A program made the position numbers and the translations under genes. 64,000 bases of DNA. Source: Olivibacter jilunii. GTDB taxonomy: Bacteria; Bacteroidota; Bacteroidia; Sphingobacteriales; Sphingobacteriaceae. The stretch lies in contig NZ_LR027849.1 of the NCBI RefSeq assembly GCF_900607235.1, forward strand, positions 558,001 through 622,000. Reading direction: 5' to 3'. Each line of letters begins with the position of its first letter. The first letter of the stretch is position 1. Shown piece after piece: positions 1 through 64,000 of the stretch. Under the pieces are notes generated by a model that searched no databases, was not told the origin of the DNA, and saw only the letters and a list, made by a program, of their open reading frames with translations.

Positions 1-1
1 C

Positions 2-367
2 GGTTATGAGGCCACATTTGCGGATGGAAGTTATATTAAAAAGCAGATAGATACGGTTAAAAAATCGATACCGCATTGGGCCCATCATACATTTGAGATT
101 CCGCCGGGCACTACCTTGAAATCCCTGAAAAGAAAGTTGGAAAAAATTTATTCAATAAACATAGTCTTTGAAGATAGTGCTGCTACGAAAGTTGTTGCAG
201 AAGGGGCGATCAATACGCAGGAGCCGATCAGCGAATATTTAAGAGACCTATGGTATGATACTGAAATAGATTATTACTTTTCTAAGAACAATGATACTGT
301 TTATTTATCTAAGCCAGATATCGGCTGGCGCGATAAGGGCGGTTATGATTCCGTTGGAGTAAAATGA
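2..367 (+). CDS. FecR-like anti-sigma C-terminal (DUF4974) domain, 5'-truncated by window edge
   Basis: The reading frame is open from base 2 and runs to the stop at 367, so only the C-terminal ~121 residues are visible and no start is assigned. The segment resembles the STN-like DUF4974 domain that ends FecR anti-sigma factors: a helix (TTLKSLKRKLEKIYSI), then NIVFEDS, then a two-strand and helix module ending in IDYYFSKNNDTVYLSK. The same arrangement closes the mini-FecR at 26266-26832, whose C-terminus (IDYYYDPEGTLHF) aligns well, so this may be a second copy of that type. In the family this domain lies in the periplasm and relays a SusC/FecA STN signal to an inner-membrane anti-sigma factor. 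Whether a central FecR domain precedes it cannot be seen. Confidence 0.7.
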   Translation, partial: GYEATFADGSYIKKQIDTVKKSIPHWAHHTFEIPPGTTLKSLKRKLEKIYSINIVFEDSAATKVVAEGAINTQEPISEYLRDLWYDTEIDYYFSKNNDTVYLSKPDIGWRDKGGYDSVGVK

Positions 368-549
368 GGTTGCGGAAACTTCAAAATTACTTCAGGGCAA
401 TGTATATTATTTAACAACTTCGATAGTATAATGAGGTGCCCCAGTGCACAAATAGTGATTAATCCGCTTAATTTGCCGCAGGGAGAGGTAGGGCTTTTAT
501 AAGCGAGGGCTTTACTGATCCTTGTGGCATTAGCGGTAAATAAGGATAT

Positions 550-819
550 ATGATGAAAGTTGTAAACATGTTTATTAATCTGATGCCAGGACTAAAGTGG
601 AATTTCCGCATTCAGGCGTGGAAGCGGATGAAAAGAAAAAGGAAACCACATAAAGGAAAGCATTATACAAAGTTTGAAGAAGAGAGCAGTGTCGATGACT
701 TAGTTCTGTTCGGCGGCGAGTTTGAGGTATTAGAAATTTCAATGGGACCATGTAAAATTATGAGGGACCCAACAGGAATTCCACCAAAAAAAATTGCCAT
801 TGGAATTGGGTTGAACTGA
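550..819 (+). CDS. hypothetical protein, 89 aa
   Basis: Short ORF that I do not recognise. It begins MMKVVNMFINL, has a very basic patch (KRMKRKRKPHKGKH) around residues 27-40 and a more ordinary C-terminal half. There is no clear signal peptide or domain. It sits alone between the DUF4974 gene tail and the minus-strand genes beginning at 1136. It could be a remnant or a chance ORF. Confidence 0.25.
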   Translation: MMKVVNMFINLMPGLKWNFRIQAWKRMKRKRKPHKGKHYTKFEEESSVDDLVLFGGEFEVLEISMGPCKIMRDPTGIPPKKIAIGIGLN

Positions 820-1135
820 CCTTTATCAGAGTCGTGATTAACTGTACCAACGTTTATAAATAGGGTCCAGTTAAAAGAGAAGCAAGGCTATTGTATCAGG
901 AGTAGCTCTGGTGATCTTATACCCTGGATGGAATAATGGTGGTTTCTGAGGAATTAATATTTTTCAGGTTCTACTTGGTTGTGTAAAATCTTAAACGATT
1001 TCTCTGTTAGTTTAAAATAGTACGGTCACTTTTGGGCATTTTGTATCGGAAAGTAAAAAATTTATTGATCAGCGTGCACAATAATAAAAAAGCCAGGTTG
1101 AATAATTTATCAACCTGGCCGAAGCGCTAATCCTA
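820..1135. other. gene-free interval
   Basis: About 316 bases between convergent genes. The only structure seen is the hairpin at 1092-1119, a terminator of the minus-strand gene. I see no RNA gene or repeat here. Confidence 0.5.
1085..1119 (-). terminator. rho-independent terminator of the 106-aa gene
   Basis: A perfect 10-bp inverted repeat, gccaggttga (1092-1101) and tcaacctggc (1110-1119), has an 8-base loop. On the minus strand it is followed directly by a T run (1085-1091). It lies 17 bases past the stop of the minus-strand gene 1136-1456. Confidence 0.85.
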
Positions 1136-1456
1136 TCAGATTGTATAATTTGGTAAGTTCCGGATAAAGCACCATCCATTGTGCACTAAGGTTTTTGCCA
1201 AGGAGTTGAAATAGGTCCAGTCATCCTCATTGCGACCAGTGGCTCGGTTATAGGCCATGATAAACGTTGCTGCATCAAGATCTTCTTCCAGGTATGCCCT
1301 ACCATCTTGCCGGTAGGAATACCCAGTAATATCAGCCTGAATACCCAAATCTACAATTGTTTGATAAGGCACTTCAAGCCATCCATGACCTGGATCTTCA
1401 TGAAAGGTGAAGGTTGTAGGTAAGTTCAGTTGCTTTTCATTGATTTGCTTTTCCAT
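1136..1456 (-). CDS. conserved hypothetical protein of mobile-element type, 106 aa
   Basis: I place the start at the ATG at 1456 (MEKQINEKQ). The longer frame to 1732 adds about 90 residues with no sensible composition and runs through the repeated upstream element. The core reads FHEDPGHGWLEVPYQTIVDLGI, then YLEEDLDAATFI, a small conserved family I associate with plasmid and phage cargo. It has no membrane segment, is presumably cytosolic, and has no assigned function. A good terminator follows. The gene upstream on the same strand (1766-2641) shares a duplicated leader with it, so the two are probably expressed under similar control. Confidence 0.6.
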   Translation of the reverse strand: MEKQINEKQLNLPTTFTFHEDPGHGWLEVPYQTIVDLGIQADITGYSYRQDGRAYLEEDLDAATFIMAYNRATGRNEDDWTYFNSLAKTLVHNGWCFIRNLPNYTI

Positions 1457-1500
1457 AATGTATTTTTTTGTTTGAAGGCTTGGTAAGATTGCCGAATTCC

Positions 1501-1585
1501 GGCAAGGTTCCGTGGAATACCGGAAGGATGAGGATATGCCGCGAAAGACCTTGAAGGAAAAATGGGCAATCATATTTTTGCCGGC
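1501..1585 (-). repeat. duplicated upstream element, copy A
   Basis: About 75-85 bases beginning ~45 bp upstream of the ATG at 1456. It aligns with copy B at ~2680-2755, upstream of the next minus-strand gene. The best conserved cores on the plus strand are cgtggaata and tatgccgcgaaag, with matching cttg and aaatgg blocks around them. The location at the same distance before two genes suggests a shared promoter or leader. Confidence 0.55.
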
Positions 1586-1730
1586 CCAACAAAAAATACA
1601 TGGAAAAGCAATTGAATAAGGCAGGTTAGTTACAAACCCCTGTAGGCAGAAACTTAGTTTAGGGGTTAGGAAAATGAGGGAGTGGTCTTGGAAAAGCTTA
1701 ATTAAATCTGTTTTATCCATATGGTAAAAC

Positions 1731-1761
1731 AATAAAAGGGTGCAGATAACACCCTTTTATT
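1731..1761 (-). terminator. terminator of the 291-aa gene
   Basis: A perfect 12-bp inverted repeat, aataaaagggtg (1731-1742) and cacccttttatt (1750-1761), has a 7-base loop. It lies 4 bases past the stop of 1766-2641. On the minus strand the stem ends in a T-rich stretch. Confidence 0.8.
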
Positions 1762-1765
1762 AGGC

Positions 1766-2641
1766 TTAAAGCCCACTTAGTTCTTCATATTGGTGCTTTG
1801 ATAATTCAATGTAATAATTCCAGCCATTGGCGCTGTCGATCAAGGAATCCAAATCGCCTTCAAATTTATAAATATCGCCATCACCCTGTAACAGGGCAAG
1901 TTTAGCACCTTCCATATCTTTTTGTTCCAGCATATCTACGAGTATGGTGCCGAAGGCGAAATAACGTGTACGATAGAGATTTTCAGTATCATAGATGTCC
2001 GCTTCTGCACGGGTTGATATAAAGTTACATTCAACAAATGAATATTCGTTTCTGTGGTTCAGTAGGATCATGGAATCTAAGATATGTTGTTTCAATTTAT
2101 GAAAAATATACTCATTATCTAATGACGCGTCTGCTTCAAAGGTCAGCTTAGCACAGATATCTACCTGTTGTTTCATTTCATCTTCACCGGAATCATTGCC
2201 CAATAGTGAATAGATATTAAAACTATTCGTCCAATACCGTTCACCTGTGTGTTTGGCGCCGGCACGTAGGTATAAGTTTCCATATTTATCCAAAACCGTC
2301 TCATAGCCGGATAATTGTTGTTCCGGTTCAGGTAGTTTGCTGCGATTTAATTCCCTGATGTAGCTATACCCAGGGGACTCCTGTTCTATCTCTTCCAAAA
2401 TTTCAAAGGGAATGGTTTCATCCGAATTGGAATGGAAGCTGACATCTCCAATCCATAAACTTAGATCCCCTATCCATTGGAGGTCCGGTAAGGTCAGCAT
2501 CGCATCGTATATCTTTTTGAGCTGGTGGAGATATTCTCCTGTAATTTTAAGGATTGCAAAATCTACCTGATCCCACTCGCTGTCACTGTAAGCTTTCAGC
2601 AACAGGTTGTTCGTTCTTTTTTCTGTGATTTCCATTTTCAT
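1766..2641 (-). CDS. hypothetical protein, 291 aa
   Basis: Not recognised. The protein is acidic and soluble-looking, with no signal peptide or membrane helix. The N-terminus starts MKMEITEKRTNN and the middle has a DKYGNLYLRAGAKHTGERYW segment. The C-terminal 60 residues (AKLALLQGDGDIYKFEGDL and onward) look helical. It is monocistronic by appearance: its own terminator follows and a copy of the duplicated upstream element precedes it by about 40 bp. The start could be M1 or M3 (MEITEK). A role in mobile-element biology is only suggested by its neighbour. Confidence 0.6.
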   Translation of the reverse strand: MKMEITEKRTNNLLLKAYSDSEWDQVDFAILKITGEYLHQLKKIYDAMLTLPDLQWIGDLSLWIGDVSFHSNSDETIPFEILEEIEQESPGYSYIRELNRSKLPEPEQQLSGYETVLDKYGNLYLRAGAKHTGERYWTNSFNIYSLLGNDSGEDEMKQQVDICAKLTFEADASLDNEYIFHKLKQHILDSMILLNHRNEYSFVECNFISTRAEADIYDTENLYRTRYFAFGTILVDMLEQKDMEGAKLALLQGDGDIYKFEGDLDSLIDSANGWNYYIELSKHQYEELSGL

Positions 2642-3083
2642 ATTGCTTTTTTATGCCGGAAATTGGCGGTCGTATGGATGCAAGAAACGTGGAATAAAGC
2701 CTAAGCATTTATGCCGCGAAAGTTCTTGCAGACATAAATGGCCGCAAATAATTTCGCATAATAAAAAGCGGTTGAAAATGGATTGGAAAAATGAATGTAG
2801 GTAGCCTGGGCTCTGGATTTTAACAGCGTGCAGGCTTTTGATTTTTGCGTTTATTTCGATTTAAAAATGTTACACGGTTTACCGGCGGCTATTACTGAGA
2901 TGCAAAGTAAAGCTATAACCTTAGCTTGCCATTGAGCTACGTTTATTGATTTCTTTAAATATAAATTACCCAAATTATATTGCATCCCGAGTTTTCCAAA
3001 TAAGCTATTTCAATGCAACCTATCTGCAGGGACTTTCTTTAAATTGAAAGTATCAATTAAGATTTTCCTCAAAATGACTGCTT
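2642..3083. other. gene-free interval carrying duplicated upstream element
   Basis: About 440 bases between divergent genes. The left part (2680-2755) is copy B of the repeated leader. The right part is AT-rich and should hold the promoter of the 406-aa gene, but no clear TAnnTTTG box was located. Confidence 0.4.
2680..2755 (-). repeat. duplicated upstream element, copy B
   Basis: Copy B of the element at 1501-1585, about 40 bp upstream of the ATG at 2641. It shares cgtggaata and tatgccgcgaaag in the same order with similar spacing. The two copies have diverged by substitutions and small indels, so this is an old duplication. Confidence 0.55.
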
Positions 3084-4304
3084 ATGGATCATTATAAAAA
3101 TGTTCAACGATTGTTTGCCGTAGAGGTGGGCGAAAGATTCGAGGGGCGCCATCAGCTCTCTATGGAAATTCCACTACAGGAATCTCATGGTCAGCCAATC
3201 CTTGTAAGTAAGCAATTAAGAGGTGAGGATTGGGAAATGGATAGTGTTGAAGTTGTTACACCTGAGGGTTTCCTCGTTAGATTTTGTGAATATAGAATAC
3301 GGTCAGAGCAAAAAATATTGTATTACAAGCTAAATACACCTGCAATTTGTTATCATCTGCAGTATCAAGGGAATTGTAATTATTTAGTGACAAAAAAGCG
3401 GACGATATCACTTTATGAAAACCATTATCACATTCTGTCGCTCAAAAGAAATTACGAAAAAATTTTATTTAATAAAGGGGTCTATAGAACGGTTGAGCTT
3501 TATTGCACATCTTCCGCAATGGGTGACCTAAGATCAAAGACTTGTAATTTTGGATCAATTGATCGAAAGCAACAAATATCGAAAATGCAGGGAGAAAGCG
3601 TTTTTTATGGTCCTATTAGACCCGATATAGATAATGTCATTAAGCATCTGGCAGAGAGGGTTCATCAGGAGGATTTTGGAGGAACCGATCATTATAAATG
3701 TACATTTGTTAACTTGGTTACCCAGGCAATTAGGGGAGAAAATAACTATGTAAAATTTAATTGCAATATTCAGATATTTGATTTTTGTGTTAATTGGAAG
3801 GTATTTGTGCACTGCCCAACCATTGCAGAAAATGCATTAAGCGCCCCTGAGTCCATACTGATAAAAAGCGCCGCTGGCACTTTGTTGATCCAAAGTGATT
3901 CTGATAAAGAATTTTCATTATGGAATTTAGTGTCTTATTTTAGGTTTCCATTTGCTATTTATCTCAGTCCGGGAAGATCCCATTATGCATTACTTACATC
4001 AATAAGAAACAATTTGGTGTTTGTCCATTGGTATAAAGGTGTTGCCGCTGTGATTGTGCCTGGAAATGACGCGTTTTTAGAAATAAGTTCTGGGCCAAAT
4101 ATCTTCCATTTTAATAATGGCATTAGTCATTTTGTACTACATTGCCAGTACGAGATGGGGCTGAATGGGCAATCATATAAAGAAATTGAAGAAAAGCTAA
4201 GGTTACATCACCATGTTCAGCAATATTTTCCAAATGTGAATACTGAATACATATACCTAATTTACCAAGAATTAGTGTATAATGTCAAAGTTACTTTAAA
4301 TTAA
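3084..4304 (+). CDS. hypothetical protein, 406 aa, upstream of LanKC
   Basis: Not recognised. It starts MDHYKNVQRLFAVEVGERF and is rich in aromatic residues and beta-strand-like stretches (for example residues 270-350, with VSYFRFPFAIYLSPGRSHYA). No signal peptide, transmembrane helix or known catalytic motif is visible. The last ~50 residues look helical (QSYKEIEEKLRLHHHVQQYF). It is AT-rich like the lantibiotic synthetase gene that follows, but a 478-bp gap separates the two, so they may or may not be one unit. A sensory or regulatory role, or a role in peptide maturation, is possible but unsupported by motifs. Confidence 0.65.
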   Translation: MDHYKNVQRLFAVEVGERFEGRHQLSMEIPLQESHGQPILVSKQLRGEDWEMDSVEVVTPEGFLVRFCEYRIRSEQKILYYKLNTPAICYHLQYQGNCNYLVTKKRTISLYENHYHILSLKRNYEKILFNKGVYRTVELYCTSSAMGDLRSKTCNFGSIDRKQQISKMQGESVFYGPIRPDIDNVIKHLAERVHQEDFGGTDHYKCTFVNLVTQAIRGENNYVKFNCNIQIFDFCVNWKVFVHCPTIAENALSAPESILIKSAAGTLLIQSDSDKEFSLWNLVSYFRFPFAIYLSPGRSHYALLTSIRNNLVFVHWYKGVAAVIVPGNDAFLEISSGPNIFHFNNGISHFVLHCQYEMGLNGQSYKEIEEKLRLHHHVQQYFPNVNTEYIYLIYQELVYNVKVTLN

Positions 4305-4310
4305 TTCGTA

Positions 4311-4436
4311 ATGACAACTGTGTTCCTTTCATATAAACAATGTGATCCCAATTTTACAATTTTACAAAAAAAATCTCCCTGCGTGTACATTGCAGTAGAT
4401 GATTGTAGCTTTGGTATAATAAGAATTGAACAATAA
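4311..4436 (+). CDS. candidate 41-aa peptide between the 406-aa gene and LanKC
   Basis: An ORF too short for routine calling. ATG at 4311 is 6 bases after the stop of the 406-aa gene and the stop ends at 4436. The product begins MTTVFLSYKQC and contains three Cys and several Ser/Thr (LQKKSPCVYIAVDDCSFGII). Position and composition would fit a ribosomal precursor peptide for the LanKC downstream. However, it lacks the LxxLQ leader helix and the canonical S-x2-S-x(2-5)-C labionin pattern of known class III precursors. It may equally be a chance frame or a remnant. Confidence 0.3.
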   Translation: MTTVFLSYKQCDPNFTILQKKSPCVYIAVDDCSFGIIRIEQ

Positions 4437-4782
4437 AATAAGGCCATAAGTCTCCTGACATAGCAAACCCGTTAGATACTATACTTTAGAGTTTTTAATC
4501 CTCAAAATAACATCCAATATGACTTTTTCAATCTCTCATTTACCGTAAGTAACAAGTTTAGTTGAGCAATTACTTTGGCGATTCAAAAAAGGAATCGCTT
4601 GTAACTCAAATGAGCGATGTTATAGGATTCTCTTTGCTGACAACAATAGAGTTTATGATTTATTACTAATATTCATAACTATAGCGACGTGCAAAGAGAT
4701 GTAGTTATGCTGGCTTTTCCCTAAAACATAACCGTTCCCAATTCTAGTCTATATATTTTGAAGTCATTAATTAATAAGCCAT
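4437..4782. other. gene-free leader region upstream of LanKC
   Basis: About 346 AT-rich bases. A perfect 7-bp hairpin (gcgattc 4578-4584, gaatcgc 4592-4598) with a purine-rich loop is present but lacks a T tract. A promoter for the LanKC operon is expected here, but no convincing Bacteroidota consensus was seen. Confidence 0.35.
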
Positions 4783-7482
4783 ATGCCTACTAGCGTTAAG
4801 ATTATTTCGGATAAGCAATGTTTTATCTCTGCGGATAGTATAGATTCTTACTTTAGTGGTAACCAGGTGAAAGAGTATAATGTTTTGTTAGACCAATTTG
4901 ATTTAACTTATGATATAGTTGACTACTATTTACAAGTTGGGAAACCTAAAGGGATTCAAGGCTGGATTATTCATCTTTCTGCAGTGATTTCGCAAGTTCC
5001 CTATTTAATTGACGCTATTCTTCCGGAATTAATTCGCATTCAAGTGCCTTTTAAGATTCCGTTGAATAAGGAAATAGCTGAGAATATACTTTTTGGAAAA
5101 TTCGGATACAGAAATCTCGCCAAAATTGTTTGTATTTACCCTCACGATTCTCAACAGTTACTTAAATTAATTCAATTCTTGCTGGAAAAAACAAAGGATT
5201 TTAAAGGACCTTTAATACCTACTGATTTTCAATTGGGCGGAATTGTTTTCGTTAGGTTTGGAAGTACTAACCCAATCATTAAAATTGATGGTGACGGAGT
5301 TGTTAAGAAGTATTTCTATACAGTTGATGGGAAATTAATTGAAGACAACTATCCAGTTCCTTTTAAATTATATGATGGTTTAGAATGGCCCTTTAGCTCA
5401 ATAACAGCTTATAAAGTCATACCAAATTCGGATAATAGAAAATCTCGTATAAAAGTTTTGAGATCTATAGTGGAGGATTTTAAAGGGTCTGTTCATTTAA
5501 TATCTTATAAAGTAGGGTTGTTTAGAAAGATTAAATGCATTCTAAAAGAGGGGCGATATTGTATGTATTCTGATGATTATGGCCGTGATATACAAGATAG
5601 ACTAAGGTGGCAGTTTGAATTACATAAAGCATTAGAGAACATTATACCTATTCCAAAGGCACTCGATTTTTTCATTAGCAACAAGGACGCTAGTCTTATC
5701 ATTGAATATATTGATGGTGAAATATTAGATAAAAAAATTGTATCTATCTATGATGGAAGAATATGGGCAGATCTAAGTGTCGATAAGAAAATAATAATAT
5801 TCGGTTTTTTATTCCAAATTATCGATATGGTCTTTAAAATTCATCATCACGGATTTGTTCATAGGGATATCACACCAAATAATTTTATAGTTGGTGAATC
5901 AGGAAAGGTGTACATGATAGATTTAGAACTTATGTACTCAATTAACGGAAATATGCCTCGACCTCCGTTTATTCTTGGGACTAAGGGGTTTATGTCCCCA
6001 GAGCAAAGGAGAGCAGAAATACCGACAACTAAGGAGGATATATTTGCAATTGGTGCATTAATGATTGTTTTGTTTACTTGTTTGTTGCCAACGACTTTAA
6101 ATTCTGGGTCAGAAATTGATTTGAAGAATAGGCTTATGGTCCTAATAGGAAACGAAGAACTTGTATGCTTGATATGCTGTTGTCTTCTGGAGAATAGTGA
6201 CAACCGCCCAAATTTAGATACTTTAAAGGAGAGACTTACTAAAATTTATAATGAGAGCAATTTTTCACAACCAATTAAGATATCGAACGGAATAAGATTA
6301 AAGGTTTCCCAGAGCGTAAATTCTGCCATAAATGGACTTAAAAGCAGTGTTTTAGTCGATAAAAATGGTTTATGGTATTCTTCTTCACCGAAAGATAGCT
6401 TTATTAGCTCCAATTCCGAAGGCCCCTATTGTTTATTGACTGGCTTGTTTAACGGAATTCCTAGTGTTTTCTATACGCTATTTGAATTGAGACGAGCTGG
6501 ATTTGACGTTGATAATGTCTTGAAAGATTGCTCCGAAGCAAATCTTAAATATTTAACTGATGAATGTTTTTCAAATTTGGATCAACTTTCTAATGGCCTT
6601 TATTATGGTACATATGGACTTGCAATGATGCTTGCATCTGGTGTAAAAAGCGGGTATATTATCAACAGCGAAGAAATTGAAAAGCTTATATCAGAATGTT
6701 TTAATAGTAAAGTACAAGGGGGTAACATTGCCTTTGGAGCTTCAGGCATGGGGCTTGCATTAATATATTGTTATGATTACTTGAATGCGGAATTTGTCCA
6801 GCAAAAATTAAAGGAAATTTGCAATTTCTTACTTGAAAGCCAAGAAAGCGATGGGTCTTGGTTTACGTCTGAAGATCCAAAAGGACCGGCAAGTAAATAT
6901 TTGGGGCTTTCGTTTGGAATTTCTGGCATTTTGTACTTCCTACTCTCTTATATAAATATATTTTACGATGAGAAGACTGATTTGGCTATTGTAAGAGGTT
7001 TGGATTGGTTAGACAATCAAAAAAGTGAATATGGTGATGCATATTCGTGGACAATAAGTGTGAATAGTTCCGATACCGATCCCTGGTTTGCTAACGGGGT
7101 AACAGGAATAGCGTTCACTTTTATAAGAGCATTTCAGTTTTATAATAATGAGAAATATAAGCGAATTGTTAAAGGTGCCCTTTTAAATCATCCTGAGAGA
7201 ATTGCATATCGTATTCTTGGCCAAAATGCTGGTTTGTGTGGACTTGGAGAGGTCTATTTGGAAGCATACAGTGTTTTTAAAGAGGATATTTGGCGACTGA
7301 GGGCAGATTGGATTGCAGAGTTATTAACAAACTTGTATACAAATATTGACCCCAATTCTTGTTTTTGGGTAATGGATAATTTGAATAATACTGCAGATTT
7401 AATGGATGGTAATTGTGGTACTATTCATTTCCTTGCAAGATGGCTAGAGCCTGAAAAGCTATCGATGCCAATATTTGTCTAG
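4783..7482 (+). CDS. lanKC: class III-like lanthionine synthetase LanKC (lyase-kinase-cyclase)
   Basis: An 899-aa three-domain enzyme that would phosphorylate Ser/Thr in a precursor peptide, eliminate phosphate and cyclise the dehydro residues onto Cys. Residues ~1-220 match the lyase region of LanKC/LanL (PFKIPLNKE, then IYPHD, then GPLIPTD and VFVRFG). Residues ~230-460 are a Ser/Thr kinase with the HRD loop HRDITPNN near 360, a DFG-equivalent MIDLE near 377, and GTKGFMSPEQ. Residues ~500-890 form a LanC-like barrel. The zinc positions are degenerate: DPWFANGVTG replaces WCHG near 766, and GLCGLGE near 816 keeps a Cys but lacks the His. This is why I call it class III rather than class IV. 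The length is normal. It is followed after 44 bp by the FAD-GT fusion gene. The function of the three domains is family knowledge; the substrate is unknown. Confidence 0.85.
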   Translation: MPTSVKIISDKQCFISADSIDSYFSGNQVKEYNVLLDQFDLTYDIVDYYLQVGKPKGIQGWIIHLSAVISQVPYLIDAILPELIRIQVPFKIPLNKEIAENILFGKFGYRNLAKIVCIYPHDSQQLLKLIQFLLEKTKDFKGPLIPTDFQLGGIVFVRFGSTNPIIKIDGDGVVKKYFYTVDGKLIEDNYPVPFKLYDGLEWPFSSITAYKVIPNSDNRKSRIKVLRSIVEDFKGSVHLISYKVGLFRKIKCILKEGRYCMYSDDYGRDIQDRLRWQFELHKALENIIPIPKALDFFISNKDASLIIEYIDGEILDKKIVSIYDGRIWADLSVDKKIIIFGFLFQIIDMVFKIHHHGFVHRDITPNNFIVGESGKVYMIDLELMYSINGNMPRPPFILGTKGFMSPEQRRAEIPTTKEDIFAIGALMIVLFTCLLPTTLNSGSEIDLKNRLMVLIGNEELVCLICCCLLENSDNRPNLDTLKERLTKIYNESNFSQPIKISNGIRLKVSQSVNSAINGLKSSVLVDKNGLWYSSSPKDSFISSNSEGPYCLLTGLFNGIPSVFYTLFELRRAGFDVDNVLKDCSEANLKYLTDECFSNLDQLSNGLYYGTYGLAMMLASGVKSGYIINSEEIEKLISECFNSKVQGGNIAFGASGMGLALIYCYDYLNAEFVQQKLKEICNFLLESQESDGSWFTSEDPKGPASKYLGLSFGISGILYFLLSYINIFYDEKTDLAIVRGLDWLDNQKSEYGDAYSWTISVNSSDTDPWFANGVTGIAFTFIRAFQFYNNEKYKRIVKGALLNHPERIAYRILGQNAGLCGLGEVYLEAYSVFKEDIWRLRADWIAELLTNLYTNIDPNSCFWVMDNLNNTADLMDGNCGTIHFLARWLEPEKLSMPIFV

Positions 7483-7526
7483 CTTTTATTTTACCTCAAT
7501 TTTAGTTAAATCCCAAATGAATAAAA

Positions 7527-10500
7527 ATGAGTAAAATAGCAATCATCATAGGCGCCGGACCAGCCGGTCTTACCGCAGCATATGAATTGTTGAAGAGAAC
7601 AGATATCAAACCTGTCATTCTGGAGAAATCTGGTGATATAGGCGGTATTTCCAAAACAGTTAATTATAAAGGCAATCGAATAGATATTGGCGGTCATCGA
7701 TTCTTTTCTAAATCGGACAGGGTAATGAACTGGTGGTTTAATATTATGCCGGTGGAAACTGTCGGACAGCCTACCATTAATATTAATTATCAGAACAAGT
7801 CCCGGACAATTGATACAGTGTCTACTGGGGTAAACGCAGGAGCAGATCCTGATAAGGTGATGTTAGTTCGCAAACGATTATCCAGGATCTATTTCCTGCG
7901 AAAGTTCTTTACTTACCCTATTCAGCTATCCCTTGACACCCTCACCAAGCTGGGCCTATGGACCACTATTGCTATTATGTTTTCTTATCTGAAGGCGCAG
8001 TTGTTTCCGCGTAATCCGGAAAGCAATCTCGAAGACTTTATGGTCAATCGCTTCGGGAAGGTGTTGTATAACCTGTTCTTCAAGGACTACACAGAAAAAG
8101 TATGGGGCATTCCTTGTAATAAAATATCTGCAGAGTGGGGGGTACAACGGATCAAAGGCGTATCTATCAGCAAAGCTATCCAGCATGCTATTCAATCAGC
8201 CACCAAAAAGAAGAAAGTAACCAGTGGCGACATTGCCCAAAAGGATACTGAAACCAGCCTCATAGAACAATTCCTGTATCCCAAATTCGGGCCGGGGCAG
8301 TTGTGGGAAGAGGTAGCCCGCCAGGTCGAAGAAATGGGAGGCAAGATACTCATGTACCATGATGTAAAGCGCATCTATACTTCTGAAGCTAATAACGCAG
8401 TCACAGCTATAGCAGCCATCAACAATATAACCGGTGAAACCAGCTACATGGAAGGAGATTACTTTTTCTCCACGATGCCGGTGCAGGAGCTGGTAGGAGG
8501 CATGGACGGCAGCGTTCCCGATGACGTTCGGGAGGTGGCTGCCGGCCTCCAGTACCGGGATTTCATTACAGTGGGAATTTTGTTGAAGCAAATGTCCTTC
8601 CAGGATAAGAAGACAGGGGAGTGGAAGCCGCTGCAACTCGAAGATACCTGGATATATATTCAAGAGAAAGATGTTAAAGTAGGAAGGTTACAACTTTTTA
8701 ATAACTGGAGCCCGTATATGGTGAAAGATCCAAATACGGCATGGGTAGGGATGGAGTTCTTCTGTAATAAAACGGATGATTTTTGGAAGAAGTCGGATGA
8801 GGAGATCAAGCAGCTGGCGATTGCCGAGTTGGAGAAAATAGGGCTGGCTTCCGCTGGCAATGTATTGGATACAACGGTGCTAAGAGTAGAGAAGACATAT
8901 CCGGCATATTTTGGGACGTATGAACGGTTTGATTTGGTGAAGGAGTATGTAGATAAGTTTGAGAACTTGTTTCTGGTGGGAAGGAACGGGATGCATAAGT
9001 ATAATAATTCTGATCATAGTATGCTGACGGCGATGGTGGCGGTGGATAATATTGCGACGGGAGTGAAGCAGAAGGCAAATATATGGGGGATTAATACTGA
9101 GCAGGAATACCATGAAGAAACATCAAAGGTTTCTAGCCGGGAAGTTTTAAAGGATCAAAATCAATTAGAAGAATCTTTTAGCATCGATTTTAAGTCCTTT
9201 TTGTCAAATAATAAATTTAACAGGAAGTTGATATCGTTTGCATTTGTAGCAATGTTTATTCAACTTGTAATTTTTAAGTTTTTATATCCTTTTGCCAGTT
9301 TTATTCACGGTGATTCTTTCGTTTACTTGGAGTCTGCTTATCATAACCTGGATATTAATACTCATCCAATTGGGTATTCTAAATTTCTCAGATTATTTAG
9401 TGTTTTTTTTAAATCAGATATTTTGTTGGTAACCTTTCAATACTTGTTATTGGAAATGAGCGGCTTGGCGCTTCTATTTACTTTATTTTATTTTGTTAAT
9501 GTAAGTAAAGTTTTAAAATTGGTTTTATTTGCTTTAATGCTTTTTAATCCTATATTTCTGCATTTAGCAAATTTAGTCTCTTCTGATGCTCTATTTCTGT
9601 CGTTGAGCCTGATTTGGTTTTCTCTATTAATTTGGAACATTTTCAAGCCTAGAAAGTCTATTATTCTTATAAGTGGAATTGTTTTATTCGTTGCCTTTAC
9701 TGTTAGATATAATGCATTATACTATCCAATTATAGCCTTCGCAACCGTCCTATTGTCCAAGAAATTCCATTATTATAAACTCTTAGGTTTGGGCATAGGA
9801 ATGGTGTTCATAATTTTTTTTATTGTGAATACTTCGAATCAGTATTATAAATTAACCGGAGTTAGACAGTTTTCTCCTTTTTCTGGCTGGCAAATAGCTA
9901 ATAATGCTTTGTATGCCTATAGGTATGTTGATAGTGCAAAACGGAAACCTGTAGCAAAAGAGTTTCAGAGTTTAGATATGATGGTGCGAAATTATTTTGA
10001 CACAACCAGAGATGTTAAAAGACATCCACAGGAGCTTCTAATTGCTAGTACAGTTTACATGTGGGATGATAGGTCGCCATTAGAATTATATAAAAAGAAA
10101 ACATTTGAAAATGATTCAATTTCTGGTGGCGTAAAGAAATGGGCATCCCAAGGACCTCTTTATTCAAGATATGGGTATCATTTGATAGGCAAATATCCAT
10201 TTGAATTCATGAAGTATTATTTATTACCAAATGCAATAAAATATTATGCTCCGCCTGTTGAGTTTTTAGAAAAGTATAATGACGGGAAAGATTCCGTACA
10301 GCAAATTGCTCAGGTATGGTTTGATCTCAAAAGCAAATATGTAACTACATTTAATAGAAATTATAAAATAAGTGTTCTTGACTTCTATCCACTTATAATA
10401 GGAGCATTAAATTCGGTCTTTGTTTTGGGTTTGATGAGCTTTATAATAATGAGAGGTCATAATCGGTATCCCATTTTAAGTAAAATTTTGACAATTGCGG

Positions 10501-10709
10501 CAATTTTGTGGATAGTAAATTTCGGATTTAGTGTTTTTGCATCGCCAATAGCCTTAAGGTTTCAGTTGTTCCCTAACATGGTTTTCTTATTAATAGACTT
10601 TTTGATAATTGATTTTCTGTTTAAAGAAGCAAAGCTCGGCGAGATCTCAAATATTCAGGAGGTTATGATAAACCATAAAATTAGTCAAGAAACATTATCT
10701 GCAAAGTGA
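7527..10709 (+). CDS. FAD-dependent oxidoreductase fused to a GT-C type membrane glycosyltransferase
   Basis: A 1060-aa two-part protein. Residues 1-~530 are an NAD(P)/FAD oxidoreductase of the amine-oxidase / UDP-galactopyranose-mutase-like superfamily, with dinucleotide motif GAGPAG at 9-14, the acidic ribose-binding end [19 protein letters not shown], and a C-terminal FAD contact ([14 protein letters not shown]). This is the length of the usual stand-alone enzyme. Residues ~555-1060 are a polytopic membrane domain with about ten helices. An [12 protein letters not shown] loop after the first helix and [12 protein letters not shown] resemble GT39/ArnT-like GT-C transferases. Base composition changes sharply at about 9100: the front half is GC-richer than both flanks and the back half is strongly AT-rich, so a gene fusion is likely. 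It sits between LanKC and a thioredoxin lipoprotein. A sugar-modifying role on the membrane is inferred, not shown. Confidence 0.75.
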
Positions 10710-10730
10710 CTTTTGGAAAAAGTTGTCTAT

Positions 10731-11267
10731 ATGAAGCTGCAATTGTTTAAATATTCTGTCAATCCGTTGCTGGCTGTCTGTCTGCTCGTTTTACTATTGT
10801 TATCAAATTGTAACTTTACAAGTTCTCATTCTTTTCCGTTAAATGAGCCGATAACTACTGGTATGGAAGGAAGAACTTTGCCTTCATTTAATTTGCTATC
10901 AACTAACGGCGTTGCTTTCAATTCTAATGACATTCCTTTGGGTAAGCCTGTAATTCTATTGTTTATTCGTCCGGATTGTCCATTTTGTGAAGCCCAGATT
11001 GATGAAATTATTGATAATATAGAACTATTGATAAATTTCAGAATTTACTTAGTTACTTCATACCCACTGGAGGAATTGAAAGTAATTTACAAGAAGCGTG
11101 ATTTAAAAAAGTACAATAACATTACCGCAGCTTCTGATCCTGAAAACTTTTTTCGGAGGTATTTTTCGGTTAAAAGTGTTCCTTATACAGTTATTTACGA
11201 TGAGCAAAAAAAACTCTCCAGGGTATATGTAGGATTTATAGGTGTGTCAGAAATTTTGCAGTTGTAA
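10731..11267 (+). CDS. TlpA/AhpC-like thioredoxin-fold lipoprotein
   Basis: I choose the ATG at 10731 rather than the TTG at 10713, because it opens directly into a lipoprotein signal with a hydrophobic run and lipobox LLSNC (Cys27). The mature part has an AhpC/TlpA beginning (MEGRTLPSFNLLSTNG), the active site CPFC (Cys83, Cys86) after FIRPD, and a cis-proline-like VPYTVIYDE near the end. It would be membrane-anchored in the periplasm and reduce or shuffle disulfides. It begins 21 bases after the FAD-GT gene and just precedes two secreted peptides with paired cysteines, which are plausible substrates. Confidence 0.8.
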   Translation: MKLQLFKYSVNPLLAVCLLVLLLLSNCNFTSSHSFPLNEPITTGMEGRTLPSFNLLSTNGVAFNSNDIPLGKPVILLFIRPDCPFCEAQIDEIIDNIELLINFRIYLVTSYPLEELKVIYKKRDLKKYNNITAASDPENFFRRYFSVKSVPYTVIYDEQKKLSRVYVGFIGVSEILQL

Positions 11268-11310
11268 TGATCAGGTGTCTGATCATGATTTCTAAGGATA
11301 CTATTTTGGT

Positions 11311-11391
11311 GGGAACGCCGAAAACCACAAGAAAAGAGTAGGCAATCTAAAACTAAAGTTTTTCCTTTTGATTTAAAAAGGGCCTGTAATT
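11311..11391 (+). repeat. duplicated leader of the peptide genes, copy 1
   Basis: The ~80 bases before the peptide-1 start resemble those before peptide 2 (11795-11872). Both carry gaaaacca, agaaaagagta and a run ending in aaaagg 15-20 bases before the ATG. The duplication therefore included regulatory sequence as well as the coding region. Confidence 0.5.
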
Positions 11392-11640
11392 ATGAAACTA
11401 CCGAAAATTCTGTTAAGTGTTATAGGATTAACCTCTTTAGCAAGTGTTGTTTTTGCTTCCAAACTGAGAGAGACGCGAATAGAAAGGATTTTTTATAAAG
11501 AGGACTCGCAAATGCGCTGTACTGTTACAACAATTAAAATGTCCCAAACAACAACTGAAATTACAGTTGTACAGGTTAGATTAAGCACCGCTAAAACATC
11601 AGGGAGATGTGGCTTGCTTCGCCTTATCCAAGCCGTTTAG
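11392..11640 (+). CDS. small secreted two-cysteine peptide, copy 1 (DUF6520-like)
   Basis: An 82-aa protein. A Sec signal (MKLPKILLSVIGLTSL...VFA) is cleaved near residue 22. The mature ~60 residues hold two cysteines at 43 and 73. It is a paralogue of the peptide at 11873: both share ER-x-FYK, C-[ST]-VTT, a TTT run, LSTAKT-x3-C and a terminal IQ, with identical 30-residue spacing between the Cys. The pattern is like small Bacteroidota DUF6520 peptides. Alternatively the T-x2-T-x3-C stretch could be a lanthionine or labionin-type core for the nearby LanKC, though a Sec signal as leader would be unusual. The ATG is preceded by a leader duplicated with copy 2. Confidence 0.7.
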   Translation: MKLPKILLSVIGLTSLASVVFASKLRETRIERIFYKEDSQMRCTVTTIKMSQTTTEITVVQVRLSTAKTSGRCGLLRLIQAV

Positions 11641-11794
11641 TAGTGATCAACTTTTTTATATTACGATTTCTTTTTAAGAGACCCAGAATACATCTATATG
11701 GTAAATGCTTAAACAAAAGTCCTTTTTCTCTAAATTGTCGTTTGATGCGCATCATAGGCTTATTCTTGTTGTCAACAAGAATGGCCGCAATGGG

Positions 11795-11872
11795 GAAGCT
11801 GAAAACCATTAGAAAAGAGTAAGCATATTTATTTTGTAAAGTTAGCCTTTGCTCTTAAAAGGCATCTATTTT
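11795..11872 (+). repeat. duplicated leader of the peptide genes, copy 2
   Basis: Counterpart of 11311-11391, with gaaaacca and agaaaagagta at the same distance from the start codon. It contains no separate gene. Confidence 0.5.
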
Positions 11873-12112
11873 ATGAAAATAGCAAAAGTAATGTTAACAG
11901 CCCTTGGAGTGACAGCTGTTGTTGGTGCAGCACTTGCATCTAGAGCCACTACAGAAAGAGCATTTTATAAATCTGCATCCAACGGTCAATGCTCTGTTAC
12001 CACATTGAGGTTTGCAACTACTACAAACAATCCTGCGGTTCCTTTAACTAGCTTAAGCACTGCTAAGACAACTAATCCGTGCCCTCAGATCCGCACAATT
12101 CAGGACCTTTAA
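11873..12112 (+). CDS. small secreted two-cysteine peptide, copy 2 (DUF6520-like)
   Basis: A 79-aa protein. The ATG at 11873 is preferred over the upstream start at 11849 because it opens straight into the signal peptide (MKIAKVMLTALGVTAV...ALA). Mature-region cysteines are at 40 and 70, with the same spacing as copy 1. The conserved block LSTAKTTNPC and the C-terminal IQ match copy 1, while the central Thr/Asn-rich linker differs. The product is expected in the periplasm or outside the cell. It is the last gene before a strong terminator. A disulfide made with help from the upstream thioredoxin lipoprotein, or a lanthionine made by LanKC, are both open possibilities. Confidence 0.7.
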   Translation: MKIAKVMLTALGVTAVVGAALASRATTERAFYKSASNGQCSVTTLRFATTTNNPAVPLTSLSTAKTTNPCPQIRTIQDL

Positions 12113-12150
12113 ATAGGTTAAGTTCCTTAAATAAATTTTTGAGGAATATA

Positions 12151-12180
12151 GGGGCTGCCAATTTTGGCAGCCCCATTTTT
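12151..12180 (+). terminator. strong terminator after the peptide genes
   Basis: A perfect 11-bp stem, ggggctgccaa and ttggcagcccc (12151-12174), with a 2-base loop as drawn, is followed by atttttct. It lies between the convergent plus-strand peptide cluster and the minus-strand peptidase gene, and could also serve the latter. Confidence 0.9.
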
Positions 12181-12223
12181 CTCAAAAACCTTATGGCTTT
12201 TCTAAATTGACTTGTGAGTAAAT

Positions 12224-14920
12224 TTATTTTATGTTAGATATGGCTTTGATTTTTGTAGCACCTATCCGTTGATCGATTTTTAGACCATCTTCAATACCTT
12301 TTGCTTCCGCACTGATTCCTTGTGTCATCCATAATGGCGGAGGCATGTCTTTTAAATAATGGTCAAAGAATTGCTTCATTCGAGTAGTATAATCTAAGCT
12401 TTGTTTTCCATGTATTCCGTGATTGCTTCCTTCATATTCAATTAGCCATGCAATTTTGCCTAACCTCCGAAGCGCATTAAAGAACTCAACGCTCTGCGCG
12501 AATGGAACAGCAATGTCACGGTTTCCATGAACCAGCAGGATTGGTGTTGTGACATCGTCAACGTTAAAAATTGGAGAATTGTTAATGTATAATTCAGGAT
12601 TTTGCCATATCGTTTGGCCAATTCGCAATTGCCCGTTTTCACAAACCCCTTGTAGGCTTCCACCTTCTCTTAAGCTATTGTAGAAGCTTATCAGATCGGA
12701 AACTCCTGCTGTTGCACATGCTGCAGCAAATAAATTGCTGTGCGTTACTATATAATTCGTTTCGTACCCTCCAAAGCTGAATCCTTGTATGCCAATTTTC
12801 TTTTTATTTACGAAGTTAAAATTGTTTAAATATAATGTTCCGCTTTCTACGGCGTTGAGTGCACTTTCTCCTGGTGAACCTATGTTGTAAAAAATATCTG
12901 GAGTAAATACAAGATATCCGTCATTAACAAAGCTTGGAATATTGATTTCTCCCGTAGAATTGCCAGGTGTTAAAAATGCATTTAATCCGTCTGATTTTCT
13001 TTCATAATAGTTAACAATTACAGGATATTGTTTCGTTGAATCGAAATTACTAGGCTTGTATAATATACCCTGATACAGTGTTCCACTTTTATTTCTCCAA
13101 GTATGTAACTCTGAGGTGTACAAGCTCCTATAGCTAGAGTAATCTACATCAATAATAGGTTTAAACGTTTTAAAATCTTTTGTACACAAGTAAACTGAAG
13201 GATGACGGGAATTCGTACGTTTGACAATGAAAGTTTTTGATTCCTTCGCCTTTATGGGCTGGAAGCTTGTGTTTTCTGGTATATAAGGATTATCTGCTGT
13301 GCAAAAAATATATGGTCCCATTGTTAGCATTTCAGGCTGGGATTTCTTGCCAATCTTAATTTTATAAAAGCCATTATTTTTATTGAGCAGATTATATGCA
13401 ACTAAAATTAGTTCTTCATTCTCCCTAATTTGATCTAAGGTTGTTCCAGATTGTAATATGTCGAAGACGATATGGTTTTTAAGACCGAATTCGTTCGTAA
13501 CATTTATTGGAGCTGATTTTTTCATTGGGTCAACTAGCCAGATATCATATCGATCATAAAGTAATACCTTTGAGTCATCCTTCAACCATCCTGCTATTCC
13601 TCGGTTTGATCCAAATCTATCGTATCGATAGTAACCAATCCAATCAGAGTTTATACTCTCTGTTATATTTCGAGAAATTCCAGTTAAGACTTCATATGAA
13701 AAGTAAGTTTTTAGACTATCATTATAGTATATGTAAAATTTGCCAGCGGGAGATAAATGTCCCCAAAAGCTAAATTCCTTTTCCTTAGGTTGTTCTAAAT
13801 GCGTTATCTTAATGGTTTTTTTAACGCTATTGTTCCAGTGGCCTTCACCATGACCAATATTATTTAGATCACTTCCTATAAGTGCTATTTTTTGTCGCTT
13901 TTCTAAGCATATTTCATTATCGGATGCTAGAAGTCTAGTTTTTTTGGTGTTAACATCTATTAAATAGAGATATGATTTGTTATTATGGTGTTTCTCAATA
14001 TCTATAAGCTGTTGAGGTTGAAGTTTAGAATCAGTAAAACTCCAAATATTAAAATTGGCTAAGTTCCCTTTTTGTTTTCCTTCTACTTTACTTTCTTTCA
14101 TTGTAAAATATAGGTAGTTGCCATTGTCACTGAAAGCTTGCAGGTTATCTATTAGTAGCCTATTATTTGTAGGGTTGTATAGGGTGTCAAGAATTGGAAG
14201 TGCTTTTTCGTCAGTACTTTTGTAATAACACAAAGTTCTTTTCCTTGCTTTACCCCCGTCAGTAAGGAAGGCCACTTGCTTTTGTGGACCAAAAATCGGA
14301 GGTGCTAATAACTTACCTTCCCATATTCGACTCTCTCTTAATTCAGGCAATGTAATATATACCAAAATTTCTTTTTGCCTTGCTCTTTCAGGGGCTTCTA
14401 TTGTTAATAATATTCCTTGCCAATTTTCATCTACATAGTATCGGGTAAATTTTGTAAAGACTTTACTTTTCTTAGTTTTAAGATTACGAATTATTAACTG
14501 TTTATTTGGAAATTTTGATTCCAACAATAACCACGGATTGTTTTTATACGGCGACAATTGGAAAGACTCAACTTCTGGGACTATTTCTATTTTTTCTGAG
14601 CCTAATTCGATTATACATAGTGAATCTCCTGGTAGCAAAATAACACCCTTTTTACTATCTCCTGAAATAGCAGGTTGGGATTGATCCGCATACTTTGGGA
14701 TACGTTTTATCCAATCTCCAAAAGTTTCTTTAAAAATGAAACCTTGTTTACTTGATCCCGGTTCATCTATATGGAATGCTGAGTAATTACCATCATTACT
14801 TATTAATGGTATACCGATGCTAAGATTATTGTTGTGATTGACTTTATATGTCCCATTCCTTTGACCTATTACAACATTTTGAACTGCAATGAAAAGCAAT
14901 AATAATAGAAAATTCTTCAT
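12224..14920 (-). CDS. S9-family (prolyl oligopeptidase/DPP-like) serine peptidase, exported
   Basis: An 898-aa protein with a signal peptide (MKNFLLLLLFIAVQNVVIG). A long N-terminal beta-propeller-like region (~residues 30-620) is followed by an alpha/beta-hydrolase domain. The nucleophile motif GFSFGG lies near 715, the acid in HGNRDIAVPF near 801 and the His in GSNHGIHG near 833. It would cleave short peptides in the periplasm. It is the last gene of the SusC-SusD-thioredoxin-GH2-S9 operon, about 250 bp beyond the GH2 gene. S9 enzymes such as FlaP remove leaders from some class III lanthipeptides, so its position opposite LanKC deserves attention. A peptide-nutrient role alongside SusCD is the simpler reading. 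Confidence 0.85.
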   Translation of the reverse strand: MKNFLLLLLFIAVQNVVIGQRNGTYKVNHNNNLSIGIPLISNDGNYSAFHIDEPGSSKQGFIFKETFGDWIKRIPKYADQSQPAISGDSKKGVILLPGDSLCIIELGSEKIEIVPEVESFQLSPYKNNPWLLLESKFPNKQLIIRNLKTKKSKVFTKFTRYYVDENWQGILLTIEAPERARQKEILVYITLPELRESRIWEGKLLAPPIFGPQKQVAFLTDGGKARKRTLCYYKSTDEKALPILDTLYNPTNNRLLIDNLQAFSDNGNYLYFTMKESKVEGKQKGNLANFNIWSFTDSKLQPQQLIDIEKHHNNKSYLYLIDVNTKKTRLLASDNEICLEKRQKIALIGSDLNNIGHGEGHWNNSVKKTIKITHLEQPKEKEFSFWGHLSPAGKFYIYYNDSLKTYFSYEVLTGISRNITESINSDWIGYYRYDRFGSNRGIAGWLKDDSKVLLYDRYDIWLVDPMKKSAPINVTNEFGLKNHIVFDILQSGTTLDQIRENEELILVAYNLLNKNNGFYKIKIGKKSQPEMLTMGPYIFCTADNPYIPENTSFQPIKAKESKTFIVKRTNSRHPSVYLCTKDFKTFKPIIDVDYSSYRSLYTSELHTWRNKSGTLYQGILYKPSNFDSTKQYPVIVNYYERKSDGLNAFLTPGNSTGEINIPSFVNDGYLVFTPDIFYNIGSPGESALNAVESGTLYLNNFNFVNKKKIGIQGFSFGGYETNYIVTHSNLFAAACATAGVSDLISFYNSLREGGSLQGVCENGQLRIGQTIWQNPELYINNSPIFNVDDVTTPILLVHGNRDIAVPFAQSVEFFNALRRLGKIAWLIEYEGSNHGIHGKQSLDYTTRMKQFFDHYLKDMPPPLWMTQGISAEAKGIEDGLKIDQRIGATKIKAISNIK

Positions 14921-15176
14921 ATGCGAAAGTCTTTAATAAAAGATTTAGGAAGTAAATGCTTTCTATATGGTATAATATATAGAAAAGTACTGCAGTAACA
15001 TTTCAGTATTACTGCAGTATTTAAATCGTTATTCCTTCCTAGTCTATTATAAGATTTAAACACGGATGTGATTCGTAGTTAGGATGTGTTCCTTCATCTT
15101 CATTTAATGTTGTTTGCATTAATAGATTCGGAAAAATTAAGTATATTTTAATTCGTTTCTTGTTGACTTCGGTATG

Positions 15177-17876
15177 TTATTCCTTTTCGTTAGCAAGTGC
15201 CCACGTTGCTTCACCACGCCTCATTTTTACTAGGTTTTTTAGAAATACATCATTATTGTTAGATAACATTACAGCCTTTTCTTGCCATTTTATTGCTTCT
15301 TTCCAATTGCCAGTTTTGTAAAGTAAATTGGCGTAAGTATCAACTGACTCGGCAGTTTGATCAAATGTTTCAATATTGTATTTAACGACTTTTGTTGCAA
15401 AATCAAGTATTTCTTTGTCTTCAATATGGAGGAATATGAACCAGGAAATATTGTTTATATGGTAATCGCTATGCTTTAACGCTCTTTCATAATATAGTTT
15501 ATAAAATTTACCCATGTTTTGCCAGTCTTTTTTAATTCTCCAAGAATAGATCATTCTCTTTCCATAGACAAGCTCTTCTCCAATTTTGCCATATTTTTTA
15601 CAAACATTTTGTTGTATAGAATCCCAATTTGGATTCTCTGAATTGTTCAAAAGAAGTGGTTCTATTTCTTCTGCATTTATAATTCTTTTGATTTTCCTGA
15701 GTGTTTCAAGGTCTCCCATAATTTTATCTATCTTTTCCTGGTTTTCCAAGTAAAGATTAAATCCAACATCCTTAGATGTTTGGGTTATGTGTAATAAGAA
15801 CTCTAAATTCTCTCTTAGGAATTTGTGTTTGAGTTGTTTAACATATTCAGTACCCAATAGCGTCACCTTATCCTGGTCTTTTTTTCGCAAAGCCATTAAA
15901 GTTAGTTTTCTAAGGAATGCAGAATCTCTTTGTCCATCGTAATATCGTTCCAACAATTCATTATATCTGTCGTCACTGTCATTAACATCCATATTTTTAG
16001 CTAGGAAGAAACTAGAATCAGCCTTGGGTAAGATGCCTTCAGGTAATAATTGTTTATTGATCGTTCGGATTCGATCTAGAGGTATTTTTATGATTTCTCT
16101 GTCGTAAGTAATTAAGCCATTTTCTTCCCCTTCAACATCAAATGGTTGTGTATAAATTGATGCTGTAAGCCCAAGGGCTTCTAAAAATTTTAATTTCTTG
16201 GTCAGAATTTCATATTTACCGGCTAATTGTGAAGGCTTTATTGTAACATAGCCCCATCCTTTAAGATCATTCCATTGGTGATCGAAAACTGATGTGCCAA
16301 TGCCACCAAATTCTCCTAATACTTTCGCTTTACCCACAATTGCTGGGGGGGCTATAGGATCTGGGTATGAGTGTACATCTGCCATATCACTTTTGATATA
16401 TGGGTTTTCAGATGGGACTCTGAGCTGTTCATCAGTATAAAGTAATTCTCCCGAATGGCCATTTACAAGCCTTGTATTATCTAACTGTTTTACCCATTCC
16501 GTTAACCGCTCTTGATCATAGGCCCCCCAACGCTCGTTAAACAGAACCCATGTTGTAATTGATGGATGATTATATAAATGTGTAATTGTTTCTTGAAGTT
16601 CTTTTTCAAATGCCTCTTTTGCCCCTGCAGGTAGACTTTGATTCGGATTAACAAAGTCTTGCCACACCATTAGACCTAAACTATCACAATAATAGTACCA
16701 TTTAAGAGGTTCGATCTTAATGTGCTTTCTAATTGTGTTGAATCCCATTTCTTTGATTGCTTTAACATCAAACTTTAAAGCATCATCTGTCGGAGCTGTA
16801 TACAGTCCATCTGGCCAATATCCTTGGTCCAGTACTCCTAAATTGTATGTATATTTATTATTAAGGAAAATTCTTTCAACTCCCTTTTTGTCCTTTCTAA
16901 TCTCAACTTTCCGCATCCCAATATAACTTCTAACTTCATCCACTATTTTTCCTTCATATCTAAGTCTAACTGACAAATTATATAGAAAAGGATCGTTAGG
17001 ACTCCAAAGATGAGGATTGGTAATAGAAACCCGTAACTTAGTGTTTGCCTTACCATTTGTAACCATAATTGGTTTACCTCGCTCATAAGTAATTGCTTCA
17101 ATTGTGAGGTTGTCATTTGTATTCGTATTTGTATTGACTGTTATTGAATATAAGCTATTTTCTATATCAGATTCTAATTTTAATGAGGCTATATATGTTG
17201 ACGGTACTATTTCCATCCATACAGTTTGCCAGATACCACTACTTGAAGTGTAATATATGTCTGCCGGATTTAGTACTTGTTTTCCATGTGTGCCAACTCC
17301 CTTGTCTGTAGGGTCGTAAACACGTACCTTGAGTTCGTTATTTTCTTGATTTAAACTTTCAGTTATATCGATGGTGAATCCGACGTAACCTCCCGAATGA
17401 CTGCCAACTTCTTTACCATTGAGATAGACGGTAGCCTGCCAATCAACTGCATCAAAATGTAATAATATTCGTTGATCATTAGTTATTTTTGGTTTTTGGA
17501 TATTTCTGGAATACCATAGATGTTGGTCTGGTAATAGTGCCTTATTAACTCCAGACAATGCAGATTCAATTGGATAAGGAACCAATATTTGACCATCATA
17601 TCTCGCTGGAGGTGGTGCATTTAATTTTGTTATGGCATAATTCCAAAGCCCATTTAGATTTATCCAATGATCTCTTGACAATTGTGGACGTGGATAACCT
17701 GAGTGGGTGTTTTCTGGATTTACTTCTTTTGCCCATCGTGATTGCATTCGAGTTTTCGTCATCTTCCACTGGGCGAGAACTGTATTGTAAATTGGGCACA
17801 AGCAGATTATTATGCAGGTCAATTTGATATAAAAAGTATAACTATTTCTATTAACCATTTTTATGTAGCTGATCAT
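15177..17876 (-). CDS. glycoside hydrolase family 2 enzyme with C-terminal TPR-like extension
   Basis: An 899-aa exported enzyme (signal around residues 12-36). The order is an N-terminal sugar-binding domain (WINLNGLW, then WYSRNIQ), an immunoglobulin-like domain, and a TIM barrel with acid/base LFNERWG near residue 448 and nucleophile LGEFGG near 521. These are the catalytic features of GH2 beta-galactosidases, mannosidases and glucuronidases. After about residue 600 an unusual ~290-residue helical extension ends in a TPR-like repeat (YANLLYKTGNWKEAIKWQEKA). It could start at M7 (MVNRNSYTF). It lies in the operon just after the thioredoxin gene. The exact sugar specificity cannot be read from sequence. 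Confidence 0.85.
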   Translation of the reverse strand: MISYIKMVNRNSYTFYIKLTCIIICLCPIYNTVLAQWKMTKTRMQSRWAKEVNPENTHSGYPRPQLSRDHWINLNGLWNYAITKLNAPPPARYDGQILVPYPIESALSGVNKALLPDQHLWYSRNIQKPKITNDQRILLHFDAVDWQATVYLNGKEVGSHSGGYVGFTIDITESLNQENNELKVRVYDPTDKGVGTHGKQVLNPADIYYTSSSGIWQTVWMEIVPSTYIASLKLESDIENSLYSITVNTNTNTNDNLTIEAITYERGKPIMVTNGKANTKLRVSITNPHLWSPNDPFLYNLSVRLRYEGKIVDEVRSYIGMRKVEIRKDKKGVERIFLNNKYTYNLGVLDQGYWPDGLYTAPTDDALKFDVKAIKEMGFNTIRKHIKIEPLKWYYYCDSLGLMVWQDFVNPNQSLPAGAKEAFEKELQETITHLYNHPSITTWVLFNERWGAYDQERLTEWVKQLDNTRLVNGHSGELLYTDEQLRVPSENPYIKSDMADVHSYPDPIAPPAIVGKAKVLGEFGGIGTSVFDHQWNDLKGWGYVTIKPSQLAGKYEILTKKLKFLEALGLTASIYTQPFDVEGEENGLITYDREIIKIPLDRIRTINKQLLPEGILPKADSSFFLAKNMDVNDSDDRYNELLERYYDGQRDSAFLRKLTLMALRKKDQDKVTLLGTEYVKQLKHKFLRENLEFLLHITQTSKDVGFNLYLENQEKIDKIMGDLETLRKIKRIINAEEIEPLLLNNSENPNWDSIQQNVCKKYGKIGEELVYGKRMIYSWRIKKDWQNMGKFYKLYYERALKHSDYHINNISWFIFLHIEDKEILDFATKVVKYNIETFDQTAESVDTYANLLYKTGNWKEAIKWQEKAVMLSNNNDVFLKNLVKMRRGEATWALANEKE

Positions 17877-17942
17877 TTTGGTTTATTTATTTTTTCTATT
17901 TTAAGAATCTATTTATTATATCTATTTAATGGCATCCGGAGA

Positions 17943-18536
17943 TTAGAAGGATTCGATTTGTTCCTTCTTTAATTTGTTTATCATTTCCATATCATGTACA
18001 TCCATTGCTGCCTCTAACAGTTTTTTTCGAAGATTTGCATCTTGACTTCCTCCATTTAATTGATTTAATAGAAAGAAGTAGACCTCATGCTTATTGAAAG
18101 TCTTCGATATTTTTGCTATGAATTTTTCTGGGGTATCATAAATTCCAGCTGCATTATATACTAATACTCCGTTATGATCTAAAATCAAATATGTTGGATA
18201 ACCTGTAACCATATATTTAGATCCAATAGTTTCAGCAATTAAATACCAGCTCTTTATATATGGAGGGTCCGTTTTTAGTTTATTCATCTGAACTTTAACG
18301 TTTATGAATTTGCTATTCATAAATTCTCCAATTTCTTTTTGACTTAAGATTGAATCGTCCATAAAATGGCATGGTTTACACCAGGTGGCATAACAATCAA
18401 TAAATATGAACTTTTGAGTTATCCTCGCGCTGTCCAATAATTGATCCCAGGTATCAAAGTTTGAAAATTTAATTCCTTGATGTTGTCCTTGTACCAATAT
18501 GGGAATGACCAATAAAAAAATAAGAACTGCTTTCAT
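17943..18536 (-). CDS. exported thioredoxin-fold protein
   Basis: A 197-aa protein with a short signal peptide (MKAVLIFLLVIPILVQG). The thioredoxin fold has active site TWCKPC (Cys53, Cys56) after FIFIDCYA, the cis-proline region GYPTYLILD, and a helical C-terminal tail of about 50 residues. It is presumably a periplasmic disulfide reductase. It lies 13 bases after SusD and 66 before GH2 in the same operon. It is the second thioredoxin-like gene in the LanKC/SusCD neighbourhood. Confidence 0.8.
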   Translation of the reverse strand: MKAVLIFLLVIPILVQGQHQGIKFSNFDTWDQLLDSARITQKFIFIDCYATWCKPCHFMDDSILSQKEIGEFMNSKFINVKVQMNKLKTDPPYIKSWYLIAETIGSKYMVTGYPTYLILDHNGVLVYNAAGIYDTPEKFIAKISKTFNKHEVYFFLLNQLNGGSQDANLRKKLLEAAMDVHDMEMINKLKKEQIESF

Positions 18537-18549
18537 CGATTTCTAGGTT

Positions 18550-20091
18550 TTAATATCCCTGATTTTGTACTAGTTTTGTGTTTCTTGATAGTTCAGTTGC
18601 TGAAATTGGGTACCATTGCCAATTTGAGTTCCAAATACCTCCTTTTTCAGGGGTTATTTTTTGCATCACTTGGTCAATTGTACCAGATCTTTTTAAATCG
18701 AGCCAACGATGTCCCCATTCAGTAAAGAGTTCAATCTGCCTTTCTTTTAAAATTTTGTCTATTAAATCTTGTTTATTTTCAACCTGAATTGGTTCTGGAT
18801 TAGATCTTAAATGTATCCGGTTTAAATCAGATGCTGCATCATCCAGTTTATCGAGTTGCGCTCTTGCTTCTGCACGAATTAACAGCTGTTCACTCAACCG
18901 AAGTACCATAGTATATTCGATTGTCGGCTCTGCGGTAGCAACACTTTTATATTTAGTGGGATAGTAAATAGTCACATTGTCTATTATTAAGCTATCTATC
19001 CATTGGTTTCTTCGACCATCAGTACTAGTAAACTGCTTTAATAGGTGAATACTTAATGAAACTGGCCAATCCGGTCCAGGTCCTGTCTCTGGGATTTTGA
19101 AAAACCTTGCTTCTTCCGTCGAATTAATGTACACAGGCTGCAGTTGCCAAACAGCCTCCATACTATTGGCTAGAAAAACATTTTGCAATTCTACCAATTG
19201 GAATAAACCACTATTTTCTATTAATTCTGATGACTGTATTTCGGCATTTGTCCATTCTTTTGTATACAAGTATGCACGAGCTAATAGAGCAATTGCCGCC
19301 CATTTCGTGGGTCTAATTCTCTCATTTGATATGTTCAACAGAGATGCATCAAGATAATCTCTGCTCAAAAGGTCTTTAGCTTGTATGAGATCATCAATAA
19401 TTTGTTTCCATATTTCTGTCTTAGGTGTCCGTGGTAAATTTGAATTTCTCGAAAAGTCAGTTGATAATACTAGGGGCAGATCTCCATAAAGGTTAACTAG
19501 GTAAAAGTAGCAAAATGCACGTACGAATTTCACTTCTCCTAGCAGTTGCTGCTTGACACTTCCGGATAGCGAATTGGAAGTCGAGAGGCCTTCAATTGCT
19601 GAATTTGTTAAGTAAATCATTTGATAACAATTACTCCAGAAGTCAGCTGTCACGGAACTGCTATTAAGTGAGTTCTGATAATAATCAATGTAGGTTTGGT
19701 TAGATGCATTCTCGTATAATTTTAGTTCGTCTGCAGATAATCCCAATAGTGCGGAGGTACTGCGTAGTTCTCCTGATCCAAATGTTCCGGCACTCAATTT
19801 CGTATAAATGCTGGTTACGACTGCGACGGCAGTCGCGTCGGTTTTAAATGCGTTTTCGACTGTGGTGTTTGTAAGTGGTGGATCAATATCTATAAGTTTC
19901 GTACATGAAGAAATTGATAAGAGGAGAATGGAAGAGAAAATTGGTGAAATTCTTAATTTCTTTTTAATTGGAAATAGGAAATATTTTATGTGTTCATCTC
20001 TTGAATTTCCATATTGAGTTGGCTTTCTATAATAATAGAAAATCCTTTCTAAACAAATTTGGAGCCTTGGATATATGTTGCTAGGTTTCAT
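18550..20091 (-). CDS. susD: SusD/RagB-family outer-membrane lipoprotein
   Basis: The partner lid of the SusC transporter. The lipobox SISSC is near residue 63, followed by TKLIDIDPP, the usual SusD mature start. Helical TPR-like substructures follow, and the RagB C-terminal signature GHRWLDLKRSG lies near 465. With only one Met at position 1 the signal would be abnormally far from the N-terminus. The true start is therefore probably an alternative codon about 30-40 residues downstream, near LFPIKKKLRISPIF. It lies 29 bases after SusC. It should bind the imported substrate at the cell surface; given the operon this could be a glycopeptide or peptide. Confidence 0.85.
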   Translation of the reverse strand: MKPSNIYPRLQICLERIFYYYRKPTQYGNSRDEHIKYFLFPIKKKLRISPIFSSILLLSISSCTKLIDIDPPLTNTTVENAFKTDATAVAVVTSIYTKLSAGTFGSGELRSTSALLGLSADELKLYENASNQTYIDYYQNSLNSSSVTADFWSNCYQMIYLTNSAIEGLSTSNSLSGSVKQQLLGEVKFVRAFCYFYLVNLYGDLPLVLSTDFSRNSNLPRTPKTEIWKQIIDDLIQAKDLLSRDYLDASLLNISNERIRPTKWAAIALLARAYLYTKEWTNAEIQSSELIENSGLFQLVELQNVFLANSMEAVWQLQPVYINSTEEARFFKIPETGPGPDWPVSLSIHLLKQFTSTDGRRNQWIDSLIIDNVTIYYPTKYKSVATAEPTIEYTMVLRLSEQLLIRAEARAQLDKLDDAASDLNRIHLRSNPEPIQVENKQDLIDKILKERQIELFTEWGHRWLDLKRSGTIDQVMQKITPEKGGIWNSNWQWYPISATELSRNTKLVQNQGY

Positions 20092-20120
20092 GTTTTTTTA
20101 TTAATGATTGAATGAAGATT

Positions 20121-23100
20121 TTACAATGTCGCCTTTATGCCAATTGTTATCACCCTTAGTGGAGGTAATGAGCTAGAACTTTTGGATTCAGGATCTAATC
20201 CAACATAATTGGTTATCGTAAATAGATTCTGGCTTTGTAAGAAGATATTTAAACTTTGGAAATGGATAGCTTCTTTCCATCTATTCGGAAGTTCCCATGA
20301 TAGCGAAATATTCTTTAATCGTATATATGAAGCATCAGAATATGCTATGTCAGAGGAAACTGCGTCGCTGTATGCATTTCTAACGTCAGAGGAATTAGGT
20401 CTAAATTGTTGATATTGCGCGATGTCACCAGGCTTTTGCCAACGGTCTAACACCTCTATTGGTTGATTCCCATTTCCATTTGAAAAATGGCCCTGACGGA
20501 TTGGCCCAAATCTATAGTTTTGAGCTCGTTGTTTAACGAACTGGAATAAAATGTCTAAATAGATATTTTTAAAGGCAAATGTATTTTGGATTCCACCGAA
20601 AAAAGATGGATCTAATGAAATAATAGCCGTTCTGTCTAAAATTTCATCAGGTGTAGAAGTGAGTTTGTTGTCATGGGTTAGAAATTGATATAATCCCGTT
20701 GACGGATCAACGCCCATAAATTTAAATCGCCGTGAAATGTTTATTGGTTTTCCTATTTCATATGTGGTTGCATATGATGAAACATCTAACCCGGGAAATG
20801 AGGTTATTGCATTACTATACTTTGTAAAGTTTATATTTGATGTCCAAGTAAAGTTTTTACTGGTGATGTTATTTGAAGATATTAAAAATTCCCATCCTTT
20901 ATTTTTTACGACTGCTGGGAAGTTTTGATCAATGTTGCTAAATCCAGTCGTCCATGGTAACTGGTACCCCATTAATTGATTTAGTGATTTATTATTGAAA
21001 TAATTTGTCACAAAATGGACCTTATCATTTATAATGCCCAATTCTATACCTATTTGCAGTTTTTTCGTTTCTTCCCATCTTAAATATGGGTTCGCGAGAC
21101 GAATAGGAGTAAGTACCTGAATTCCTTGATATGGAATTGCTACGTTAAAGTTCTCATATAGGCTCATAAATCGGTAATCACCTATTTGATCGCTTCCAGA
21201 TGTTCCATAGCTTCCTCTCAACTTTCCGAAACTTAAGAAATGTAGATTATCTTTAACCAATTTCTCCTGAGAAAAAATCCACGCTGCTCCGATTGCACCA
21301 AAATTATGGAAACGATTGCTAGAACCGAATCGAGAGCTACCATCACGACGTGCGGTTAGGTTGATGATGTATTTTTCATCTAAATTGTAGTTTATTCTTC
21401 CAAATATCGCATTATATTTATACTCTGTGTTCAGTGAATTACTTACAAATAATTGTGTTGCAGCTTTAATGTCTTCGAGATTCAAGTCACTGTTTTGTCC
21501 AAATCCGGAAATAAGTGTTCCGTTAGTACTTGAATGTTGAAGAGTTGAACCAAGTAGTATTTCTAATGTTCCCATTTTTGATGATTTGTGAAAATTAACC
21601 ATCGGTTCAATAATCCAAGAGCTTTGCTTATTATTTCCAAAACCAGCTGATCGCACATTAAATGCTCTGTTCTCTGGTGGATAATAAGTTAAGGGTGTTG
21701 TGGAAATTTCACTGGTAGAAAGTTTAGTATATCCGAAACTACTTTTGATTTCGAGATTATCAAGTATTTTGTACCCCACTATAGCATTTCCAATTAAATT
21801 GTCAGTTAAGTTTTTATATCTAGTTAAAGTATATCTTAGTGGGTTCGCAATGAATGAGCTAGTTCCCGCATCTGTTGGCATCCAATTAAATTCTCCATTT
21901 GTATTATAAACAGGAGGCGCTATTGGTGCTAACCTTATAGCATCTGAAGTAAGGTCAACGTTTGGTAACAGGTTTCTATCGTTTAGATAATTGCCTGTAA
22001 ACTGTATTCGTAGTTTTTTATTTGATGAAATATTATTTATATTAAAATGAACGGAACCTTTTTGGTCACTGAAATTTCCTGGAAAAACCGTTGTTTCTCT
22101 ATGGTAACCTGCTCCTATGATAAATTGCGTGTTTTCTGATCCTCCGGAAGCTGATACTTGGATATCGCTATAATTCGCCGTGCCACCTATTAACTCTTTT
22201 TGCCAATCAGTATATCTTGTGGTATCCCAGAACCCATTTAAATCGTAATCATTTGGTCTAGGAGACGTTAGTCCATCATTTTTATTTGCTTCTCTTCTCA
22301 TTTCAAGGTATTCCTGTGAATTTAGAAGTTTTATCCTTCTGGCATTTTGCCCCCAACCATTTTGCATGTTTAGTGATATCTTTGTTTTTCCCTGTTGCCC
22401 TTTCTTTGTCGTTATAAGGATCGCGCCATTTGCTGCTCTTGAACCATAAATCGCTGTTGCGTCTGCATCCTTCAAGACTTCTATGCTTTCGATATTAGAC
22501 GGGTTAATGAAATTAAATGGATTTCCTGCCAAATCATTTGTTCCAGAATTCCCCAATAAACTAGGATTAATGCTTGGTAATAACTGGGAGGAAAATGGAA
22601 CGCCATCTATCACATATAGTGGATCGTTTCCATTTCCTATGCTATTTTGACCTTGGATTCTAACTTTTACGCCAGTTCCTGGTAAACCAGTAGTTTGCTC
22701 GACAAATAGACCTGGTACTCTTCCTTGAAGTGCTAGAAGTGGATTCGTTACTGGCTGTTTTTCAATTTCCTTTGCTTTAACAGAGCCAATGTTGCCCGTA
22801 TTGAATCTTCTTGTACTTGTTCCATATCCAATTACAACTGTTTCGTCTAGGCTTTTCATATCTATAGGAAGAAGAATTAAAACAGTGTTTCCGGTTATTT
22901 TTAATTCCCTTGTTTGATATCCAATACTACTTGCTTGTAATATAAGACCTTGGGTGACACTTGGAATCGAAAAGGTACCGTTGCTGTCGGAAGTTGAACC
23001 TAGACGTGTACCTTTCACTAATATGGTAACACCCGGTATTGGATTTCCCGAGGCGTCAGTCACCTTTCCATTGATAGCAAAAGTATTAGCAGTTGTATCT

Positions 23101-23543
23101 TGACTGCTATTGAGAGATGTTGATTTTTTTTCATTCCCTTTTGGTTTAAGAATAAGAACTCCGTCAGCCACGAAACTGTAAGTCAAGTTTTTCTTCGATA
23201 AAATGAAATTCAAAACGTCTTCAATCGGAGTGTTTTTAAAATTTACATTCAATTTTTCGGCAAGATCTAGGCTGACTATATCATTACTGTACATTACTGT
23301 TAGTCCAGTCTGCTTTTTAATCTGCCTGAAAATTTCTTTCATTGAAATTTGGGAAGCCGTTAATGTCACGAGCTTGCCCTGTTGGCCTTTGGCCTGAATC
23401 TGCTTAAAGCCGCATAGGTATAATAAAATGATAAGAAGGAGAGGCTTACATAAGAGGACGCCCCTCACAGTAGGTTTTAGGTGAGACATACACTTTAATT
23501 TTGGTATAAGTAAACACATAGTTGGTTGAAGGCTAACAAACAT
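20121..23543 (-). CDS. susC: SusC/RagA TonB-dependent transporter with STN domain
   Basis: A 1140-aa outer-membrane receptor. The signal is around residues 25-51 (the start may be M9 or M19). The STN domain at ~60-130 (SMKEIFRQIKKQTGLTVMYS) is followed by a carboxypeptidase-D-like repeat at ~155-230 (INGKVTDASGNPIPGVTI), TonB box DETVVIGYG, plug (VRIQGQNSIG, DADATAIYGSRAANG), and a 22-strand barrel ending in IGIKATL. STN domains signal to FecR anti-sigma factors, and a sigma/FecR pair stands divergently at 24123-25900. It is the first gene of the operon. Its sequence is close to the second SusC at 30283, including TRYTDWQKELIGG. Confidence 0.9.
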   Translation of the reverse strand: MFVSLQPTMCLLIPKLKCMSHLKPTVRGVLLCKPLLLIILLYLCGFKQIQAKGQQGKLVTLTASQISMKEIFRQIKKQTGLTVMYSNDIVSLDLAEKLNVNFKNTPIEDVLNFILSKKNLTYSFVADGVLILKPKGNEKKSTSLNSSQDTTANTFAINGKVTDASGNPIPGVTILVKGTRLGSTSDSNGTFSIPSVTQGLILQASSIGYQTRELKITGNTVLILLPIDMKSLDETVVIGYGTSTRRFNTGNIGSVKAKEIEKQPVTNPLLALQGRVPGLFVEQTTGLPGTGVKVRIQGQNSIGNGNDPLYVIDGVPFSSQLLPSINPSLLGNSGTNDLAGNPFNFINPSNIESIEVLKDADATAIYGSRAANGAILITTKKGQQGKTKISLNMQNGWGQNARRIKLLNSQEYLEMRREANKNDGLTSPRPNDYDLNGFWDTTRYTDWQKELIGGTANYSDIQVSASGGSENTQFIIGAGYHRETTVFPGNFSDQKGSVHFNINNISSNKKLRIQFTGNYLNDRNLLPNVDLTSDAIRLAPIAPPVYNTNGEFNWMPTDAGTSSFIANPLRYTLTRYKNLTDNLIGNAIVGYKILDNLEIKSSFGYTKLSTSEISTTPLTYYPPENRAFNVRSAGFGNNKQSSWIIEPMVNFHKSSKMGTLEILLGSTLQHSSTNGTLISGFGQNSDLNLEDIKAATQLFVSNSLNTEYKYNAIFGRINYNLDEKYIINLTARRDGSSRFGSSNRFHNFGAIGAAWIFSQEKLVKDNLHFLSFGKLRGSYGTSGSDQIGDYRFMSLYENFNVAIPYQGIQVLTPIRLANPYLRWEETKKLQIGIELGIINDKVHFVTNYFNNKSLNQLMGYQLPWTTGFSNIDQNFPAVVKNKGWEFLISSNNITSKNFTWTSNINFTKYSNAITSFPGLDVSSYATTYEIGKPINISRRFKFMGVDPSTGLYQFLTHDNKLTSTPDEILDRTAIISLDPSFFGGIQNTFAFKNIYLDILFQFVKQRAQNYRFGPIRQGHFSNGNGNQPIEVLDRWQKPGDIAQYQQFRPNSSDVRNAYSDAVSSDIAYSDASYIRLKNISLSWELPNRWKEAIHFQSLNIFLQSQNLFTITNYVGLDPESKSSSSLPPLRVITIGIKATL

Positions 23544-24122
23544 TTAACATTCACATGATGGATGCATTTTTACAGATAAGACGAAAATTCTTTTGATCCG
23601 TACTATACCAATTTGACATTTTTTCGTTATGTTGTAAGGAATATTTTAGAGCCGGACTAGACAAGGAAAAGCAAGCTATTTACCCATTAACAAGCGATTC
23701 ACATTTCAAATGCTCTTTTTGTGTTAAATTTATTCCAGCAACCATTTAAAACGATATCCCAAAATAAAAAGCGTTAAATCTGATGAAAGAAAAATGACCA
23801 TTATCTAAGTTGGAAACCCGGAATTGATTGGAAATTATTCTGCGTTATTTGGCTTTCCCGTTCATTTCTGAACGGTTAGCGGGGCTTTCATATTAAAATT
23901 TATTTAATTCTTTCTTTTCTATTCTTTATTCTCTATGTTTGTCCTACGTTTAACCCTAAGTCATGAAATTAGTCATGGAACCGTTCTCTTCCCTCATAAT
24001 AAGGTTTGAAAATCGAGTGTAGGGACATATGTTTTTTTCCTGTGTTTGGAAGTCAATGATCTATTATAATATATAATAGTGTATTAATATTTTATCGGGC
24101 ATACAATCAACGTAACTAAATA
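23544..24122. other. divergent intergenic region between susC and ECF sigma gene
   Basis: About 580 AT-rich bases that must hold the promoters of both the SusC operon and the sigma/FecR pair. A perfect 7-bp hairpin (ccgttca 23858-23864, tgaacgg 23869-23875) is present. No confident promoter consensus was identified. Confidence 0.4.
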
Positions 24123-24689
24123 ATGTCCAGCAACAAACAAATGGATTTTGAATTATTAGACGCGCTCAAGGCCGGCGATGTAAACGCCATGGGGCGATTG
24201 TACCGTAACAGCTACAAGTGGCTAATGGTTGTTGCATTGAATGTATTGGGCAAGGATGCCGAAGAGGAAGCAAAAGATATTTTGTCCGATTTTTTTCTTG
24301 AGTTCTGGGACAGGAGATTATTTGGTAAGATCAATCATCCGAAAGCATTGAACAGTTATCTGTTTCGCAGTGTACATAACCGTTGCCTGGACCGGGTAAA
24401 GGCAAATAAGACCCGTCAGAAATTAGAGGAGCGATTTTTTAGACGGCCCCAGAATGAGAATATGCCATCAAACCGGTTAGAGAACGGCGAATTTAGCTTA
24501 GCACTTGATGCCGCTGTCAACCGTATTTCCCCGATGAGCGCAAAAGTTTTCAAATTGGCCTACCTGGAGGATAAAAGCAGGCAGGAAATAGCTGAGGAAA
24601 TGAATATCAGTCCCAATACCGTCAAAAACCAACTGGTGAAAGCTGTAAAAATCCTACGGGTTGCTTTAAAAAACTTCTACCTGCTATAG
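24123..24689 (+). CDS. ECF RNA polymerase sigma factor
   Basis: A 188-aa sigma-70 family ECF factor. The region 2 helix (DILSDFFLEFWDRRLF, then LNSYLFRSVHNRCLD) is at ~55-90. The region 4 helix-turn-helix (AKVFKLAYLEDKSRQEIAEE, then ISPNTVKNQLVKAVKIL) is at ~140-183. It is followed after 35 bases by its presumed FecR anti-sigma gene. It likely drives a SusC operon on a cell-surface signal; the nearest candidates are the divergent SusC at 20121 and the downstream SusC at 30283. Confidence 0.9.
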   Translation: MSSNKQMDFELLDALKAGDVNAMGRLYRNSYKWLMVVALNVLGKDAEEEAKDILSDFFLEFWDRRLFGKINHPKALNSYLFRSVHNRCLDRVKANKTRQKLEERFFRRPQNENMPSNRLENGEFSLALDAAVNRISPMSAKVFKLAYLEDKSRQEIAEEMNISPNTVKNQLVKAVKILRVALKNFYLL

Positions 24690-24724
24690 TACGTTTACAG
24701 CTAAATATCGTCTTTTAGAGTATA

Positions 24725-25900
24725 ATGAAGCCCGATTATCATATTATCGAACTGCTTACGCGAAAACTTGCCGGCCACCTAGACCCCGAAGATCTCCAGT
24801 ATATAGACCGGTTAATCGAAGTAGATGAGGAGGTGAGGAATGAATTTGAAGAAATGAAGGCCAGGTTTCACCGTGAGGATGTGGAGACATTCTTCCAAAG
24901 GTTTGACGACGAACGTGACCAGGCCGATATTCCCGAACTGATCCTTCTTTCGGGTAAGAGAAGACGCGGCGGAACGATGCTTTATGCGGCGGTGTTAGCT
25001 GCTGCCGTAATTGGCATTGTACTCACGTTATTCCTTATGAACAAGCCGACTTCTGAGCCTGTTCTGACTGTATCCCGGGATTTGGAGGAAGTGCAGCTGC
25101 GCCTTGCCAGTGGGGGGATAGTAAATCTCGGCGATAGCAGTGACTCCATAAAAGCGGGAAGTACCATTTTGAACAATAGCAATAATACATTGTCCATTAA
25201 CGACCCCGGGGATCATTTGCAAGATAATAACCCTTCCAACACCGTCAATCTATTGACTGTGCCCGCCGGCAAAACATATAAGGTTCTTTTATCAGATGGA
25301 ACCGAGATCTGGTTGAATTCATCCACTTCCCTGCGTTTCCCGTTCAATTTCAATGGTTCTACACGGGAAGTAAGTGTACAGGGAGAAGCCTACTTCAAAG
25401 TAGCAAAGGATAACGAAAAGCCCTTTATAGTTCATCTGTTACTATCCGATAATGGTTCCGGGGGAGAGAATTCAAGGGGAGTCATCCAGGTATTGGGCAC
25501 CGAGTTTAATGCCAATACGGAGAAGAAGCTGAAGGTAGCCCTGGTAAATGGCGCCGTAAAATTTAAAGCAGCAGATGACCAGGTGGTACTTCAACCGGGA
25601 AAACTGGCCAGTTACACGACAGAAGGAGGCATGGAAGTCGGAAGCTATGATAAAGATGAAGTGATCGGATGGAGGGAAGGGTTATATTATCTGCAGGATG
25701 AACCCTTGGAGGAAATCGCTGCAAAGCTTTATAGGGTAACCGGCCATCAGGTTGTGTTTGACAACGACAAAGTACGCAATAGGATATTCACGGGTATCTA
25801 TAATCGGAATAACCCGGTAAATGTGTTTCTGGACAATATGACGCGAACCATGGAGATCGGTTATTACTTCTCCCCGGACAGTACGATTCATTTTAAATAA
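24725..25900 (+). CDS. FecR-family anti-sigma factor
   Basis: A 391-aa protein. The N-terminal sigma-binding helical domain (~1-75) precedes one membrane helix (~88-106, AAVLAAAVIGIVLTLFL). The periplasmic FecR domain (~178-290) includes TVPAGKTYKVLLSDGTEIW and GEAYFKVAKD. The C-terminal DUF4974 (~318-391) begins EPLEEIAAKLYRVTG. It would hold the sigma factor encoded just upstream and release it on contact with the STN domain of a SusC. A central insertion rich in Asn/Asp/Ser (residues ~125-175) is a linker before the FecR core. Confidence 0.9.
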   Translation: MKPDYHIIELLTRKLAGHLDPEDLQYIDRLIEVDEEVRNEFEEMKARFHREDVETFFQRFDDERDQADIPELILLSGKRRRGGTMLYAAVLAAAVIGIVLTLFLMNKPTSEPVLTVSRDLEEVQLRLASGGIVNLGDSSDSIKAGSTILNNSNNTLSINDPGDHLQDNNPSNTVNLLTVPAGKTYKVLLSDGTEIWLNSSTSLRFPFNFNGSTREVSVQGEAYFKVAKDNEKPFIVHLLLSDNGSGGENSRGVIQVLGTEFNANTEKKLKVALVNGAVKFKAADDQVVLQPGKLASYTTEGGMEVGSYDKDEVIGWREGLYYLQDEPLEEIAAKLYRVTGHQVVFDNDKVRNRIFTGIYNRNNPVNVFLDNMTRTMEIGYYFSPDSTIHFK

Positions 25901-26265
25901 AGTCACCCTTTTTTAAGGTCGCTATACTTTGAATAAAAAAAAATCCGAAATTTATATAGTACATACCTTTTAAAATTTCGTCTTATTGCTATTATAGTCC
26001 ACGATGGAAGCATTACCGGTAGGTTTTGGTTGCCTGTGATCCCCAAAATCCGCCATGTTCTTTCGGATTAATAGACGTTCATTGTATTAGGACAGATCTT
26101 TCCTGCATCTGCCCAGGTCAACTGGATTGCCGGCCTTTTATGGTACTTATTGTTGCCGGCCCCAAAGAAGTACTATTATGGTGAGATCATTCCTGATCAT
26201 TCACCATTATGTCAGGAGTTAAAAGGTATACTTTAAGTCACCTTTAAAACTAATATCCCTTGAAA
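25901..26265. other. gene-free interval
   Basis: About 365 bases between the first FecR gene and the mini-FecR gene. An imperfect inverted repeat around 26179-26212 (tggtga-gatca against tgatcattcacca) is the only structure noticed. It has no T tract and lies about 50 bp before the mini-FecR start, so it could be an operator, but this is speculative. Confidence 0.3.
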
Positions 26266-26832
26266 ATGTTCTGGTCGCGCCGACGCGAATGGCGGTCTCC
26301 AGGTGCTGCTTTTGACTATGAAAGATTTGTCCAGCTATTGCTTTGGAGCATGGATGGACACCTAGATAGATCCGAAAGAGCCTATATCAAATTAGAGTTA
26401 AAGCGTAATCCCCAAGCCAGGGATGCATGGATACATGTGCAGGAAGCCAATCCCGGCAAACGCTTGTTCCCGAATAGAGACAAACGGACAGTAATTGCCA
26501 GGGCAGTTATTGTGCTTGCCCTATTTGGGGTAGGATTTGGACTTTACGCAAAATATAGGGATACTCAGATTAAATTTTTCTATGTCGTCCCTACTTACCG
26601 TTTCGAGAAGGAAAAGCTTTGGAAGTTGGAGAAGAAGATAGAGGCCTATTATAAGATTACGGTAGTGTTCGACGATCCGGCGGATTCGGAACTCCGGTTT
26701 ACGGGCGTATTGGATAGTAAAATACCATTGAGGCCGTTTTTGGAGAACTTGCGGGTGACGAGCAAGATCGACTATTATTATGACCCGGAGGGTACACTTC
26801 ACTTCTGCAAAAAAGGCAAAAAGCCAAAATAA
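26266..26832 (+). CDS. mini-FecR: anti-sigma-like protein lacking the central FecR domain
   Basis: A 188-aa protein; the ATG at 26266 is preferred to the TTG at 26260. Residues ~14-60 resemble the N-terminal sigma-binding region of FecR (FVQLLLWSMDGHLDRSERAY). One membrane helix follows at ~72-94 (VIARAVIVLALFGVGFGLY). Then comes only a DUF4974/STN-like domain (~115-185, ending IDYYYDPEGTLHF). The FecR core present in both neighbouring FecR proteins is missing. It stands alone between the two sigma/FecR pairs and matches the gene tail at the left window edge. It could compete with full FecRs for sigma factor or for the SusC STN domain; that role is inference. Confidence 0.7.
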   Translation: MFWSRRREWRSPGAAFDYERFVQLLLWSMDGHLDRSERAYIKLELKRNPQARDAWIHVQEANPGKRLFPNRDKRTVIARAVIVLALFGVGFGLYAKYRDTQIKFFYVVPTYRFEKEKLWKLEKKIEAYYKITVVFDDPADSELRFTGVLDSKIPLRPFLENLRVTSKIDYYYDPEGTLHFCKKGKKPK

Positions 26833-27006
26833 CCTATGCAACTTTAGGAAAATTTAATGCGTCCGAAGTATAGCGGACGCAGCTATGAGCAACATGCTTA
26901 TTGTTAAATAATAACACAAACGTGTGATTTGAAGGCCAAGCTGTCCGGCAAATCCGAAAAGAGGGGTATATTGAGCAATCGATTTTTGTTAAAGTGACCC
27001 CCTCGG

Positions 27007-27552
27007 ATGCAGTATTGGGACGATGAATTCATATTGCTGAACCTTAGGGACAGCAGATTCAGGAAGGATGCCTTTGACCGGCTGTTCGAAAAGTATTTCG
27101 AACCGTTGACAGGTATTGCTATGTTGTATCTGAAGGATCGACAGCGAAGTGAAGATGTTGTACAGGAAGTATTTATCGAGTTTTATGAAAAAAAATTATA
27201 CAATTTTGTTGAGTCCTCTCTGGGTGGGTATTTGCAAAAGCTGTGTCGTAATCAATGTCTGGATAATATTAAGATGACTGCGCGAGAAGTATCTAGGATT
27301 AACGACTATATTCAGCTCTTTCCGGATAACGAGCGGCCTAATTACGGAGAAGATTCTGAAATTAGAAAGCGTTTCAATACAATGTATAGGGAAATGCACC
27401 CGCAACAACGTAAGGCTTTTGATCTGGCCTGGCTGCAGGGGAAACAGTATGACGAGGTGGCCAAAATAATGAGAATCAGTAAGAATTCTGTAAAAACCCA
27501 TCTCCGACTGGCCCTACGGTTTGCAAGAAAGTTCCTTTCAGATCTAGTATAG
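27007..27552 (+). CDS. ECF RNA polymerase sigma factor
   Basis: A 181-aa sigma-70 ECF factor. Region 2 is at ~20-85 (FEPLTGIAMLYLKDRQRSEDVVQEVFIEFYEK). The region 4 helix-turn-helix is at ~130-175 (KAFDLAWLQGKQYDEVAKIM, then ISKNSVKTHLRLALRFARKF). It is paired with the FecR gene 29 bases downstream. It is the second sigma/anti-sigma pair in a 5-kb stretch leading to the tandem-STN SusC. Confidence 0.9.
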   Translation: MQYWDDEFILLNLRDSRFRKDAFDRLFEKYFEPLTGIAMLYLKDRQRSEDVVQEVFIEFYEKKLYNFVESSLGGYLQKLCRNQCLDNIKMTAREVSRINDYIQLFPDNERPNYGEDSEIRKRFNTMYREMHPQQRKAFDLAWLQGKQYDEVAKIMRISKNSVKTHLRLALRFARKFLSDLV

Positions 27553-27581
27553 CGTAATAAAACCGCATCTTTTATTAACAG

Positions 27582-28706
27582 GTGAAACAATTTCCAGCAG
27601 AAATATTGGAGCTTCTCAGAATGAAGCTTGCGGGTGTAATTGAGAAGGAAGACGATGAATATATCGAAAGCCTTTTGGACACGGACCCTGAGCTCAGAAA
27701 GGTATGGAATTCGTTGCAGCATGATCCTGATGTGGCCTACTTTCGAGGGGCAAAAGACGATGTAAAGAGACGCCTTCATCAGCGGCTGGCAAAAAATAGG
27801 CGCCGGCGAATACTCGCAAAAGGAGCTATGGTTCTGAGCATCATCCTGTTAGGCGGCCTCACTTTAATTCTGTACATTCCAACGAAAAAGGCTGAAAAAC
27901 AGCTTTCTAGCTCGGCCCGGGATGAGCCGCTTGTATCTCTGCATTTAGGGGAAGGAAAGGAAATCAGTTTCAAAAAGGGCGATCGGAAAGAGGAGGTCTA
28001 TCGTGGAGTAAGCCTTACCACTAAAGAAGATACATTATATTTCACCGGGAGCTCTGAAAATGAGGGGTCGGAATGGAACACACTGGAGGTTCCGAAAGGC
28101 AGGTACTTTACCCTTATATTGGAAGACCATTCCGTGATAGAGTTAGGACCCGAAAGCCGCCTTCAGTTTCCACGCACATTTGAGGGCAGCAAGAAAAGGA
28201 AAGTTTTGCTGGAAGGGATGGCAAATTTTGCGGTAGTAGCGAATCCGTCACATCCATTTTCGGTAATAACCGTTCATGCCGATATAACTGTCCTTGGGAC
28301 TCAATTTGAGGTAAGATCATTCCCCGACACCTTCGAGACTAAATTGGCAAGCGGAAAGCTAAAGGTCAAAATTGGCCAGGAGGAATTGATTTTGTACCCT
28401 GGGCACAAGGTCAATCTGGACGTTCCGAACAGCAAATTAATGATCTCCAGGCCTTCTGTTTCGACAGGAGATACCATGTCCATTGAATTACAGCTCGTAA
28501 ACGTCAACTTAGGGGATATTGCACAAGGTATCGGAAATATCTATCATGTAACAGTAGTTGTTGCACCGGAAAGTAAGATGCGTAAATATGATACTTCAAT
28601 TGAAGTGTATAGGCAGAAACCGATACAGCGCTTTCTGAAAGAAATGAAGGCCGGGGATACATACTTTGATTACTCATGGCGAAATGATACCCTATTTTTG
28701 AAGTAA
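27582..28706 (+). CDS. FecR-family anti-sigma factor
   Basis: A 374-aa protein with a GTG start at 27582, which gives the expected N-terminus. It has the N-terminal sigma-binding domain, a membrane helix at ~82-102 (GAMVLSIILLGGLTLILYI), and a FecR domain at ~165-270 (LEVPKGRYFTLILEDHSVIELG, then FAVVANPSHPF). DUF4974 at ~305-374 starts VNLGDIAQGIGNIYHV and ends in DTLFLK. It is predicted to control the sigma factor upstream. Its Lys/Arg-rich segment before the helix (VKRRLHQRLAKNRRRR) fits the inner-leaflet side. Confidence 0.9.
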   Translation: MKQFPAEILELLRMKLAGVIEKEDDEYIESLLDTDPELRKVWNSLQHDPDVAYFRGAKDDVKRRLHQRLAKNRRRRILAKGAMVLSIILLGGLTLILYIPTKKAEKQLSSSARDEPLVSLHLGEGKEISFKKGDRKEEVYRGVSLTTKEDTLYFTGSSENEGSEWNTLEVPKGRYFTLILEDHSVIELGPESRLQFPRTFEGSKKRKVLLEGMANFAVVANPSHPFSVITVHADITVLGTQFEVRSFPDTFETKLASGKLKVKIGQEELILYPGHKVNLDVPNSKLMISRPSVSTGDTMSIELQLVNVNLGDIAQGIGNIYHVTVVVAPESKMRKYDTSIEVYRQKPIQRFLKEMKAGDTYFDYSWRNDTLFLK

Positions 28707-29184
28707 ATGCCAGTTTGTCGATTTTCACATCCAGTTCTCGGAATTTTTATTTTTTTTCAAATCTCATTCACCCTTTTTTCTTTCGGTGTCGTTCTTATAT
28801 AAAGCGCCATGTGAATGTTTCAAGATTCTCATACATTTTAACTTTAATGAGTAATCCAGCGTTCATGGATTAAGTGGCCTCTCTGGCTGGCTTTTGCCAG
28901 TTATAGGGGTTAACAATAAATTTAAAGTCGGGAGGTTTCCACCTCTGGCTCTTTTATTTAAAACTGAGGGATTGTGGCAGTTGATGGCGCCTAATCAGAT
29001 TACAGAACAGCAATTGAAATATATGGTGGTTCAATGCATCCATGGGGGACGATACATTTTCGGACATAAAAATTTGGTATAAGTGCAGCCTTTTGCTGCA
29101 CACATGGAAGGAAATGACCCAGAGTTTTAACTCCGGGTTTTATCAGTGGTTGAATTATTATATTTTAAAATAAAAGCAGGACAT
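28707..29184. other. gene-free interval with several hairpins
   Basis: About 480 bases. It contains gtgcagc (29083-29089) pairing with gctgcac (29095-29101), and a hairpin 29117-29138 followed by a T tract. It also holds short GC-rich hairpins around 28880-28960 (ctggctggcttttgccag; gggaggtttccacctc). A 62-codon ORF here has no coding character. The density of stems suggests a structured leader or a small RNA before the pseudo-receiver gene, but no known RNA family is recognised. Confidence 0.35.
29117..29142 (+). terminator. terminator-like hairpin
   Basis: acccagagt (29117-29125) pairs with actccgggt (29130-29138) with one mismatch and a 4-base loop, followed by ttttat. It lies between the second FecR gene and the pseudo-receiver gene and probably ends transcription from the former or attenuates the latter. 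Confidence 0.5.
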
Positions 29185-29562
29185 ATGAAAAAAGCCCTTG
29201 TTGTGGAGAATGATGCCGTCCACAACCGCCTACTTTGTGAGTACCTAAAGCGTTTCGGCCTGTTGATCAGCTCTGCAGGAATTGGAGTGGAGGGCATTGA
29301 AAAAGCCAGGACCGAAGCACCGAATTTTATTTTTGTTCATTCAAGTTTGGGAGATATGGAAGGGGTGGAGCTGATCGCTATTTTAAAGAAAGAGGAGCAA
29401 TTCAGCAAGATACCTATTGTGCTTGTAGCCACCACGGTAACCCAAAAACTGAAGGAGGTTGCATTTGACGTAGGCGCATTCGCCGTGTTTGATAAACCGT
29501 TGAACCTTGAGAAGATAGAACGCATCTATGATCAGCTGATGGCGCAACAAAGAGCCGCTTAA
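29185..29562 (+). CDS. stand-alone pseudo-receiver domain (CheY-like) lacking the phospho-acceptor Asp
   Basis: A 125-aa single receiver domain. The ATG at 29185 is chosen over 29146 because aaagcagga precedes it and the protein opens with the usual beta-1 strand MKKALVVEND. Expected landmarks are an acidic pocket (END, 8-10), the acceptor strand, a Thr (ATT, 82-84) and a Lys (FDKP, Lys104). At the acceptor position the sequence reads FVHSSLGDMEG, with His52 where Asp is normal, so it should not be phosphorylated in the usual way. It is followed at once by a winged-helix gene, as if an OmpR-type regulator had been split. Confidence 0.8.
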   Translation: MKKALVVENDAVHNRLLCEYLKRFGLLISSAGIGVEGIEKARTEAPNFIFVHSSLGDMEGVELIAILKKEEQFSKIPIVLVATTVTQKLKEVAFDVGAFAVFDKPLNLEKIERIYDQLMAQQRAA

Positions 29563-29573
29563 TAATCCACAAT

Positions 29574-29918
29574 ATGAATGTTATAAGATTTAATGGGTAT
29601 ACCCTTTGCAGCGAAGGGATCTTGCAGTATCACGACGGTGAAACATCATGGTCATGTCAGCTCATGAACGATGAAGCCTTACTGTTACGGGTCCTTTACC
29701 GGAACCGGAATGTTTACCTGTCCACGAAAAATGTATTGCTCATTTTATGGGGTCAGGAAGATTCACTATGGGAGCATAACCTGGAAGTTTATATTAAGCG
29801 ACTGCAAGCCAAGTTTGCGCGGCACGGGCAGGTAACATTGATCGCGGATGACAATTTTGGAATCAAGCTTAAAATAGGATCGATTCGGGGATATTACGCT
29901 GCATCGATACTGCAGTAA
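29574..29918 (+). CDS. OmpR/PhoB-type winged-helix DNA-binding protein without receiver
   Basis: A 114-aa protein that is only a Trans_reg_C-like winged helix. It has an N-terminal beta sheet (VIRFNGYTLCSEGILQY), then LMNDEALLLRVLYRN, a recognition-helix region (LWEHNLEVYIKRLQAKFAR) and the wing (TLIADDNFGIKLKI). It starts 11 bases after the pseudo-receiver gene, so the two are probably co-translated and may act together. The likely target is the SusC gene 360 bases downstream, but this is inferred from position. Confidence 0.75.
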   Translation: MNVIRFNGYTLCSEGILQYHDGETSWSCQLMNDEALLLRVLYRNRNVYLSTKNVLLILWGQEDSLWEHNLEVYIKRLQAKFARHGQVTLIADDNFGIKLKIGSIRGYYAASILQ

Positions 29919-30282
29919 GTATCGGGCAAGCACCGGCTATCCCGATTCACATATTCTTAACCTGAAATATGCGATTTTTTGCTTATTTTAAAAAGAACTT
30001 ACAATTTACCGCCCGGCACTGTGGCGGCTAACAATTTAAAGACTGTTTATGATATTCCCTTTTTGCCTGGGAGCTATATGGAACTTTTTGGGGGACTTTA
30101 ACTTTGAGAAATTACCGGATTTGCCGGTAGCGCCGCTGCCCGGACTTCCGATCTGATCTTTGCCGTAGGATGCCCCTGCAGTCCGGAAAGTGACAATTTT
30201 GTCCTTGAAAATCCCACTAGACCGTTAGGACGTATATATCTATACGGCCACATAAAACTTTCCACTAAAGACCCCTGGTTTT
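29919..30282. other. gene-free region upstream of the tandem-STN susC
   Basis: About 364 bases expected to carry the promoter of the SusC gene, possibly used by one of the two ECF sigma factors. A short 6-bp inverted repeat (atcggg 29921-29926, cccgat 29941-29946) is present. No confident promoter box was identified. Confidence 0.35.
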
Positions 30283-33200
30283 ATGGTTTATCGACGATTG
30301 GTTCCCCTCATCTGCCTGCTCGTCTGTACCACCGGCTTGGTACAGGCACAATCCATATATCAATACCGTCAAGTAACTTCTAAGAATGAAGCAATACGCC
30401 TGAAAGATTTTTTTGAATTGATCAGACAGCAAACGGGTGCCGTCCCCTTGTTTAACGACTCTCAGCTCAATGCCGATGAATTGATCAGTGTCGATTTTTA
30501 CCAGGAACCCTTGGAAAATGTGCTGGCAGAACTATTTTCTAGGAGAGGGATGACATGGACCTTTCGTGACGAAACATATATTGTCAAAAAAATACCCAAT
30601 TGGCCGGGCGGCAGACTCATTACTTGCATCCAAGAGAATATGCGGTTGGCAGACTTTTTCACCACTGTTTGGTATCAAACCAAAATGCAGGCTTTTTACA
30701 ATGATGAGCAATTGAGTAGCGACGAGCGGGTATCGGTAAAATTTGAAAAGGTGCCACTGGAAAAAGTTTTGGGAACCATTCTCAAAGACAGAGAGCTCAC
30801 ATGGTATTACCGGGAAGAAACCTTCGTAATAGTACCAAGGAAAAAGCGAAAAGTAAATGAAAGTCTCTTGGAACTTGAGCGTAGAAAAATTGTCGGCACC
30901 GTAGTGGATGACGAGGGGACGCCAATCGAAGGGGCGGTGGTGATGGAAAAACAGGGACCACAAGGTACCTATACCGAAAAAGACGGCCGATTTGTTCTGG
31001 CCGGTATTCCATCGGGTTCACATCTGCTGGCACGAAAATCCGGCTATAAAACCCGCGAGCTCTCCAAGTATCCGGATACGCTTTTCGTACGCTTAGAAGA
31101 ACAGATTGCGGCATTAAAAGAGGTCAAGGTTAAGGGATGGCTAAAGAGGTTACTAACAGGATCAGCCAGTACCGTTCAGGCGGATGAAATTGCCATGCAG
31201 CCGAGTTCCAATGTGCTCAGTGCCTTACAGGGGCGTGTGCCCGGACTGTTTTTAAGCCAGACTACCGGTTTGCCCGGCGGTGGCTTCCGCATCAGATTAC
31301 GCGGAAGAAACAGCATAGATTCCGATAGCGATCCTTTAATTGTTATCGATGGCATCCCCTTTGCGCCGGCCTCTTTCAATGAGAACCTGCTTAACCTGGT
31401 CGGTAGCGGATCTGGCTTGGGTGCCAATGTGGCGGCAAGTCCATTGAACCTGCTACCCATTCAAGATATTGCGAGCGTTGATATTCTTAGAGATGCGGAC
31501 GCAACCGCCCTTTATGGGGCTCGCGGGGCAAACGGTGTTATCCTGATTACCAGCAAGACACCGGAAAAGGGGACGAACCGTTTGAACCTGAATTATTATA
31601 CCGGTGTGGGGAAGGTCAGTAAAACGATCCGCTACCTGAATACGACGGAATATCTTCAGATGCGTCGGGAAGCGCTGACCAATGATGACGCGACCGCAGG
31701 AGCTACTGACTTTGATCTAGTCCGTTGGGACACGACCAGGTATACGGACTGGCAGAAAGAGCTGATCGGTGGCGTTTCACATATCCGCAATGCGAGTCTG
31801 GAACTGACGGGCGGAAATGAACTGGCAGTATATCGGGTCAGCGGGATGTTTCGTGAGGAGGGTACGGTGTATACTACAGATGATTTCAATTACAGGAAAG
31901 GCGGGGGAAGGGTGCAACTCAATCTGACCACGCCTGATAAAAAATTAAAGTTCAACCTTTCCGGCAGTTATATGGCAGACCGTAACCGCTTGCCGCAGAC
32001 CGATCTGACCATCCTTTCCAATACTTCGCCGAATTCGCCGGAACCCTATGTGAACGGCCGGCTAAACTTCGCTGACAGCACCTTTGATAATCCATTTGGA
32101 TACCTGATGCGGGTGTATACGGGGAAATCCGAATTAAAGTCTGCCCAGGCGGTGCTTAATTTGCAACCCCTAAGCTCCCTGTTTTTAAAGGCCACATTTG
32201 GAATCAACGATATGAAAAATACGGACGTGCAGGTGAATCCGGTTTCTTCCTTCAATCCAAATAAAGGCTTTAAGTCAAGTTTTTCCAATTTCTCCAATAG
32301 TCAATTCCGCAATTGGATGGTAGATATGAGTTTTGACTGGAAACGGAGCAATGAGAAACATTATCTGCACTTGATTGGCGGTTTAAGGCTTCAGGAGGAA
32401 GGACAGGACTTATCCAATTTTTATGGGTCAGGCTTTCCTGATGATGCGAGTTTGAATAATATGGCAGCTGCAGATAGCCTGGCCACTACGAAGCGAGCCT
32501 ATACCAACTTTCGGAATGAGGCTTTATATACGCGGTTGGAGTACAGGTACAAAGGGAAATACCTGTTGAGCTTAACCGGAAGTAGGGATCGTTCCACCCG
32601 ACTAAGCCCCGGCAAGCAATATGCTAATTTCGGCGCCATAGGCGCGGGATGGGTGTTTACGAGGGAAGCATGGCTTAGACCGAACAAGGTTCTTAGCTTC
32701 GGAAAACTTCGGGCGAGTGTTGGATGGACAGGGAATGATCGATATCGTAGAGATGTGAAGCATGATACTTACATACCTTGGCCGGCCAATGGATGGGATG
32801 GTGAATTGAATAGCGAGGGGCGACCGACGATCACATGGGAAAAATTGAAAAAGCGGGAAATTGCTCTTGAACTGGGATTGGCGGAGGATCGGATCATGGT
32901 TACAGTGAACCATTATAAGAATGTCAGTAGCAACCAGCTGCTATCGGGTATGCAGGATTCCTTGTATTTTCCCATCAACTGGAATGCAAAAGTGGAGAAT
33001 AAAGGATGGGAAGTTGATATCGAAGCATCCATATTTAAGAGGAACCGCTTTGGTTGGACGGCGACGCTCAATCTCAGTTTTCCACGAAATAGTTTGCTTT
33101 CCTTTGACCTACTGAAGGATTTTAACTATCAGAATTATTATCAGGAGGGCATGTCCTTGGACATGGTAAAAGGTTTTAAGGTAACCGGAGTTAATCCCCA

Positions 33201-33765
33201 AACCGGTGTTTATCAATTCGCCGACCCCGATAAAAACGGAGTGGGTCTGGAAGATTTTCACTATGGCAATGCGCTTGGGCCCGTGCTTTATGGAGGCATG
33301 CAGCACAACCTTATCTATGATCGTTTTGAGTTGAACGTGCTGTTTCGCTTTGTACGGCAGCGGAATTTCAATTATCAATTTTCCTGGCAAGCGGCGCCGG
33401 GAGGCATGGCAAACCAGCCTGCCACGGTTTTGCAACGGTGGCAAAAGGAAGGAGACATCACCGACTGGCAGAAATTTACGGCTTCTCTAAGCTCGGAGGC
33501 GCGCGCTGCTTATATGATGGCGCTTACCAGTGATCGCCAGGTTATGGATGCCAATTATCTTCGGTTACAGTCACTTATGTTCGCCTATCATCTTCCATCG
33601 AAAATATTGGAACGGATTAAAATAAAAAGCAGTAAATTGTATATGCAGGGATTGAACCTGTTTACGATAACAAAGTATCCGGGAAGGGACCCGGAAACCA
33701 CCGCTGCTGCGGAAGTTTATCCTTCCCTGCGGATTATCACCGCTGGCATTCAGGTAACCTTCTGA
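30283..33765 (+). CDS. SusC/RagA-type TonB-dependent receptor with two tandem STN domains
   Basis: A 1160-aa protein with a signal peptide at 1-22 (ending LVQAQ). STN domain 1 is at ~33-105 (RLKDFFELIRQQTGAVPLFN to TYIVKKIP). STN domain 2 is at ~113-187 (RLADFFTTVWYQTKMQAFYN to TFVIVPRKK). A carboxypeptidase-D-like repeat is at ~203-275. The TonB box is atypical (ALKEVKVKGW in place of DEVVVVGYG). The plug (IRLRGRNSID, DADATALYGARGANG) and the barrel end in AGIQVTF. One STN is normal; two are unusual. No SusD follows: the next gene is a small secreted peptide. It is a close relative of the SusC at 20121. The upstream sigma/FecR stack is its likely control. Confidence 0.9.
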   Translation: MVYRRLVPLICLLVCTTGLVQAQSIYQYRQVTSKNEAIRLKDFFELIRQQTGAVPLFNDSQLNADELISVDFYQEPLENVLAELFSRRGMTWTFRDETYIVKKIPNWPGGRLITCIQENMRLADFFTTVWYQTKMQAFYNDEQLSSDERVSVKFEKVPLEKVLGTILKDRELTWYYREETFVIVPRKKRKVNESLLELERRKIVGTVVDDEGTPIEGAVVMEKQGPQGTYTEKDGRFVLAGIPSGSHLLARKSGYKTRELSKYPDTLFVRLEEQIAALKEVKVKGWLKRLLTGSASTVQADEIAMQPSSNVLSALQGRVPGLFLSQTTGLPGGGFRIRLRGRNSIDSDSDPLIVIDGIPFAPASFNENLLNLVGSGSGLGANVAASPLNLLPIQDIASVDILRDADATALYGARGANGVILITSKTPEKGTNRLNLNYYTGVGKVSKTIRYLNTTEYLQMRREALTNDDATAGATDFDLVRWDTTRYTDWQKELIGGVSHIRNASLELTGGNELAVYRVSGMFREEGTVYTTDDFNYRKGGGRVQLNLTTPDKKLKFNLSGSYMADRNRLPQTDLTILSNTSPNSPEPYVNGRLNFADSTFDNPFGYLMRVYTGKSELKSAQAVLNLQPLSSLFLKATFGINDMKNTDVQVNPVSSFNPNKGFKSSFSNFSNSQFRNWMVDMSFDWKRSNEKHYLHLIGGLRLQEEGQDLSNFYGSGFPDDASLNNMAAADSLATTKRAYTNFRNEALYTRLEYRYKGKYLLSLTGSRDRSTRLSPGKQYANFGAIGAGWVFTREAWLRPNKVLSFGKLRASVGWTGNDRYRRDVKHDTYIPWPANGWDGELNSEGRPTITWEKLKKREIALELGLAEDRIMVTVNHYKNVSSNQLLSGMQDSLYFPINWNAKVENKGWEVDIEASIFKRNRFGWTATLNLSFPRNSLLSFDLLKDFNYQNYYQEGMSLDMVKGFKVTGVNPQTGVYQFADPDKNGVGLEDFHYGNALGPVLYGGMQHNLIYDRFELNVLFRFVRQRNFNYQFSWQAAPGGMANQPATVLQRWQKEGDITDWQKFTASLSSEARAAYMMALTSDRQVMDANYLRLQSLMFAYHLPSKILERIKIKSSKLYMQGLNLFTITKYPGRDPETTAAAEVYPSLRIITAGIQVTF

Positions 33766-33955
33766 CCGGTATAAAAGAATCTATTGGTGCATGTAAGCTG
33801 AACGCTCATCCTTCGCACTTTCACAAGCTACTCCTACACGCTACTCCTTCACCAGGAAACAAGTTTTTCGGTGTTTACCGACAATTCTGCAATGCGTTGT
33901 TATTGCATAGATAATCCTATAGGATCTGTTTTATTCACTATTAAATTTAAAATGT

Positions 33956-34222
33956 ATGAGAAAGTCAATGTTCAAATCTGCAGTCATCGTTGCTTCAGCG
34001 CTCCTGATGGTAGTCATTGGAAAAGCAAGGGAAAAAAGCCGGGGCGAAAACAATCGAAGAGTTTCTGCTTGGTACAAGACGACCGGCTCCTCAGCCTGCG
34101 GAGGACCGGAGCTCGCACCGGGTAATTGCGTTGGTTGGAACACAGGCATAGTTTGCACTGTTTCCGGCAGAACATGGTACAGCGATGCCAACTGTGTGGC
34201 TGTTATGTATCGACTTCCTTAA
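33956..34222 (+). CDS. small secreted four-cysteine peptide (DUF6520-like)
   Basis: An 88-aa protein with an N-terminal signal-like segment (MRKSMFKSAVIVASALLMVV) and a mature region with four cysteines at 48, 58, 67 and 80. The spacing and the CTVSGRTWYSDANC stretch are the pattern I associate with DUF6520-type peptides of Bacteroidota. It lies 190 bases after the tandem-STN SusC, just as two related peptides lie near the other SusC operon. It is probably exported with disulfides. A competing overlapping frame on the minus strand (33931-34191) has poorer composition. Confidence 0.65.
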   Translation: MRKSMFKSAVIVASALLMVVIGKAREKSRGENNRRVSAWYKTTGSSACGGPELAPGNCVGWNTGIVCTVSGRTWYSDANCVAVMYRLP

Positions 34223-34232
34223 TCCAATCACG

Positions 34233-34259
34233 GGAGGGCAGGGTGAATACCCGCCCTCC
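34233..34259 (+). terminator. GC-rich hairpin after the peptide gene
   Basis: ggagggc (34233-34239) pairs with gccctcc (34253-34259), with an inner gggt/accc extension and one bulged base, giving an 11-bp stem and 4-base loop. It sits about 10 bases after the stop. The T tract is weak, so termination is likely but not certain. Confidence 0.5.
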
Positions 34260-34397
34260 TGATTACAATGCCCTCCCAATTCAGTCGATTTTAGTCTACA
34301 GCCTACTCCTGACTACGACTAGCCATTCTGTATGTGCGTCCACCTTGGTAAACTATCTTGATAAATAACCTTTTGTTTACCAGTCCTTTAATTTTAT

Positions 34398-34443
34398 AGC
34401 TAAAAATATTAGTATTTTTAAGCTAAAAATATTAGTAGCTTTG
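34398..34443 (+). promoter_or_regulatory. promoter with two exact 17-bp direct repeats (operator candidate) before dinB
   Basis: The 17-mer agctaaaaatattagta occurs at 34398-34414 and again at 34421-34437, a 23-bp period. The second copy runs into TAGCTTTG (34436-34443), a match to the Bacteroidota -7 box TAnnTTTG, 24 bases before the dinB ATG at 34468. A repressor bound to both copies would cover the promoter, a natural arrangement for a damage-inducible cassette. Confidence 0.65.
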
Positions 34444-34467
34444 TTCCGGTACTTTGGTGAAAAATAT

Positions 34468-35634
34468 ATGGAACAGCGAACAATCGTCCATTGCGATCTG
34501 GATACATTTTTTGTATCCGTGGAACGGCTGCTGAACAGCAGTCTGGTGGGAAAGCCGGTTTTAATCGGCGGTAGCTCTGACCGGGGGGTAGTGGCTTCCT
34601 GCAGTTACGAAGCCCGGCGATTTGGCGTCCATTCTGCTATGCCGATGCGGCTGGCGCGCCAGCTCTGTCCCGAAGCGATTTTGGTCCGTGGAGACCATGA
34701 CTTATACTCTAAATATTCCAACATTGTCACTGAAATAATCGAAGGGGAGGTGCCCCTGGTGGAAAAGGCGTCAATCGATGAGCATTATCTTGACATGACG
34801 GGCATGGATCGGTTTTTCGGAACATGGAAGCTTACCCGGCAGCTGCGTTCCCGTATCATCCGCGAAACAGGACTGCCAATTTCCTTCGGGCTGTCGATCA
34901 ACAAAACTGTCAGCAAGATCGCTACCGGGGAAGCCAAGCCCTGCGGCGAGCGAAAGGTTGATGACGGAACGGAGAAACTTTTCCTGGCCCCACTTTCCAT
35001 CCGTAAGATACCCGGTATAGGGGAGAAAACCTATCCGTTGTTGCGCAATATGGGCATTTCGAAAATCCACACGCTCCAGCAAATGGAAGTGCGCACGATG
35101 GAGCGGGTACTGGGAGAAAACGGCGTCAATATCTGGAAGAAGGCCAACGGCATTGACACCAGTCCGGTCGTGCCCTTCCACGAGCAAAAGAGCATGAGCA
35201 AAGAGACAACCTTTATGCAGGATACAATTGACATGGATATCCTGAAAAAGACGATGCTTTCCATGGTTGATGAACTGGCCTTTGATCTACGGAAGGATAA
35301 TAAGCTTACTTCCTGCATTACGTTAAAGATACGGTACAGCAATTTTGACACGCATACGATGCAGACCAAGGTTCCCTTTACGGCGTCTGAAAGGGTTATA
35401 TCGGAAAAAGTGATGGCGCTCTTCAAGAAGCTCTACAGCCGCCGGATGCTGATACGCCTCATCGGTGTGAAATTCAGCAACCTGATTACCGGCTGCTACC
35501 AGGCTGACCTGTTCGACGACAGCTTGGAGGACCTTAATCTGTCCCTTGCTATGGATAAGATCCGGCTCCGGTATGGTACGGCCGCGATTATGAGGGGATT
35601 TGCACTGCCGGAAATAGAGAAAGTGGAGGTGTAG
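34468..35634 (+). CDS. dinB: Y-family translesion DNA polymerase (DinB / Pol IV type)
   Basis: A 388-aa protein. The ATG at 34468 is chosen over the TTG at 34441 because the catalytic start HCDLDTFFVSVE then lies at its normal place near the N-terminus and the promoter box stays outside the gene. Metal-binding residues are Asp10 and the SIDEHYLD motif near 104. A helix-hairpin-helix region (IRKIPGIGEKTYPLLRNMGI) at ~175-195 and a little-finger domain follow. It bypasses damaged bases with low fidelity. It is coupled to the DnaE-type gene one base downstream, as in bacterial mutagenesis cassettes. Confidence 0.9.
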   Translation: MEQRTIVHCDLDTFFVSVERLLNSSLVGKPVLIGGSSDRGVVASCSYEARRFGVHSAMPMRLARQLCPEAILVRGDHDLYSKYSNIVTEIIEGEVPLVEKASIDEHYLDMTGMDRFFGTWKLTRQLRSRIIRETGLPISFGLSINKTVSKIATGEAKPCGERKVDDGTEKLFLAPLSIRKIPGIGEKTYPLLRNMGISKIHTLQQMEVRTMERVLGENGVNIWKKANGIDTSPVVPFHEQKSMSKETTFMQDTIDMDILKKTMLSMVDELAFDLRKDNKLTSCITLKIRYSNFDTHTMQTKVPFTASERVISEKVMALFKKLYSRRMLIRLIGVKFSNLITGCYQADLFDDSLEDLNLSLAMDKIRLRYGTAAIMRGFALPEIEKVEV

Positions 35635-35635
35635 G

Positions 35636-38572
35636 ATGTTGCTCAATGTACATAGCTTTTTCAGCTTAAGGTATGGTACCCTGAGCCTGGAGCAGATCAT
35701 TGAGGGTATGCTGTTATCCGGTTACGATACGGCTGTACTCACCGATATTAACAATTCCTCTGCCTGTCTTGACTTTATTAAAAAGTGTCGGGAGGCCGGA
35801 TTGAACGGCCTTGCTGGCATGGAGTTTCGCAATGGCGATCAGTTGCTCTATATCGGAATCGCCAGGAACGAGCATGGATTCCGCGAACTCAATGAGCTGA
35901 TAACGAAAGCAAACCGGGAGGAATGCAAGCTGCCCGTTGAAGCACCGGCTTTCAATCAGGTATTCGTTATCTACCCTTACGGAGCCATCGATGTGAAAGG
36001 GTTGCGCGAAAATGAATACATCGGTATCCGACCTCCGGAGCTGAATAAAATCGTCTTGGAGCCTCTCGCCAACCAGGAACGTTATGTGATCCTGCAGACG
36101 GTATCTTTCCGGAGGGACGACTATAAGCTCCACACACAGCTCAGGGCCATCAGCCATAACCTCCTCATCTCGCAGTTGGAACCCGGCCAGGTGGGGCGCC
36201 GGGACGAGGTGTTTCTTACGAAAGTCCAGCTGCTGAACGCCTACAAAAATTTTCCACTGCTGATCCGCAACACCAATAAGCTGCTGAGCCAGTGCTCCAT
36301 CGATTTCGACTTTAAAAAGATCAAGAATAAGGAAACCTTTACCGGCAATAAATACGACGACAAGCAACTGTTGCATAAATATGCCATGGACGGCTTTTTG
36401 CGTCGCTATGGTACCGGGGATAAAATTGCTCGGGAACGCGTCATCAAAGAACTGGACATCATAGATAACCTGAACTTTTCCAGTTACTTTCTTATTACCG
36501 ATGACATCTGCAGGTATGCCCGTAGCCGGGACTTTCATTACGTGGGACGGGGTAGCGGCGCCAACTCAGTCGTAGCTTACTGCCTGGGTATTACTGATGT
36601 CTGCCCGATAGAGCTCAATCTTTATTTTGAACGCTTCCTGAACCCCAAACGCCAAAGCCCGCCCGACTTCGATGTGGACTTTTCCTGGAACGAGCGTGAT
36701 GAGATGTATGACTATATCTTCCATCGCTACCAGAGCGGTCACACGGCACTTATGGGTGCTATGAGTACGTTCAGGGACCGTTCAATAATCCGTGAGCTGG
36801 GTAAGGTCTATGGCCTTCCCAAAGGGGAGATTGATCGCATGGTAAACGAACCGGATAGTGTGCTGAACAAGAATGAGGTGACCAATATGATCCTGTCGGT
36901 CTATAACCAGCTCGTTGACTTCCCCAATCAGCGCACAATTCACGCATCCGGCGTGCTGATTTCGGAAAAACCATTGACCTGTTATTCCGCGCTGGACTAT
37001 CCGCCCAAAGGCTTGCCAACGATGCAGTTTGATATGTATGTGGCGGAAGATATCGGCTTTGAAAAATTTGATATCCTCTCTCAGCGAGGTATCGGTCATA
37101 TCAAGGACTGCCGCGAGATCATCCGTCTGAACCGAGGGGAGGTTGTCGATACATCCAATCCCAGGCGTTTTTTCAAAGACCCCAAAATTGCGGAGCTACT
37201 GCGCTCTGCCAATACCATCGGCTGCTTTTATATCGAATCACCTGCCATGCGGCAGCTCATCACGAAGCTGCAATGTGATAACTACCTGACGCTGGTGGCG
37301 GCCAGTTCGATCATACGCCCCGGCGTTGCCAGCAGCGGTATGATGCGTACCTATATTGAGCGTCACCGGAACCCCGAAAAAGTACAGTATCTCCATCCCG
37401 CCTTTAAGCAGGAGTTGGAAGACACCTATGGTGTTATGGTGTACCAGGAGGATGTCATGAAGATCGGTCATCGTTTCGGAGGGCTGGACCTGGCAGACGC
37501 CGACGTCCTGCGGCGCATGATGAGCGGAAAATACCGGAACAAAAATCACCTGGCAGAAATCGAAGATAAATTCTTTGCGCATTGCAAGGCAAAAGGTTAT
37601 CCCCAAGAGATATCACGCGAGGTTTGGCGCCAGATGGAATCCTTTGCCGGTTATTCATTCAATAAGGCGCATTCCGCCTCGTTTGCTGTTGAAAGCTACC
37701 AGAGCCTCTTTTTGAAAACCTATTATCCCATCGAGTTCATGGTAGCCGTACTGAACAACTACGGCGGCTTTTATAGCCGGCTGGTTTATGTCAATGAGGC
37801 TAAAAAAGCGGGTGGCAACATCAACCTTCCCTGCATTAATAACAGCCAGTTCCGGACTTCGGTGCATGGGAAAGAGATCTACCTGGGCTTCGACTGTATT
37901 TTGAACCTGGAAGGCAAACTGGCGCAACGGATTCCCGAGGAGCGGCAGGCGCGCGGCGCGTACCTGGGATTGGAAAATTTTGTGATGCGCACGGGAGCCG
38001 CATTGGAGCAGCTCATTATCCTGATCCGCTCCGGAGCCCTCCGCTTTACAGGGATGGGCAAGAAGGAACTCCTATGGGAAGCGCACCTGTTGCTGTCGGA
38101 CAAGCGGAAAGAAAACGGCCACGTACCGCTTTTCGACAATCTGACGGCAAAACCGGTGCTTCCGCAGCTGGAGAGCCACTACCTGGAAGACCTGTATGAC
38201 GAAATCCAGCTTTTCGGGTTTTGCGTTTCCGGAAGGGTCTTTGATATCGCCAAATCCGATTACCGGGGCAACGTTACTGCGCGGGAACTGAATGATAGGG
38301 AAGGACAGATAGTAAGGATTGTAGGCGAGCTGGTGACCACCAAAAACGTGCCTACCAAAAACGGTACGCTGATGAAATTCGGAACGTTTCTGGATGTGAA
38401 CGGTGATTTTTTCGACACGGTTCATTTTGCGCCCTCACTTCGCAAATATCCTTTATATAGCGCCGGACTTTACCTCATTGAGGGAAGAGTGGTCTTGGAG
38501 TTCGGCTGTCCGGGCATTGAGGTTTCAAAATGTGGACGTATGCCCATGAAGCCTGATCCAAGGAGCGAATAA
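35636..38572 (+). CDS. dnaE: DNA polymerase III alpha subunit, error-prone DnaE type
   Basis: A 978-aa C-family polymerase, shorter than replicative DnaE. The N-terminal PHP domain is present but looks inactive: NVHSFFSLRYG has Asn where the first metal His of H-x-H is expected, and LTDINNSS has Ile where DH is usual. Palm motifs are intact (YVGRGSGANSVVAYCLGITD near 304; PPDFDVDFSW near 342). A helix-hairpin-helix and an OB-like C-terminus (GQIVRIVGELVTTKNVPTKN) follow. It probably extends from lesions bypassed by DinB. It starts one base after the dinB stop. Its high GC resembles dinB and differs from the LanKC region. Confidence 0.9.
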   Translation: MLLNVHSFFSLRYGTLSLEQIIEGMLLSGYDTAVLTDINNSSACLDFIKKCREAGLNGLAGMEFRNGDQLLYIGIARNEHGFRELNELITKANREECKLPVEAPAFNQVFVIYPYGAIDVKGLRENEYIGIRPPELNKIVLEPLANQERYVILQTVSFRRDDYKLHTQLRAISHNLLISQLEPGQVGRRDEVFLTKVQLLNAYKNFPLLIRNTNKLLSQCSIDFDFKKIKNKETFTGNKYDDKQLLHKYAMDGFLRRYGTGDKIARERVIKELDIIDNLNFSSYFLITDDICRYARSRDFHYVGRGSGANSVVAYCLGITDVCPIELNLYFERFLNPKRQSPPDFDVDFSWNERDEMYDYIFHRYQSGHTALMGAMSTFRDRSIIRELGKVYGLPKGEIDRMVNEPDSVLNKNEVTNMILSVYNQLVDFPNQRTIHASGVLISEKPLTCYSALDYPPKGLPTMQFDMYVAEDIGFEKFDILSQRGIGHIKDCREIIRLNRGEVVDTSNPRRFFKDPKIAELLRSANTIGCFYIESPAMRQLITKLQCDNYLTLVAASSIIRPGVASSGMMRTYIERHRNPEKVQYLHPAFKQELEDTYGVMVYQEDVMKIGHRFGGLDLADADVLRRMMSGKYRNKNHLAEIEDKFFAHCKAKGYPQEISREVWRQMESFAGYSFNKAHSASFAVESYQSLFLKTYYPIEFMVAVLNNYGGFYSRLVYVNEAKKAGGNINLPCINNSQFRTSVHGKEIYLGFDCILNLEGKLAQRIPEERQARGAYLGLENFVMRTGAALEQLIILIRSGALRFTGMGKKELLWEAHLLLSDKRKENGHVPLFDNLTAKPVLPQLESHYLEDLYDEIQLFGFCVSGRVFDIAKSDYRGNVTARELNDREGQIVRIVGELVTTKNVPTKNGTLMKFGTFLDVNGDFFDTVHFAPSLRKYPLYSAGLYLIEGRVVLEFGCPGIEVSKCGRMPMKPDPRSE

Positions 38573-38710
38573 AAACCGTGGAGTGGTGAGCAAAATATCT
38601 TTTTGGCGTTTTGAAAGTTTTTTGGGACGGCAGCATCTAGGTCCTTAGGCCATCGTGCGACGCAGACTTCGCCAAATTCGGTTAAGCACAAATAAAAGTG
38701 AAATTAAAAA

Positions 38711-38728
38711 GGCGGTCAACCGACCGCC
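38711..38728 (-). terminator. terminator of the SRAP gene
   Basis: ggcggtc (38711-38717) pairs with gaccgcc (38722-38728). On the minus strand it is followed by ctttttaattt. It lies 17 bases past the SRAP stop, between convergent genes. Confidence 0.8.
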
Positions 38729-38744
38729 CCATAACTATGTCGAG

Positions 38745-39572
38745 TTAAACTTCGTAAACCAGTTCCGGTACTTCGGCATAAACAAAGGCCTTTCCCGGTG
38801 TACCAGTGCTTTTGAATTCTTTCTCCACCGTATAGGCTTGCATCTCTGAGGCACTGATCTGATGGGTTGCAAGTTCGATGATACGCTCTTCGGAAAGATC
38901 CCCCATCATCCATTCCCAAGCAAGTTCGTCAGGCAATATAGTCGGCATCCGGTTTTTGCTGTTATGGATCTGTTTCATGATCGCATTGGCTTCGGTCGTA
39001 ACCAGTGCCACGGTATGGACAGTTTCGCCTGTATCCTTATCTGTCCAATTCTGCCAAACGGCTGCGATAAAGAAGTATGCCTTGTCTTTCAGTCCAATGT
39101 GGTAAGGATATTTATTGGGTGTCTTGAGGGGCTCCCCTGTACGCTTATTGAGCGGGTAGATATGGCGCCACTCATAAAACTCAGATGACAAAATCAGGCA
39201 GCGGCGTTCAAGCGCCGCTTTTCGGAACATTTTTTCCCGCCCCGTCTTTTCATCGATCATCAGGAGCTCTTCTCCCTTTGCGTTCAATGTCGTGTAGGCT
39301 TGATGCCATTTGCCGGATGCGTCCTTATAACCGAAGCGCATTTTCTTTACCTCTTCCCGGTTTGGGATATACGAGGGGATGAAGCCCCATTCCATTTGGA
39401 CGATATCAAAATTACATTTATCAGCTGTCGGTTTTATGACAGCGATATTTCCGTACGAAAAGCCGTCATGCAGCTCCTGATCCAGAAAGTCATAATCCAT
39501 CACCGCTTTTTCCAGGTTCATCAACCTAATGTACTCCTCACGGCTCACTTTTTGTCCATTATAATAACACAT
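38745..39572 (-). CDS. SOS response-associated peptidase family protein (YedK/HMCES, SRAP)
   Basis: A 275-aa protein. The catalytic Cys2 follows the initiator Met (MCYYNGQKV), as required for the abasic-site crosslink. Other SRAP landmarks are WGFIPSYIP near 83, TTLNAKGEE near 114, SSEFYEW near 150 and the His-containing IHNSKNRMPTILP near 227. SRAP proteins protect abasic sites in single-stranded DNA by forming a DNA-protein crosslink. It pairs with the small gene 4 bases upstream and faces the dinB-dnaE operon, forming one DNA-damage module. Confidence 0.9.
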   Translation of the reverse strand: MCYYNGQKVSREEYIRLMNLEKAVMDYDFLDQELHDGFSYGNIAVIKPTADKCNFDIVQMEWGFIPSYIPNREEVKKMRFGYKDASGKWHQAYTTLNAKGEELLMIDEKTGREKMFRKAALERRCLILSSEFYEWRHIYPLNKRTGEPLKTPNKYPYHIGLKDKAYFFIAAVWQNWTDKDTGETVHTVALVTTEANAIMKQIHNSKNRMPTILPDELAWEWMMGDLSEERIIELATHQISASEMQAYTVEKEFKSTGTPGKAFVYAEVPELVYEV

Positions 39573-39576
39573 AATA

Positions 39577-39834
39577 TTATCCTCCCTTTAAATGTGCTTC
39601 AATTATTTTGCCAATCGCTTCAGCCTCTTTCAGCCGGCCCTGTGGAATACTCGTCCAGGAGCGTCCCTTAGCAGTTGAAGCCCTTGTAATGGTTAGCGCG
39701 TCCCGTCCGTCATCAAAGACGATGCGGTAGACCTGTTGATCCTGAATGGTCAGCTCCCGAACCATCAGGCGTACGCCCTGATACACAAGGCTGAATTTCT
39801 CATTGCCTAATAGATTTCCCATTTTTTGACGCAA
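39577..39834 (-). CDS. small hypothetical protein co-transcribed with SRAP gene, 85 aa
   Basis: Not recognised by name. It is a compact protein, starting MRQKMGNLLGNEKFSLV, that probably begins at M1 or M5. It has beta-rich text (VRELTIQDQQVYRIVFDDG) and a C-terminal helix (RLKEAEAIGKIIEAHLKGG). There is no signal or membrane segment. It lies 4 bases before the SRAP gene and so probably shares its promoter. Its presence beside the damage-tolerance cassette suggests, but does not prove, a role there. Confidence 0.65.
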   Translation of the reverse strand: MRQKMGNLLGNEKFSLVYQGVRLMVRELTIQDQQVYRIVFDDGRDALTITRASTAKGRSWTSIPQGRLKEAEAIGKIIEAHLKGG

Positions 39835-40156
39835 GAGATAGTGATATTTCTATTGGATTAATTTAAATTTTTTTTATGAAAAATCAAAATTTACCGAGAT
39901 TTTGCAGTTTTACATCATGCAGCTGGTGTTGAATTGACGATATTCCGTGGGAGTGATGATAATTGTTACCTTATTTTCCTAACGTGAAAACTCATGAATG
40001 AAGTTGGCTGCATCGATCGTATTAACCGTTACTCTTTGGATTCTGTACTAGATTTGCGTTATTAGGCTGGGAGGGTTGCATCACAATATAGTTGCATCAC
40101 AATATAAATAATATGCCAACACTGAAAATGCCGAAACAACCAGAATCACTAGCATG
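39835..40156. other. gene-free interval with a 16-bp tandem repeat
   Basis: About 320 AT-rich bases. The 16-mer gttgcatcacaatata occurs twice head-to-tail (40075-40090, 40091-40106). Apart from the probable promoter for the minus-strand small gene at its left end, nothing else was recognised. Confidence 0.45.
40075..40106. repeat. two exact tandem copies of a 16-bp unit
   Basis: gttgcatcacaatata is repeated twice with no spacer. Only two copies are present. It may be an operator or a slippage product. Confidence 0.6.
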
Positions 40157-40327
40157 TTAAATGGGGTTACCATTAAGCCAATGAGGGTGTTTCCAAACCA
40201 ACGCGCCTAAAATCAAATTCAATGTCCCTTCATCTTCATTCACTTTTTCCAACAGATTCTTTTTTGAATAATCCTTGCCGTCATGCAATGCTAGGAGTAC
40301 TTTGCCTTTTACCTGATTTGGATTCAT
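40157..40327 (-). CDS. candidate 56-aa hypothetical protein
   Basis: A short minus-strand ORF: ATG at 40327, TAA at 40157. It begins MNPNQVKGKVLLALHDG and has amphipathic helical text (YSKKNLLEKVNEDEGTLNLI) with an aromatic C-terminus. Its balanced composition looks coding and winged-helix-like. It is not recognised and could be the stub of a longer decayed gene at the edge of the defence cluster. Confidence 0.35.
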   Translation of the reverse strand: MNPNQVKGKVLLALHDGKDYSKKNLLEKVNEDEGTLNLILGALVWKHPHWLNGNPI

Positions 40328-41123
40328 TGTTCAATTATTATATATTTTTTTAGCTGTGCAGCTTTTGCTTAATATATAAGAAGCTCAAAGTGAGGTAATT
40401 TTACCTTCGCAAAAGCTAATCGCACGAAATAAAGTGACACACTATATAAACGTGTTATTGTAAGGAAAAGTACTATTTGCAAAAGGCTGAATAAAGAAAT
40501 TTGCAGGTCGCACATACACGAGGTATAAGAATTGGGGAAATGCAGGACTACCATTAGGAGTAGACCATATGGAGCCTCCGCAAACAACACTCTTTTAATA
40601 ACTCGGTTTTCCAGAATGGAAGACAGTAGAAGGCTAAATTTCTATTTGCCTTCTACTGGAAACTATTTTGCTCTGTATGAGATTTTCGGGCTACTTTGGA
40701 TAGAGTTTTAAGAGAGAAATATAAAAGTGCTATAGGGTAAAAGTGAAGAATTCAGAATTTACTAGGTATTCCCCGCTCGTTAATTTAAAAATGGCCGCCC
40801 CCCAGCGCATGTGAATTTGTAAATGTGACTAGAAGCCGCTATAAGCTTACCCGTGAAGTGAATCGCGACAATTGCAGTATATAACTGAAATTTTATATTC
40901 TATAATGAGTTAAACTCAAAACTATCGCATTTTAAAGTAATGTTGAATAGAAAGCATTAACCGCGGGACGGAAAATCTTTCAGTCTTCCTTTTAAGCATA
41001 CTCAAAGGTGGAACTATTTTTTTACATTTACATGGATTTACCTAGCGTGGACTTTTTCAGCAATACCAAGTAGGGTAAAATGGAAAGCAAATCATAAAAG
41101 TAGTAAGATTCAATAAGAGCGAA
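40328..41123. other. gene-free interval at the left edge of the defence cluster
   Basis: About 800 bases without a convincing gene; the 73-codon minus ORF at 40369-40590 has poor coding character. The main structure is the perfect 11-bp inverted repeat at 40624-40658. The stretch may hold the promoter of the DUF262 operon and degraded sequence from earlier cargo exchange. Confidence 0.4.
40624..40658. repeat. perfect 11-bp inverted repeat
   Basis: cagtagaaggc (40624-40634) and gccttctactg (40648-40658) are separated by 13 bases. There is no clean T tract on either side, so it is not an obvious terminator. It could be a protein-binding palindrome or a remnant of a mobile-element end. Confidence 0.6.
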
Positions 41124-42266
41124 ATGACAACTGACGACATCTTGAATGATGAAAATTTAATTGAAGTCACGGACGAAAGTACGGTGCCGATCCAGGTTCC
41201 TTTTGATCCAAACTTGATCCGCATCCGTCGCGATCCTTTCACACTGGGTGAGCTTATTGATAAAATTGCTCATAATGAAGTTAATTTTTTTACCTTATTT
41301 CAAAGGAAAAGTGATCTCTGGAGCGAGGGACAACAAAGTCGTTTAATTGAATCTGTCTTATTGAGGCTTCCACTTCCTGCATTTTATTTCGACGAAGTTA
41401 CCTTTGAGTCTAACGACATGTTCAGTTCAAAGGTTGTGTGGCAAGTTATCGATGGTTTGCAACGCTGCAGTGCATTAAAGAACTTCGCTGTGGATAAAAA
41501 AATGAAGTTGTCAAATCTTGAATTTCTTCATCAGTTTAATGAATATGGATATGACGATCTACCAAGGGACTTGCAGCGAAGAATATCTCAAACGCCGATT
41601 ACGGTTTATGTTGTGGAAAAAGGAACTCCGGATGTTGTAAAATTCAATATTTTTAAACGGATTAATACAGAAGGTCTTCTTTTAAAACCCCAGGAAATTA
41701 GGCATGCCCTGAACCAGGGAACACCGGCAAAATTTGTTGAGGAATTGGCTGAGTTGGATGAATTCAAAAGGGCAACCCAATATTCTATCAAATCTAATAG
41801 AATGGAGGACCGAGATTTTACTACCAGGTTCGTTTCCTTTTATTTAATTCCGTTTACTGATTACGAGCCCGATCTTGATAGTTTTATGACGAAAGGTATG
41901 AGCTCCATCAATGGAAAATCTATTAATGAATTAACGCAAATCAAGCAGGACTTTATTGCAGCAATGGAAACCGCTATATTCATTTTTGGGGATGATGCGT
42001 TCCGTAAACGGCAGCATATAGATGATCGGCGAAAACCTATAAATAAAGCTTTATTCGAAGTTCTCAGTGTTTCATTCGCTAAGCTTTCGGACGATAAGCG
42101 CAATAAGTTAAAGAATGTTGCAGATGTTTTTAAGAGAAAATTTATTGAACTTAATAACGATAACAGATTTTTTTATGCCCTTTCGTCGGGAACGGGACAC
42201 AAAGACAATGTAAAGACAAGATTTACTGAGATCTCGCGAATTATAAAAGAAACAATAGACTACTAA
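41124..42266 (+). CDS. DUF262 (ParB-like / GmrSD-N-like) protein
   Basis: A 380-aa protein. The DUF262 core has FTLGELIDKIAHNEVNFFTLFQRKSDLW at ~40-67, the strand IDGLQRCSAL near 110 (the family's DGQQR motif with Leu for the first Gln), and FNIFKRINTEGLLLKPQEIRHAL near 174-196. DUF262 binds nucleotides and occurs in modification-dependent restriction (GmrSD) and many phage-defence proteins. No DUF1524 HNH nuclease is attached. It is the first gene of a tight three-gene operon: the ATPase gene starts one base after its stop. It could act as the sensor or effector of this module. Confidence 0.85.
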   Translation: MTTDDILNDENLIEVTDESTVPIQVPFDPNLIRIRRDPFTLGELIDKIAHNEVNFFTLFQRKSDLWSEGQQSRLIESVLLRLPLPAFYFDEVTFESNDMFSSKVVWQVIDGLQRCSALKNFAVDKKMKLSNLEFLHQFNEYGYDDLPRDLQRRISQTPITVYVVEKGTPDVVKFNIFKRINTEGLLLKPQEIRHALNQGTPAKFVEELAELDEFKRATQYSIKSNRMEDRDFTTRFVSFYLIPFTDYEPDLDSFMTKGMSSINGKSINELTQIKQDFIAAMETAIFIFGDDAFRKRQHIDDRRKPINKALFEVLSVSFAKLSDDKRNKLKNVADVFKRKFIELNNDNRFFYALSSGTGHKDNVKTRFTEISRIIKETIDY

Positions 42267-42267
42267 A

Positions 42268-43410
42268 ATGCTCTCGGAAATTTTCATAAAGAATTTTAAG
42301 GCGCATAGTAATACCCGTCTTGAACTGAGGAATCTTAATATTTTAACGGGTATTAATGGCGTTGGAAAATCATCAGTATTCCAATCCCTGTTGTTGTTAA
42401 GGCAATCATTTGAGAACAACGTACTTACGGCTGGTCTCCAGCTTAACAAACCACTATGTGATATCGGGTTTATCGGTGATGCTCTCTATCAATATGCGGA
42501 TGATGATATAATTGGCTTTACCTTAACATCGGATAAGCTTGGTGAGCTTAAATGGGAATTTAAACCTGCTGATAATAAGCATAATAAAAATTTCATTCCT
42601 CATATTACACAGCCTCAGCAAGATTATAGTATAGAAAGTATTTTTAATGAGAACTTCCAATATTTAAGTGCTGCTAGATTGTCGCCTAGAGAAACTTATC
42701 CGCTGGACTCCTATGCAGTTGAAATTAAAAAACAGTTGTCCATCATAAAAGGGCAAGGTGAGCTCGCTGTGCATTTTCTATATCATTACGGTGTTGAGAA
42801 TAAACAAGGGCTGAGATTCCCCAATCTCAAAAACCCGAATTCAGAATTTGATGATTTATTAAGCCAGACCACAGCTTGGGAAAGAGAAATAAGCCCCGGT
42901 GTTCAAGTTGTACCCGTACCTAACGGGAAATCATTTACCTTGCTTTATAAATTTGAGCGGAAGAATGATTTTTCGACTACAAATGAATTTACTGCAGAAA
43001 ACGTTGGCTTTGGTTTAAGTTATGCATTGCCAATTATTGTAGCCGTTCTGAGTGCCGAACAAGGCTCGCTGCTCTTAATTGAGAATCCGGAAGCCCATTT
43101 GCATCCAAAAGGGCAGGCAAAAATGGCAGAGCTTTTGGCACTAGCAGCACATAATGGAATTCAGATAATTCTTGAAACACATAGCGACCATATCATCAAT
43201 GGGATTTTGGTCGCTTGCAAGAAGTTTGAGTCAGGCAGTTCCGGTATTAATAGGGAGGATGTTAAAATTCATCATTTCTACCGTGACGAAGAAAAGCATA
43301 ATGCGTTGACGCAAACAATTAATATTTTAGCAGGCGGAAGGCTTGATAACCAACCTAAAGATTTTTTTGACCAGTCGGACAAAGATTTAAAAATTCTATT
43401 GGGATTTTAA
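42268..43410 (+). CDS. AAA-family ATPase with DUF3696 (SMC/OLD-like P-loop)
   Basis: A 380-aa protein. The N-terminal P-loop GINGVGKS at 28-35 follows the usual ABC/OLD-like start (MLSEIFIKNFKAHSNTRLEL). Walker B is LLIENPEAHLHPKGQAKMAE near 267-285, and a switch-like ILETHSDHIINGI near 303 leads to the DUF3696 tail. No TOPRIM nuclease domain is attached, unlike OLD or GajA. Such ATPases power phage-defence complexes of several kinds. It is tightly coupled on both sides, two bases before the third gene. Confidence 0.85.
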   Translation: MLSEIFIKNFKAHSNTRLELRNLNILTGINGVGKSSVFQSLLLLRQSFENNVLTAGLQLNKPLCDIGFIGDALYQYADDDIIGFTLTSDKLGELKWEFKPADNKHNKNFIPHITQPQQDYSIESIFNENFQYLSAARLSPRETYPLDSYAVEIKKQLSIIKGQGELAVHFLYHYGVENKQGLRFPNLKNPNSEFDDLLSQTTAWEREISPGVQVVPVPNGKSFTLLYKFERKNDFSTTNEFTAENVGFGLSYALPIIVAVLSAEQGSLLLIENPEAHLHPKGQAKMAELLALAAHNGIQIILETHSDHIINGILVACKKFESGSSGINREDVKIHHFYRDEEKHNALTQTINILAGGRLDNQPKDFFDQSDKDLKILLGF

Positions 43411-43412
43411 AA

Positions 43413-44210
43413 ATGCCTATTAATGCTTATTTAGTTTTTCCGGATTCTGATGATGCCATTTTAGCGCTGGGAGAAGACCCTGATCAATATATGGACCTAG
43501 TAAGAGGAATCCAGCTCGCTAAAACATTGCTACGTGATACTGGCGATGTTGATTTTTATTATGATTCCACTAACGTGGCGCGTTTTCTTACTAATGTTGA
43601 AGTTATTATCGGTGAAACTAACAAAAATGAAATTTCAAGTAATCTCCGGGCTTTACTTAAGTATCGCAGTCAGGATATCACAGGTAATTTAAAAGCTGAT
43701 TATCGTGCTCATTATATGCAGTTGTTAAATTTCGCGTTTAATGATCTTCCACCAATATTCGTACATGCAACGGAAAGCATCATTGAGGCTCCCCAAACTT
43801 CATTTGCTATTCTCAATATTGGAGGCGGGATAGAGCACGGACAGCGTAATACGCTCTTTATAGTAAAGGATTATGCGTTTTCGCGGACTTTCCCAACTAT
43901 GCTAAAAATCCCAATTGTAGATAACGAAAAGGAACTCAAATACTGGTTGACATCTTCCTTCAGCCAGACAGGGTTTTCCCTTGATGACGCAAGTATGTTC
44001 GAACCAACAAATAAGAGATATCGCAATCAACGAATTTACGTAGAATTGCAAACCGGACATTATTGGTATTATGATTTTTTTCATAGGGAAAATAAACAGC
44101 ATTATGAGGTGTTTGACAGTATCGGCAACCATTTAGGTGAACGTGATATGACTGGTCAGAATATCCCAAATTCCCAGGATAACCGGAAGAAGATTGGTGA
44201 TATATTATAA
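43413..44210 (+). CDS. hypothetical third component of DUF262-ATPase operon, 265 aa
   Basis: Not recognised. It starts MPINAYLVFPDSDDAILALG. The middle has YYDSTNVARFLTNVEVIIGE (~50-69) and a region ending FNDLPPIFVHATES (~108-122). The C-terminal third has beta-like text with several aromatics (YVELQTGHYWYYDFFHREN). There is no signal peptide or membrane helix. Its two-base distance from the ATPase gene shows they are co-expressed. Being the unrecognised partner, it is the natural candidate effector or target-recognition part; no nuclease motif was seen. Confidence 0.7.
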   Translation: MPINAYLVFPDSDDAILALGEDPDQYMDLVRGIQLAKTLLRDTGDVDFYYDSTNVARFLTNVEVIIGETNKNEISSNLRALLKYRSQDITGNLKADYRAHYMQLLNFAFNDLPPIFVHATESIIEAPQTSFAILNIGGGIEHGQRNTLFIVKDYAFSRTFPTMLKIPIVDNEKELKYWLTSSFSQTGFSLDDASMFEPTNKRYRNQRIYVELQTGHYWYYDFFHRENKQHYEVFDSIGNHLGERDMTGQNIPNSQDNRKKIGDIL

Positions 44211-44304
44211 TTTGCTCAGCAGGTGTTTGCACTCTTTATAATTTTATTATGGAACTAATGGCATCACCGGAAGAGTTATTGTTTAGAGTAAATTATTCAC
44301 TATT

Positions 44305-46035
44305 ATGTATGGCTTAAAGAGGGTTAAATTGCCGAATGCTTCGATCCAGGAGATCAAATTGAACTACTTTGCAGAAATGTTTCAATTCAATCTTTATGGG
44401 TATAGCGTCCTTGCTGATAAAGAACTGGATAATCTTCCCTCCCTTTTGCACAAGATTCTCTTTCACTTGAGAACTAATCCCGTAAAGCAGGCGAATAAAT
44501 ATATCCGTATTTACGTTGAAAAATTTTTGCAATTGTCTGAGGGGTACCTGAATGATTTTGAGGGACATCAAGATATTATGGATCTGTTTAAACGGTATTT
44601 AAATACAGGGAAACCACTTAGTTTAGCGCTGTTGTTGGATGGGCGTAGTAAACTCGAATCTTTATTTGATGTTCTTGAAAAGCAGTTTCTATTAAGGAAT
44701 CTGGAGTCGGTTATTAAAATGATACAGTGTGGATGCGACCTTTCAGTACACAAAACAGCTATAAACATATGTATTGATGCAATAACTTCGGAACTTTTAT
44801 TGAAGCGTCGATCTCAACGTGAGGTAGCGGGATTGTTTTCGGAAATATTCACAGACGATTATTTAAGCTTTCCTTATCCTACTGAAGTTTCGGAAGAGGA
44901 AAAGAAATCGTATTTTCAGAACCGGGGACTGAATGAATGTTTAAAGGCAATCCATTCTTTTTATGATAAAGAAGAACGGGATATGGTATTAATTTTCAGA
45001 ATAGGCGGGATTGCTTTTTCACCTGATACAATCTTCAAACACAACAACATCCAGTTTCTTTCTTCAAACCACGAGTCGATGTCATCTTTTCATGATTTTC
45101 TGGCAAGGAAGAAAGAGACCATTAGAGAGTGGTTTGAATTAAATGAAGGTGATACATTGTGTCTTGTTCCAGTACGAAGCGTAACAGTCACAAACGGTAT
45201 CAATTTGGCATTGGATCGCTTGCGGCCAACCCTAAGTTATATTGAACGCATCATTGACTGTCGTTTGATATTAGAAAAAGACGCGGTTTTCGATACCGAG
45301 GATATGAAACTTTTCGGTTGGCGGCTTACAGCTAAAAGAGGAAGCCATCTCGTGTCTCATTATGATTTGGAAAGGCTCCAGGATAATGCCTACGAGTTTT
45401 TTGCTGGCTGTGATTCCCAGGCAAAAGTTGAGTTCCTGAACCAAGAGCCAAAATTTGTGGAAGCACGCCTGAACACAAATGTGGGATTATTGTGGAGTTA
45501 CCTGGAGGGCCTCCTTACCGATGTAAACGATACGGGGATTATAGAGGTTATCAGCCAGGCCTTGATACTTCATGAGGAAGAATGGCACGGTAAGATGATA
45601 GCTTCTTATGTAAGAAATGTACTTCATCCAATCAACACTTCCGCCGAGGATATTGGCTTGACTTATGAAGAAGTTCTTAATTACGGTAGAAGGCCAGAAT
45701 TATTTGATGAACTCGTAGAACGGGCTTCTGTACAATCTTTGAAGGATATCATCAAGCGGCGGCGAATCACGAAGAATATCCTGTTGCGGCACAAAAAGTA
45801 TTACGAACACAATTTATTGGAAGCCTATGACCTGCGTAACCAAAGGCTCCACGGAAATAAAATCAACAATAGATCTCACCTAAAAATGAAGGAGACCTTT
45901 CCGCTATTGGTTGGTCGGTTTCGCACAATTATTTTTGAATATGCGGAAAAATATCCCAATTATAATCTTGGCTCTATCTTTAAAAAGATAGGGGAGGATT
46001 ATGCCACCTTATTTAATCAATCCCCCACTAGCTAG
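44305..46035 (+). CDS. hypothetical 576-aa protein with a C-terminal HEPN-type RNxxxH motif
   Basis: An all-helical-looking protein of unknown family. Near residues 510-516 the sequence YDLRNQRLHGN carries an R-N-x3-H motif of the kind found in HEPN ribonucleases such as ApeA-type defence proteins and toxins. It stands in a long predicted helix followed by another helix (MKETFPLLVGRFRTIIFEYAE), as in the fold. The N-terminal ~450 residues would then be a sensor region. It lies 94 bases after the DUF262-ATPase operon on the same strand, so it may belong to the same system or be a neighbouring defence gene. RNase activity is inference from one motif. Confidence 0.6.
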   Translation: MYGLKRVKLPNASIQEIKLNYFAEMFQFNLYGYSVLADKELDNLPSLLHKILFHLRTNPVKQANKYIRIYVEKFLQLSEGYLNDFEGHQDIMDLFKRYLNTGKPLSLALLLDGRSKLESLFDVLEKQFLLRNLESVIKMIQCGCDLSVHKTAINICIDAITSELLLKRRSQREVAGLFSEIFTDDYLSFPYPTEVSEEEKKSYFQNRGLNECLKAIHSFYDKEERDMVLIFRIGGIAFSPDTIFKHNNIQFLSSNHESMSSFHDFLARKKETIREWFELNEGDTLCLVPVRSVTVTNGINLALDRLRPTLSYIERIIDCRLILEKDAVFDTEDMKLFGWRLTAKRGSHLVSHYDLERLQDNAYEFFAGCDSQAKVEFLNQEPKFVEARLNTNVGLLWSYLEGLLTDVNDTGIIEVISQALILHEEEWHGKMIASYVRNVLHPINTSAEDIGLTYEEVLNYGRRPELFDELVERASVQSLKDIIKRRRITKNILLRHKKYYEHNLLEAYDLRNQRLHGNKINNRSHLKMKETFPLLVGRFRTIIFEYAEKYPNYNLGSIFKKIGEDYATLFNQSPTS

Positions 46036-46046
46036 CATCTTTTTAA

Positions 46047-47321
46047 TTAGCGCATGTAACGTAACAAAAGTCGTTGCTGATCCTGCATGATCCTTTCTTT
46101 GGTTGGTGCATAACCGAATCGTTCCAAAAAGTAAAGAATTATCTTATTGGATATCCAATGTCCACCTTCCTGAATTTCTGCGACCGTAAGCTTTTCAGTA
46201 TAGGTTATCGATTCTGCGCCGGTGATTTTCGGTGTAAGGAAAAATGAGGAATTCTCATCGTCAATATACAATGTCCGGTTTTTAGTATTTTTAAGGGAAA
46301 TGCTGATCTGGACACCTTCATCATATATTTTCTCAACGCAGAGGCGAGATAAAAATTCAATTACCTGGGTAATGAAGTGGATGAGGGAGGTTTTGATGAA
46401 CAGAATGTCTCCAGGTCTGAATTTTTCAGCCATCTGCTTACGATAAGGCGATTCCGCCAGCCAGTCTTCCACAAGAGCTCCGTAGTACACAAATTGGCCG
46501 GATTGATAGAAATTCCAGCTTTCCTTTCGATCTCCAATGGAATATTCACCGTGGTAGCTATGTTCGCTTGGGAAAACACGGCCGTTTATATTATATATTA
46601 CGACCTGCGGGAATGTCCATTCCATTGAAACTTTATTCCTGTCTATTAAATGCAAGCATTCTGACAGCGGTTCAATACCAGCCTTTTTGAGAGGTTGAAA
46701 GCGAAGTAGCCAATGGCCCCGAGACCTAATTGTTTCTATATGTGATGTAGGAGATTGTGAATCAATTTCCCGGTTTAATTCGGATTCTACAGATTCGGCC
46801 ATTGTATAGCCGAAACTTCTCCTCCTTTGCATTAATCGTACCGCAGCCATTTCAATAATGTCGCGCAGATCATGGGCATTTGAAATGGGAGCACTTTCAG
46901 TTCGTTTATCTGTATTTCGGTAATAGATTACATTATGCTGTATAGCGCCGGGAATACTTATTTTCGAAATTATGGGCATTTCCCGGAATGGAAATATTTC
47001 AATGGCAACAAACTGCTTTCCGTTATTATCAATCGGATAGGATACCTTAAAATCGATAGTAGGATCAGCAAACCGGCGGAGTTGATCCTTCATAATATCT
47101 GCATTATAAGTGGACAGGTTTTCTGGAGATACACCCACTGGATTGAAGCCTGTATGAGTTTCTTCCACACCGACGATAATAGACCCTCCATCCATTACAT
47201 TTGCAAACGCTAAAAAGTCTTTTGCATATTTTTTATCATCCCAAGGGCAATCTGCTTTAAAGTCCAGGTTCTGGTGTTCTCTTTGGCCATCGATATGGGT
47301 TATCAATTCTTCAGTCGTCAT
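46047..47321 (-). CDS. AlbA_2 / Schlafen-like putative DNA-binding protein
   Basis: A 424-aa protein. The first ~150 residues match the AlbA_2 (Schlafen core) fold: LITHIDGQREHQNLDFKAD, then FLAFANVMDGGSIIVGVEE, then a GAIQHNVIYYRNTDKR segment. The remaining ~270 residues are unrecognised, ending in a region that may be a winged helix (TVAEIQEGGHWISNKIILYF). AlbA_2 proteins occur as regulators and as nuclease-like defence proteins. It is convergent with the HEPN-type gene, the stops being 11 bases apart, and divergent from the STAND gene. Confidence 0.75.
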   Translation of the reverse strand: MTTEELITHIDGQREHQNLDFKADCPWDDKKYAKDFLAFANVMDGGSIIVGVEETHTGFNPVGVSPENLSTYNADIMKDQLRRFADPTIDFKVSYPIDNNGKQFVAIEIFPFREMPIISKISIPGAIQHNVIYYRNTDKRTESAPISNAHDLRDIIEMAAVRLMQRRRSFGYTMAESVESELNREIDSQSPTSHIETIRSRGHWLLRFQPLKKAGIEPLSECLHLIDRNKVSMEWTFPQVVIYNINGRVFPSEHSYHGEYSIGDRKESWNFYQSGQFVYYGALVEDWLAESPYRKQMAEKFRPGDILFIKTSLIHFITQVIEFLSRLCVEKIYDEGVQISISLKNTKNRTLYIDDENSSFFLTPKITGAESITYTEKLTVAEIQEGGHWISNKIILYFLERFGYAPTKERIMQDQQRLLLRYMR

Positions 47322-47546
47322 TTTGAGAAGGTTAAGCTCAACAAATATAGTTGCGAATATAACATTTTGAAATCAGCGTATCAAAAGCAAATGTTGCCTG
47401 CGGAATCAATTTTACTCAATCTGCCAAAAGCGATTTTAAGTTGAATAAAGCCATAACAAACTATGGAAATGTTAGGAAAATAAGGTATTTTAGGAGCGCA
47501 GGAATACGTGAAAATTATTTTTCTGTTCAGGTTTTGATCAACTAAA

Positions 47547-50500
47547 ATGAACCATATTAACGAAATTATGGCTGAACATATCACGAGGCTGAAAGATTAC
47601 GAGTTGACTAAGCTATTGGATATGTTACTCACTGCGGACGCCAAAAAAAATGGTATTAACAGCCCGGGAATTAAGGTGCCTAGCAATATTAACGTCCCGG
47701 ATGGCGGGGAAGACGGTAGAATAAAATGGGAAGCGGGACCGGAAAAAACAGCCTGGATTCCCTCAGCCTTTACGATGTTTCAATGTAAGGCGAAGGATCT
47801 GGCACCCAAAAGTTGCTACGAGGAAGTGTTACTACCTAAAGAGCCAGATAGTCCGCGTAAACTGAAACCTAATGTGGAAGAGGTCGTTGCTGCAGGAGGA
47901 TATTATATTCTGTTTACAAGTCGCCAGCTGAATGAGCACATAATGAAGCCGAGGATCGAAAAATTTAAAGAGGCGATCACTGATGCCGGTTTTCCCAATT
48001 ACGATCGCATATTGGTTTATGATGCCGAAAGTATTAAAAAGTGGGTCAATGAACACATCGCGGCTGTTACCTATATACAGAGTTGCTTAGGAATACATCG
48101 TATTTTAAATTTCCAGCTATGGCAAGACTGGGATAGTCGCTTTACAAGGCAAAATGGTATCCCTTATCAGACGAATAGCCAGTTGGATGAGAAACGCGCT
48201 CTTATCAGGTCGCAGGTCGAGGCGGGGCGGGTGATCCGGGTGCTGGGACAGTCAGGATTAGGAAAAACAAGGATGGTTTTGGAGACTTTCCGCGGTGATA
48301 CAGATGAGATAAAGGCACTGCAACAACAGGTGGTTTACTACGATCTCAGTATGGGTGAGGTTAAGGAAATATTTACCTTTCTAATGTCTCATTCGAAGGT
48401 CATGACCGGTGTTATCGTGGTGGATAATTGCAGTGACGCTGATCATGCAAAAATTTGCGTGGCTGCGGAGGGCGGGAATATCGGCATTGTAACCATCGAT
48501 TTTAGTTTAAACTCCGAAGAGCGCTCCCTGATTCGCTTGGATCGGAACGAACAACGGGATATTGTTGCTAAAATAATTGAACAGAATTTCGGAAATGCGC
48601 TTCCCCAGGGAGAAAAGGATTTCCTTGTTCTCCTTTCGGAGGGGTACCCCCAAATGGCTGCACTATTTATCAAGGGGTATGCTGAACATGGAGCAGCCGG
48701 TTTAACCGAAAAAATTCCCTCCCGATACATAAATAGATTGATTTTTGCTGGAAATGAAGAAGATCCTATTGAATATGAGGTGATCAAGGCAATTTCCGTT
48801 TTCTCGCGTGTAGGCTTTCTCCATAACGATCATGTCCACCTTTTATCGCCGGAAGAGCGGGCGATATTGGAAGAAGAATCTGAGTTCGTGCGTACAAAAA
48901 TATGTGCCAAGGAAGTTGGAAGCCGGGAATTTTATAGAATTGTAAGAAAGTACTTAGACCATATCCTGGAAATGCGGGGGACCTCTATTATGGTACGCCC
49001 AACTCCGTTGGCAATGAAACTTGCCACAGAATTCTGGTTAAATACTCCTCGAACGATCACTGTCCAGTTATTGAATGAGCTGAAGGACAAGAATATGGGC
49101 ATACAAATGGTCGAACGCCTATCGCAGTTGGATCAGTTGGATGCGGCAAAACAGGTTGTTAATGATGTATGGGGCCCAGGCAGCCCTTTTGTTAACGCGG
49201 AAGTGCTCAATACAAAGCTGGGTTCACTTCTCTTCCGCTATGTGGTAGAAGTGAATCCAGTGGCTACTCTGTCCGCGATTGAGCAGAGCTTAGGAAGCCT
49301 GGATAAAGAGGGATTTAGGCAGATTGCCGAGGGGCGCCGTAATCTAATCTGGGCGTTGGAAAAGCTTTGTTTCCGGAGGGAAACCTTTCTGGGAGCTGCT
49401 AAATTGCTCTTTGGGTTTGCCATGGGAGAGAATGAAACTTGGGCCAATAATGCAACAAACCAATTTATCCACCTTTTCCGAATCTTGTTGTCCGGGACTG
49501 AGGCTTCGTTAAAGGAGCGTTTGGAGTTGCTTCATTGGGCCTTGGGAAATGGCGATCCGGATGCTCAATCTTTAGTCCTTAAAGCGCTGGAAAATGGGCT
49601 GCGAAGCGACCGCTTTGTTAGGTTGAGCGGCGCCGATCAACAGGGAAGTGGGCCAAAGTTAAAGGATTACCATCCAAGTGGGGGCGAAATTATAGCGTAT
49701 TGGGAAGCAATCATTGGTATATTGGCAGAAAAAGCCATGACACCAGGGCAGTTTCAAGGTGAAGCCCAGAAAATACTTGCAGAGAACATCAACGGCATTA
49801 CCCGAAGTGGAAAATTTGATCTGATCAAGGATGTAATATTGGCAGTAAATAAAGTCAGGGAGGATGTCTGGCAGGAAGCGATTTCGTCTCTTAAATCTAT
49901 CGTAAACAGAGATGAAAGGAAAAGCAACGGATTTCCGGAAAAAGCGATTTTGGACATTAATGAAGTGCTCAAGGAGTTGCTTCCTTTGGATATTAAATCC
50001 CAATTGGTACTTAAAGTAAGTAAGCCGGACTGGTTAGAGGCGGCAACCCGGATTGATGGTATGTATGCCGGTCAAAAAGCAGCAGAAGATTTTGCCGTAA
50101 AATTGATAACAGAAAGATTGGAATGGTTACCCTATCTGGGCGATCTGCTAAAAGGGGAGCAAAGGCAGTCTTTCTCCTTTGGCCGAAAAATCGCGGAAGT
50201 ATTCCCTGATCGGAAGAGTTTGGTTGAATTGACACTGCAGCTTCTGAATGAAATACCCGCAGCTGATATCAATCCCGAGTTCCTGAACGGCTTATTGTTA
50301 GGAATCAACGATCCGGATTATTTCACTTATGTGCTACACCGGGTAATAGAAATGCCCCATATTCGACATTTGGCATTTAACCTAACAAGATCATTTCCAA
50401 GGGCGGGAATAAAAGATTTTATGTCCCTGTTCCATTTGGTTGATGACTTTAATTTTCCGATCTACCACTTTCGGGTATTTGAGTTCGGCTTTCAATCAAG

Positions 50501-51365
50501 TACTTTGAAGAATGAAGACGTTGTGTTGTTTATTGATAAGCTCGCAAGTTATTCCCCGGAAGCACGATGGTTATCGTTTGCCATTTTATTTTCGCATTGT
50601 TTCCAAAATGCTGAACGATTCAACTTGTTTAAGGAGAAGTTTAGGGAATTTATACTACGTGACAATTTTCTGCTTGTTAAAGATAACCAACATACGCTTC
50701 GGGCTACGGCCTGGTCAGATTGCCTGACAAAACTTTTGGGCGGCGAACCGGATGTAGCCTTAGCTAATTCAGTTGCAGGTCAAATAATTCAGCATTTTAA
50801 TTTAAGGGAATCAACCGCTTCCTTAGATAACACGGTTAAAGCGGTCAGCAAGTTTTTGTTGGATACCTATTTCTTCGATGTTTGGGATACTTTCGGCGCC
50901 ATTTTCAGTTCGCATCCACTAGCCTTCATTAAGTTTCAGTTCGCTTTAGGTGGGGAAAAGAACTTTTTCGGCGAGGGAGGCCCGGTACTAAATATTTGGG
51001 AAGGGGAAAGAAAAGATTTTATCATTGAATGGAGTAGACAAAAACCCCCTTTAGTAAGACATCGGATAGCCAACGTAATGCCCTTTAAAACAAGGGAAGG
51101 AGACACATTGAAGTGGCATCCATTTGCAATGGACTTTTTGGCGAACTTTGGCAATGATGAGAATGTGCTGGATCAATTAAATGCGAATATGCATTCATTT
51201 AGTAGTATGGGTTCAATTATTCCTTATTTTAGGCAATTGCAAGACTTATTTGTACAATTGATTAATAGCGAACTTAACGAAGTTAAACCATGGGCGAAAG
51301 CTATGGTTGAAAGAACGGTAATAGCAATAAAAAAAGAACAGATCAAGGAAGGGAATGAGAACTGA
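47547..51365 (+). CDS. STAND-type NTPase with N-terminal PD-(D/E)xK nuclease domain (Avs-like)
   Basis: A 1272-aa protein. The N-terminal ~180 residues look like a restriction-endonuclease-fold nuclease: PDGGEDG at 51-57 followed by FQCKA with Q-x-K at 79-81. A P-loop NTPase follows with Walker A GQSGLGKT at ~233-240 and Walker B-like TGVIVVDNCSDAD near 290-302. The C-terminal ~800 residues are helical repeats typical of the sensor arm. The order nuclease, STAND NTPase, repeat sensor is that of Avs-type antiphage proteins, in which binding of a phage protein triggers DNA cleavage. The trigger cannot be read from sequence. It stands alone with a promoter region of about 225 bases shared with the AlbA_2 gene. 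Confidence 0.75.
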   Translation: MNHINEIMAEHITRLKDYELTKLLDMLLTADAKKNGINSPGIKVPSNINVPDGGEDGRIKWEAGPEKTAWIPSAFTMFQCKAKDLAPKSCYEEVLLPKEPDSPRKLKPNVEEVVAAGGYYILFTSRQLNEHIMKPRIEKFKEAITDAGFPNYDRILVYDAESIKKWVNEHIAAVTYIQSCLGIHRILNFQLWQDWDSRFTRQNGIPYQTNSQLDEKRALIRSQVEAGRVIRVLGQSGLGKTRMVLETFRGDTDEIKALQQQVVYYDLSMGEVKEIFTFLMSHSKVMTGVIVVDNCSDADHAKICVAAEGGNIGIVTIDFSLNSEERSLIRLDRNEQRDIVAKIIEQNFGNALPQGEKDFLVLLSEGYPQMAALFIKGYAEHGAAGLTEKIPSRYINRLIFAGNEEDPIEYEVIKAISVFSRVGFLHNDHVHLLSPEERAILEEESEFVRTKICAKEVGSREFYRIVRKYLDHILEMRGTSIMVRPTPLAMKLATEFWLNTPRTITVQLLNELKDKNMGIQMVERLSQLDQLDAAKQVVNDVWGPGSPFVNAEVLNTKLGSLLFRYVVEVNPVATLSAIEQSLGSLDKEGFRQIAEGRRNLIWALEKLCFRRETFLGAAKLLFGFAMGENETWANNATNQFIHLFRILLSGTEASLKERLELLHWALGNGDPDAQSLVLKALENGLRSDRFVRLSGADQQGSGPKLKDYHPSGGEIIAYWEAIIGILAEKAMTPGQFQGEAQKILAENINGITRSGKFDLIKDVILAVNKVREDVWQEAISSLKSIVNRDERKSNGFPEKAILDINEVLKELLPLDIKSQLVLKVSKPDWLEAATRIDGMYAGQKAAEDFAVKLITERLEWLPYLGDLLKGEQRQSFSFGRKIAEVFPDRKSLVELTLQLLNEIPAADINPEFLNGLLLGINDPDYFTYVLHRVIEMPHIRHLAFNLTRSFPRAGIKDFMSLFHLVDDFNFPIYHFRVFEFGFQSSTLKNEDVVLFIDKLASYSPEARWLSFAILFSHCFQNAERFNLFKEKFREFILRDNFLLVKDNQHTLRATAWSDCLTKLLGGEPDVALANSVAGQIIQHFNLRESTASLDNTVKAVSKFLLDTYFFDVWDTFGAIFSSHPLAFIKFQFALGGEKNFFGEGGPVLNIWEGERKDFIIEWSRQKPPLVRHRIANVMPFKTREGDTLKWHPFAMDFLANFGNDENVLDQLNANMHSFSSMGSIIPYFRQLQDLFVQLINSELNEVKPWAKAMVERTVIAIKKEQIKEGNEN

Positions 51366-51436
51366 AAGAAGGAGAGATTTTGATCTTTTTCAATTAAAGT
51401 AACCATAAGGTCGCCCTGTGTCAGCATAGATAAACT

Positions 51437-51479
51437 AAAAAATGAGCCACATGATTGTAGATGATGTGGCTCATTTTTT
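51437..51479. terminator. bidirectional terminator
   Basis: A perfect 16-bp inverted repeat, aaaaaatgagccacat (51437-51452) and atgtggctcatttttt (51464-51479), lies between convergent genes. Stem ends are A/T runs, so it works on both strands. Confidence 0.9.
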
Positions 51480-51502
51480 TACGATAACCTAAATCCAGAT
51501 TA

Positions 51503-53239
51503 CTATTTCTTTTCTTCTTCTTTTTCTGTTGTTTCTTCCTCAGTCGAGGCACTTGCTTCCTGCTTTTTACTACCCAGGCCCAAGTTATAGCTGATGCCGG
51601 CAAACCAACCCGTTTTAAAGTCGGAGCGATATTTCACTTCGGTTTCTGAAGTTGGAAGTGGTTTGAAATTTCCCTCATTGGTATAGTTTGCTGCAGAAAG
51701 TACTTTTCGGTTGGTAAAGTTCCAACCCCCTGAAAGAACCAATCGCTGGGCCTTTCCAATAATAATGCTTCCACCAAGTAACAGCGAATAATTTACATCG
51801 AGCGATTTTCCGACACCGAAGGTAAGGGATGGCGATACATAGGGAATCAAATTACGTGGATATATATGTGCCAGTGCGGAAATGCCTACTGTACCTCCGC
51901 TTCCGCCATCCGGGACAAGTTCTTTCATCGAGGTTGTGTCGTTGACCTGAAAGTCACGCAATGCATATTTCTCATTCTTTATATTACTATAATAAAAGCC
52001 GGTACTGAAGTCTACCTTTATGCCACCATGTATAGGTACGGCGAAGGATTGAGCAGGGACTTGGAATGCGTTGAGCACTTTATCCTTTCCTTTGATATCA
52101 AGATTAAAAACAACTTCATCGGCATTTTCCAATTGAATGATTTTACTGGCAAACCGGAACTTGGCTGCCATAAATGTTTCATATAATTTAACGGTTTCGT
52201 CAACCAGGGAGTCCGGTGTTAGGGGAATATGTAAGGTCTGCTGAAATTCCCTGTTAAAATTATCGGAAGTGTAAGGGTCCTTCGATTTGGATTTTTGCTC
52301 TTCTATGACCGCCTCCTTGGCTGCGCGGTAGCCCGAAGTGATATCGATGATGCCGTTCTGCGCGCCGAAATTTAAATTGACGTTTCGTAAGACCTGCTTT
52401 CTGGCCTTTTCAAAGTCAATTTCATCTTCGTCCAGTAAGCGTTTCAGGTCAGAGTTCAGTTGGGCAATTTTATAAATCTCCGATTCGATGTTCTTAGTTG
52501 CTTTGGAGGCCGTTGTTGGACTTCCGGAAATAAGTGATGTTACGGTCCCGAAAAGGGCGGGCACTTCGGTAAAGCGGTTATTGAAACTGTGTTCTGCCTT
52601 AATAGAGTATTTCAGAATGTTGAAGTTGTCGATCAGAAGAACTACTCCGCGCTTGGGATCATTTTTTTCCGCGAATGCGGGAAAGCGTAACCCGTTCACG
52701 GTATTACCATCCGAAAACACCCGATATTGATTTAATCCGGGACGATAAACTACCACTTGTCCCTGTGGGAGTTGTTTAGGATTGAACGATTCCAATTTAA
52801 CGGTTTTTGGATCATAATATACAGGTTCGGGCATCTCACCTATTTCATCATGGGAAACCTTGCCGGCAGGATCTATGGTGAAACGGTTCAATAACTTTTT
52901 TGAAATACCGACTGTTTGCGATAATGTTACGGTTAATTTACCTGTTTTGGGAACAATGGCAACAAATTGATCAATCTCAATGGGCTGATGTTTCCAGTTA
53001 AAGGCATACGGGGGGATTGTTCTACCGGGATATTCAATGTCCAGCTGTAGAGCAGTGCCCTGTTTGAGGCTGTCAGCTTCTTTCAGCACTAGCATGATCG
53101 GTAGTTCGGGATTAAGTGAACTTGAGGCCTCCAATTTTTCCGATTTCAGGGAAAAATGGATTTCATTGTCCGGAATTTCCTGACCCAAAAGGATGGCAGG
53201 GAAAATCCAAGTGAGGATAACGAGTAAAATTAGTTTCAT
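51503..53239 (-). CDS. exported, outer-membrane beta-barrel-like protein of trypsin operon
   Basis: A 578-aa protein with a signal peptide (MKLILLVILTWIFPAILLGQ). The N-terminal ~170 residues are beta-rich with Pro/Asp and a linker follows. A helical stretch (~250-350) leads to alternating hydrophobic strands from ~400 to 560 (FSTGFYYSNIKNEKYAL, then LVLSGGWNFTNRKVL, then GWFAGISYNLGLG), which fits a small C-terminal barrel. The tail is rich in Glu, Lys and Ser. The family is unknown. It overlaps the protease gene by 4 bases, so it is co-expressed with it. Confidence 0.65.
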   Translation of the reverse strand: MKLILLVILTWIFPAILLGQEIPDNEIHFSLKSEKLEASSSLNPELPIMLVLKEADSLKQGTALQLDIEYPGRTIPPYAFNWKHQPIEIDQFVAIVPKTGKLTVTLSQTVGISKKLLNRFTIDPAGKVSHDEIGEMPEPVYYDPKTVKLESFNPKQLPQGQVVVYRPGLNQYRVFSDGNTVNGLRFPAFAEKNDPKRGVVLLIDNFNILKYSIKAEHSFNNRFTEVPALFGTVTSLISGSPTTASKATKNIESEIYKIAQLNSDLKRLLDEDEIDFEKARKQVLRNVNLNFGAQNGIIDITSGYRAAKEAVIEEQKSKSKDPYTSDNFNREFQQTLHIPLTPDSLVDETVKLYETFMAAKFRFASKIIQLENADEVVFNLDIKGKDKVLNAFQVPAQSFAVPIHGGIKVDFSTGFYYSNIKNEKYALRDFQVNDTTSMKELVPDGGSGGTVGISALAHIYPRNLIPYVSPSLTFGVGKSLDVNYSLLLGGSIIIGKAQRLVLSGGWNFTNRKVLSAANYTNEGNFKPLPTSETEVKYRSDFKTGWFAGISYNLGLGSKKQEASASTEEETTEKEEEKK

Positions 53240-53919
53240 GGGTGTTTTATTTTTAGGGGTATGGTGAATGATGTAAGAATTTCTTCAATGGGGATTGCGT
53301 AGCTTACCCGGTTTGCTCTGTCCACGATGACAATGATACCGACCACATCGTTCGTTTCGCTGAGGACAAAGGCGCCGGAATCTCCTTCGACTGCAAAATC
53401 ACCTTCCGTACTGGCGATTGCTATCAATTGATCGAAAAAGTGCTTTGCCGTACCGGTCCCATAGGGAGCTCCAATAGAGTCGGATATTCCAAGAAATGTA
53501 CCTTCGGTGTATTTACTGATCTGGCCGTATTTGCGAAGCACGTACCTACCTTTATCGGCATTGGTGAGTATACGTTTATCGTTCACTTTCCCGACCTTCG
53601 GTATGGTGTTTGCAACGGGATAGTTAGCCTGTATGAGGGCCACGTCTACCCGGTTATCCCTTTTCGCTTCAATGACCTGACCAAAGTGTGTTAGTTCCAT
53701 GTATTGTTCGTCTATGATATTAACCAGGTTGTTAGTATTATCGATGCGGAAATGGGCATAGTCCAAGGCCGGATTTTTGATGCAATGGAAACAGGTGAGC
53801 AGGTATTCCTGACCGTTTTCTCCATAGACTTTGCCACCGATTGTCCCTTTCACAATTTCATTTTCATGATCGCGTGGAGGATTGATCGCGTTATAAACCG
53901 GTCTGCCAAGCGGGATCAT
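53236..53919 (-). CDS. trypsin-like serine protease without signal peptide
   Basis: A 227-aa protein with the chymotrypsin-fold triad readable as His45 in TCFHC, Asp92 in VDVALIQ and Ser181 in EGDSGAFV. No signal peptide or membrane helix is visible, so it is probably cytosolic. Trypsin-like cytosolic proteases occur as effectors in bacterial conflict systems, but ordinary regulatory proteases also exist. It overlaps its neighbours by 4 bases on both sides, forming a single operon with the membrane protein upstream and the exported protein downstream. Confidence 0.8.
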   Translation of the reverse strand: MIPLGRPVYNAINPPRDHENEIVKGTIGGKVYGENGQEYLLTCFHCIKNPALDYAHFRIDNTNNLVNIIDEQYMELTHFGQVIEAKRDNRVDVALIQANYPVANTIPKVGKVNDKRILTNADKGRYVLRKYGQISKYTEGTFLGISDSIGAPYGTGTAKHFFDQLIAIASTEGDFAVEGDSGAFVLSETNDVVGIIVIVDRANRVSYAIPIEEILTSFTIPLKIKHP

Positions 53920-54575
53920 TTGCTCGTGCCTGTTTGGTGATCGGTTGAAATGATGTTGTATCGGTCCTTACCCAATGCCTGTTCCAACAAAGACTGTTGA
54001 TCTCCCGTAGCTTTAAAGCCTTTATCGAATTTTAGGTTTACCTTGTTCGTGGTGCCGACAAAATCATAGCCTGCATAAGCATCGATCTGTTTTAGCCTGG
54101 GTTCTACAACCTTTACTTTTGCTGCCAAGGCTTCGAGCTCACTGCTTTCCGCTTGGGAAGCGGCCTGTTGTACACGGAACTTTTTGAGGTTTGCAAACTC
54201 CAGTACAATATCGAGCATATCGTGCCAGAACTTGGAGCCCAAGCTGATAAAGAATCCGGAAAGGAGCATTCCTACAGCGGAGCGTCCGGAGATCTTCTCT
54301 ATTTCCCAGATATTGATCAATCCCTGTCCTTTTATTAGACCAAAGAAATCCGCTCCTGCAATGAAAGAGACGAGCAGGCCACTGGCGATCGTGATTAGCT
54401 GAACCTGGAGTTCGCGTTTCTTCTCTCTCAGCGGGGAATAGTTCCGATTGCGTGTGTCAGGGATGGCAAGTTTAATTAAGTTGGAAACCCGTTCTGAAAT
54501 TAAACTTAATGCAAATAAGATGGTGACGATGGTGTACAGCATATTTGCCGACAATTGTTCGACATTTGGGGCCAT
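53916..54575 (-). CDS. membrane protein, first gene of trypsin operon
   Basis: A 219-aa protein not recognised by name. It has about three hydrophobic helices (~12-30 LYTIVTILFALSLISERV; ~60-76 ITIASGLLVSFIAGADF; ~98-115 AVGMLLSGFFISLGSKFW). A soluble, partly coiled C-terminal half follows (QAASQAESSELEALAAKVKVV). It may anchor the operon's products at the inner membrane. The operon order is membrane protein, protease, exported protein, with 4-base overlaps. Confidence 0.65.
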   Translation of the reverse strand: MAPNVEQLSANMLYTIVTILFALSLISERVSNLIKLAIPDTRNRNYSPLREKKRELQVQLITIASGLLVSFIAGADFFGLIKGQGLINIWEIEKISGRSAVGMLLSGFFISLGSKFWHDMLDIVLEFANLKKFRVQQAASQAESSELEALAAKVKVVEPRLKQIDAYAGYDFVGTTNKVNLKFDKGFKATGDQQSLLEQALGKDRYNIISTDHQTGTSK

Positions 54576-54960
54576 AATATGAAATTAGTTTTTAACTGAT
54601 TGTATTCATCGTTTGGGGCTGAATACATAAGGAAAGACATTCACTGCAATGGCTACTTATCTGTTTAGGCTTAGGGAAACTTCCGTTTTTATGATGTCAG
54701 CATAACCATTATAAATTTAAGTATTATTTTGGTATTGGCAACCGGAAGTAAAGATTTTTTTTTCGCGCAATTACAATTCTGGAATTTACCAGGGGAAGCC
54801 TTTCAACTTCACTTTCGTGAAACGTTTCCAAATTGCCGGTGAGATTTGAGCATCAGAACAAATCCTGATCTGATTGGACAATTAGCTATTCGATTTTTTT
54901 GCAATGCAAACGACAAATTAATAGCTTTATGCTCTGAAAGTGATGTACATATGATCTATC
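54576..54960. other. gene-free interval between divergent genes
   Basis: About 385 AT-rich bases that should carry promoters for the trypsin operon (minus) and the 86-aa gene (plus). No repeat, hairpin or clear promoter was identified. Confidence 0.4.
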
Positions 54961-55221
54961 ATGAAAAGCGGTAATCCTCCTCCCCAAATTCCCGGCATTA
55001 TTCCGAGCTTGGAACATGCTTATAGCACGTTAAGCCCGATCATTTTCGAATACCATGAGATGTATTGCTGTTATTATGGCAAAGCCGATGCCGTTATGGG
55101 CTTTGGGGCGGACATCGAGCAGGCAATCGAAGACTGGCACAGACTACTTTGCAAAAGAGTATTCAATGCCAACATAGATGATATGTTGGCAATGGAAATT
55201 GTTTCCAAACTGAACGGTTAA
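54961..55221 (+). CDS. hypothetical protein, 86 aa
   Basis: A small protein starting MKSGNPPPQIPGIIPSLEH. The middle reads FEYHEMYCCYYGKADAVMGFGADIEQAIEDWHRLL, split by family feeling into two beta strands and a helix. This faintly recalls HicB-like folds (G-x-d-eeA-x-W). There is no matching HicA toxin nearby. It is alone on the plus strand between two minus-strand operons. Confidence 0.45.
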   Translation: MKSGNPPPQIPGIIPSLEHAYSTLSPIIFEYHEMYCCYYGKADAVMGFGADIEQAIEDWHRLLCKRVFNANIDDMLAMEIVSKLNG

Positions 55222-55309
55222 TCCCTTTATCCCCACTCGTCATGTCATCGTATATTGAGGTAGCGATAATACCATTATTCGCTGTTGAGATATATGCTAC
55301 CACCTTTAA

Positions 55310-56131
55310 TCACAGCTTCATTCCTCTATGCCATTGTTTGGCCTGTCTGATCAGCGGGCTATCTTCAGGCACATAAGCCTTGATCGTCCGACGTCCGGAG
55401 AATACGGCGCTGGCTACGCGGTGAAAGCCGTCCACAAGGGGTAGATCCTCATCTTCCCCGTAACTTTTCCGTCCAAGCAATATGGGCGTGTACCCGGGGT
55501 AAAGTGGTTCCATGGTTACGGGTTCATTCAGCCAGCCGTCCAGTAGTTTATCCTTTTTCCTTAAAAAGTCGATTGGCATCTCAATCAGGCGATAACGGCG
55601 GTTATGTACTTCAGCATATGCCAGGTCATCCCGGATGCCATCATTATTTTCCTGTTTGCGTGATAGTATTTCGCTGATAATTTCTTCACCTGATAAAAAG
55701 TTCCCGGTTTTTATTCCTTTCCAGCGGATTTTTGTAAGCGGGCTTTCCCAGGGTACATAAGCACTGATCAAATTATATCCGTGATTCAATGCAGCGGCTA
55801 TGCGCTGAAAGCCATCAATAACCCCATCTACAATCTCTTTTCGGCCCGCTGCCATTTTATTGCCGATCAGAATGGGCATATAACCCGGACGAAGTGTTGC
55901 ATCAACCGGAGGTAGGTTATCCCAATCATGTTTCAATGGTTCCCGGAACCGGTAGTCCAGTTCGCTGTCCTGTTTACGCAGCATTTCTATGGGCAATTGG
56001 CGTAACACGTAAGTGCGTTTTTTTACATCCGCATATTCCAGCTTTTCTTGGATATATTCGTTATGCTCATGGGGCAATTTCAGGATAGCCTTTACGATAG
56101 CTATTCCCGGTATTTTAACTTCGGTTTTCAT
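55310..56131 (-). CDS. ParB-like fold protein with two repeats of one module
   Basis: A 273-aa protein in which the same ~120-residue module occurs twice: residues ~25-130 (RTYVLRQLPIEMLRKQD, then VIDGFQRIAAAL, then AYVPWESPL) and ~165-265 (RRYRLIEMPIDFLRKKD, then LVDGFHRVASAVF, then AYVPEDSPL). The V-D-G-[FY]-x-R-[VI] strand-helix is like the ParB/sulfiredoxin nucleotide site. The neighbour at 56232 has one copy of the module. The function within the mobile element is unknown; DNA binding is only an analogy with ParB. Confidence 0.6.
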   Translation of the reverse strand: MKTEVKIPGIAIVKAILKLPHEHNEYIQEKLEYADVKKRTYVLRQLPIEMLRKQDSELDYRFREPLKHDWDNLPPVDATLRPGYMPILIGNKMAAGRKEIVDGVIDGFQRIAAALNHGYNLISAYVPWESPLTKIRWKGIKTGNFLSGEEIISEILSRKQENNDGIRDDLAYAEVHNRRYRLIEMPIDFLRKKDKLLDGWLNEPVTMEPLYPGYTPILLGRKSYGEDEDLPLVDGFHRVASAVFSGRRTIKAYVPEDSPLIRQAKQWHRGMKL

Positions 56132-56231
56132 CTGTAGTTATTAAATTTTAAGACAATCCATTCCGGAGGAACAGCCGGCCATCGTACATGACCGTCATGT
56201 TTGTTGCTGTCCACTATATCCTTACCTTGCT

Positions 56232-56720
56232 TTATGGATGGTAGCCCTTAAATCGCTTATCAGCTACCTGCTGCCTACCGGCTGATAAGCGTTCGGTCTC
56301 CAGTTGGCGAATTGCCTTATCGATCAGGGGACTATCTTCGGGTACAAATGCCCGGACACGGTCCTGGCCTGCCCGTTGTGCCATCAGTACCCGGTAATAG
56401 CCATCCACTACCTGGTCTTTCAGGCTAAGACCGGCGAGGAAGCGGTTCCCGATCAGGATGGGAGAATAAACCGGACTCTTTGCAGTACGGTGCACACTGT
56501 CAATTTCAGGCGGATTGCTTAACCATTTGTCGAGGTTGGGGTCCTGTTTGCGCAGTAGATCCAATGGAAGGTAAATATCCACATAGTTTTTGTTCCGCAC
56601 GTCAGCGTAGTCGAGCAGCTCTTTCCGATTTTCATAATAGGTATAGTTCCACTTTTTGATTTTATCCAATACCAATTCTCCCGAAACTTTTCTCAATTCA
56701 TTTTCCATAACATTCTCCAT
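56232..56720 (-). CDS. ParB-like fold protein, single module
   Basis: A 162-aa paralogue of the gene at 55310 with one module (NYVDIYLPLDLLRKQD, then VVDGYYRVLMAQ, then AFVPEDSPL). The C-terminal 30 residues are basic. It may start at M5. It lies downstream of the coupling-protein gene on the same strand and is probably transcribed with the mobilisation genes. Confidence 0.6.
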   Translation of the reverse strand: MENVMENELRKVSGELVLDKIKKWNYTYYENRKELLDYADVRNKNYVDIYLPLDLLRKQDPNLDKWLSNPPEIDSVHRTAKSPVYSPILIGNRFLAGLSLKDQVVDGYYRVLMAQRAGQDRVRAFVPEDSPLIDKAIRQLETERLSAGRQQVADKRFKGYHP

Positions 56721-56788
56721 AAAATTTTATATCCGATGCCGGGCGAAGGCCCGGCAGATTCTTTGGTTTTGTCAGTCGTATCCCGTGG

Positions 56789-58777
56789 TTATTTTCGTAT
56801 GATCAGGTGCGCCTGGGCCGGATCGCGCAGCATGCGTTCAATTTCCGACTGGACGATGTACTGCACATCCCTCTTTATCTGATCAAAATTGTCCTGTACC
56901 ATCTTGTGGTCCACCTGCCGGATTACGGGAATTTCCTTATAAGCCTTTTCCTCGGCATTGATGGCATCCCAATCATTAATAATCTGGCAGTGGAAGGCTT
57001 TCAGCTCAATGGGCTGGTCGGGCGTATCGGCCACCATGCCGACAAAGTGGCCGGAGGAAAGCTGCGCGATGCGGGCGGCAGGCACGGCGTATTCAAGCTG
57101 CTTGTTTTTGCTGATGGAGGTGTCACCCGAATTGATGCTCAGTGATTGGCGGTCCTGCATGATTTTCCCGATGCGTTCGGAGAGCTGGCGCGCGCTGTCG
57201 CCGGTCACCTGACCGCTGATGATGTTGCCCACGGTGTTCATGATAACGTCGGCCTGCTCCTTGCCGTAATCGCGCCTTAACTGCGATTCATCCTGGATTC
57301 CCAAAACCACTGAAATCAAATTGGACCTCCCGGTACTGATCGTTGGAATTATGTCTATCGATAGCGTAGGAAATTCATCGAAAATCAATGCTGTAGGGAG
57401 CTTCCGCTTCTGGTTCACGATCTTAAGCAGGCGGTTCACATAGAGCGATAAGACGGCGCCGTAGGTCTGTATTTTCTGCGGATTGTTACCGAAGCAGATG
57501 ATTTTGGGAGCTTCGGGATTATTGATATCCAAACTAAAGTCGTTTCCGCTGAGCACATAGTAAAGTGCCGGGGAAGCCAGGCGGGCCAGTGCTATTTTTG
57601 CACTGCTTATCTGGCCTTCTAGCTGTTCCATTACATCATTCAGGTAGGCATTCAGGAATGGCGATACGAGAATGGATATCTGTCGTTCGGTGCGAAGCAG
57701 GGTAAACAGTGAATTGTACTCCAGGGAGATCAGCTCTATCACATGGGGGAGCGTGCAGAAACGGCCATTTTTGTAGCGGCGCAGATACCAGATGATGGCG
57801 GTAACAAAGTTGATGGCTGACTCGGTGAAGAACTCGCCCTGCTTCTTTTTCCACTCGGGGTTAAGACCCAGCAGGATGGTACGCGCGGATTCCGTGGCAT
57901 CGGTGATATCGGTCATTGCCAGCGGATCAAACACATTGCCGCGATGACTTCTGGAAAGATCATCGAAGTTGATGAAGTAGCAGGCCGGTTTACCTTTATA
58001 GCGGTGTTTGTTTTTCAGCCAATGGTTATAGGCAATTTTCGAGAGGTCCGGGAATTTGAAGTCATACACCAGCATGGTGAAGGGTTGAGGCTTGGCCAGG
58101 AACTGGCTTATCATGTGGCGGATGCAGAAGGCTGTTTTACCGGAGCCCTGGCTGCCGGAGACGACAATCGCGCGGAAGACTGCAGTAAAATTGATCCAGG
58201 ACCGGTGCATTTTGCCCTTCAGGTTGTATTGGGCCGGCAGGTTGATCGAATAGTCATTGGTGATCAGGCGCTCCTCCTGCGGGAAGGTTTCGTTGTCCCG
58301 GTTGAAAATATCGCCCTCCAGCTTATCCTTGATAATGCGGGAAAGGAGGGTGCCACCACTGAGCACCAGCAAAAAACCGGTAGAGGTCAATCCCATGTAT
58401 AGCCACGCCAGGTGTGTGAAGGGCAGGCGAAGGTAAAGCACGGGAAAGGTGACGAAGTAAATAAGCAGGCCCGTTAATAGATAAGCGAAAGCCGTCCGTT
58501 TGTTCAGCTTTTCCTCCTTGCGTCCCTTGGCGCCGAGCAGGGAAATAAATAAAAAGCCGAGCGCCCAAACTTTGGACAGGTGGAAGCTTTTCACCAGGCC
58601 GGTGGAAGCGACATTTCCCAATATCCGGTCCGTGAACTCGGTTGTCAAACCCCAGGTCAGAAAAGCCCGGTAGCAGAAATAATAAAAATGGATAATTAAA
58701 ATAGTAATGGCGATCAGTCGGGTCATGTCCAAAATCTTCCGCAGCGCCTGTTCATTTTCACCTGTTTGCATGCCCAT
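56789..58777 (-). CDS. type IV coupling protein (VirD4/TraG type)
   Basis: A 662-aa protein. There are about four N-terminal membrane helices (to ~residue 145). The ATPase domain has Walker A GSQGSGKTAF near 207-216, YDFKFPDLSK, and Walker B TALIFDEFPTLSI near 463. It links the relaxase-DNA complex to the conjugative channel, using ATP. It starts 12 bases after the relaxase gene's stop, the usual Bacteroidota mob order. The start could be M3. No channel (tra) genes are in the window, so the element either relies on others or they lie beyond the right edge. Confidence 0.9.
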   Translation of the reverse strand: MGMQTGENEQALRKILDMTRLIAITILIIHFYYFCYRAFLTWGLTTEFTDRILGNVASTGLVKSFHLSKVWALGFLFISLLGAKGRKEEKLNKRTAFAYLLTGLLIYFVTFPVLYLRLPFTHLAWLYMGLTSTGFLLVLSGGTLLSRIIKDKLEGDIFNRDNETFPQEERLITNDYSINLPAQYNLKGKMHRSWINFTAVFRAIVVSGSQGSGKTAFCIRHMISQFLAKPQPFTMLVYDFKFPDLSKIAYNHWLKNKHRYKGKPACYFINFDDLSRSHRGNVFDPLAMTDITDATESARTILLGLNPEWKKKQGEFFTESAINFVTAIIWYLRRYKNGRFCTLPHVIELISLEYNSLFTLLRTERQISILVSPFLNAYLNDVMEQLEGQISSAKIALARLASPALYYVLSGNDFSLDINNPEAPKIICFGNNPQKIQTYGAVLSLYVNRLLKIVNQKRKLPTALIFDEFPTLSIDIIPTISTGRSNLISVVLGIQDESQLRRDYGKEQADVIMNTVGNIISGQVTGDSARQLSERIGKIMQDRQSLSINSGDTSISKNKQLEYAVPAARIAQLSSGHFVGMVADTPDQPIELKAFHCQIINDWDAINAEEKAYKEIPVIRQVDHKMVQDNFDQIKRDVQYIVQSEIERMLRDPAQAHLIIRK

Positions 58778-58789
58778 GTTTTTAGTTTT

Positions 58790-60130
58790 TTATGGTCTGT
58801 CCGTGTAACCTTTTCTTCTTCTTTTTTTTCGTTTTTTACGTCCGATCCGCAGCTCATAGGGGAGCGGTTCGTAGAGATATTCAGGACCGAAGAGCGATTC
58901 CAGTATCGCTGAGATATCCGGTGGGATGATGGAATAATCCGGGGAGTTTGTCCGGCTGCCGGGAAAGTCAGTGTCGGGCAGCTCTTTATGCTGCTTAACA
59001 GCAGAAGGAAGATGCCGCTCGGAGGGTACTTTTGCGGAATTGGCAGCCAAGCGGTTCAGGATAACGGTAATGCCGTAAGCTTTGCCCAGTTCACTGCCGT
59101 TAAACACACATTTGCTATTGTGGTCCACATAGGTAATTCCGTAAAGACGGCCTTCCGCATTGCGGCGCAGCACGGTATCCACGCCCTGTCTTTTCAGGGC
59201 ATCGATAAAGTACTGCAGGGAGTTGCCGATCGTCCTGCCCGACAGGGTAAGGTCTATCATGTTTTTGAGCGCCGTTTTATGTTTCTTTTTGTAAATGCTG
59301 CCGGTCACGAATTTTTCGGAGAGGTAGTCCAGGGATGGATGGTTTTTGAAGCGGCTGTCACGCTTGGGCATGTCGATAAAAATCCTGCTGGATTTGATCG
59401 GTCTGCCGATGGCTTTCCCGGTCTCCGGATTGTATACCTGATAGAAAAGCCCTCGGTGTTTATGGACACGGCTTCCCTCTTCTCCGCGAGTGGCCCGTAC
59501 GTTATATAAGCCCAGGAGCGCGTTCAGCTCGTGGAGGCTACCAAGCCGGTAATTTTTCAACGTATGGCTGAGGATATTTTGGATCGTGTTTCGGATGGGG
59601 AATTTGCCATATTCAACTTTTTCCATATCGATCGGTTTCAGCGTATAAAGCGATTCTCCCTTTATGGCCTTTACCAGTCCATACTTTTCTTCCAGCCTTC
59701 TGCTCAGGGGCCGGGATACATCACGGCCGATATGCTGGGTGTCAATGGCCAGGCCGTCCGCCTTGATTTTGGTGGTAACGATATGAATATGGGGGTGGGC
59801 GGCATCTTTGTGGCGGTACACCAGATAAGGCTGGTCGCCAAAGCCGATGCCCTGCATGTAATCGCCCGCTATGATCATCATCTCTTCATTGGTCAGCCCT
59901 TTTTCCGAAGGATCAAAGTTGAGGGAGATATGGATGGCTTTCCGCTCCGCCCGGTGATTGCCTGCCGCCTGCCTGACCAGGACGTTCAGCTTATTGTCAA
60001 AGGAGAGGTCGGCCACATCCTTTGGATACCCCGATGCACCGATACAACTTGCCACGCCCTCCTTTACTTTGTTCTCATTATAGTTCAAGGGCCGGCGGAA
60101 GGATGTTCCGCTATTGATCACTGCAACCAT
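58790..60130 (-). CDS. mobB: relaxase/mobilisation nuclease (MobB-like)
   Basis: A 446-aa protein. I choose the ATG at 60130 (MVAVINSGTSF); the longer frame to 60217 adds residues inside the preceding gene. It begins with the relaxase signature VAVINSGTSFRRPLNYNENK. It has a metal-binding three-His motif RHKDAAHPHIHIVTTK near 110-125, and a basic C-terminus. It would nick one strand at oriT and stay covalently attached. The start overlaps the accessory gene by 13 bases. A candidate oriT lies at 60517-60712. Confidence 0.85.
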   Translation of the reverse strand: MVAVINSGTSFRRPLNYNENKVKEGVASCIGASGYPKDVADLSFDNKLNVLVRQAAGNHRAERKAIHISLNFDPSEKGLTNEEMMIIAGDYMQGIGFGDQPYLVYRHKDAAHPHIHIVTTKIKADGLAIDTQHIGRDVSRPLSRRLEEKYGLVKAIKGESLYTLKPIDMEKVEYGKFPIRNTIQNILSHTLKNYRLGSLHELNALLGLYNVRATRGEEGSRVHKHRGLFYQVYNPETGKAIGRPIKSSRIFIDMPKRDSRFKNHPSLDYLSEKFVTGSIYKKKHKTALKNMIDLTLSGRTIGNSLQYFIDALKRQGVDTVLRRNAEGRLYGITYVDHNSKCVFNGSELGKAYGITVILNRLAANSAKVPSERHLPSAVKQHKELPDTDFPGSRTNSPDYSIIPPDISAILESLFGPEYLYEPLPYELRIGRKKRKKRRRKGYTDRP

Positions 60131-60516
60131 ATGTCGGCGATTGAGTTGATTTTTTCCTTGATTTTTTCCGTATGGCGGAGCATCGTTTGGCGATCTTTCC
60201 GGAATACCGCATGCCATATTTTGAGCTCCTCGTCGGTATCGCTCATGTGCAGTTTATGGATGGCCTGGTTGAAGTTATTTCCGATGCTGTTGAGCTCCTT
60301 GCGGAGGAGCACCATTTCACGCATGAAGTCATCCAGCGAACGGTTACGATAGGTGGTGACGATGGCCTTGTCGAGCAGCTTGGCGCGCACATATTCACTC
60401 AACTTGCGGAAGGTGGTCCGGCGCCATTTAAGCTGCAGCTGGCGGTATTCCTTTTCCGCCATTCGGACGTGTATACGATGTGTCTTATTAGGGTTATCTG
60501 TCATATTCCCACTCAT
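60118..60516 (-). CDS. relaxosome accessory protein (ribbon-helix-helix type)
   Basis: A 132-aa basic protein. An N-terminal ribbon-helix-helix-like segment (HRIHVRMAEKEYRQLQLKWRR, then SEYVRAKLLDKA) precedes a helical C-terminal half typical of mobilisation relaxosome proteins in Bacteroidota conjugative elements (LRKELNSIGNNFNQAIHKL). It would bind oriT and load the relaxase, whose gene it overlaps by 13 bases. Confidence 0.8.
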   Translation of the reverse strand: MSGNMTDNPNKTHRIHVRMAEKEYRQLQLKWRRTTFRKLSEYVRAKLLDKAIVTTYRNRSLDDFMREMVLLRKELNSIGNNFNQAIHKLHMSDTDEELKIWHAVFRKDRQTMLRHTEKIKEKINSIADIWLQ

Positions 60517-60712
60517 TTTTTATGGCCTTTAGGGGCCTTTAATCCCTTCCCGCGCCGACTTTGGAGGCATGCGGGGAAAAATAGTTGTCCCACAAACTGA
60601 CACCTTGCCGAACGCACGAAGTAAGGCGTTCGATAGCCCGGAGCGTCTGCGGTACCGGGTGCTTTAGCTTATCAGGAGGCTTTTTTAACCGGTGCAAGCT
60701 GCTCCCGGCGGT
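60517..60712. other. candidate oriT region
   Basis: 196 bases between the relaxosome gene and the primase-like gene. It holds cgaacgc (60609-60615) and gcgttcg (60626-60632), a perfect 7-bp inverted repeat, and a second short repeat (cccgg 60637-60641, ccggg 60655-60659). In Bacteroidota mob modules oriT sits immediately upstream of the mob genes, so this is the natural location. The nick site is not identified. Confidence 0.4.
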
Positions 60713-61618
60713 TCATTGCTTTAAGCCTTTGCTCTTGGCAGGCGGCCTACCGAAGTGTTGCAGCCAGTCGTTCAGGTCGCCGTGGTTTTTGTACAGCGCG
60801 CGCAGATCGGTATAGCCGAGCTCCAGTTCGAGTGCAAAACGGGTGTAGTTATCGCCTCCCTTTCCGTTATCGAGGAAGAGGTTTTTATGGGTATGGCTTT
60901 CCATAAAAGGGCGGGCGCGCTCGAACATTCCGAGTGTATTGAGGATGACGTAATCGTGCTTCAATTCCGGCCGGGCTTTCATGATGGTCTCATAGCTGAG
61001 AAAGTTGAAAAAGCCTTCAAAAACATTGACGGAATCCTGGCCGTTGCGGATGGTGGTTATGTCCTTGGGATAGCTGGCCACCTTCATGTAAGGGTTGCGT
61101 ATTTCCCAGGCGCCGGAATCATTCTGCATGCCGATGCCGTAGTATTCCTTTTCACCGATGCGGAAGGTTACTTCCCGGCAATAATGTGATGCAATTTCGC
61201 GGTCAATGCGGCGCTCGTTCAGATATTTTAATAGGGGGTAGCGGGTGATAAACCTGTCGGTAATAATTTCGACTTTATTTTCGGGAGTCTCTACGATCTT
61301 TTTTTCGCGGGCGGTATCCTGATGAAAAAGAAAATAGTTTTCGTTTGCCATTTTCATAAATTCACCGACCGTGCACTTGTGAAATCTGATGGCGAAGTCA
61401 ATGAGGTTGCCGCCGATATGCATCCCGTGATCGAACCAGCAGTTATTCTTCCGGTCTACTTTAAAAGAGGCGGAATTTTCATCGCGGAGAGGCGAGAGAT
61501 ACCAATAGTCATTGCCACGGATTCTGGTGGGCTTATAGCCAATGCTTTCCAGATAATCCACCAAATCCCTTTCTTTCAGTTTCCTTATTTTTTCTTTAAA
61601 CTCGTAGTCCATGCGCAC
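60713..61618 (-). CDS. primase-like protein with degenerate CHC2 finger and Toprim domain
   Basis: A 301-aa protein of the conjugative-element primase-like family. The N-terminal region (LKERDLVDYLESIGYKP, then YWYLSPLRDENSASF, then CWFDHGMHIGGNLIDF) follows the CHC2 finger pattern, but most zinc Cys are replaced, so zinc is probably not bound. The Toprim domain has VFEGFFNF near 202 and LFLDNGKGGDN near 247, where the usual DxD is DxG. The catalytic role is therefore doubtful. It may start at M3. It is upstream of the oriT/mob region on the same strand. Confidence 0.75.
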   Translation of the reverse strand: MRMDYEFKEKIRKLKERDLVDYLESIGYKPTRIRGNDYWYLSPLRDENSASFKVDRKNNCWFDHGMHIGGNLIDFAIRFHKCTVGEFMKMANENYFLFHQDTAREKKIVETPENKVEIITDRFITRYPLLKYLNERRIDREIASHYCREVTFRIGEKEYYGIGMQNDSGAWEIRNPYMKVASYPKDITTIRNGQDSVNVFEGFFNFLSYETIMKARPELKHDYVILNTLGMFERARPFMESHTHKNLFLDNGKGGDNYTRFALELELGYTDLRALYKNHGDLNDWLQHFGRPPAKSKGLKQ

Positions 61619-61710
61619 AATTCCTTTTCACATTACCAATATGGATCGATCTAACCATTCAGTGGGAAATGTATCCCGGTTCAACGCCCCGTTTTCCCGC
61701 AGGGGTGATC

Positions 61711-62325
61711 CTATGGCGATAGCCCTTTACCGATTGGTTTACCGTTTTTTTCAACAGGAGCATATTGAGGTGCTTTTAGACCGGCCAGCTGCCATACCGA
61801 TTGCGGAATATTGGTGTTGAGCAGCTGCTCACCCGGTCTGAGTTCCGCGACGATCCGCTCACGGATGATACGCGCCAGTTCATTGAAGAGCAGGGGATTT
61901 TCCAGAAGCCGGAAAAGCGGGGGAGAAGGCAACAGCAGGGAAAAAACACTGCTACCGGGTTTACCATAGACCAGGTGGGTCCGTTGGTACCGTTCCGTAC
62001 CGAGGTTGGTTACTTTGACCGCCGGCCGGGTAATATGCTCCTGTACAAGCCGTTCGATCGTTCCTTCGATGGTGGGCATGTTGAGCTGCTTGCCCTTACG
62101 CCGGGCAGGAAGATCCCGGTAAGGCTCCTGTAATGCGGTAGCTGTCCAATGGAGGAGTTTGCGTCCATACTCATCTACAGGATCGATGCTTAGCTTACCG
62201 GTAATCCCGTCTTTTTCGCAATTGGCCGCATGTTTGCCCTCAATGAACACCCTACCTTCATAAGGGCTTGTGATTGCATCGCGGGGAATGGATTTAAAGA
62301 CGATATTTTTTACTTCTATTTTCAT
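61711..62325 (-). CDS. tandem paralogue 1 of an unknown element family, 204 aa
   Basis: The first of four tandem related genes. It starts MKIEVKNIVFKSIPRD, an N-terminal beta strand shared with copy 2 (MKIEVKNLDFKKL). The shared C-terminal signature is LLNTNIPQSVWQLAGLKAPQY. The middle has YGKPGSSVFSLLLPSPPL. The function is unknown; there are no catalytic motifs. The repeated family suggests a structural or DNA-handling role for the element, not demonstrated. Confidence 0.65.
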   Translation of the reverse strand: MKIEVKNIVFKSIPRDAITSPYEGRVFIEGKHAANCEKDGITGKLSIDPVDEYGRKLLHWTATALQEPYRDLPARRKGKQLNMPTIEGTIERLVQEHITRPAVKVTNLGTERYQRTHLVYGKPGSSVFSLLLPSPPLFRLLENPLLFNELARIIRERIVAELRPGEQLLNTNIPQSVWQLAGLKAPQYAPVEKNGKPIGKGLSP

Positions 62326-62337
62326 GATGGCTGTTCT

Positions 62338-62961
62338 TTATCGCAGTTTTTTTCCCTGTCTGTGTTCTTTTTTTTCTTCCTTTAGGTGACGGTAACCGGC
62401 AACGGTCAAGCCTGCTTTATCCAGAATATGATCGGGAATGTTCGTGTTGAGTACGCGATCCTCTTTTCCCATCCGGGGCATTACCTCCTTTTGGAGGATT
62501 TCAATGACTTTGAACCAGGCCAAGGGATCGTTCAGCAGCATGGATAGGGGAGGTGTCGTTGCTACCTTTGTCACCTGTCCGATCAATCGGCCGAAAAGAA
62601 TGCTATTATCCTGAATGGCTTTGACCCGTGCTGCCTGGGAATTGATGGCTTCCTGCAACACTTTCCGGTGTTTTTCGGCGACACGGTCTTCAATTGCTGA
62701 CAGGAGGGAAGGCCATGCCGGCGAACTTTTGCCCAAAGCATCTCCCGTCAAATTTTTGGCCGCCGGGCCACCGTAGAATTTCTCCGCCTCCAGTATCAGG
62801 AAATGTCCCTGCTGACTGGTCGGATAGTAATGCAGGCCGCTCCAGTTCTTGATAATCATTCCGGCGCCCGTACCTTTAATAAGGAGATCGCCTATATAGT
62901 TGGAAGTCCGGTAATCTTCTGTGAGTTTCTTAAAATCCAAATTTTTTACTTCAATTTTCAT
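62338..62961 (-). CDS. tandem paralogue 2, 207 aa
   Basis: The second copy. The N-terminus MKIEVKNLDFKKLTEDYRTS is close to copy 1. The C-terminal signature is VLNTNIPDHILDKAGLTVAGYR. It has a Lys/Arg-rich tail (EEKKEHRQGKKLR). The gap to copy 1 is 12 bases, so they are translationally close. Confidence 0.65.
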   Translation of the reverse strand: MKIEVKNLDFKKLTEDYRTSNYIGDLLIKGTGAGMIIKNWSGLHYYPTSQQGHFLILEAEKFYGGPAAKNLTGDALGKSSPAWPSLLSAIEDRVAEKHRKVLQEAINSQAARVKAIQDNSILFGRLIGQVTKVATTPPLSMLLNDPLAWFKVIEILQKEVMPRMGKEDRVLNTNIPDHILDKAGLTVAGYRHLKEEKKEHRQGKKLR

Positions 62962-63040
62962 AGCCTATACGTTAATTCACAGCCCATCGAGCAAATAGTT
63001 CCTATCTAATGATGCCGTAGTAATGCATGAGATAACAGGT

Positions 63041-63685
63041 TTATTTTCTTTGCCCACGGTTTACTTTTCTTTCCTGCTTTCCTTCTTCTTCTATCGACAA
63101 TTCATATAACAGGCGAGAGTGATCGACACCGGCCTGCTTCAGCACCGTAAACGGAATGTTGGGATTCAGGATCACCTCGCCATCTGCCATCTTGGGCAGT
63201 ACCTGTTGCTGTATGAAGTGGGCGAGTTCCTGATGATGTTGCCGGTTGACCAACACATCTACCAAGGGGATATCGGTCGGAACAGCGGCATATTTTTTAA
63301 AGGGGATTCCGTAAAGAATGGCGCGGTTGGCAGCATAGTAAAGTTTGATGGACATTTCACTGAGCTGCGTCCGCAATTTCCGGTCATAGATAGCTTCCAC
63401 CTGACGGTCGATTTCGGCGGTTAAATGAGGATAGGGCAAGGGGTCCGCTGCCTTTTGAGCCAGCTCACCCGTATCAGGTGAAATACGTTTTAAGTGATTT
63501 TCGGCAGCCTGCAGGAGCTGACCGGAGCTATCTTTTTTAGATATAATCATGGTTTGGCTATTTTCACCCCCATTCAGGAAGGCTCCGGCCAATAGATGAT
63601 CAACATAGAACTTGCCGGCAAAGGTCGGCATCGGACCGCCCCATGTCGGGGTAATCATTACATCTTTCACATTAATCTCCATCAC
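63041..63685 (-). CDS. tandem paralogue 3, 214 aa
   Basis: The third copy, with C-terminal signature ILNPNIPFTVLKQAGVDHSR, YGIPFKKYAAVPTDIPL in the middle and a basic tail. The N-terminus MMEINVKDVMITPTW is the most diverged. The start could be M2 (MEINVKDV), which lines up with copies 1 and 2. Confidence 0.65.
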   Translation of the reverse strand: MMEINVKDVMITPTWGGPMPTFAGKFYVDHLLAGAFLNGGENSQTMIISKKDSSGQLLQAAENHLKRISPDTGELAQKAADPLPYPHLTAEIDRQVEAIYDRKLRTQLSEMSIKLYYAANRAILYGIPFKKYAAVPTDIPLVDVLVNRQHHQELAHFIQQQVLPKMADGEVILNPNIPFTVLKQAGVDHSRLLYELSIEEEGKQERKVNRGQRK

Positions 63686-63719
63686 TTCTATCCATTAATA
63701 ATTCCTGATTTATTTTAGT

Positions 63720-64000
63720 TTACAGCCAGTGACCGCGCCTGCGCGAACGTTTCAGATCTTTTTTAACTTCTTCAGCTTCACTTACGCGGTATTGTTCCGG
63801 GCGGAGTCCGGCCTTTTGCAGAATTTCGGCGGGAATGTTCGTGTTTAAGATCATGTCCCACTCTCCGAGTTTAGGTAATATATCCCGGCGGATGGCCGTA
63901 GCAACGGGTTCATGTAATAAGGGGTTGGCACGGATTGCATCAAAGGAAGGTGAAATGCGGTCCATGTTTACGAAATACATGCCCGGTACACCATAAATGA
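63720..64000 (-). CDS. tandem paralogue 4, 5'-truncated by the right window edge
   Basis: Only the C-terminal ~93 residues are in the window. The frame stays open upstream of the Met at 63980 (it reads ...IYGVPGMYFVNMD), matching the YGxP segment of the other copies, so the Met is not the start. It carries the family signature ILNTNIPAEILQKAGLRPEQYR and a basic tail. Confidence 0.7.
   Translation of the reverse strand, partial: IYGVPGMYFVNMDRISPSFDAIRANPLLHEPVATAIRRDILPKLGEWDMILNTNIPAEILQKAGLRPEQYRVSEAEEVKKDLKRSRRRGHWL

Follow-up and report, generated by a model that had tools for sequence, protein, structure and literature searches.

The closest described counterparts of the locus analyzed here are the lanthipeptide synthetases of class III (LanKC), such as ThurKC (PDB 8sam/8sap), and of class IV (LanL), such as VenL and CuvL (PDB 8car/8cav), the latter of which we take to be a class IV synthetase. 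In ThurKC, the K65A variant is reported to show no turnover and the K94A variant to yield only unmodified peptide (PMC10604976), and the kinase domain of VenL by itself is reported to phosphorylate the VenL peptide (PMC2843593).

A relative of these synthetases is encoded in the window, i.e. the whole stretch of 64,000 nucleotides analyzed here, as part of a locus with the following features.

4783..7482, + strand: lyase-kinase-cyclase protein, LanKC/LanL relative (Pfam domains, residue alignment, fold comparison)
7527..9122, + strand: FAD-dependent oxidoreductase half of a fusion, aa 1-532 (NF005546 match; GC 44.6%)
9168..10709, + strand: membrane GT-C glycosyltransferase half of the fusion, aa 548-1060 (fold comparison)
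10731..11267, + strand: thioredoxin-fold protein with CPFC, possible lipoprotein (Pfam)
11392..11640, + strand: secreted peptide 1, 82 aa, 2 Cys, Thr-rich (Sec-like N-terminus by eye)
11873..12112, + strand: secreted peptide 2, 79 aa from ATG, 2 Cys, Thr-rich (Sec-like N-terminus by eye)
12224..14920, - strand: S9 peptidase (prolyl oligopeptidase family), convergent with the peptide genes (Pfam; GFSFG)
15177..17876, - strand: glycoside hydrolase family 2 (GH2) protein with a TPR-like tail (Pfam; homologues in loci L065 and L134)
17943..18536, - strand: DsbH-like thioredoxin (Pfam/NCBIfam)
18550..20091, - strand: SusD-like outer-membrane protein (BLAST match to the SusD of locus L067, itself SusD in Pfam)
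20121..23543, - strand: SusC-like TonB-dependent transporter (BLAST match of the L067 SusC)

The sequence-only reading had described, at 3084-12112, a lyase-kinase-cyclase protein, an FAD-glycosyltransferase fusion, a thioredoxin lipoprotein and two duplicated secreted peptides, with an S9 peptidase on the opposite strand facing them. The genes were confirmed by open frames at the expected positions, the frames being the output of a simple longest-frame caller, not of a gene finder, and the LanKC-like protein, the FAD half, the thioredoxin fold and the S9 peptidase also by Pfam or NCBIfam matches. The genes are thus present, but both limits of the cluster had to be moved. The predicted unit extends beyond 12112, at least to the SusC gene at 23543; in O. 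domesticus, the SusC, SusD, GH2 and S9 genes occur in the same order as in the window, with SusD following SusC. At the other end, a 406-aa protein (3084-4304) was considered and set aside, since O. domesticus was the single source of a homologue in the neighbourhoods compared; its gene stops 478 nt upstream of the LanKC-like gene and is probably not a cluster member. The AT-rich mosaic from which acquisition had been suggested is real (31-44.6% GC), with 44.6% in the FAD half, 31-36% in the LanKC-like gene, the glycosyltransferase half and the thioredoxin gene, and 38-43% in the peptide genes, yet it is not proof of acquisition.

The LanKC-like protein combines a RamC_N domain (aa 58-205), a kinase domain (aa 290-477) and a LANC_like domain (aa 555-896), all above the Pfam cut-offs, and structure comparison likewise shows the lyase-kinase-cyclase architecture in this single protein. 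It resembles class III enzymes in domain order, in the DxE kinase motif, in a zinc-less cyclase and in being encoded together with peptides, and differs from them by an HRD catalytic loop and by its GT-C and SusCD partners. Its best PDB match over the full length is the class IV enzyme CuvL (Z 39.3 over 763 residues, compared to 33 for ThurKC), and it scores higher with the NCBIfam model of LanL (265 bits, cut-off 650) than with that of LanKC (197.9 bits, cut-off 575), but it falls below both cut-offs and, unlike class IV enzymes, shows Ala-Asn-Ala at the positions aligned with the Cys-Cys-His zinc ligands. Alignment to reference synthetases indicates that the kinase catalytic residues are retained (K255, D362, N367, and D380). 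In the lyase site, I62, H64, K91, K114, D148, R158, and a Tyr correspond to K65, H67, K94, K117, D152, R163, and R191 of ThurKC, so that five of the seven residues match, whereas Lys65 is replaced by Ile and R191 by Tyr. The class III lanthipeptide synthesis proposed earlier is not supported, given these low scores, the lyase Lys replaced by Ile and a tree in which the protein does not fall among the reference synthetases. An anti-phage role was also considered and rejected, given that the best 25 of 29 PADLOC matches centre on the kinase region, some extending slightly past it.

The relatives of this protein appear to form a separate, mainly Bacteroidota clade, in which the Ser/Thr kinase would be the only strictly retained activity. 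The kinase Lys, Asp, Asn, and Asp are kept in 56 of 56 family proteins, counting that of the window and excluding the truncated proteins L170, L178, and L179. Among the same 56 proteins, K65 is kept in 2, H67 in 27, K94 in 13, K117 in 52, D152 in 13, R163 in 13, and R191 in none; the reference synthetases keep all of them in 7/7 cases, except R191 (6/7). The RamC_N domain is absent from 17 of 73 family proteins, which make up one clade (support 100/100), a further 16 of the 73 proteins placed in the tree combine RamC_N with a kinase domain but lack a cyclase domain, and the zinc-binding Cys-Cys-His is retained in only 2 of 53 cyclase domains. The Arg of the HRD motif is present in 36/36 family proteins and missing from five of the seven references.

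The window's clade stands somewhat apart in this respect. The counts for it cover 17 window-type and related loci, which we grouped after residue patterns and neighbours had been seen, and 16 of which entered the residue count (L066 excluded); H67 is kept in 15 of these 16, K94 in 12, K117 in 15, and D152 and R163 in 13 each, and position 65 is Ile in 13. This uniform Ile looks like an adaptation rather than decay. Since most lyase residues and the whole trifunctional fold are kept, elimination may still matter in this clade. We therefore rejected a simply dead lyase for the window protein, and limit that claim to the rest of the family. Nevertheless, O. domesticus, from the same genus and with the same cluster, has lost H67, K94, D152, and R163, and the LanKC-like proteins of the two Olivibacter genomes are only 38-39% identical.

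A search of 395 genomes of the phylum with the whole LanKC-like protein found at least one relative (G647) besides the window's genome, the others being matches to the kinase region; as two candidates were scored per genome, relatives are undercounted. The best plasmid match is a protein annotated as "lanthionine synthetase LanC family protein" on plasmid pOT1-4 of Haematobacter massiliensis (27% identity over 97%). In the tree, this protein joins the enzyme family through a long branch flagged as unsure by the tool. Unlike the window protein, it keeps K65, H67, K94, K117, D152, and R163 as well as the zinc Cys-Cys-His, and no peptide, GT-C, or SusCD gene is found among the 13 annotated features surrounding it. 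The plasmid search with a window peptide as query gave no match.

In the fusion protein (7527-10709), an FAD oxidoreductase (aa 2-532; NF005546, 837 bits compared to a cut-off of 418) and a membrane half are joined within one frame. Pfam reported no match for the membrane half and the best Foldseek E-value was 0.012, but its predicted GT-C fold resembles that of the protein O-mannosyltransferases Pmt4 and Pmt1-Pmt2 (Z 21.2-21.1 over 335-347 residues) and of ArnT (Z 17.4), from which it differs by less than 15% identity in the alignments and by the fusion itself. In GT-C enzymes, the first outer loop carries an acidic catalytic residue, which in Pmt enzymes is part of an Asp-Glu pair. The window half has an invariant Asp-Ser pair (D49-S50) in the loop that follows its first long helix, the Asp being the same in 16/16 sequences. 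Of the 17 window-type and related loci, which are a set of our own choosing, 13 have a GT-C gene no more than 9 kb away, on the same strand in 10 cases and on the opposite strand in 3. Across 101 genomes of the window's taxonomic order, the GT-C half is matched at E<=1e-20 by only two proteins, including that of the window itself.

The two peptides are related, with 31 of 79 aligned residues identical and two Cys each. The absence of a canonical precursor, as noted from the sequence, holds for the LxxLQ leader of class III precursors, in place of which both have a Sec-like N-terminus, and for the strict Ser-x2-Ser-x2-5-Cys core, but both contain the Thr form of this core (TAKTSGRC and TAKTTNPC). 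This Thr-type motif is found in 11 of 15 window-type peptides, compared to 5.5 expected (P 0.002), although two entries among the 15 (L134_7161 and L134_19768) probably do not represent peptide genes. DUF6520 (PF20130) was rejected as a firm family name, since the scores of peptide 2 (13.6 bits) and of two relatives (22.2 and 14.6) lie below the Pfam gathering cut-off of 25.4, and peptide 1 gave no match. Thioethers are possible in the products of the window, but they cannot be the common product, because two relatives encode Cys-free peptides, adjoining synthetases with the lyase pattern IHKKDRY (in L143, and as the first of two peptides in L141 of Chitinophaga sp. YR573). The thioredoxin (10731-11267) is weakly similar to MauD (29 bits, cut-off 189).

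MauD and MauE are known as methylamine dehydrogenase helpers, and a MauE homologue is found in 32 of the 34 RamC_N loci from the window's taxonomic order; here they occur together with small Sec-like peptides and SusCD instead. Pfam confirmed MauE for the L074 protein, and a C-x-C motif is invariant in 17/17 MauE homologues, but no MauE is encoded within 9 kb of the window's LanKC-like gene. A facing SusD-SusC pair lies within 9 kb in 29 of these 34 loci, compared to a chance level of about 14% by our rough arithmetic, in genomes in which SusCD genes are common and for loci that are related by descent and hence not independent. A scan with a single peptide pattern gave 43 loci, all keeping that pattern, of which 6 were dropped as duplicates of loci already included.

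In the five loci of the window's clade, from two Olivibacter and three Chitinophaga genomes, the glycosyltransferase, the thioredoxin, and the facing S9 peptidase are present in 5/5. The peptide genes, the FAD fusion and the thioredoxin accompany LanKC in both Olivibacter and Chitinophaga, which answers positively the check on several genera that the sequence-only reading had asked for; homologues with no shared neighbours, which would have separated the enzyme from the rest, were not what we found. The partner set is unusual, as had been stated, when compared to class III clusters, but within the enzyme family the window's arrangement is, judging by the neighbourhoods, one variant of a wider set consisting of a redox partner, a small Sec-like peptide, and a facing SusCD pair. 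That genes without any common role merely happen to lie side by side on an AT-rich stretch of foreign origin is already refuted by this conservation across two genera, despite the divergence of the Olivibacter enzymes, even if GC content is uneven within the operon and one locus (L134 in genome G023) has the fusion, thioredoxin, peptides, and S9 peptidase without LanKC.

We tentatively favor, at a little short of even probability, a pathway in which a Sec-secreted peptide undergoes phosphorylation, and perhaps dehydration, within the cell and O-glycosylation on the outside, and has a TonB-dependent receptor of its own. What we observed is that the gene sets are conserved, which domains they encode, which residues are lost, and which folds are predicted; the role of the peptides as substrate, the succession of the steps, the nature of the sugar, and which way transport runs are inferred. 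The cluster would make and handle small Sec-secreted peptides. The enzyme, presumably descended from lanthionine synthetases, would most likely phosphorylate Thr/Ser of both co-encoded peptides in the cytoplasm, and that of the window's clade may still eliminate part of the phosphate, with Lys65 replaced but other lyase residues kept. The modified peptide would leave via Sec, the fused GT-C enzyme would add sugars to Thr/Ser of the emerging peptide, the thioredoxin would control the redox state of its cysteines, the S9 peptidase would trim it, and the facing SusC-SusD operon would provide a dedicated outer-membrane receptor. The product may be a phosphorylated, sugar-bearing peptide, not a classical lantibiotic. 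A damaged lyase in ThurKC is however not equivalent to a working kinase amassing phosphopeptide, because the K65A and K94A variants gave no turnover and only unmodified peptide, respectively (PMC10604976).

A true class III/IV lanthipeptide pathway appears less likely than our reading. Here the enzyme would carry out phosphorylation, elimination, and cyclisation on Thr/Ser and Cys of the two peptides, with the Sec signal as their leader and the S9 peptidase removing what remains of it. The full trifunctional fold, close to CuvL and ThurKC, the lyase residues kept apart from K65 and R191, and the Thr-type core shared by the two peptides are consistent with it, as is the prolyl oligopeptidase LanPB encoded in one class III cluster family (PMC7268733). 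Nevertheless, it has to accommodate the Ile at the position whose Ala variant abolishes turnover in ThurKC (PMC10604976), the loss of four lyase residues in O. domesticus with the same cluster, the Cys-free peptides of relatives, and scores far under both NCBIfam cut-offs.

Considerably less probable is that the kinase acts as a regulator which, by phosphorylating a cellular protein, controls how the peptide and the SusCD receptor are expressed or exported. Such a role is suggested by a layout resembling receptor kinases in L067, the second locus of this genome, and in three relatives: behind the kinase come a hydrophobic stretch, seen by eye, and an extra C-terminal domain that also stands alone in LanK-less loci (we leave this domain unnamed, as "propeller" was a by-eye label and Pfam gave no family). 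The HRD Arg, general in the family and absent from most references, points in the same direction, as does the existence of the MauE-peptide-SusCD set without LanK. This was seen in 20 loci, chosen by us from 76 MauE places in 61 genomes with known LanK loci excluded, which show that such modules exist, not their frequency; L125 has no MauE open frame, and L108, L122, L124, and L125 yielded no peptide under the counting rule. Peptides beside LanK differ from those of the LanK-less loci around their cysteines, as expected of a substrate: Ser/Thr near Cys amounts to 0.30 compared to 0.19 (p=6e-6), and the motif C-x-[IV]-x-[ST] occurs in 23/33 compared to 1/16. Overall Ser/Thr content does not differ significantly (0.214 and 0.189, p=0.07). 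The difference in acidic residues (0.055 and 0.113, p=3e-5) is as strong as that in the motif, and factors unrelated to LanK may therefore account for the contrast between the two peptide sets. The LanC-like domain retained in 53 proteins also argues against a purely regulatory kinase.

If phosphorylation and O-glycosylation of secreted peptides is the correct reading, it could be extended to a separate Bacteroidota modification class, in which lanthionine synthetases have turned into dedicated peptide kinases with a worn or deleted lyase and an optional cyclase, the partner SusCD takes up or displays the O-glycosylated Sec-peptide, and spread is partly conjugative. We consider this extension possible but doubtful. 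Domain-based annotation would presumably file such loci as lanthipeptide clusters, which would give the wrong chemistry if the lyase is mostly dead. If true, our reading would mean that an antibiotic-making enzyme can be pared down to the first of its three steps and recruited for a different purpose. The neighbourhoods link SusCD receptors, of which Bacteroidota have many, with the family of LanKC-like enzymes, and the function of the small secreted peptides beside MauE and SusCD becomes a testable question.

The LanKC cluster noticed in the sequence-only reading was borne out by the domain matches and gene order in the window, whose source genome has 6.7 Mb. Its genes are arranged as follows.

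4783-7482, + strand: LanKC protein of 899 aa, with matches to RamC_N (the lyase-side domain), kinase and LANC_like domains
7527-10709, + strand, starting 44 nt after the LanKC gene: fusion of 1060 aa, an FAD oxidoreductase half followed by a membrane GT-C glycosyltransferase half
ATG at 10731, + strand, 21 nt after the fusion gene: CPFC thioredoxin
downstream of the thioredoxin, + strand: two related peptides of 82 aa and 79 aa
reaching 23543, - strand, facing the + strand genes: S9 peptidase, GH2 protein, DsbH-like thioredoxin, SusD and SusC

This gene set is a real system, and the proposal that LanKC would share its neighbours in several genera holds for Olivibacter and Chitinophaga. O. domesticus has homologues of LanKC, the fusion and the thioredoxin (38%, 68% and 32% identity to the window, respectively), together with three peptides and facing S9-GH2-SusD-SusC genes, and in Chitinophaga japonensis a facing S9 accompanies LanKC, the fusion, the thioredoxin and peptides. 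Two separate GT-C genes replace the fusion in C. rupis and Chitinophaga sp. GbtcB8. The two Olivibacter and three Chitinophaga proteins form one starred clade (95/85) of the kinase tree, with GT-C, thioredoxin and facing S9 at 5/5 loci. LanKC is missing from the locus of a single genome (G023, L134), which comprises the fusion, the thioredoxin, peptides and S9.

Elsewhere in the window, a candidate anti-phage system of three genes (PADLOC matches NsnA, NsnB and NsnC) lies at 41124-44210, and 47547-51365 gives a PD-Lambda-4_A match, also in PADLOC. Domain matches at 34441-38572 place a DNA polymerase III alpha-type protein after a Y-family DNA polymerase, a pair resembling an SOS mutagenesis cassette.

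In a sample of 400 genomes from the window's order, 29, the window's included, gave RamC_N matches at E ≤ 0.001 (24 above the Pfam cut-off). Neighbourhoods were taken for all 34 listed RamC_N places of the order, the window itself among them. MauE is present in 32/34, a TlpA-like protein faces LanK in 30/34, and SusD and SusC face it within 9 kb in 29/34, the other five loci being L071, L077, L081, L091 and the window, whose own SusCD is farther out. By our own arithmetic, a facing SusC would turn up within 9 kb by chance at about 14% of loci or less, a level based on the 206 first-look candidates for SusC in this 6.7-Mb genome only; against it, the binomial P of 29/34 is near 2e-20, which is only rough because the loci are related.

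MauE is present in 42/61 genomes of the order. The 20 MauE loci that we hand-picked away from known LanK genes show no LanK domain (0/20), SusC and SusD in 20/20, TlpA in 18/20 and MauE frames in 19/20, mostly with small two-Cys peptides. Thus, a base module of redox helper, secreted peptide and SusCD exists without LanK, which looks like an add-on to it. The available text of PMC7794033 mentions MauE and MauD in candidate Streptomyces RiPP families, and the accessible part of the open-licence literature yielded no description of a LanKC-MauE/SusCD association.

The same genome encodes a second RamC_N-kinase protein of 817 aa (L067, G000:C9:55001-75000), near relaxase, MobC and TraG genes. A hydrophobic stretch and a domain without a family name stand in place of LanC at its C-terminus, and MauE and a two-Cys peptide follow, facing TlpA-SusD-SusC. 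Homologues of its TraG-type coupling gene (Pfam on L067 only) occur just upstream of LanK in 7/34 order loci; L067 further has relaxase and MobC, and L079 integrase and RteC. The window locus may have been acquired, as the sequence-only reading suggested; no TraG, relaxase, MobC, integrase or RteC-type gene was recognised next to it. Four LanK-less MauE-peptide-SusCD loci (L109, L114, L116, L124) contain a stand-alone gene of ~340-390 aa with homology to the extra domain at the C-terminus of L067-type kinases, which links the two by gene fusion. LanK-MauE-peptide genes facing SusD-SusC also occur on MAG contigs labelled Myxococcales (L150, CAJCIZ010000226.1) and Beijerinckiaceae (L177, CAJCIQ010000183.1), where either binning error or transfer may be responsible.

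The AlphaFold2 model of the window enzyme (pLDDT 86.7, pTM 0.85) aligns nearly full length with CuvL (Z 39.3, 763 residues, 5.4 Å) and ThurKC (Z 33), and the enzyme's score is far below the NCBIfam cut-offs of both LanKC and LanL. We compared 56 RamC_N-bearing family members, window included, with seven references, namely six annotated LanKC/LanL proteins and a Haematobacter protein, all plasmid records. Among lyase residues (ThurKC numbering), the family keeps K65 in 2/56, H67 in 27/56, K94 in 13/56, K117 in 52/56, D152 in 13/56, R163 in 13/56 and R191 in 0/56, whereas each is found in 7/7 references, except R191 (6/7). No member combines K65, H67, K94, D152 and R163 (0/56); nine have four of these five, and 41 one or none. 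The lyase domain is absent from 17 further proteins, all in one clade. The Cys-Cys-His zinc triad is found in 2/53 family cyclase domains and 2/7 references (Kitasatospora LanL and Haematobacter), 16 tree rows lack a cyclase domain, and in four another C-terminal domain takes its place. The kinase Lys, Asp, Asn and Asp are present in 56/56 members and, given the lyase losses and missing cyclases, the kinase is the common denominator of the family.

According to the accessible parts of the ThurKC study, turnover was absent in K65A and R163A, K94A yielded unmodified peptide only, D152A reached five dehydrations at most, and phosphorylated intermediates were seen with R191A and, mixed with dehydrated ones, with H67A (PMC10604976). 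The VenL lyase residues, named from OspF family homology, include the same Lys/His pair, and the VenL kinase fragment phosphorylates its peptide, so that a kinase domain is able to act alone (PMC2843593, as far as accessible); against such action, ThurKC K65A and K94A showed no phosphopeptide build-up in the text available (PMC10604976).

The 17 lyase-free kinase-LanC proteins (L151, L152, L154-L156, L158, L160-L164, L168, L169, L173-L176) have 697-784 aa and come from Chitinophaga, Niastella, Longitalea and others. A TlpA-like protein faces 16/17 and SusD 15/17, and many have a small upstream protein resembling, by eye, a DNA-binding regulator. L152, L158 and L169 also have a separate RamC_N-kinase gene on the opposite strand.

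The peptide N-termini appear Sec-like by eye. After removal of five chance frames, four in L091 and one in the window, 30 of 39 peptides contain C-x-[IV]-x-[ST], where shuffles predict 1.8, and 25 contain [ST]x2[ST]x2-5C, which is like the class III motif, where they predict 11.4, an enrichment that shuffles overstate because related peptides are alike by descent. Peptides of LanK-less MauE loci are a better control, and in this comparison, filtered by hydrophobicity, C-x-[IV]-x-[ST] is found in 23/33 beside LanK versus 1/16 there (p=3e-5), Ser/Thr within 8 residues of Cys reaches 0.30 versus 0.19 (p=6e-6), and acidic residues are rarer (0.055 versus 0.113, p=3e-5). Thr alone is higher beside LanK (p=0.01), and total Ser/Thr content is not clearly higher than in these LanK-less loci (p=0.07). 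Candidate peptides without Cys occur in L141 (the first of two) and L143, whose synthetases both keep IHKKDRY, the window-like pattern at the seven lyase positions.

A GT-C gene lies within 9 kb in 13 of the 17 window-type and related loci, grouped after viewing residue patterns and neighbours, and on the same strand in 10 of these 13. Several genomes, among them C. rupis, GbtcB8 and YR573, encode the GT half with no FAD half attached, and so it is the GT half rather than the FAD half that travels with LanKC. GC content is 44.6% (GC3 51%) in the FAD half (7527-9122) and 31.2% (GC3 29.2%) in the GT half, a single open frame with two histories or constraints. The GT-half model (pLDDT 82.1, pTM 0.85) aligns best with the protein O-mannosyltransferases Pmt4 (Z 21.2) and Pmt1-Pmt2 (Z 21.1), then with oligosaccharyltransferase and ArnT; Foldseek alone was weak (E 0.012). 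This predicted membrane fold beside Thr-rich Sec-like peptides suggests that the GT-C enzyme may O-glycosylate them.

A lanthipeptide pathway, the main rival reading, is less likely than not. In its favour, the window's clade is less eroded at the lyase site than the rest of the family: 16 window-type and related proteins (without L066) keep H67 in 15, K94 in 12 (Arg in the other 4), K117 in 15, D152 in 13 and R163 in 13. Position 65 is Ile in 13, Lys in 2 and Val in 1, and this uniform Ile looks selected, so that elimination may survive there in altered form. In O. domesticus, which carries this gene set too, position 65 is Lys but H67, K94 (Arg), D152 and R163 are lost, an argument that the cluster can do without the lyase. 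In the available text of PMC7268733, Actinobacteria and Firmicutes are the main reported sources of LanKC and LanL, and class I is described as abundant in Bacteroidetes. The class III lanthipeptide association made in the sequence-only reading is supported for a LanKC-like cluster but not for its chemistry, given the lyase losses and sub-cut-off scores, and the product chemistry of this system is probably not, or not only, lanthionine.
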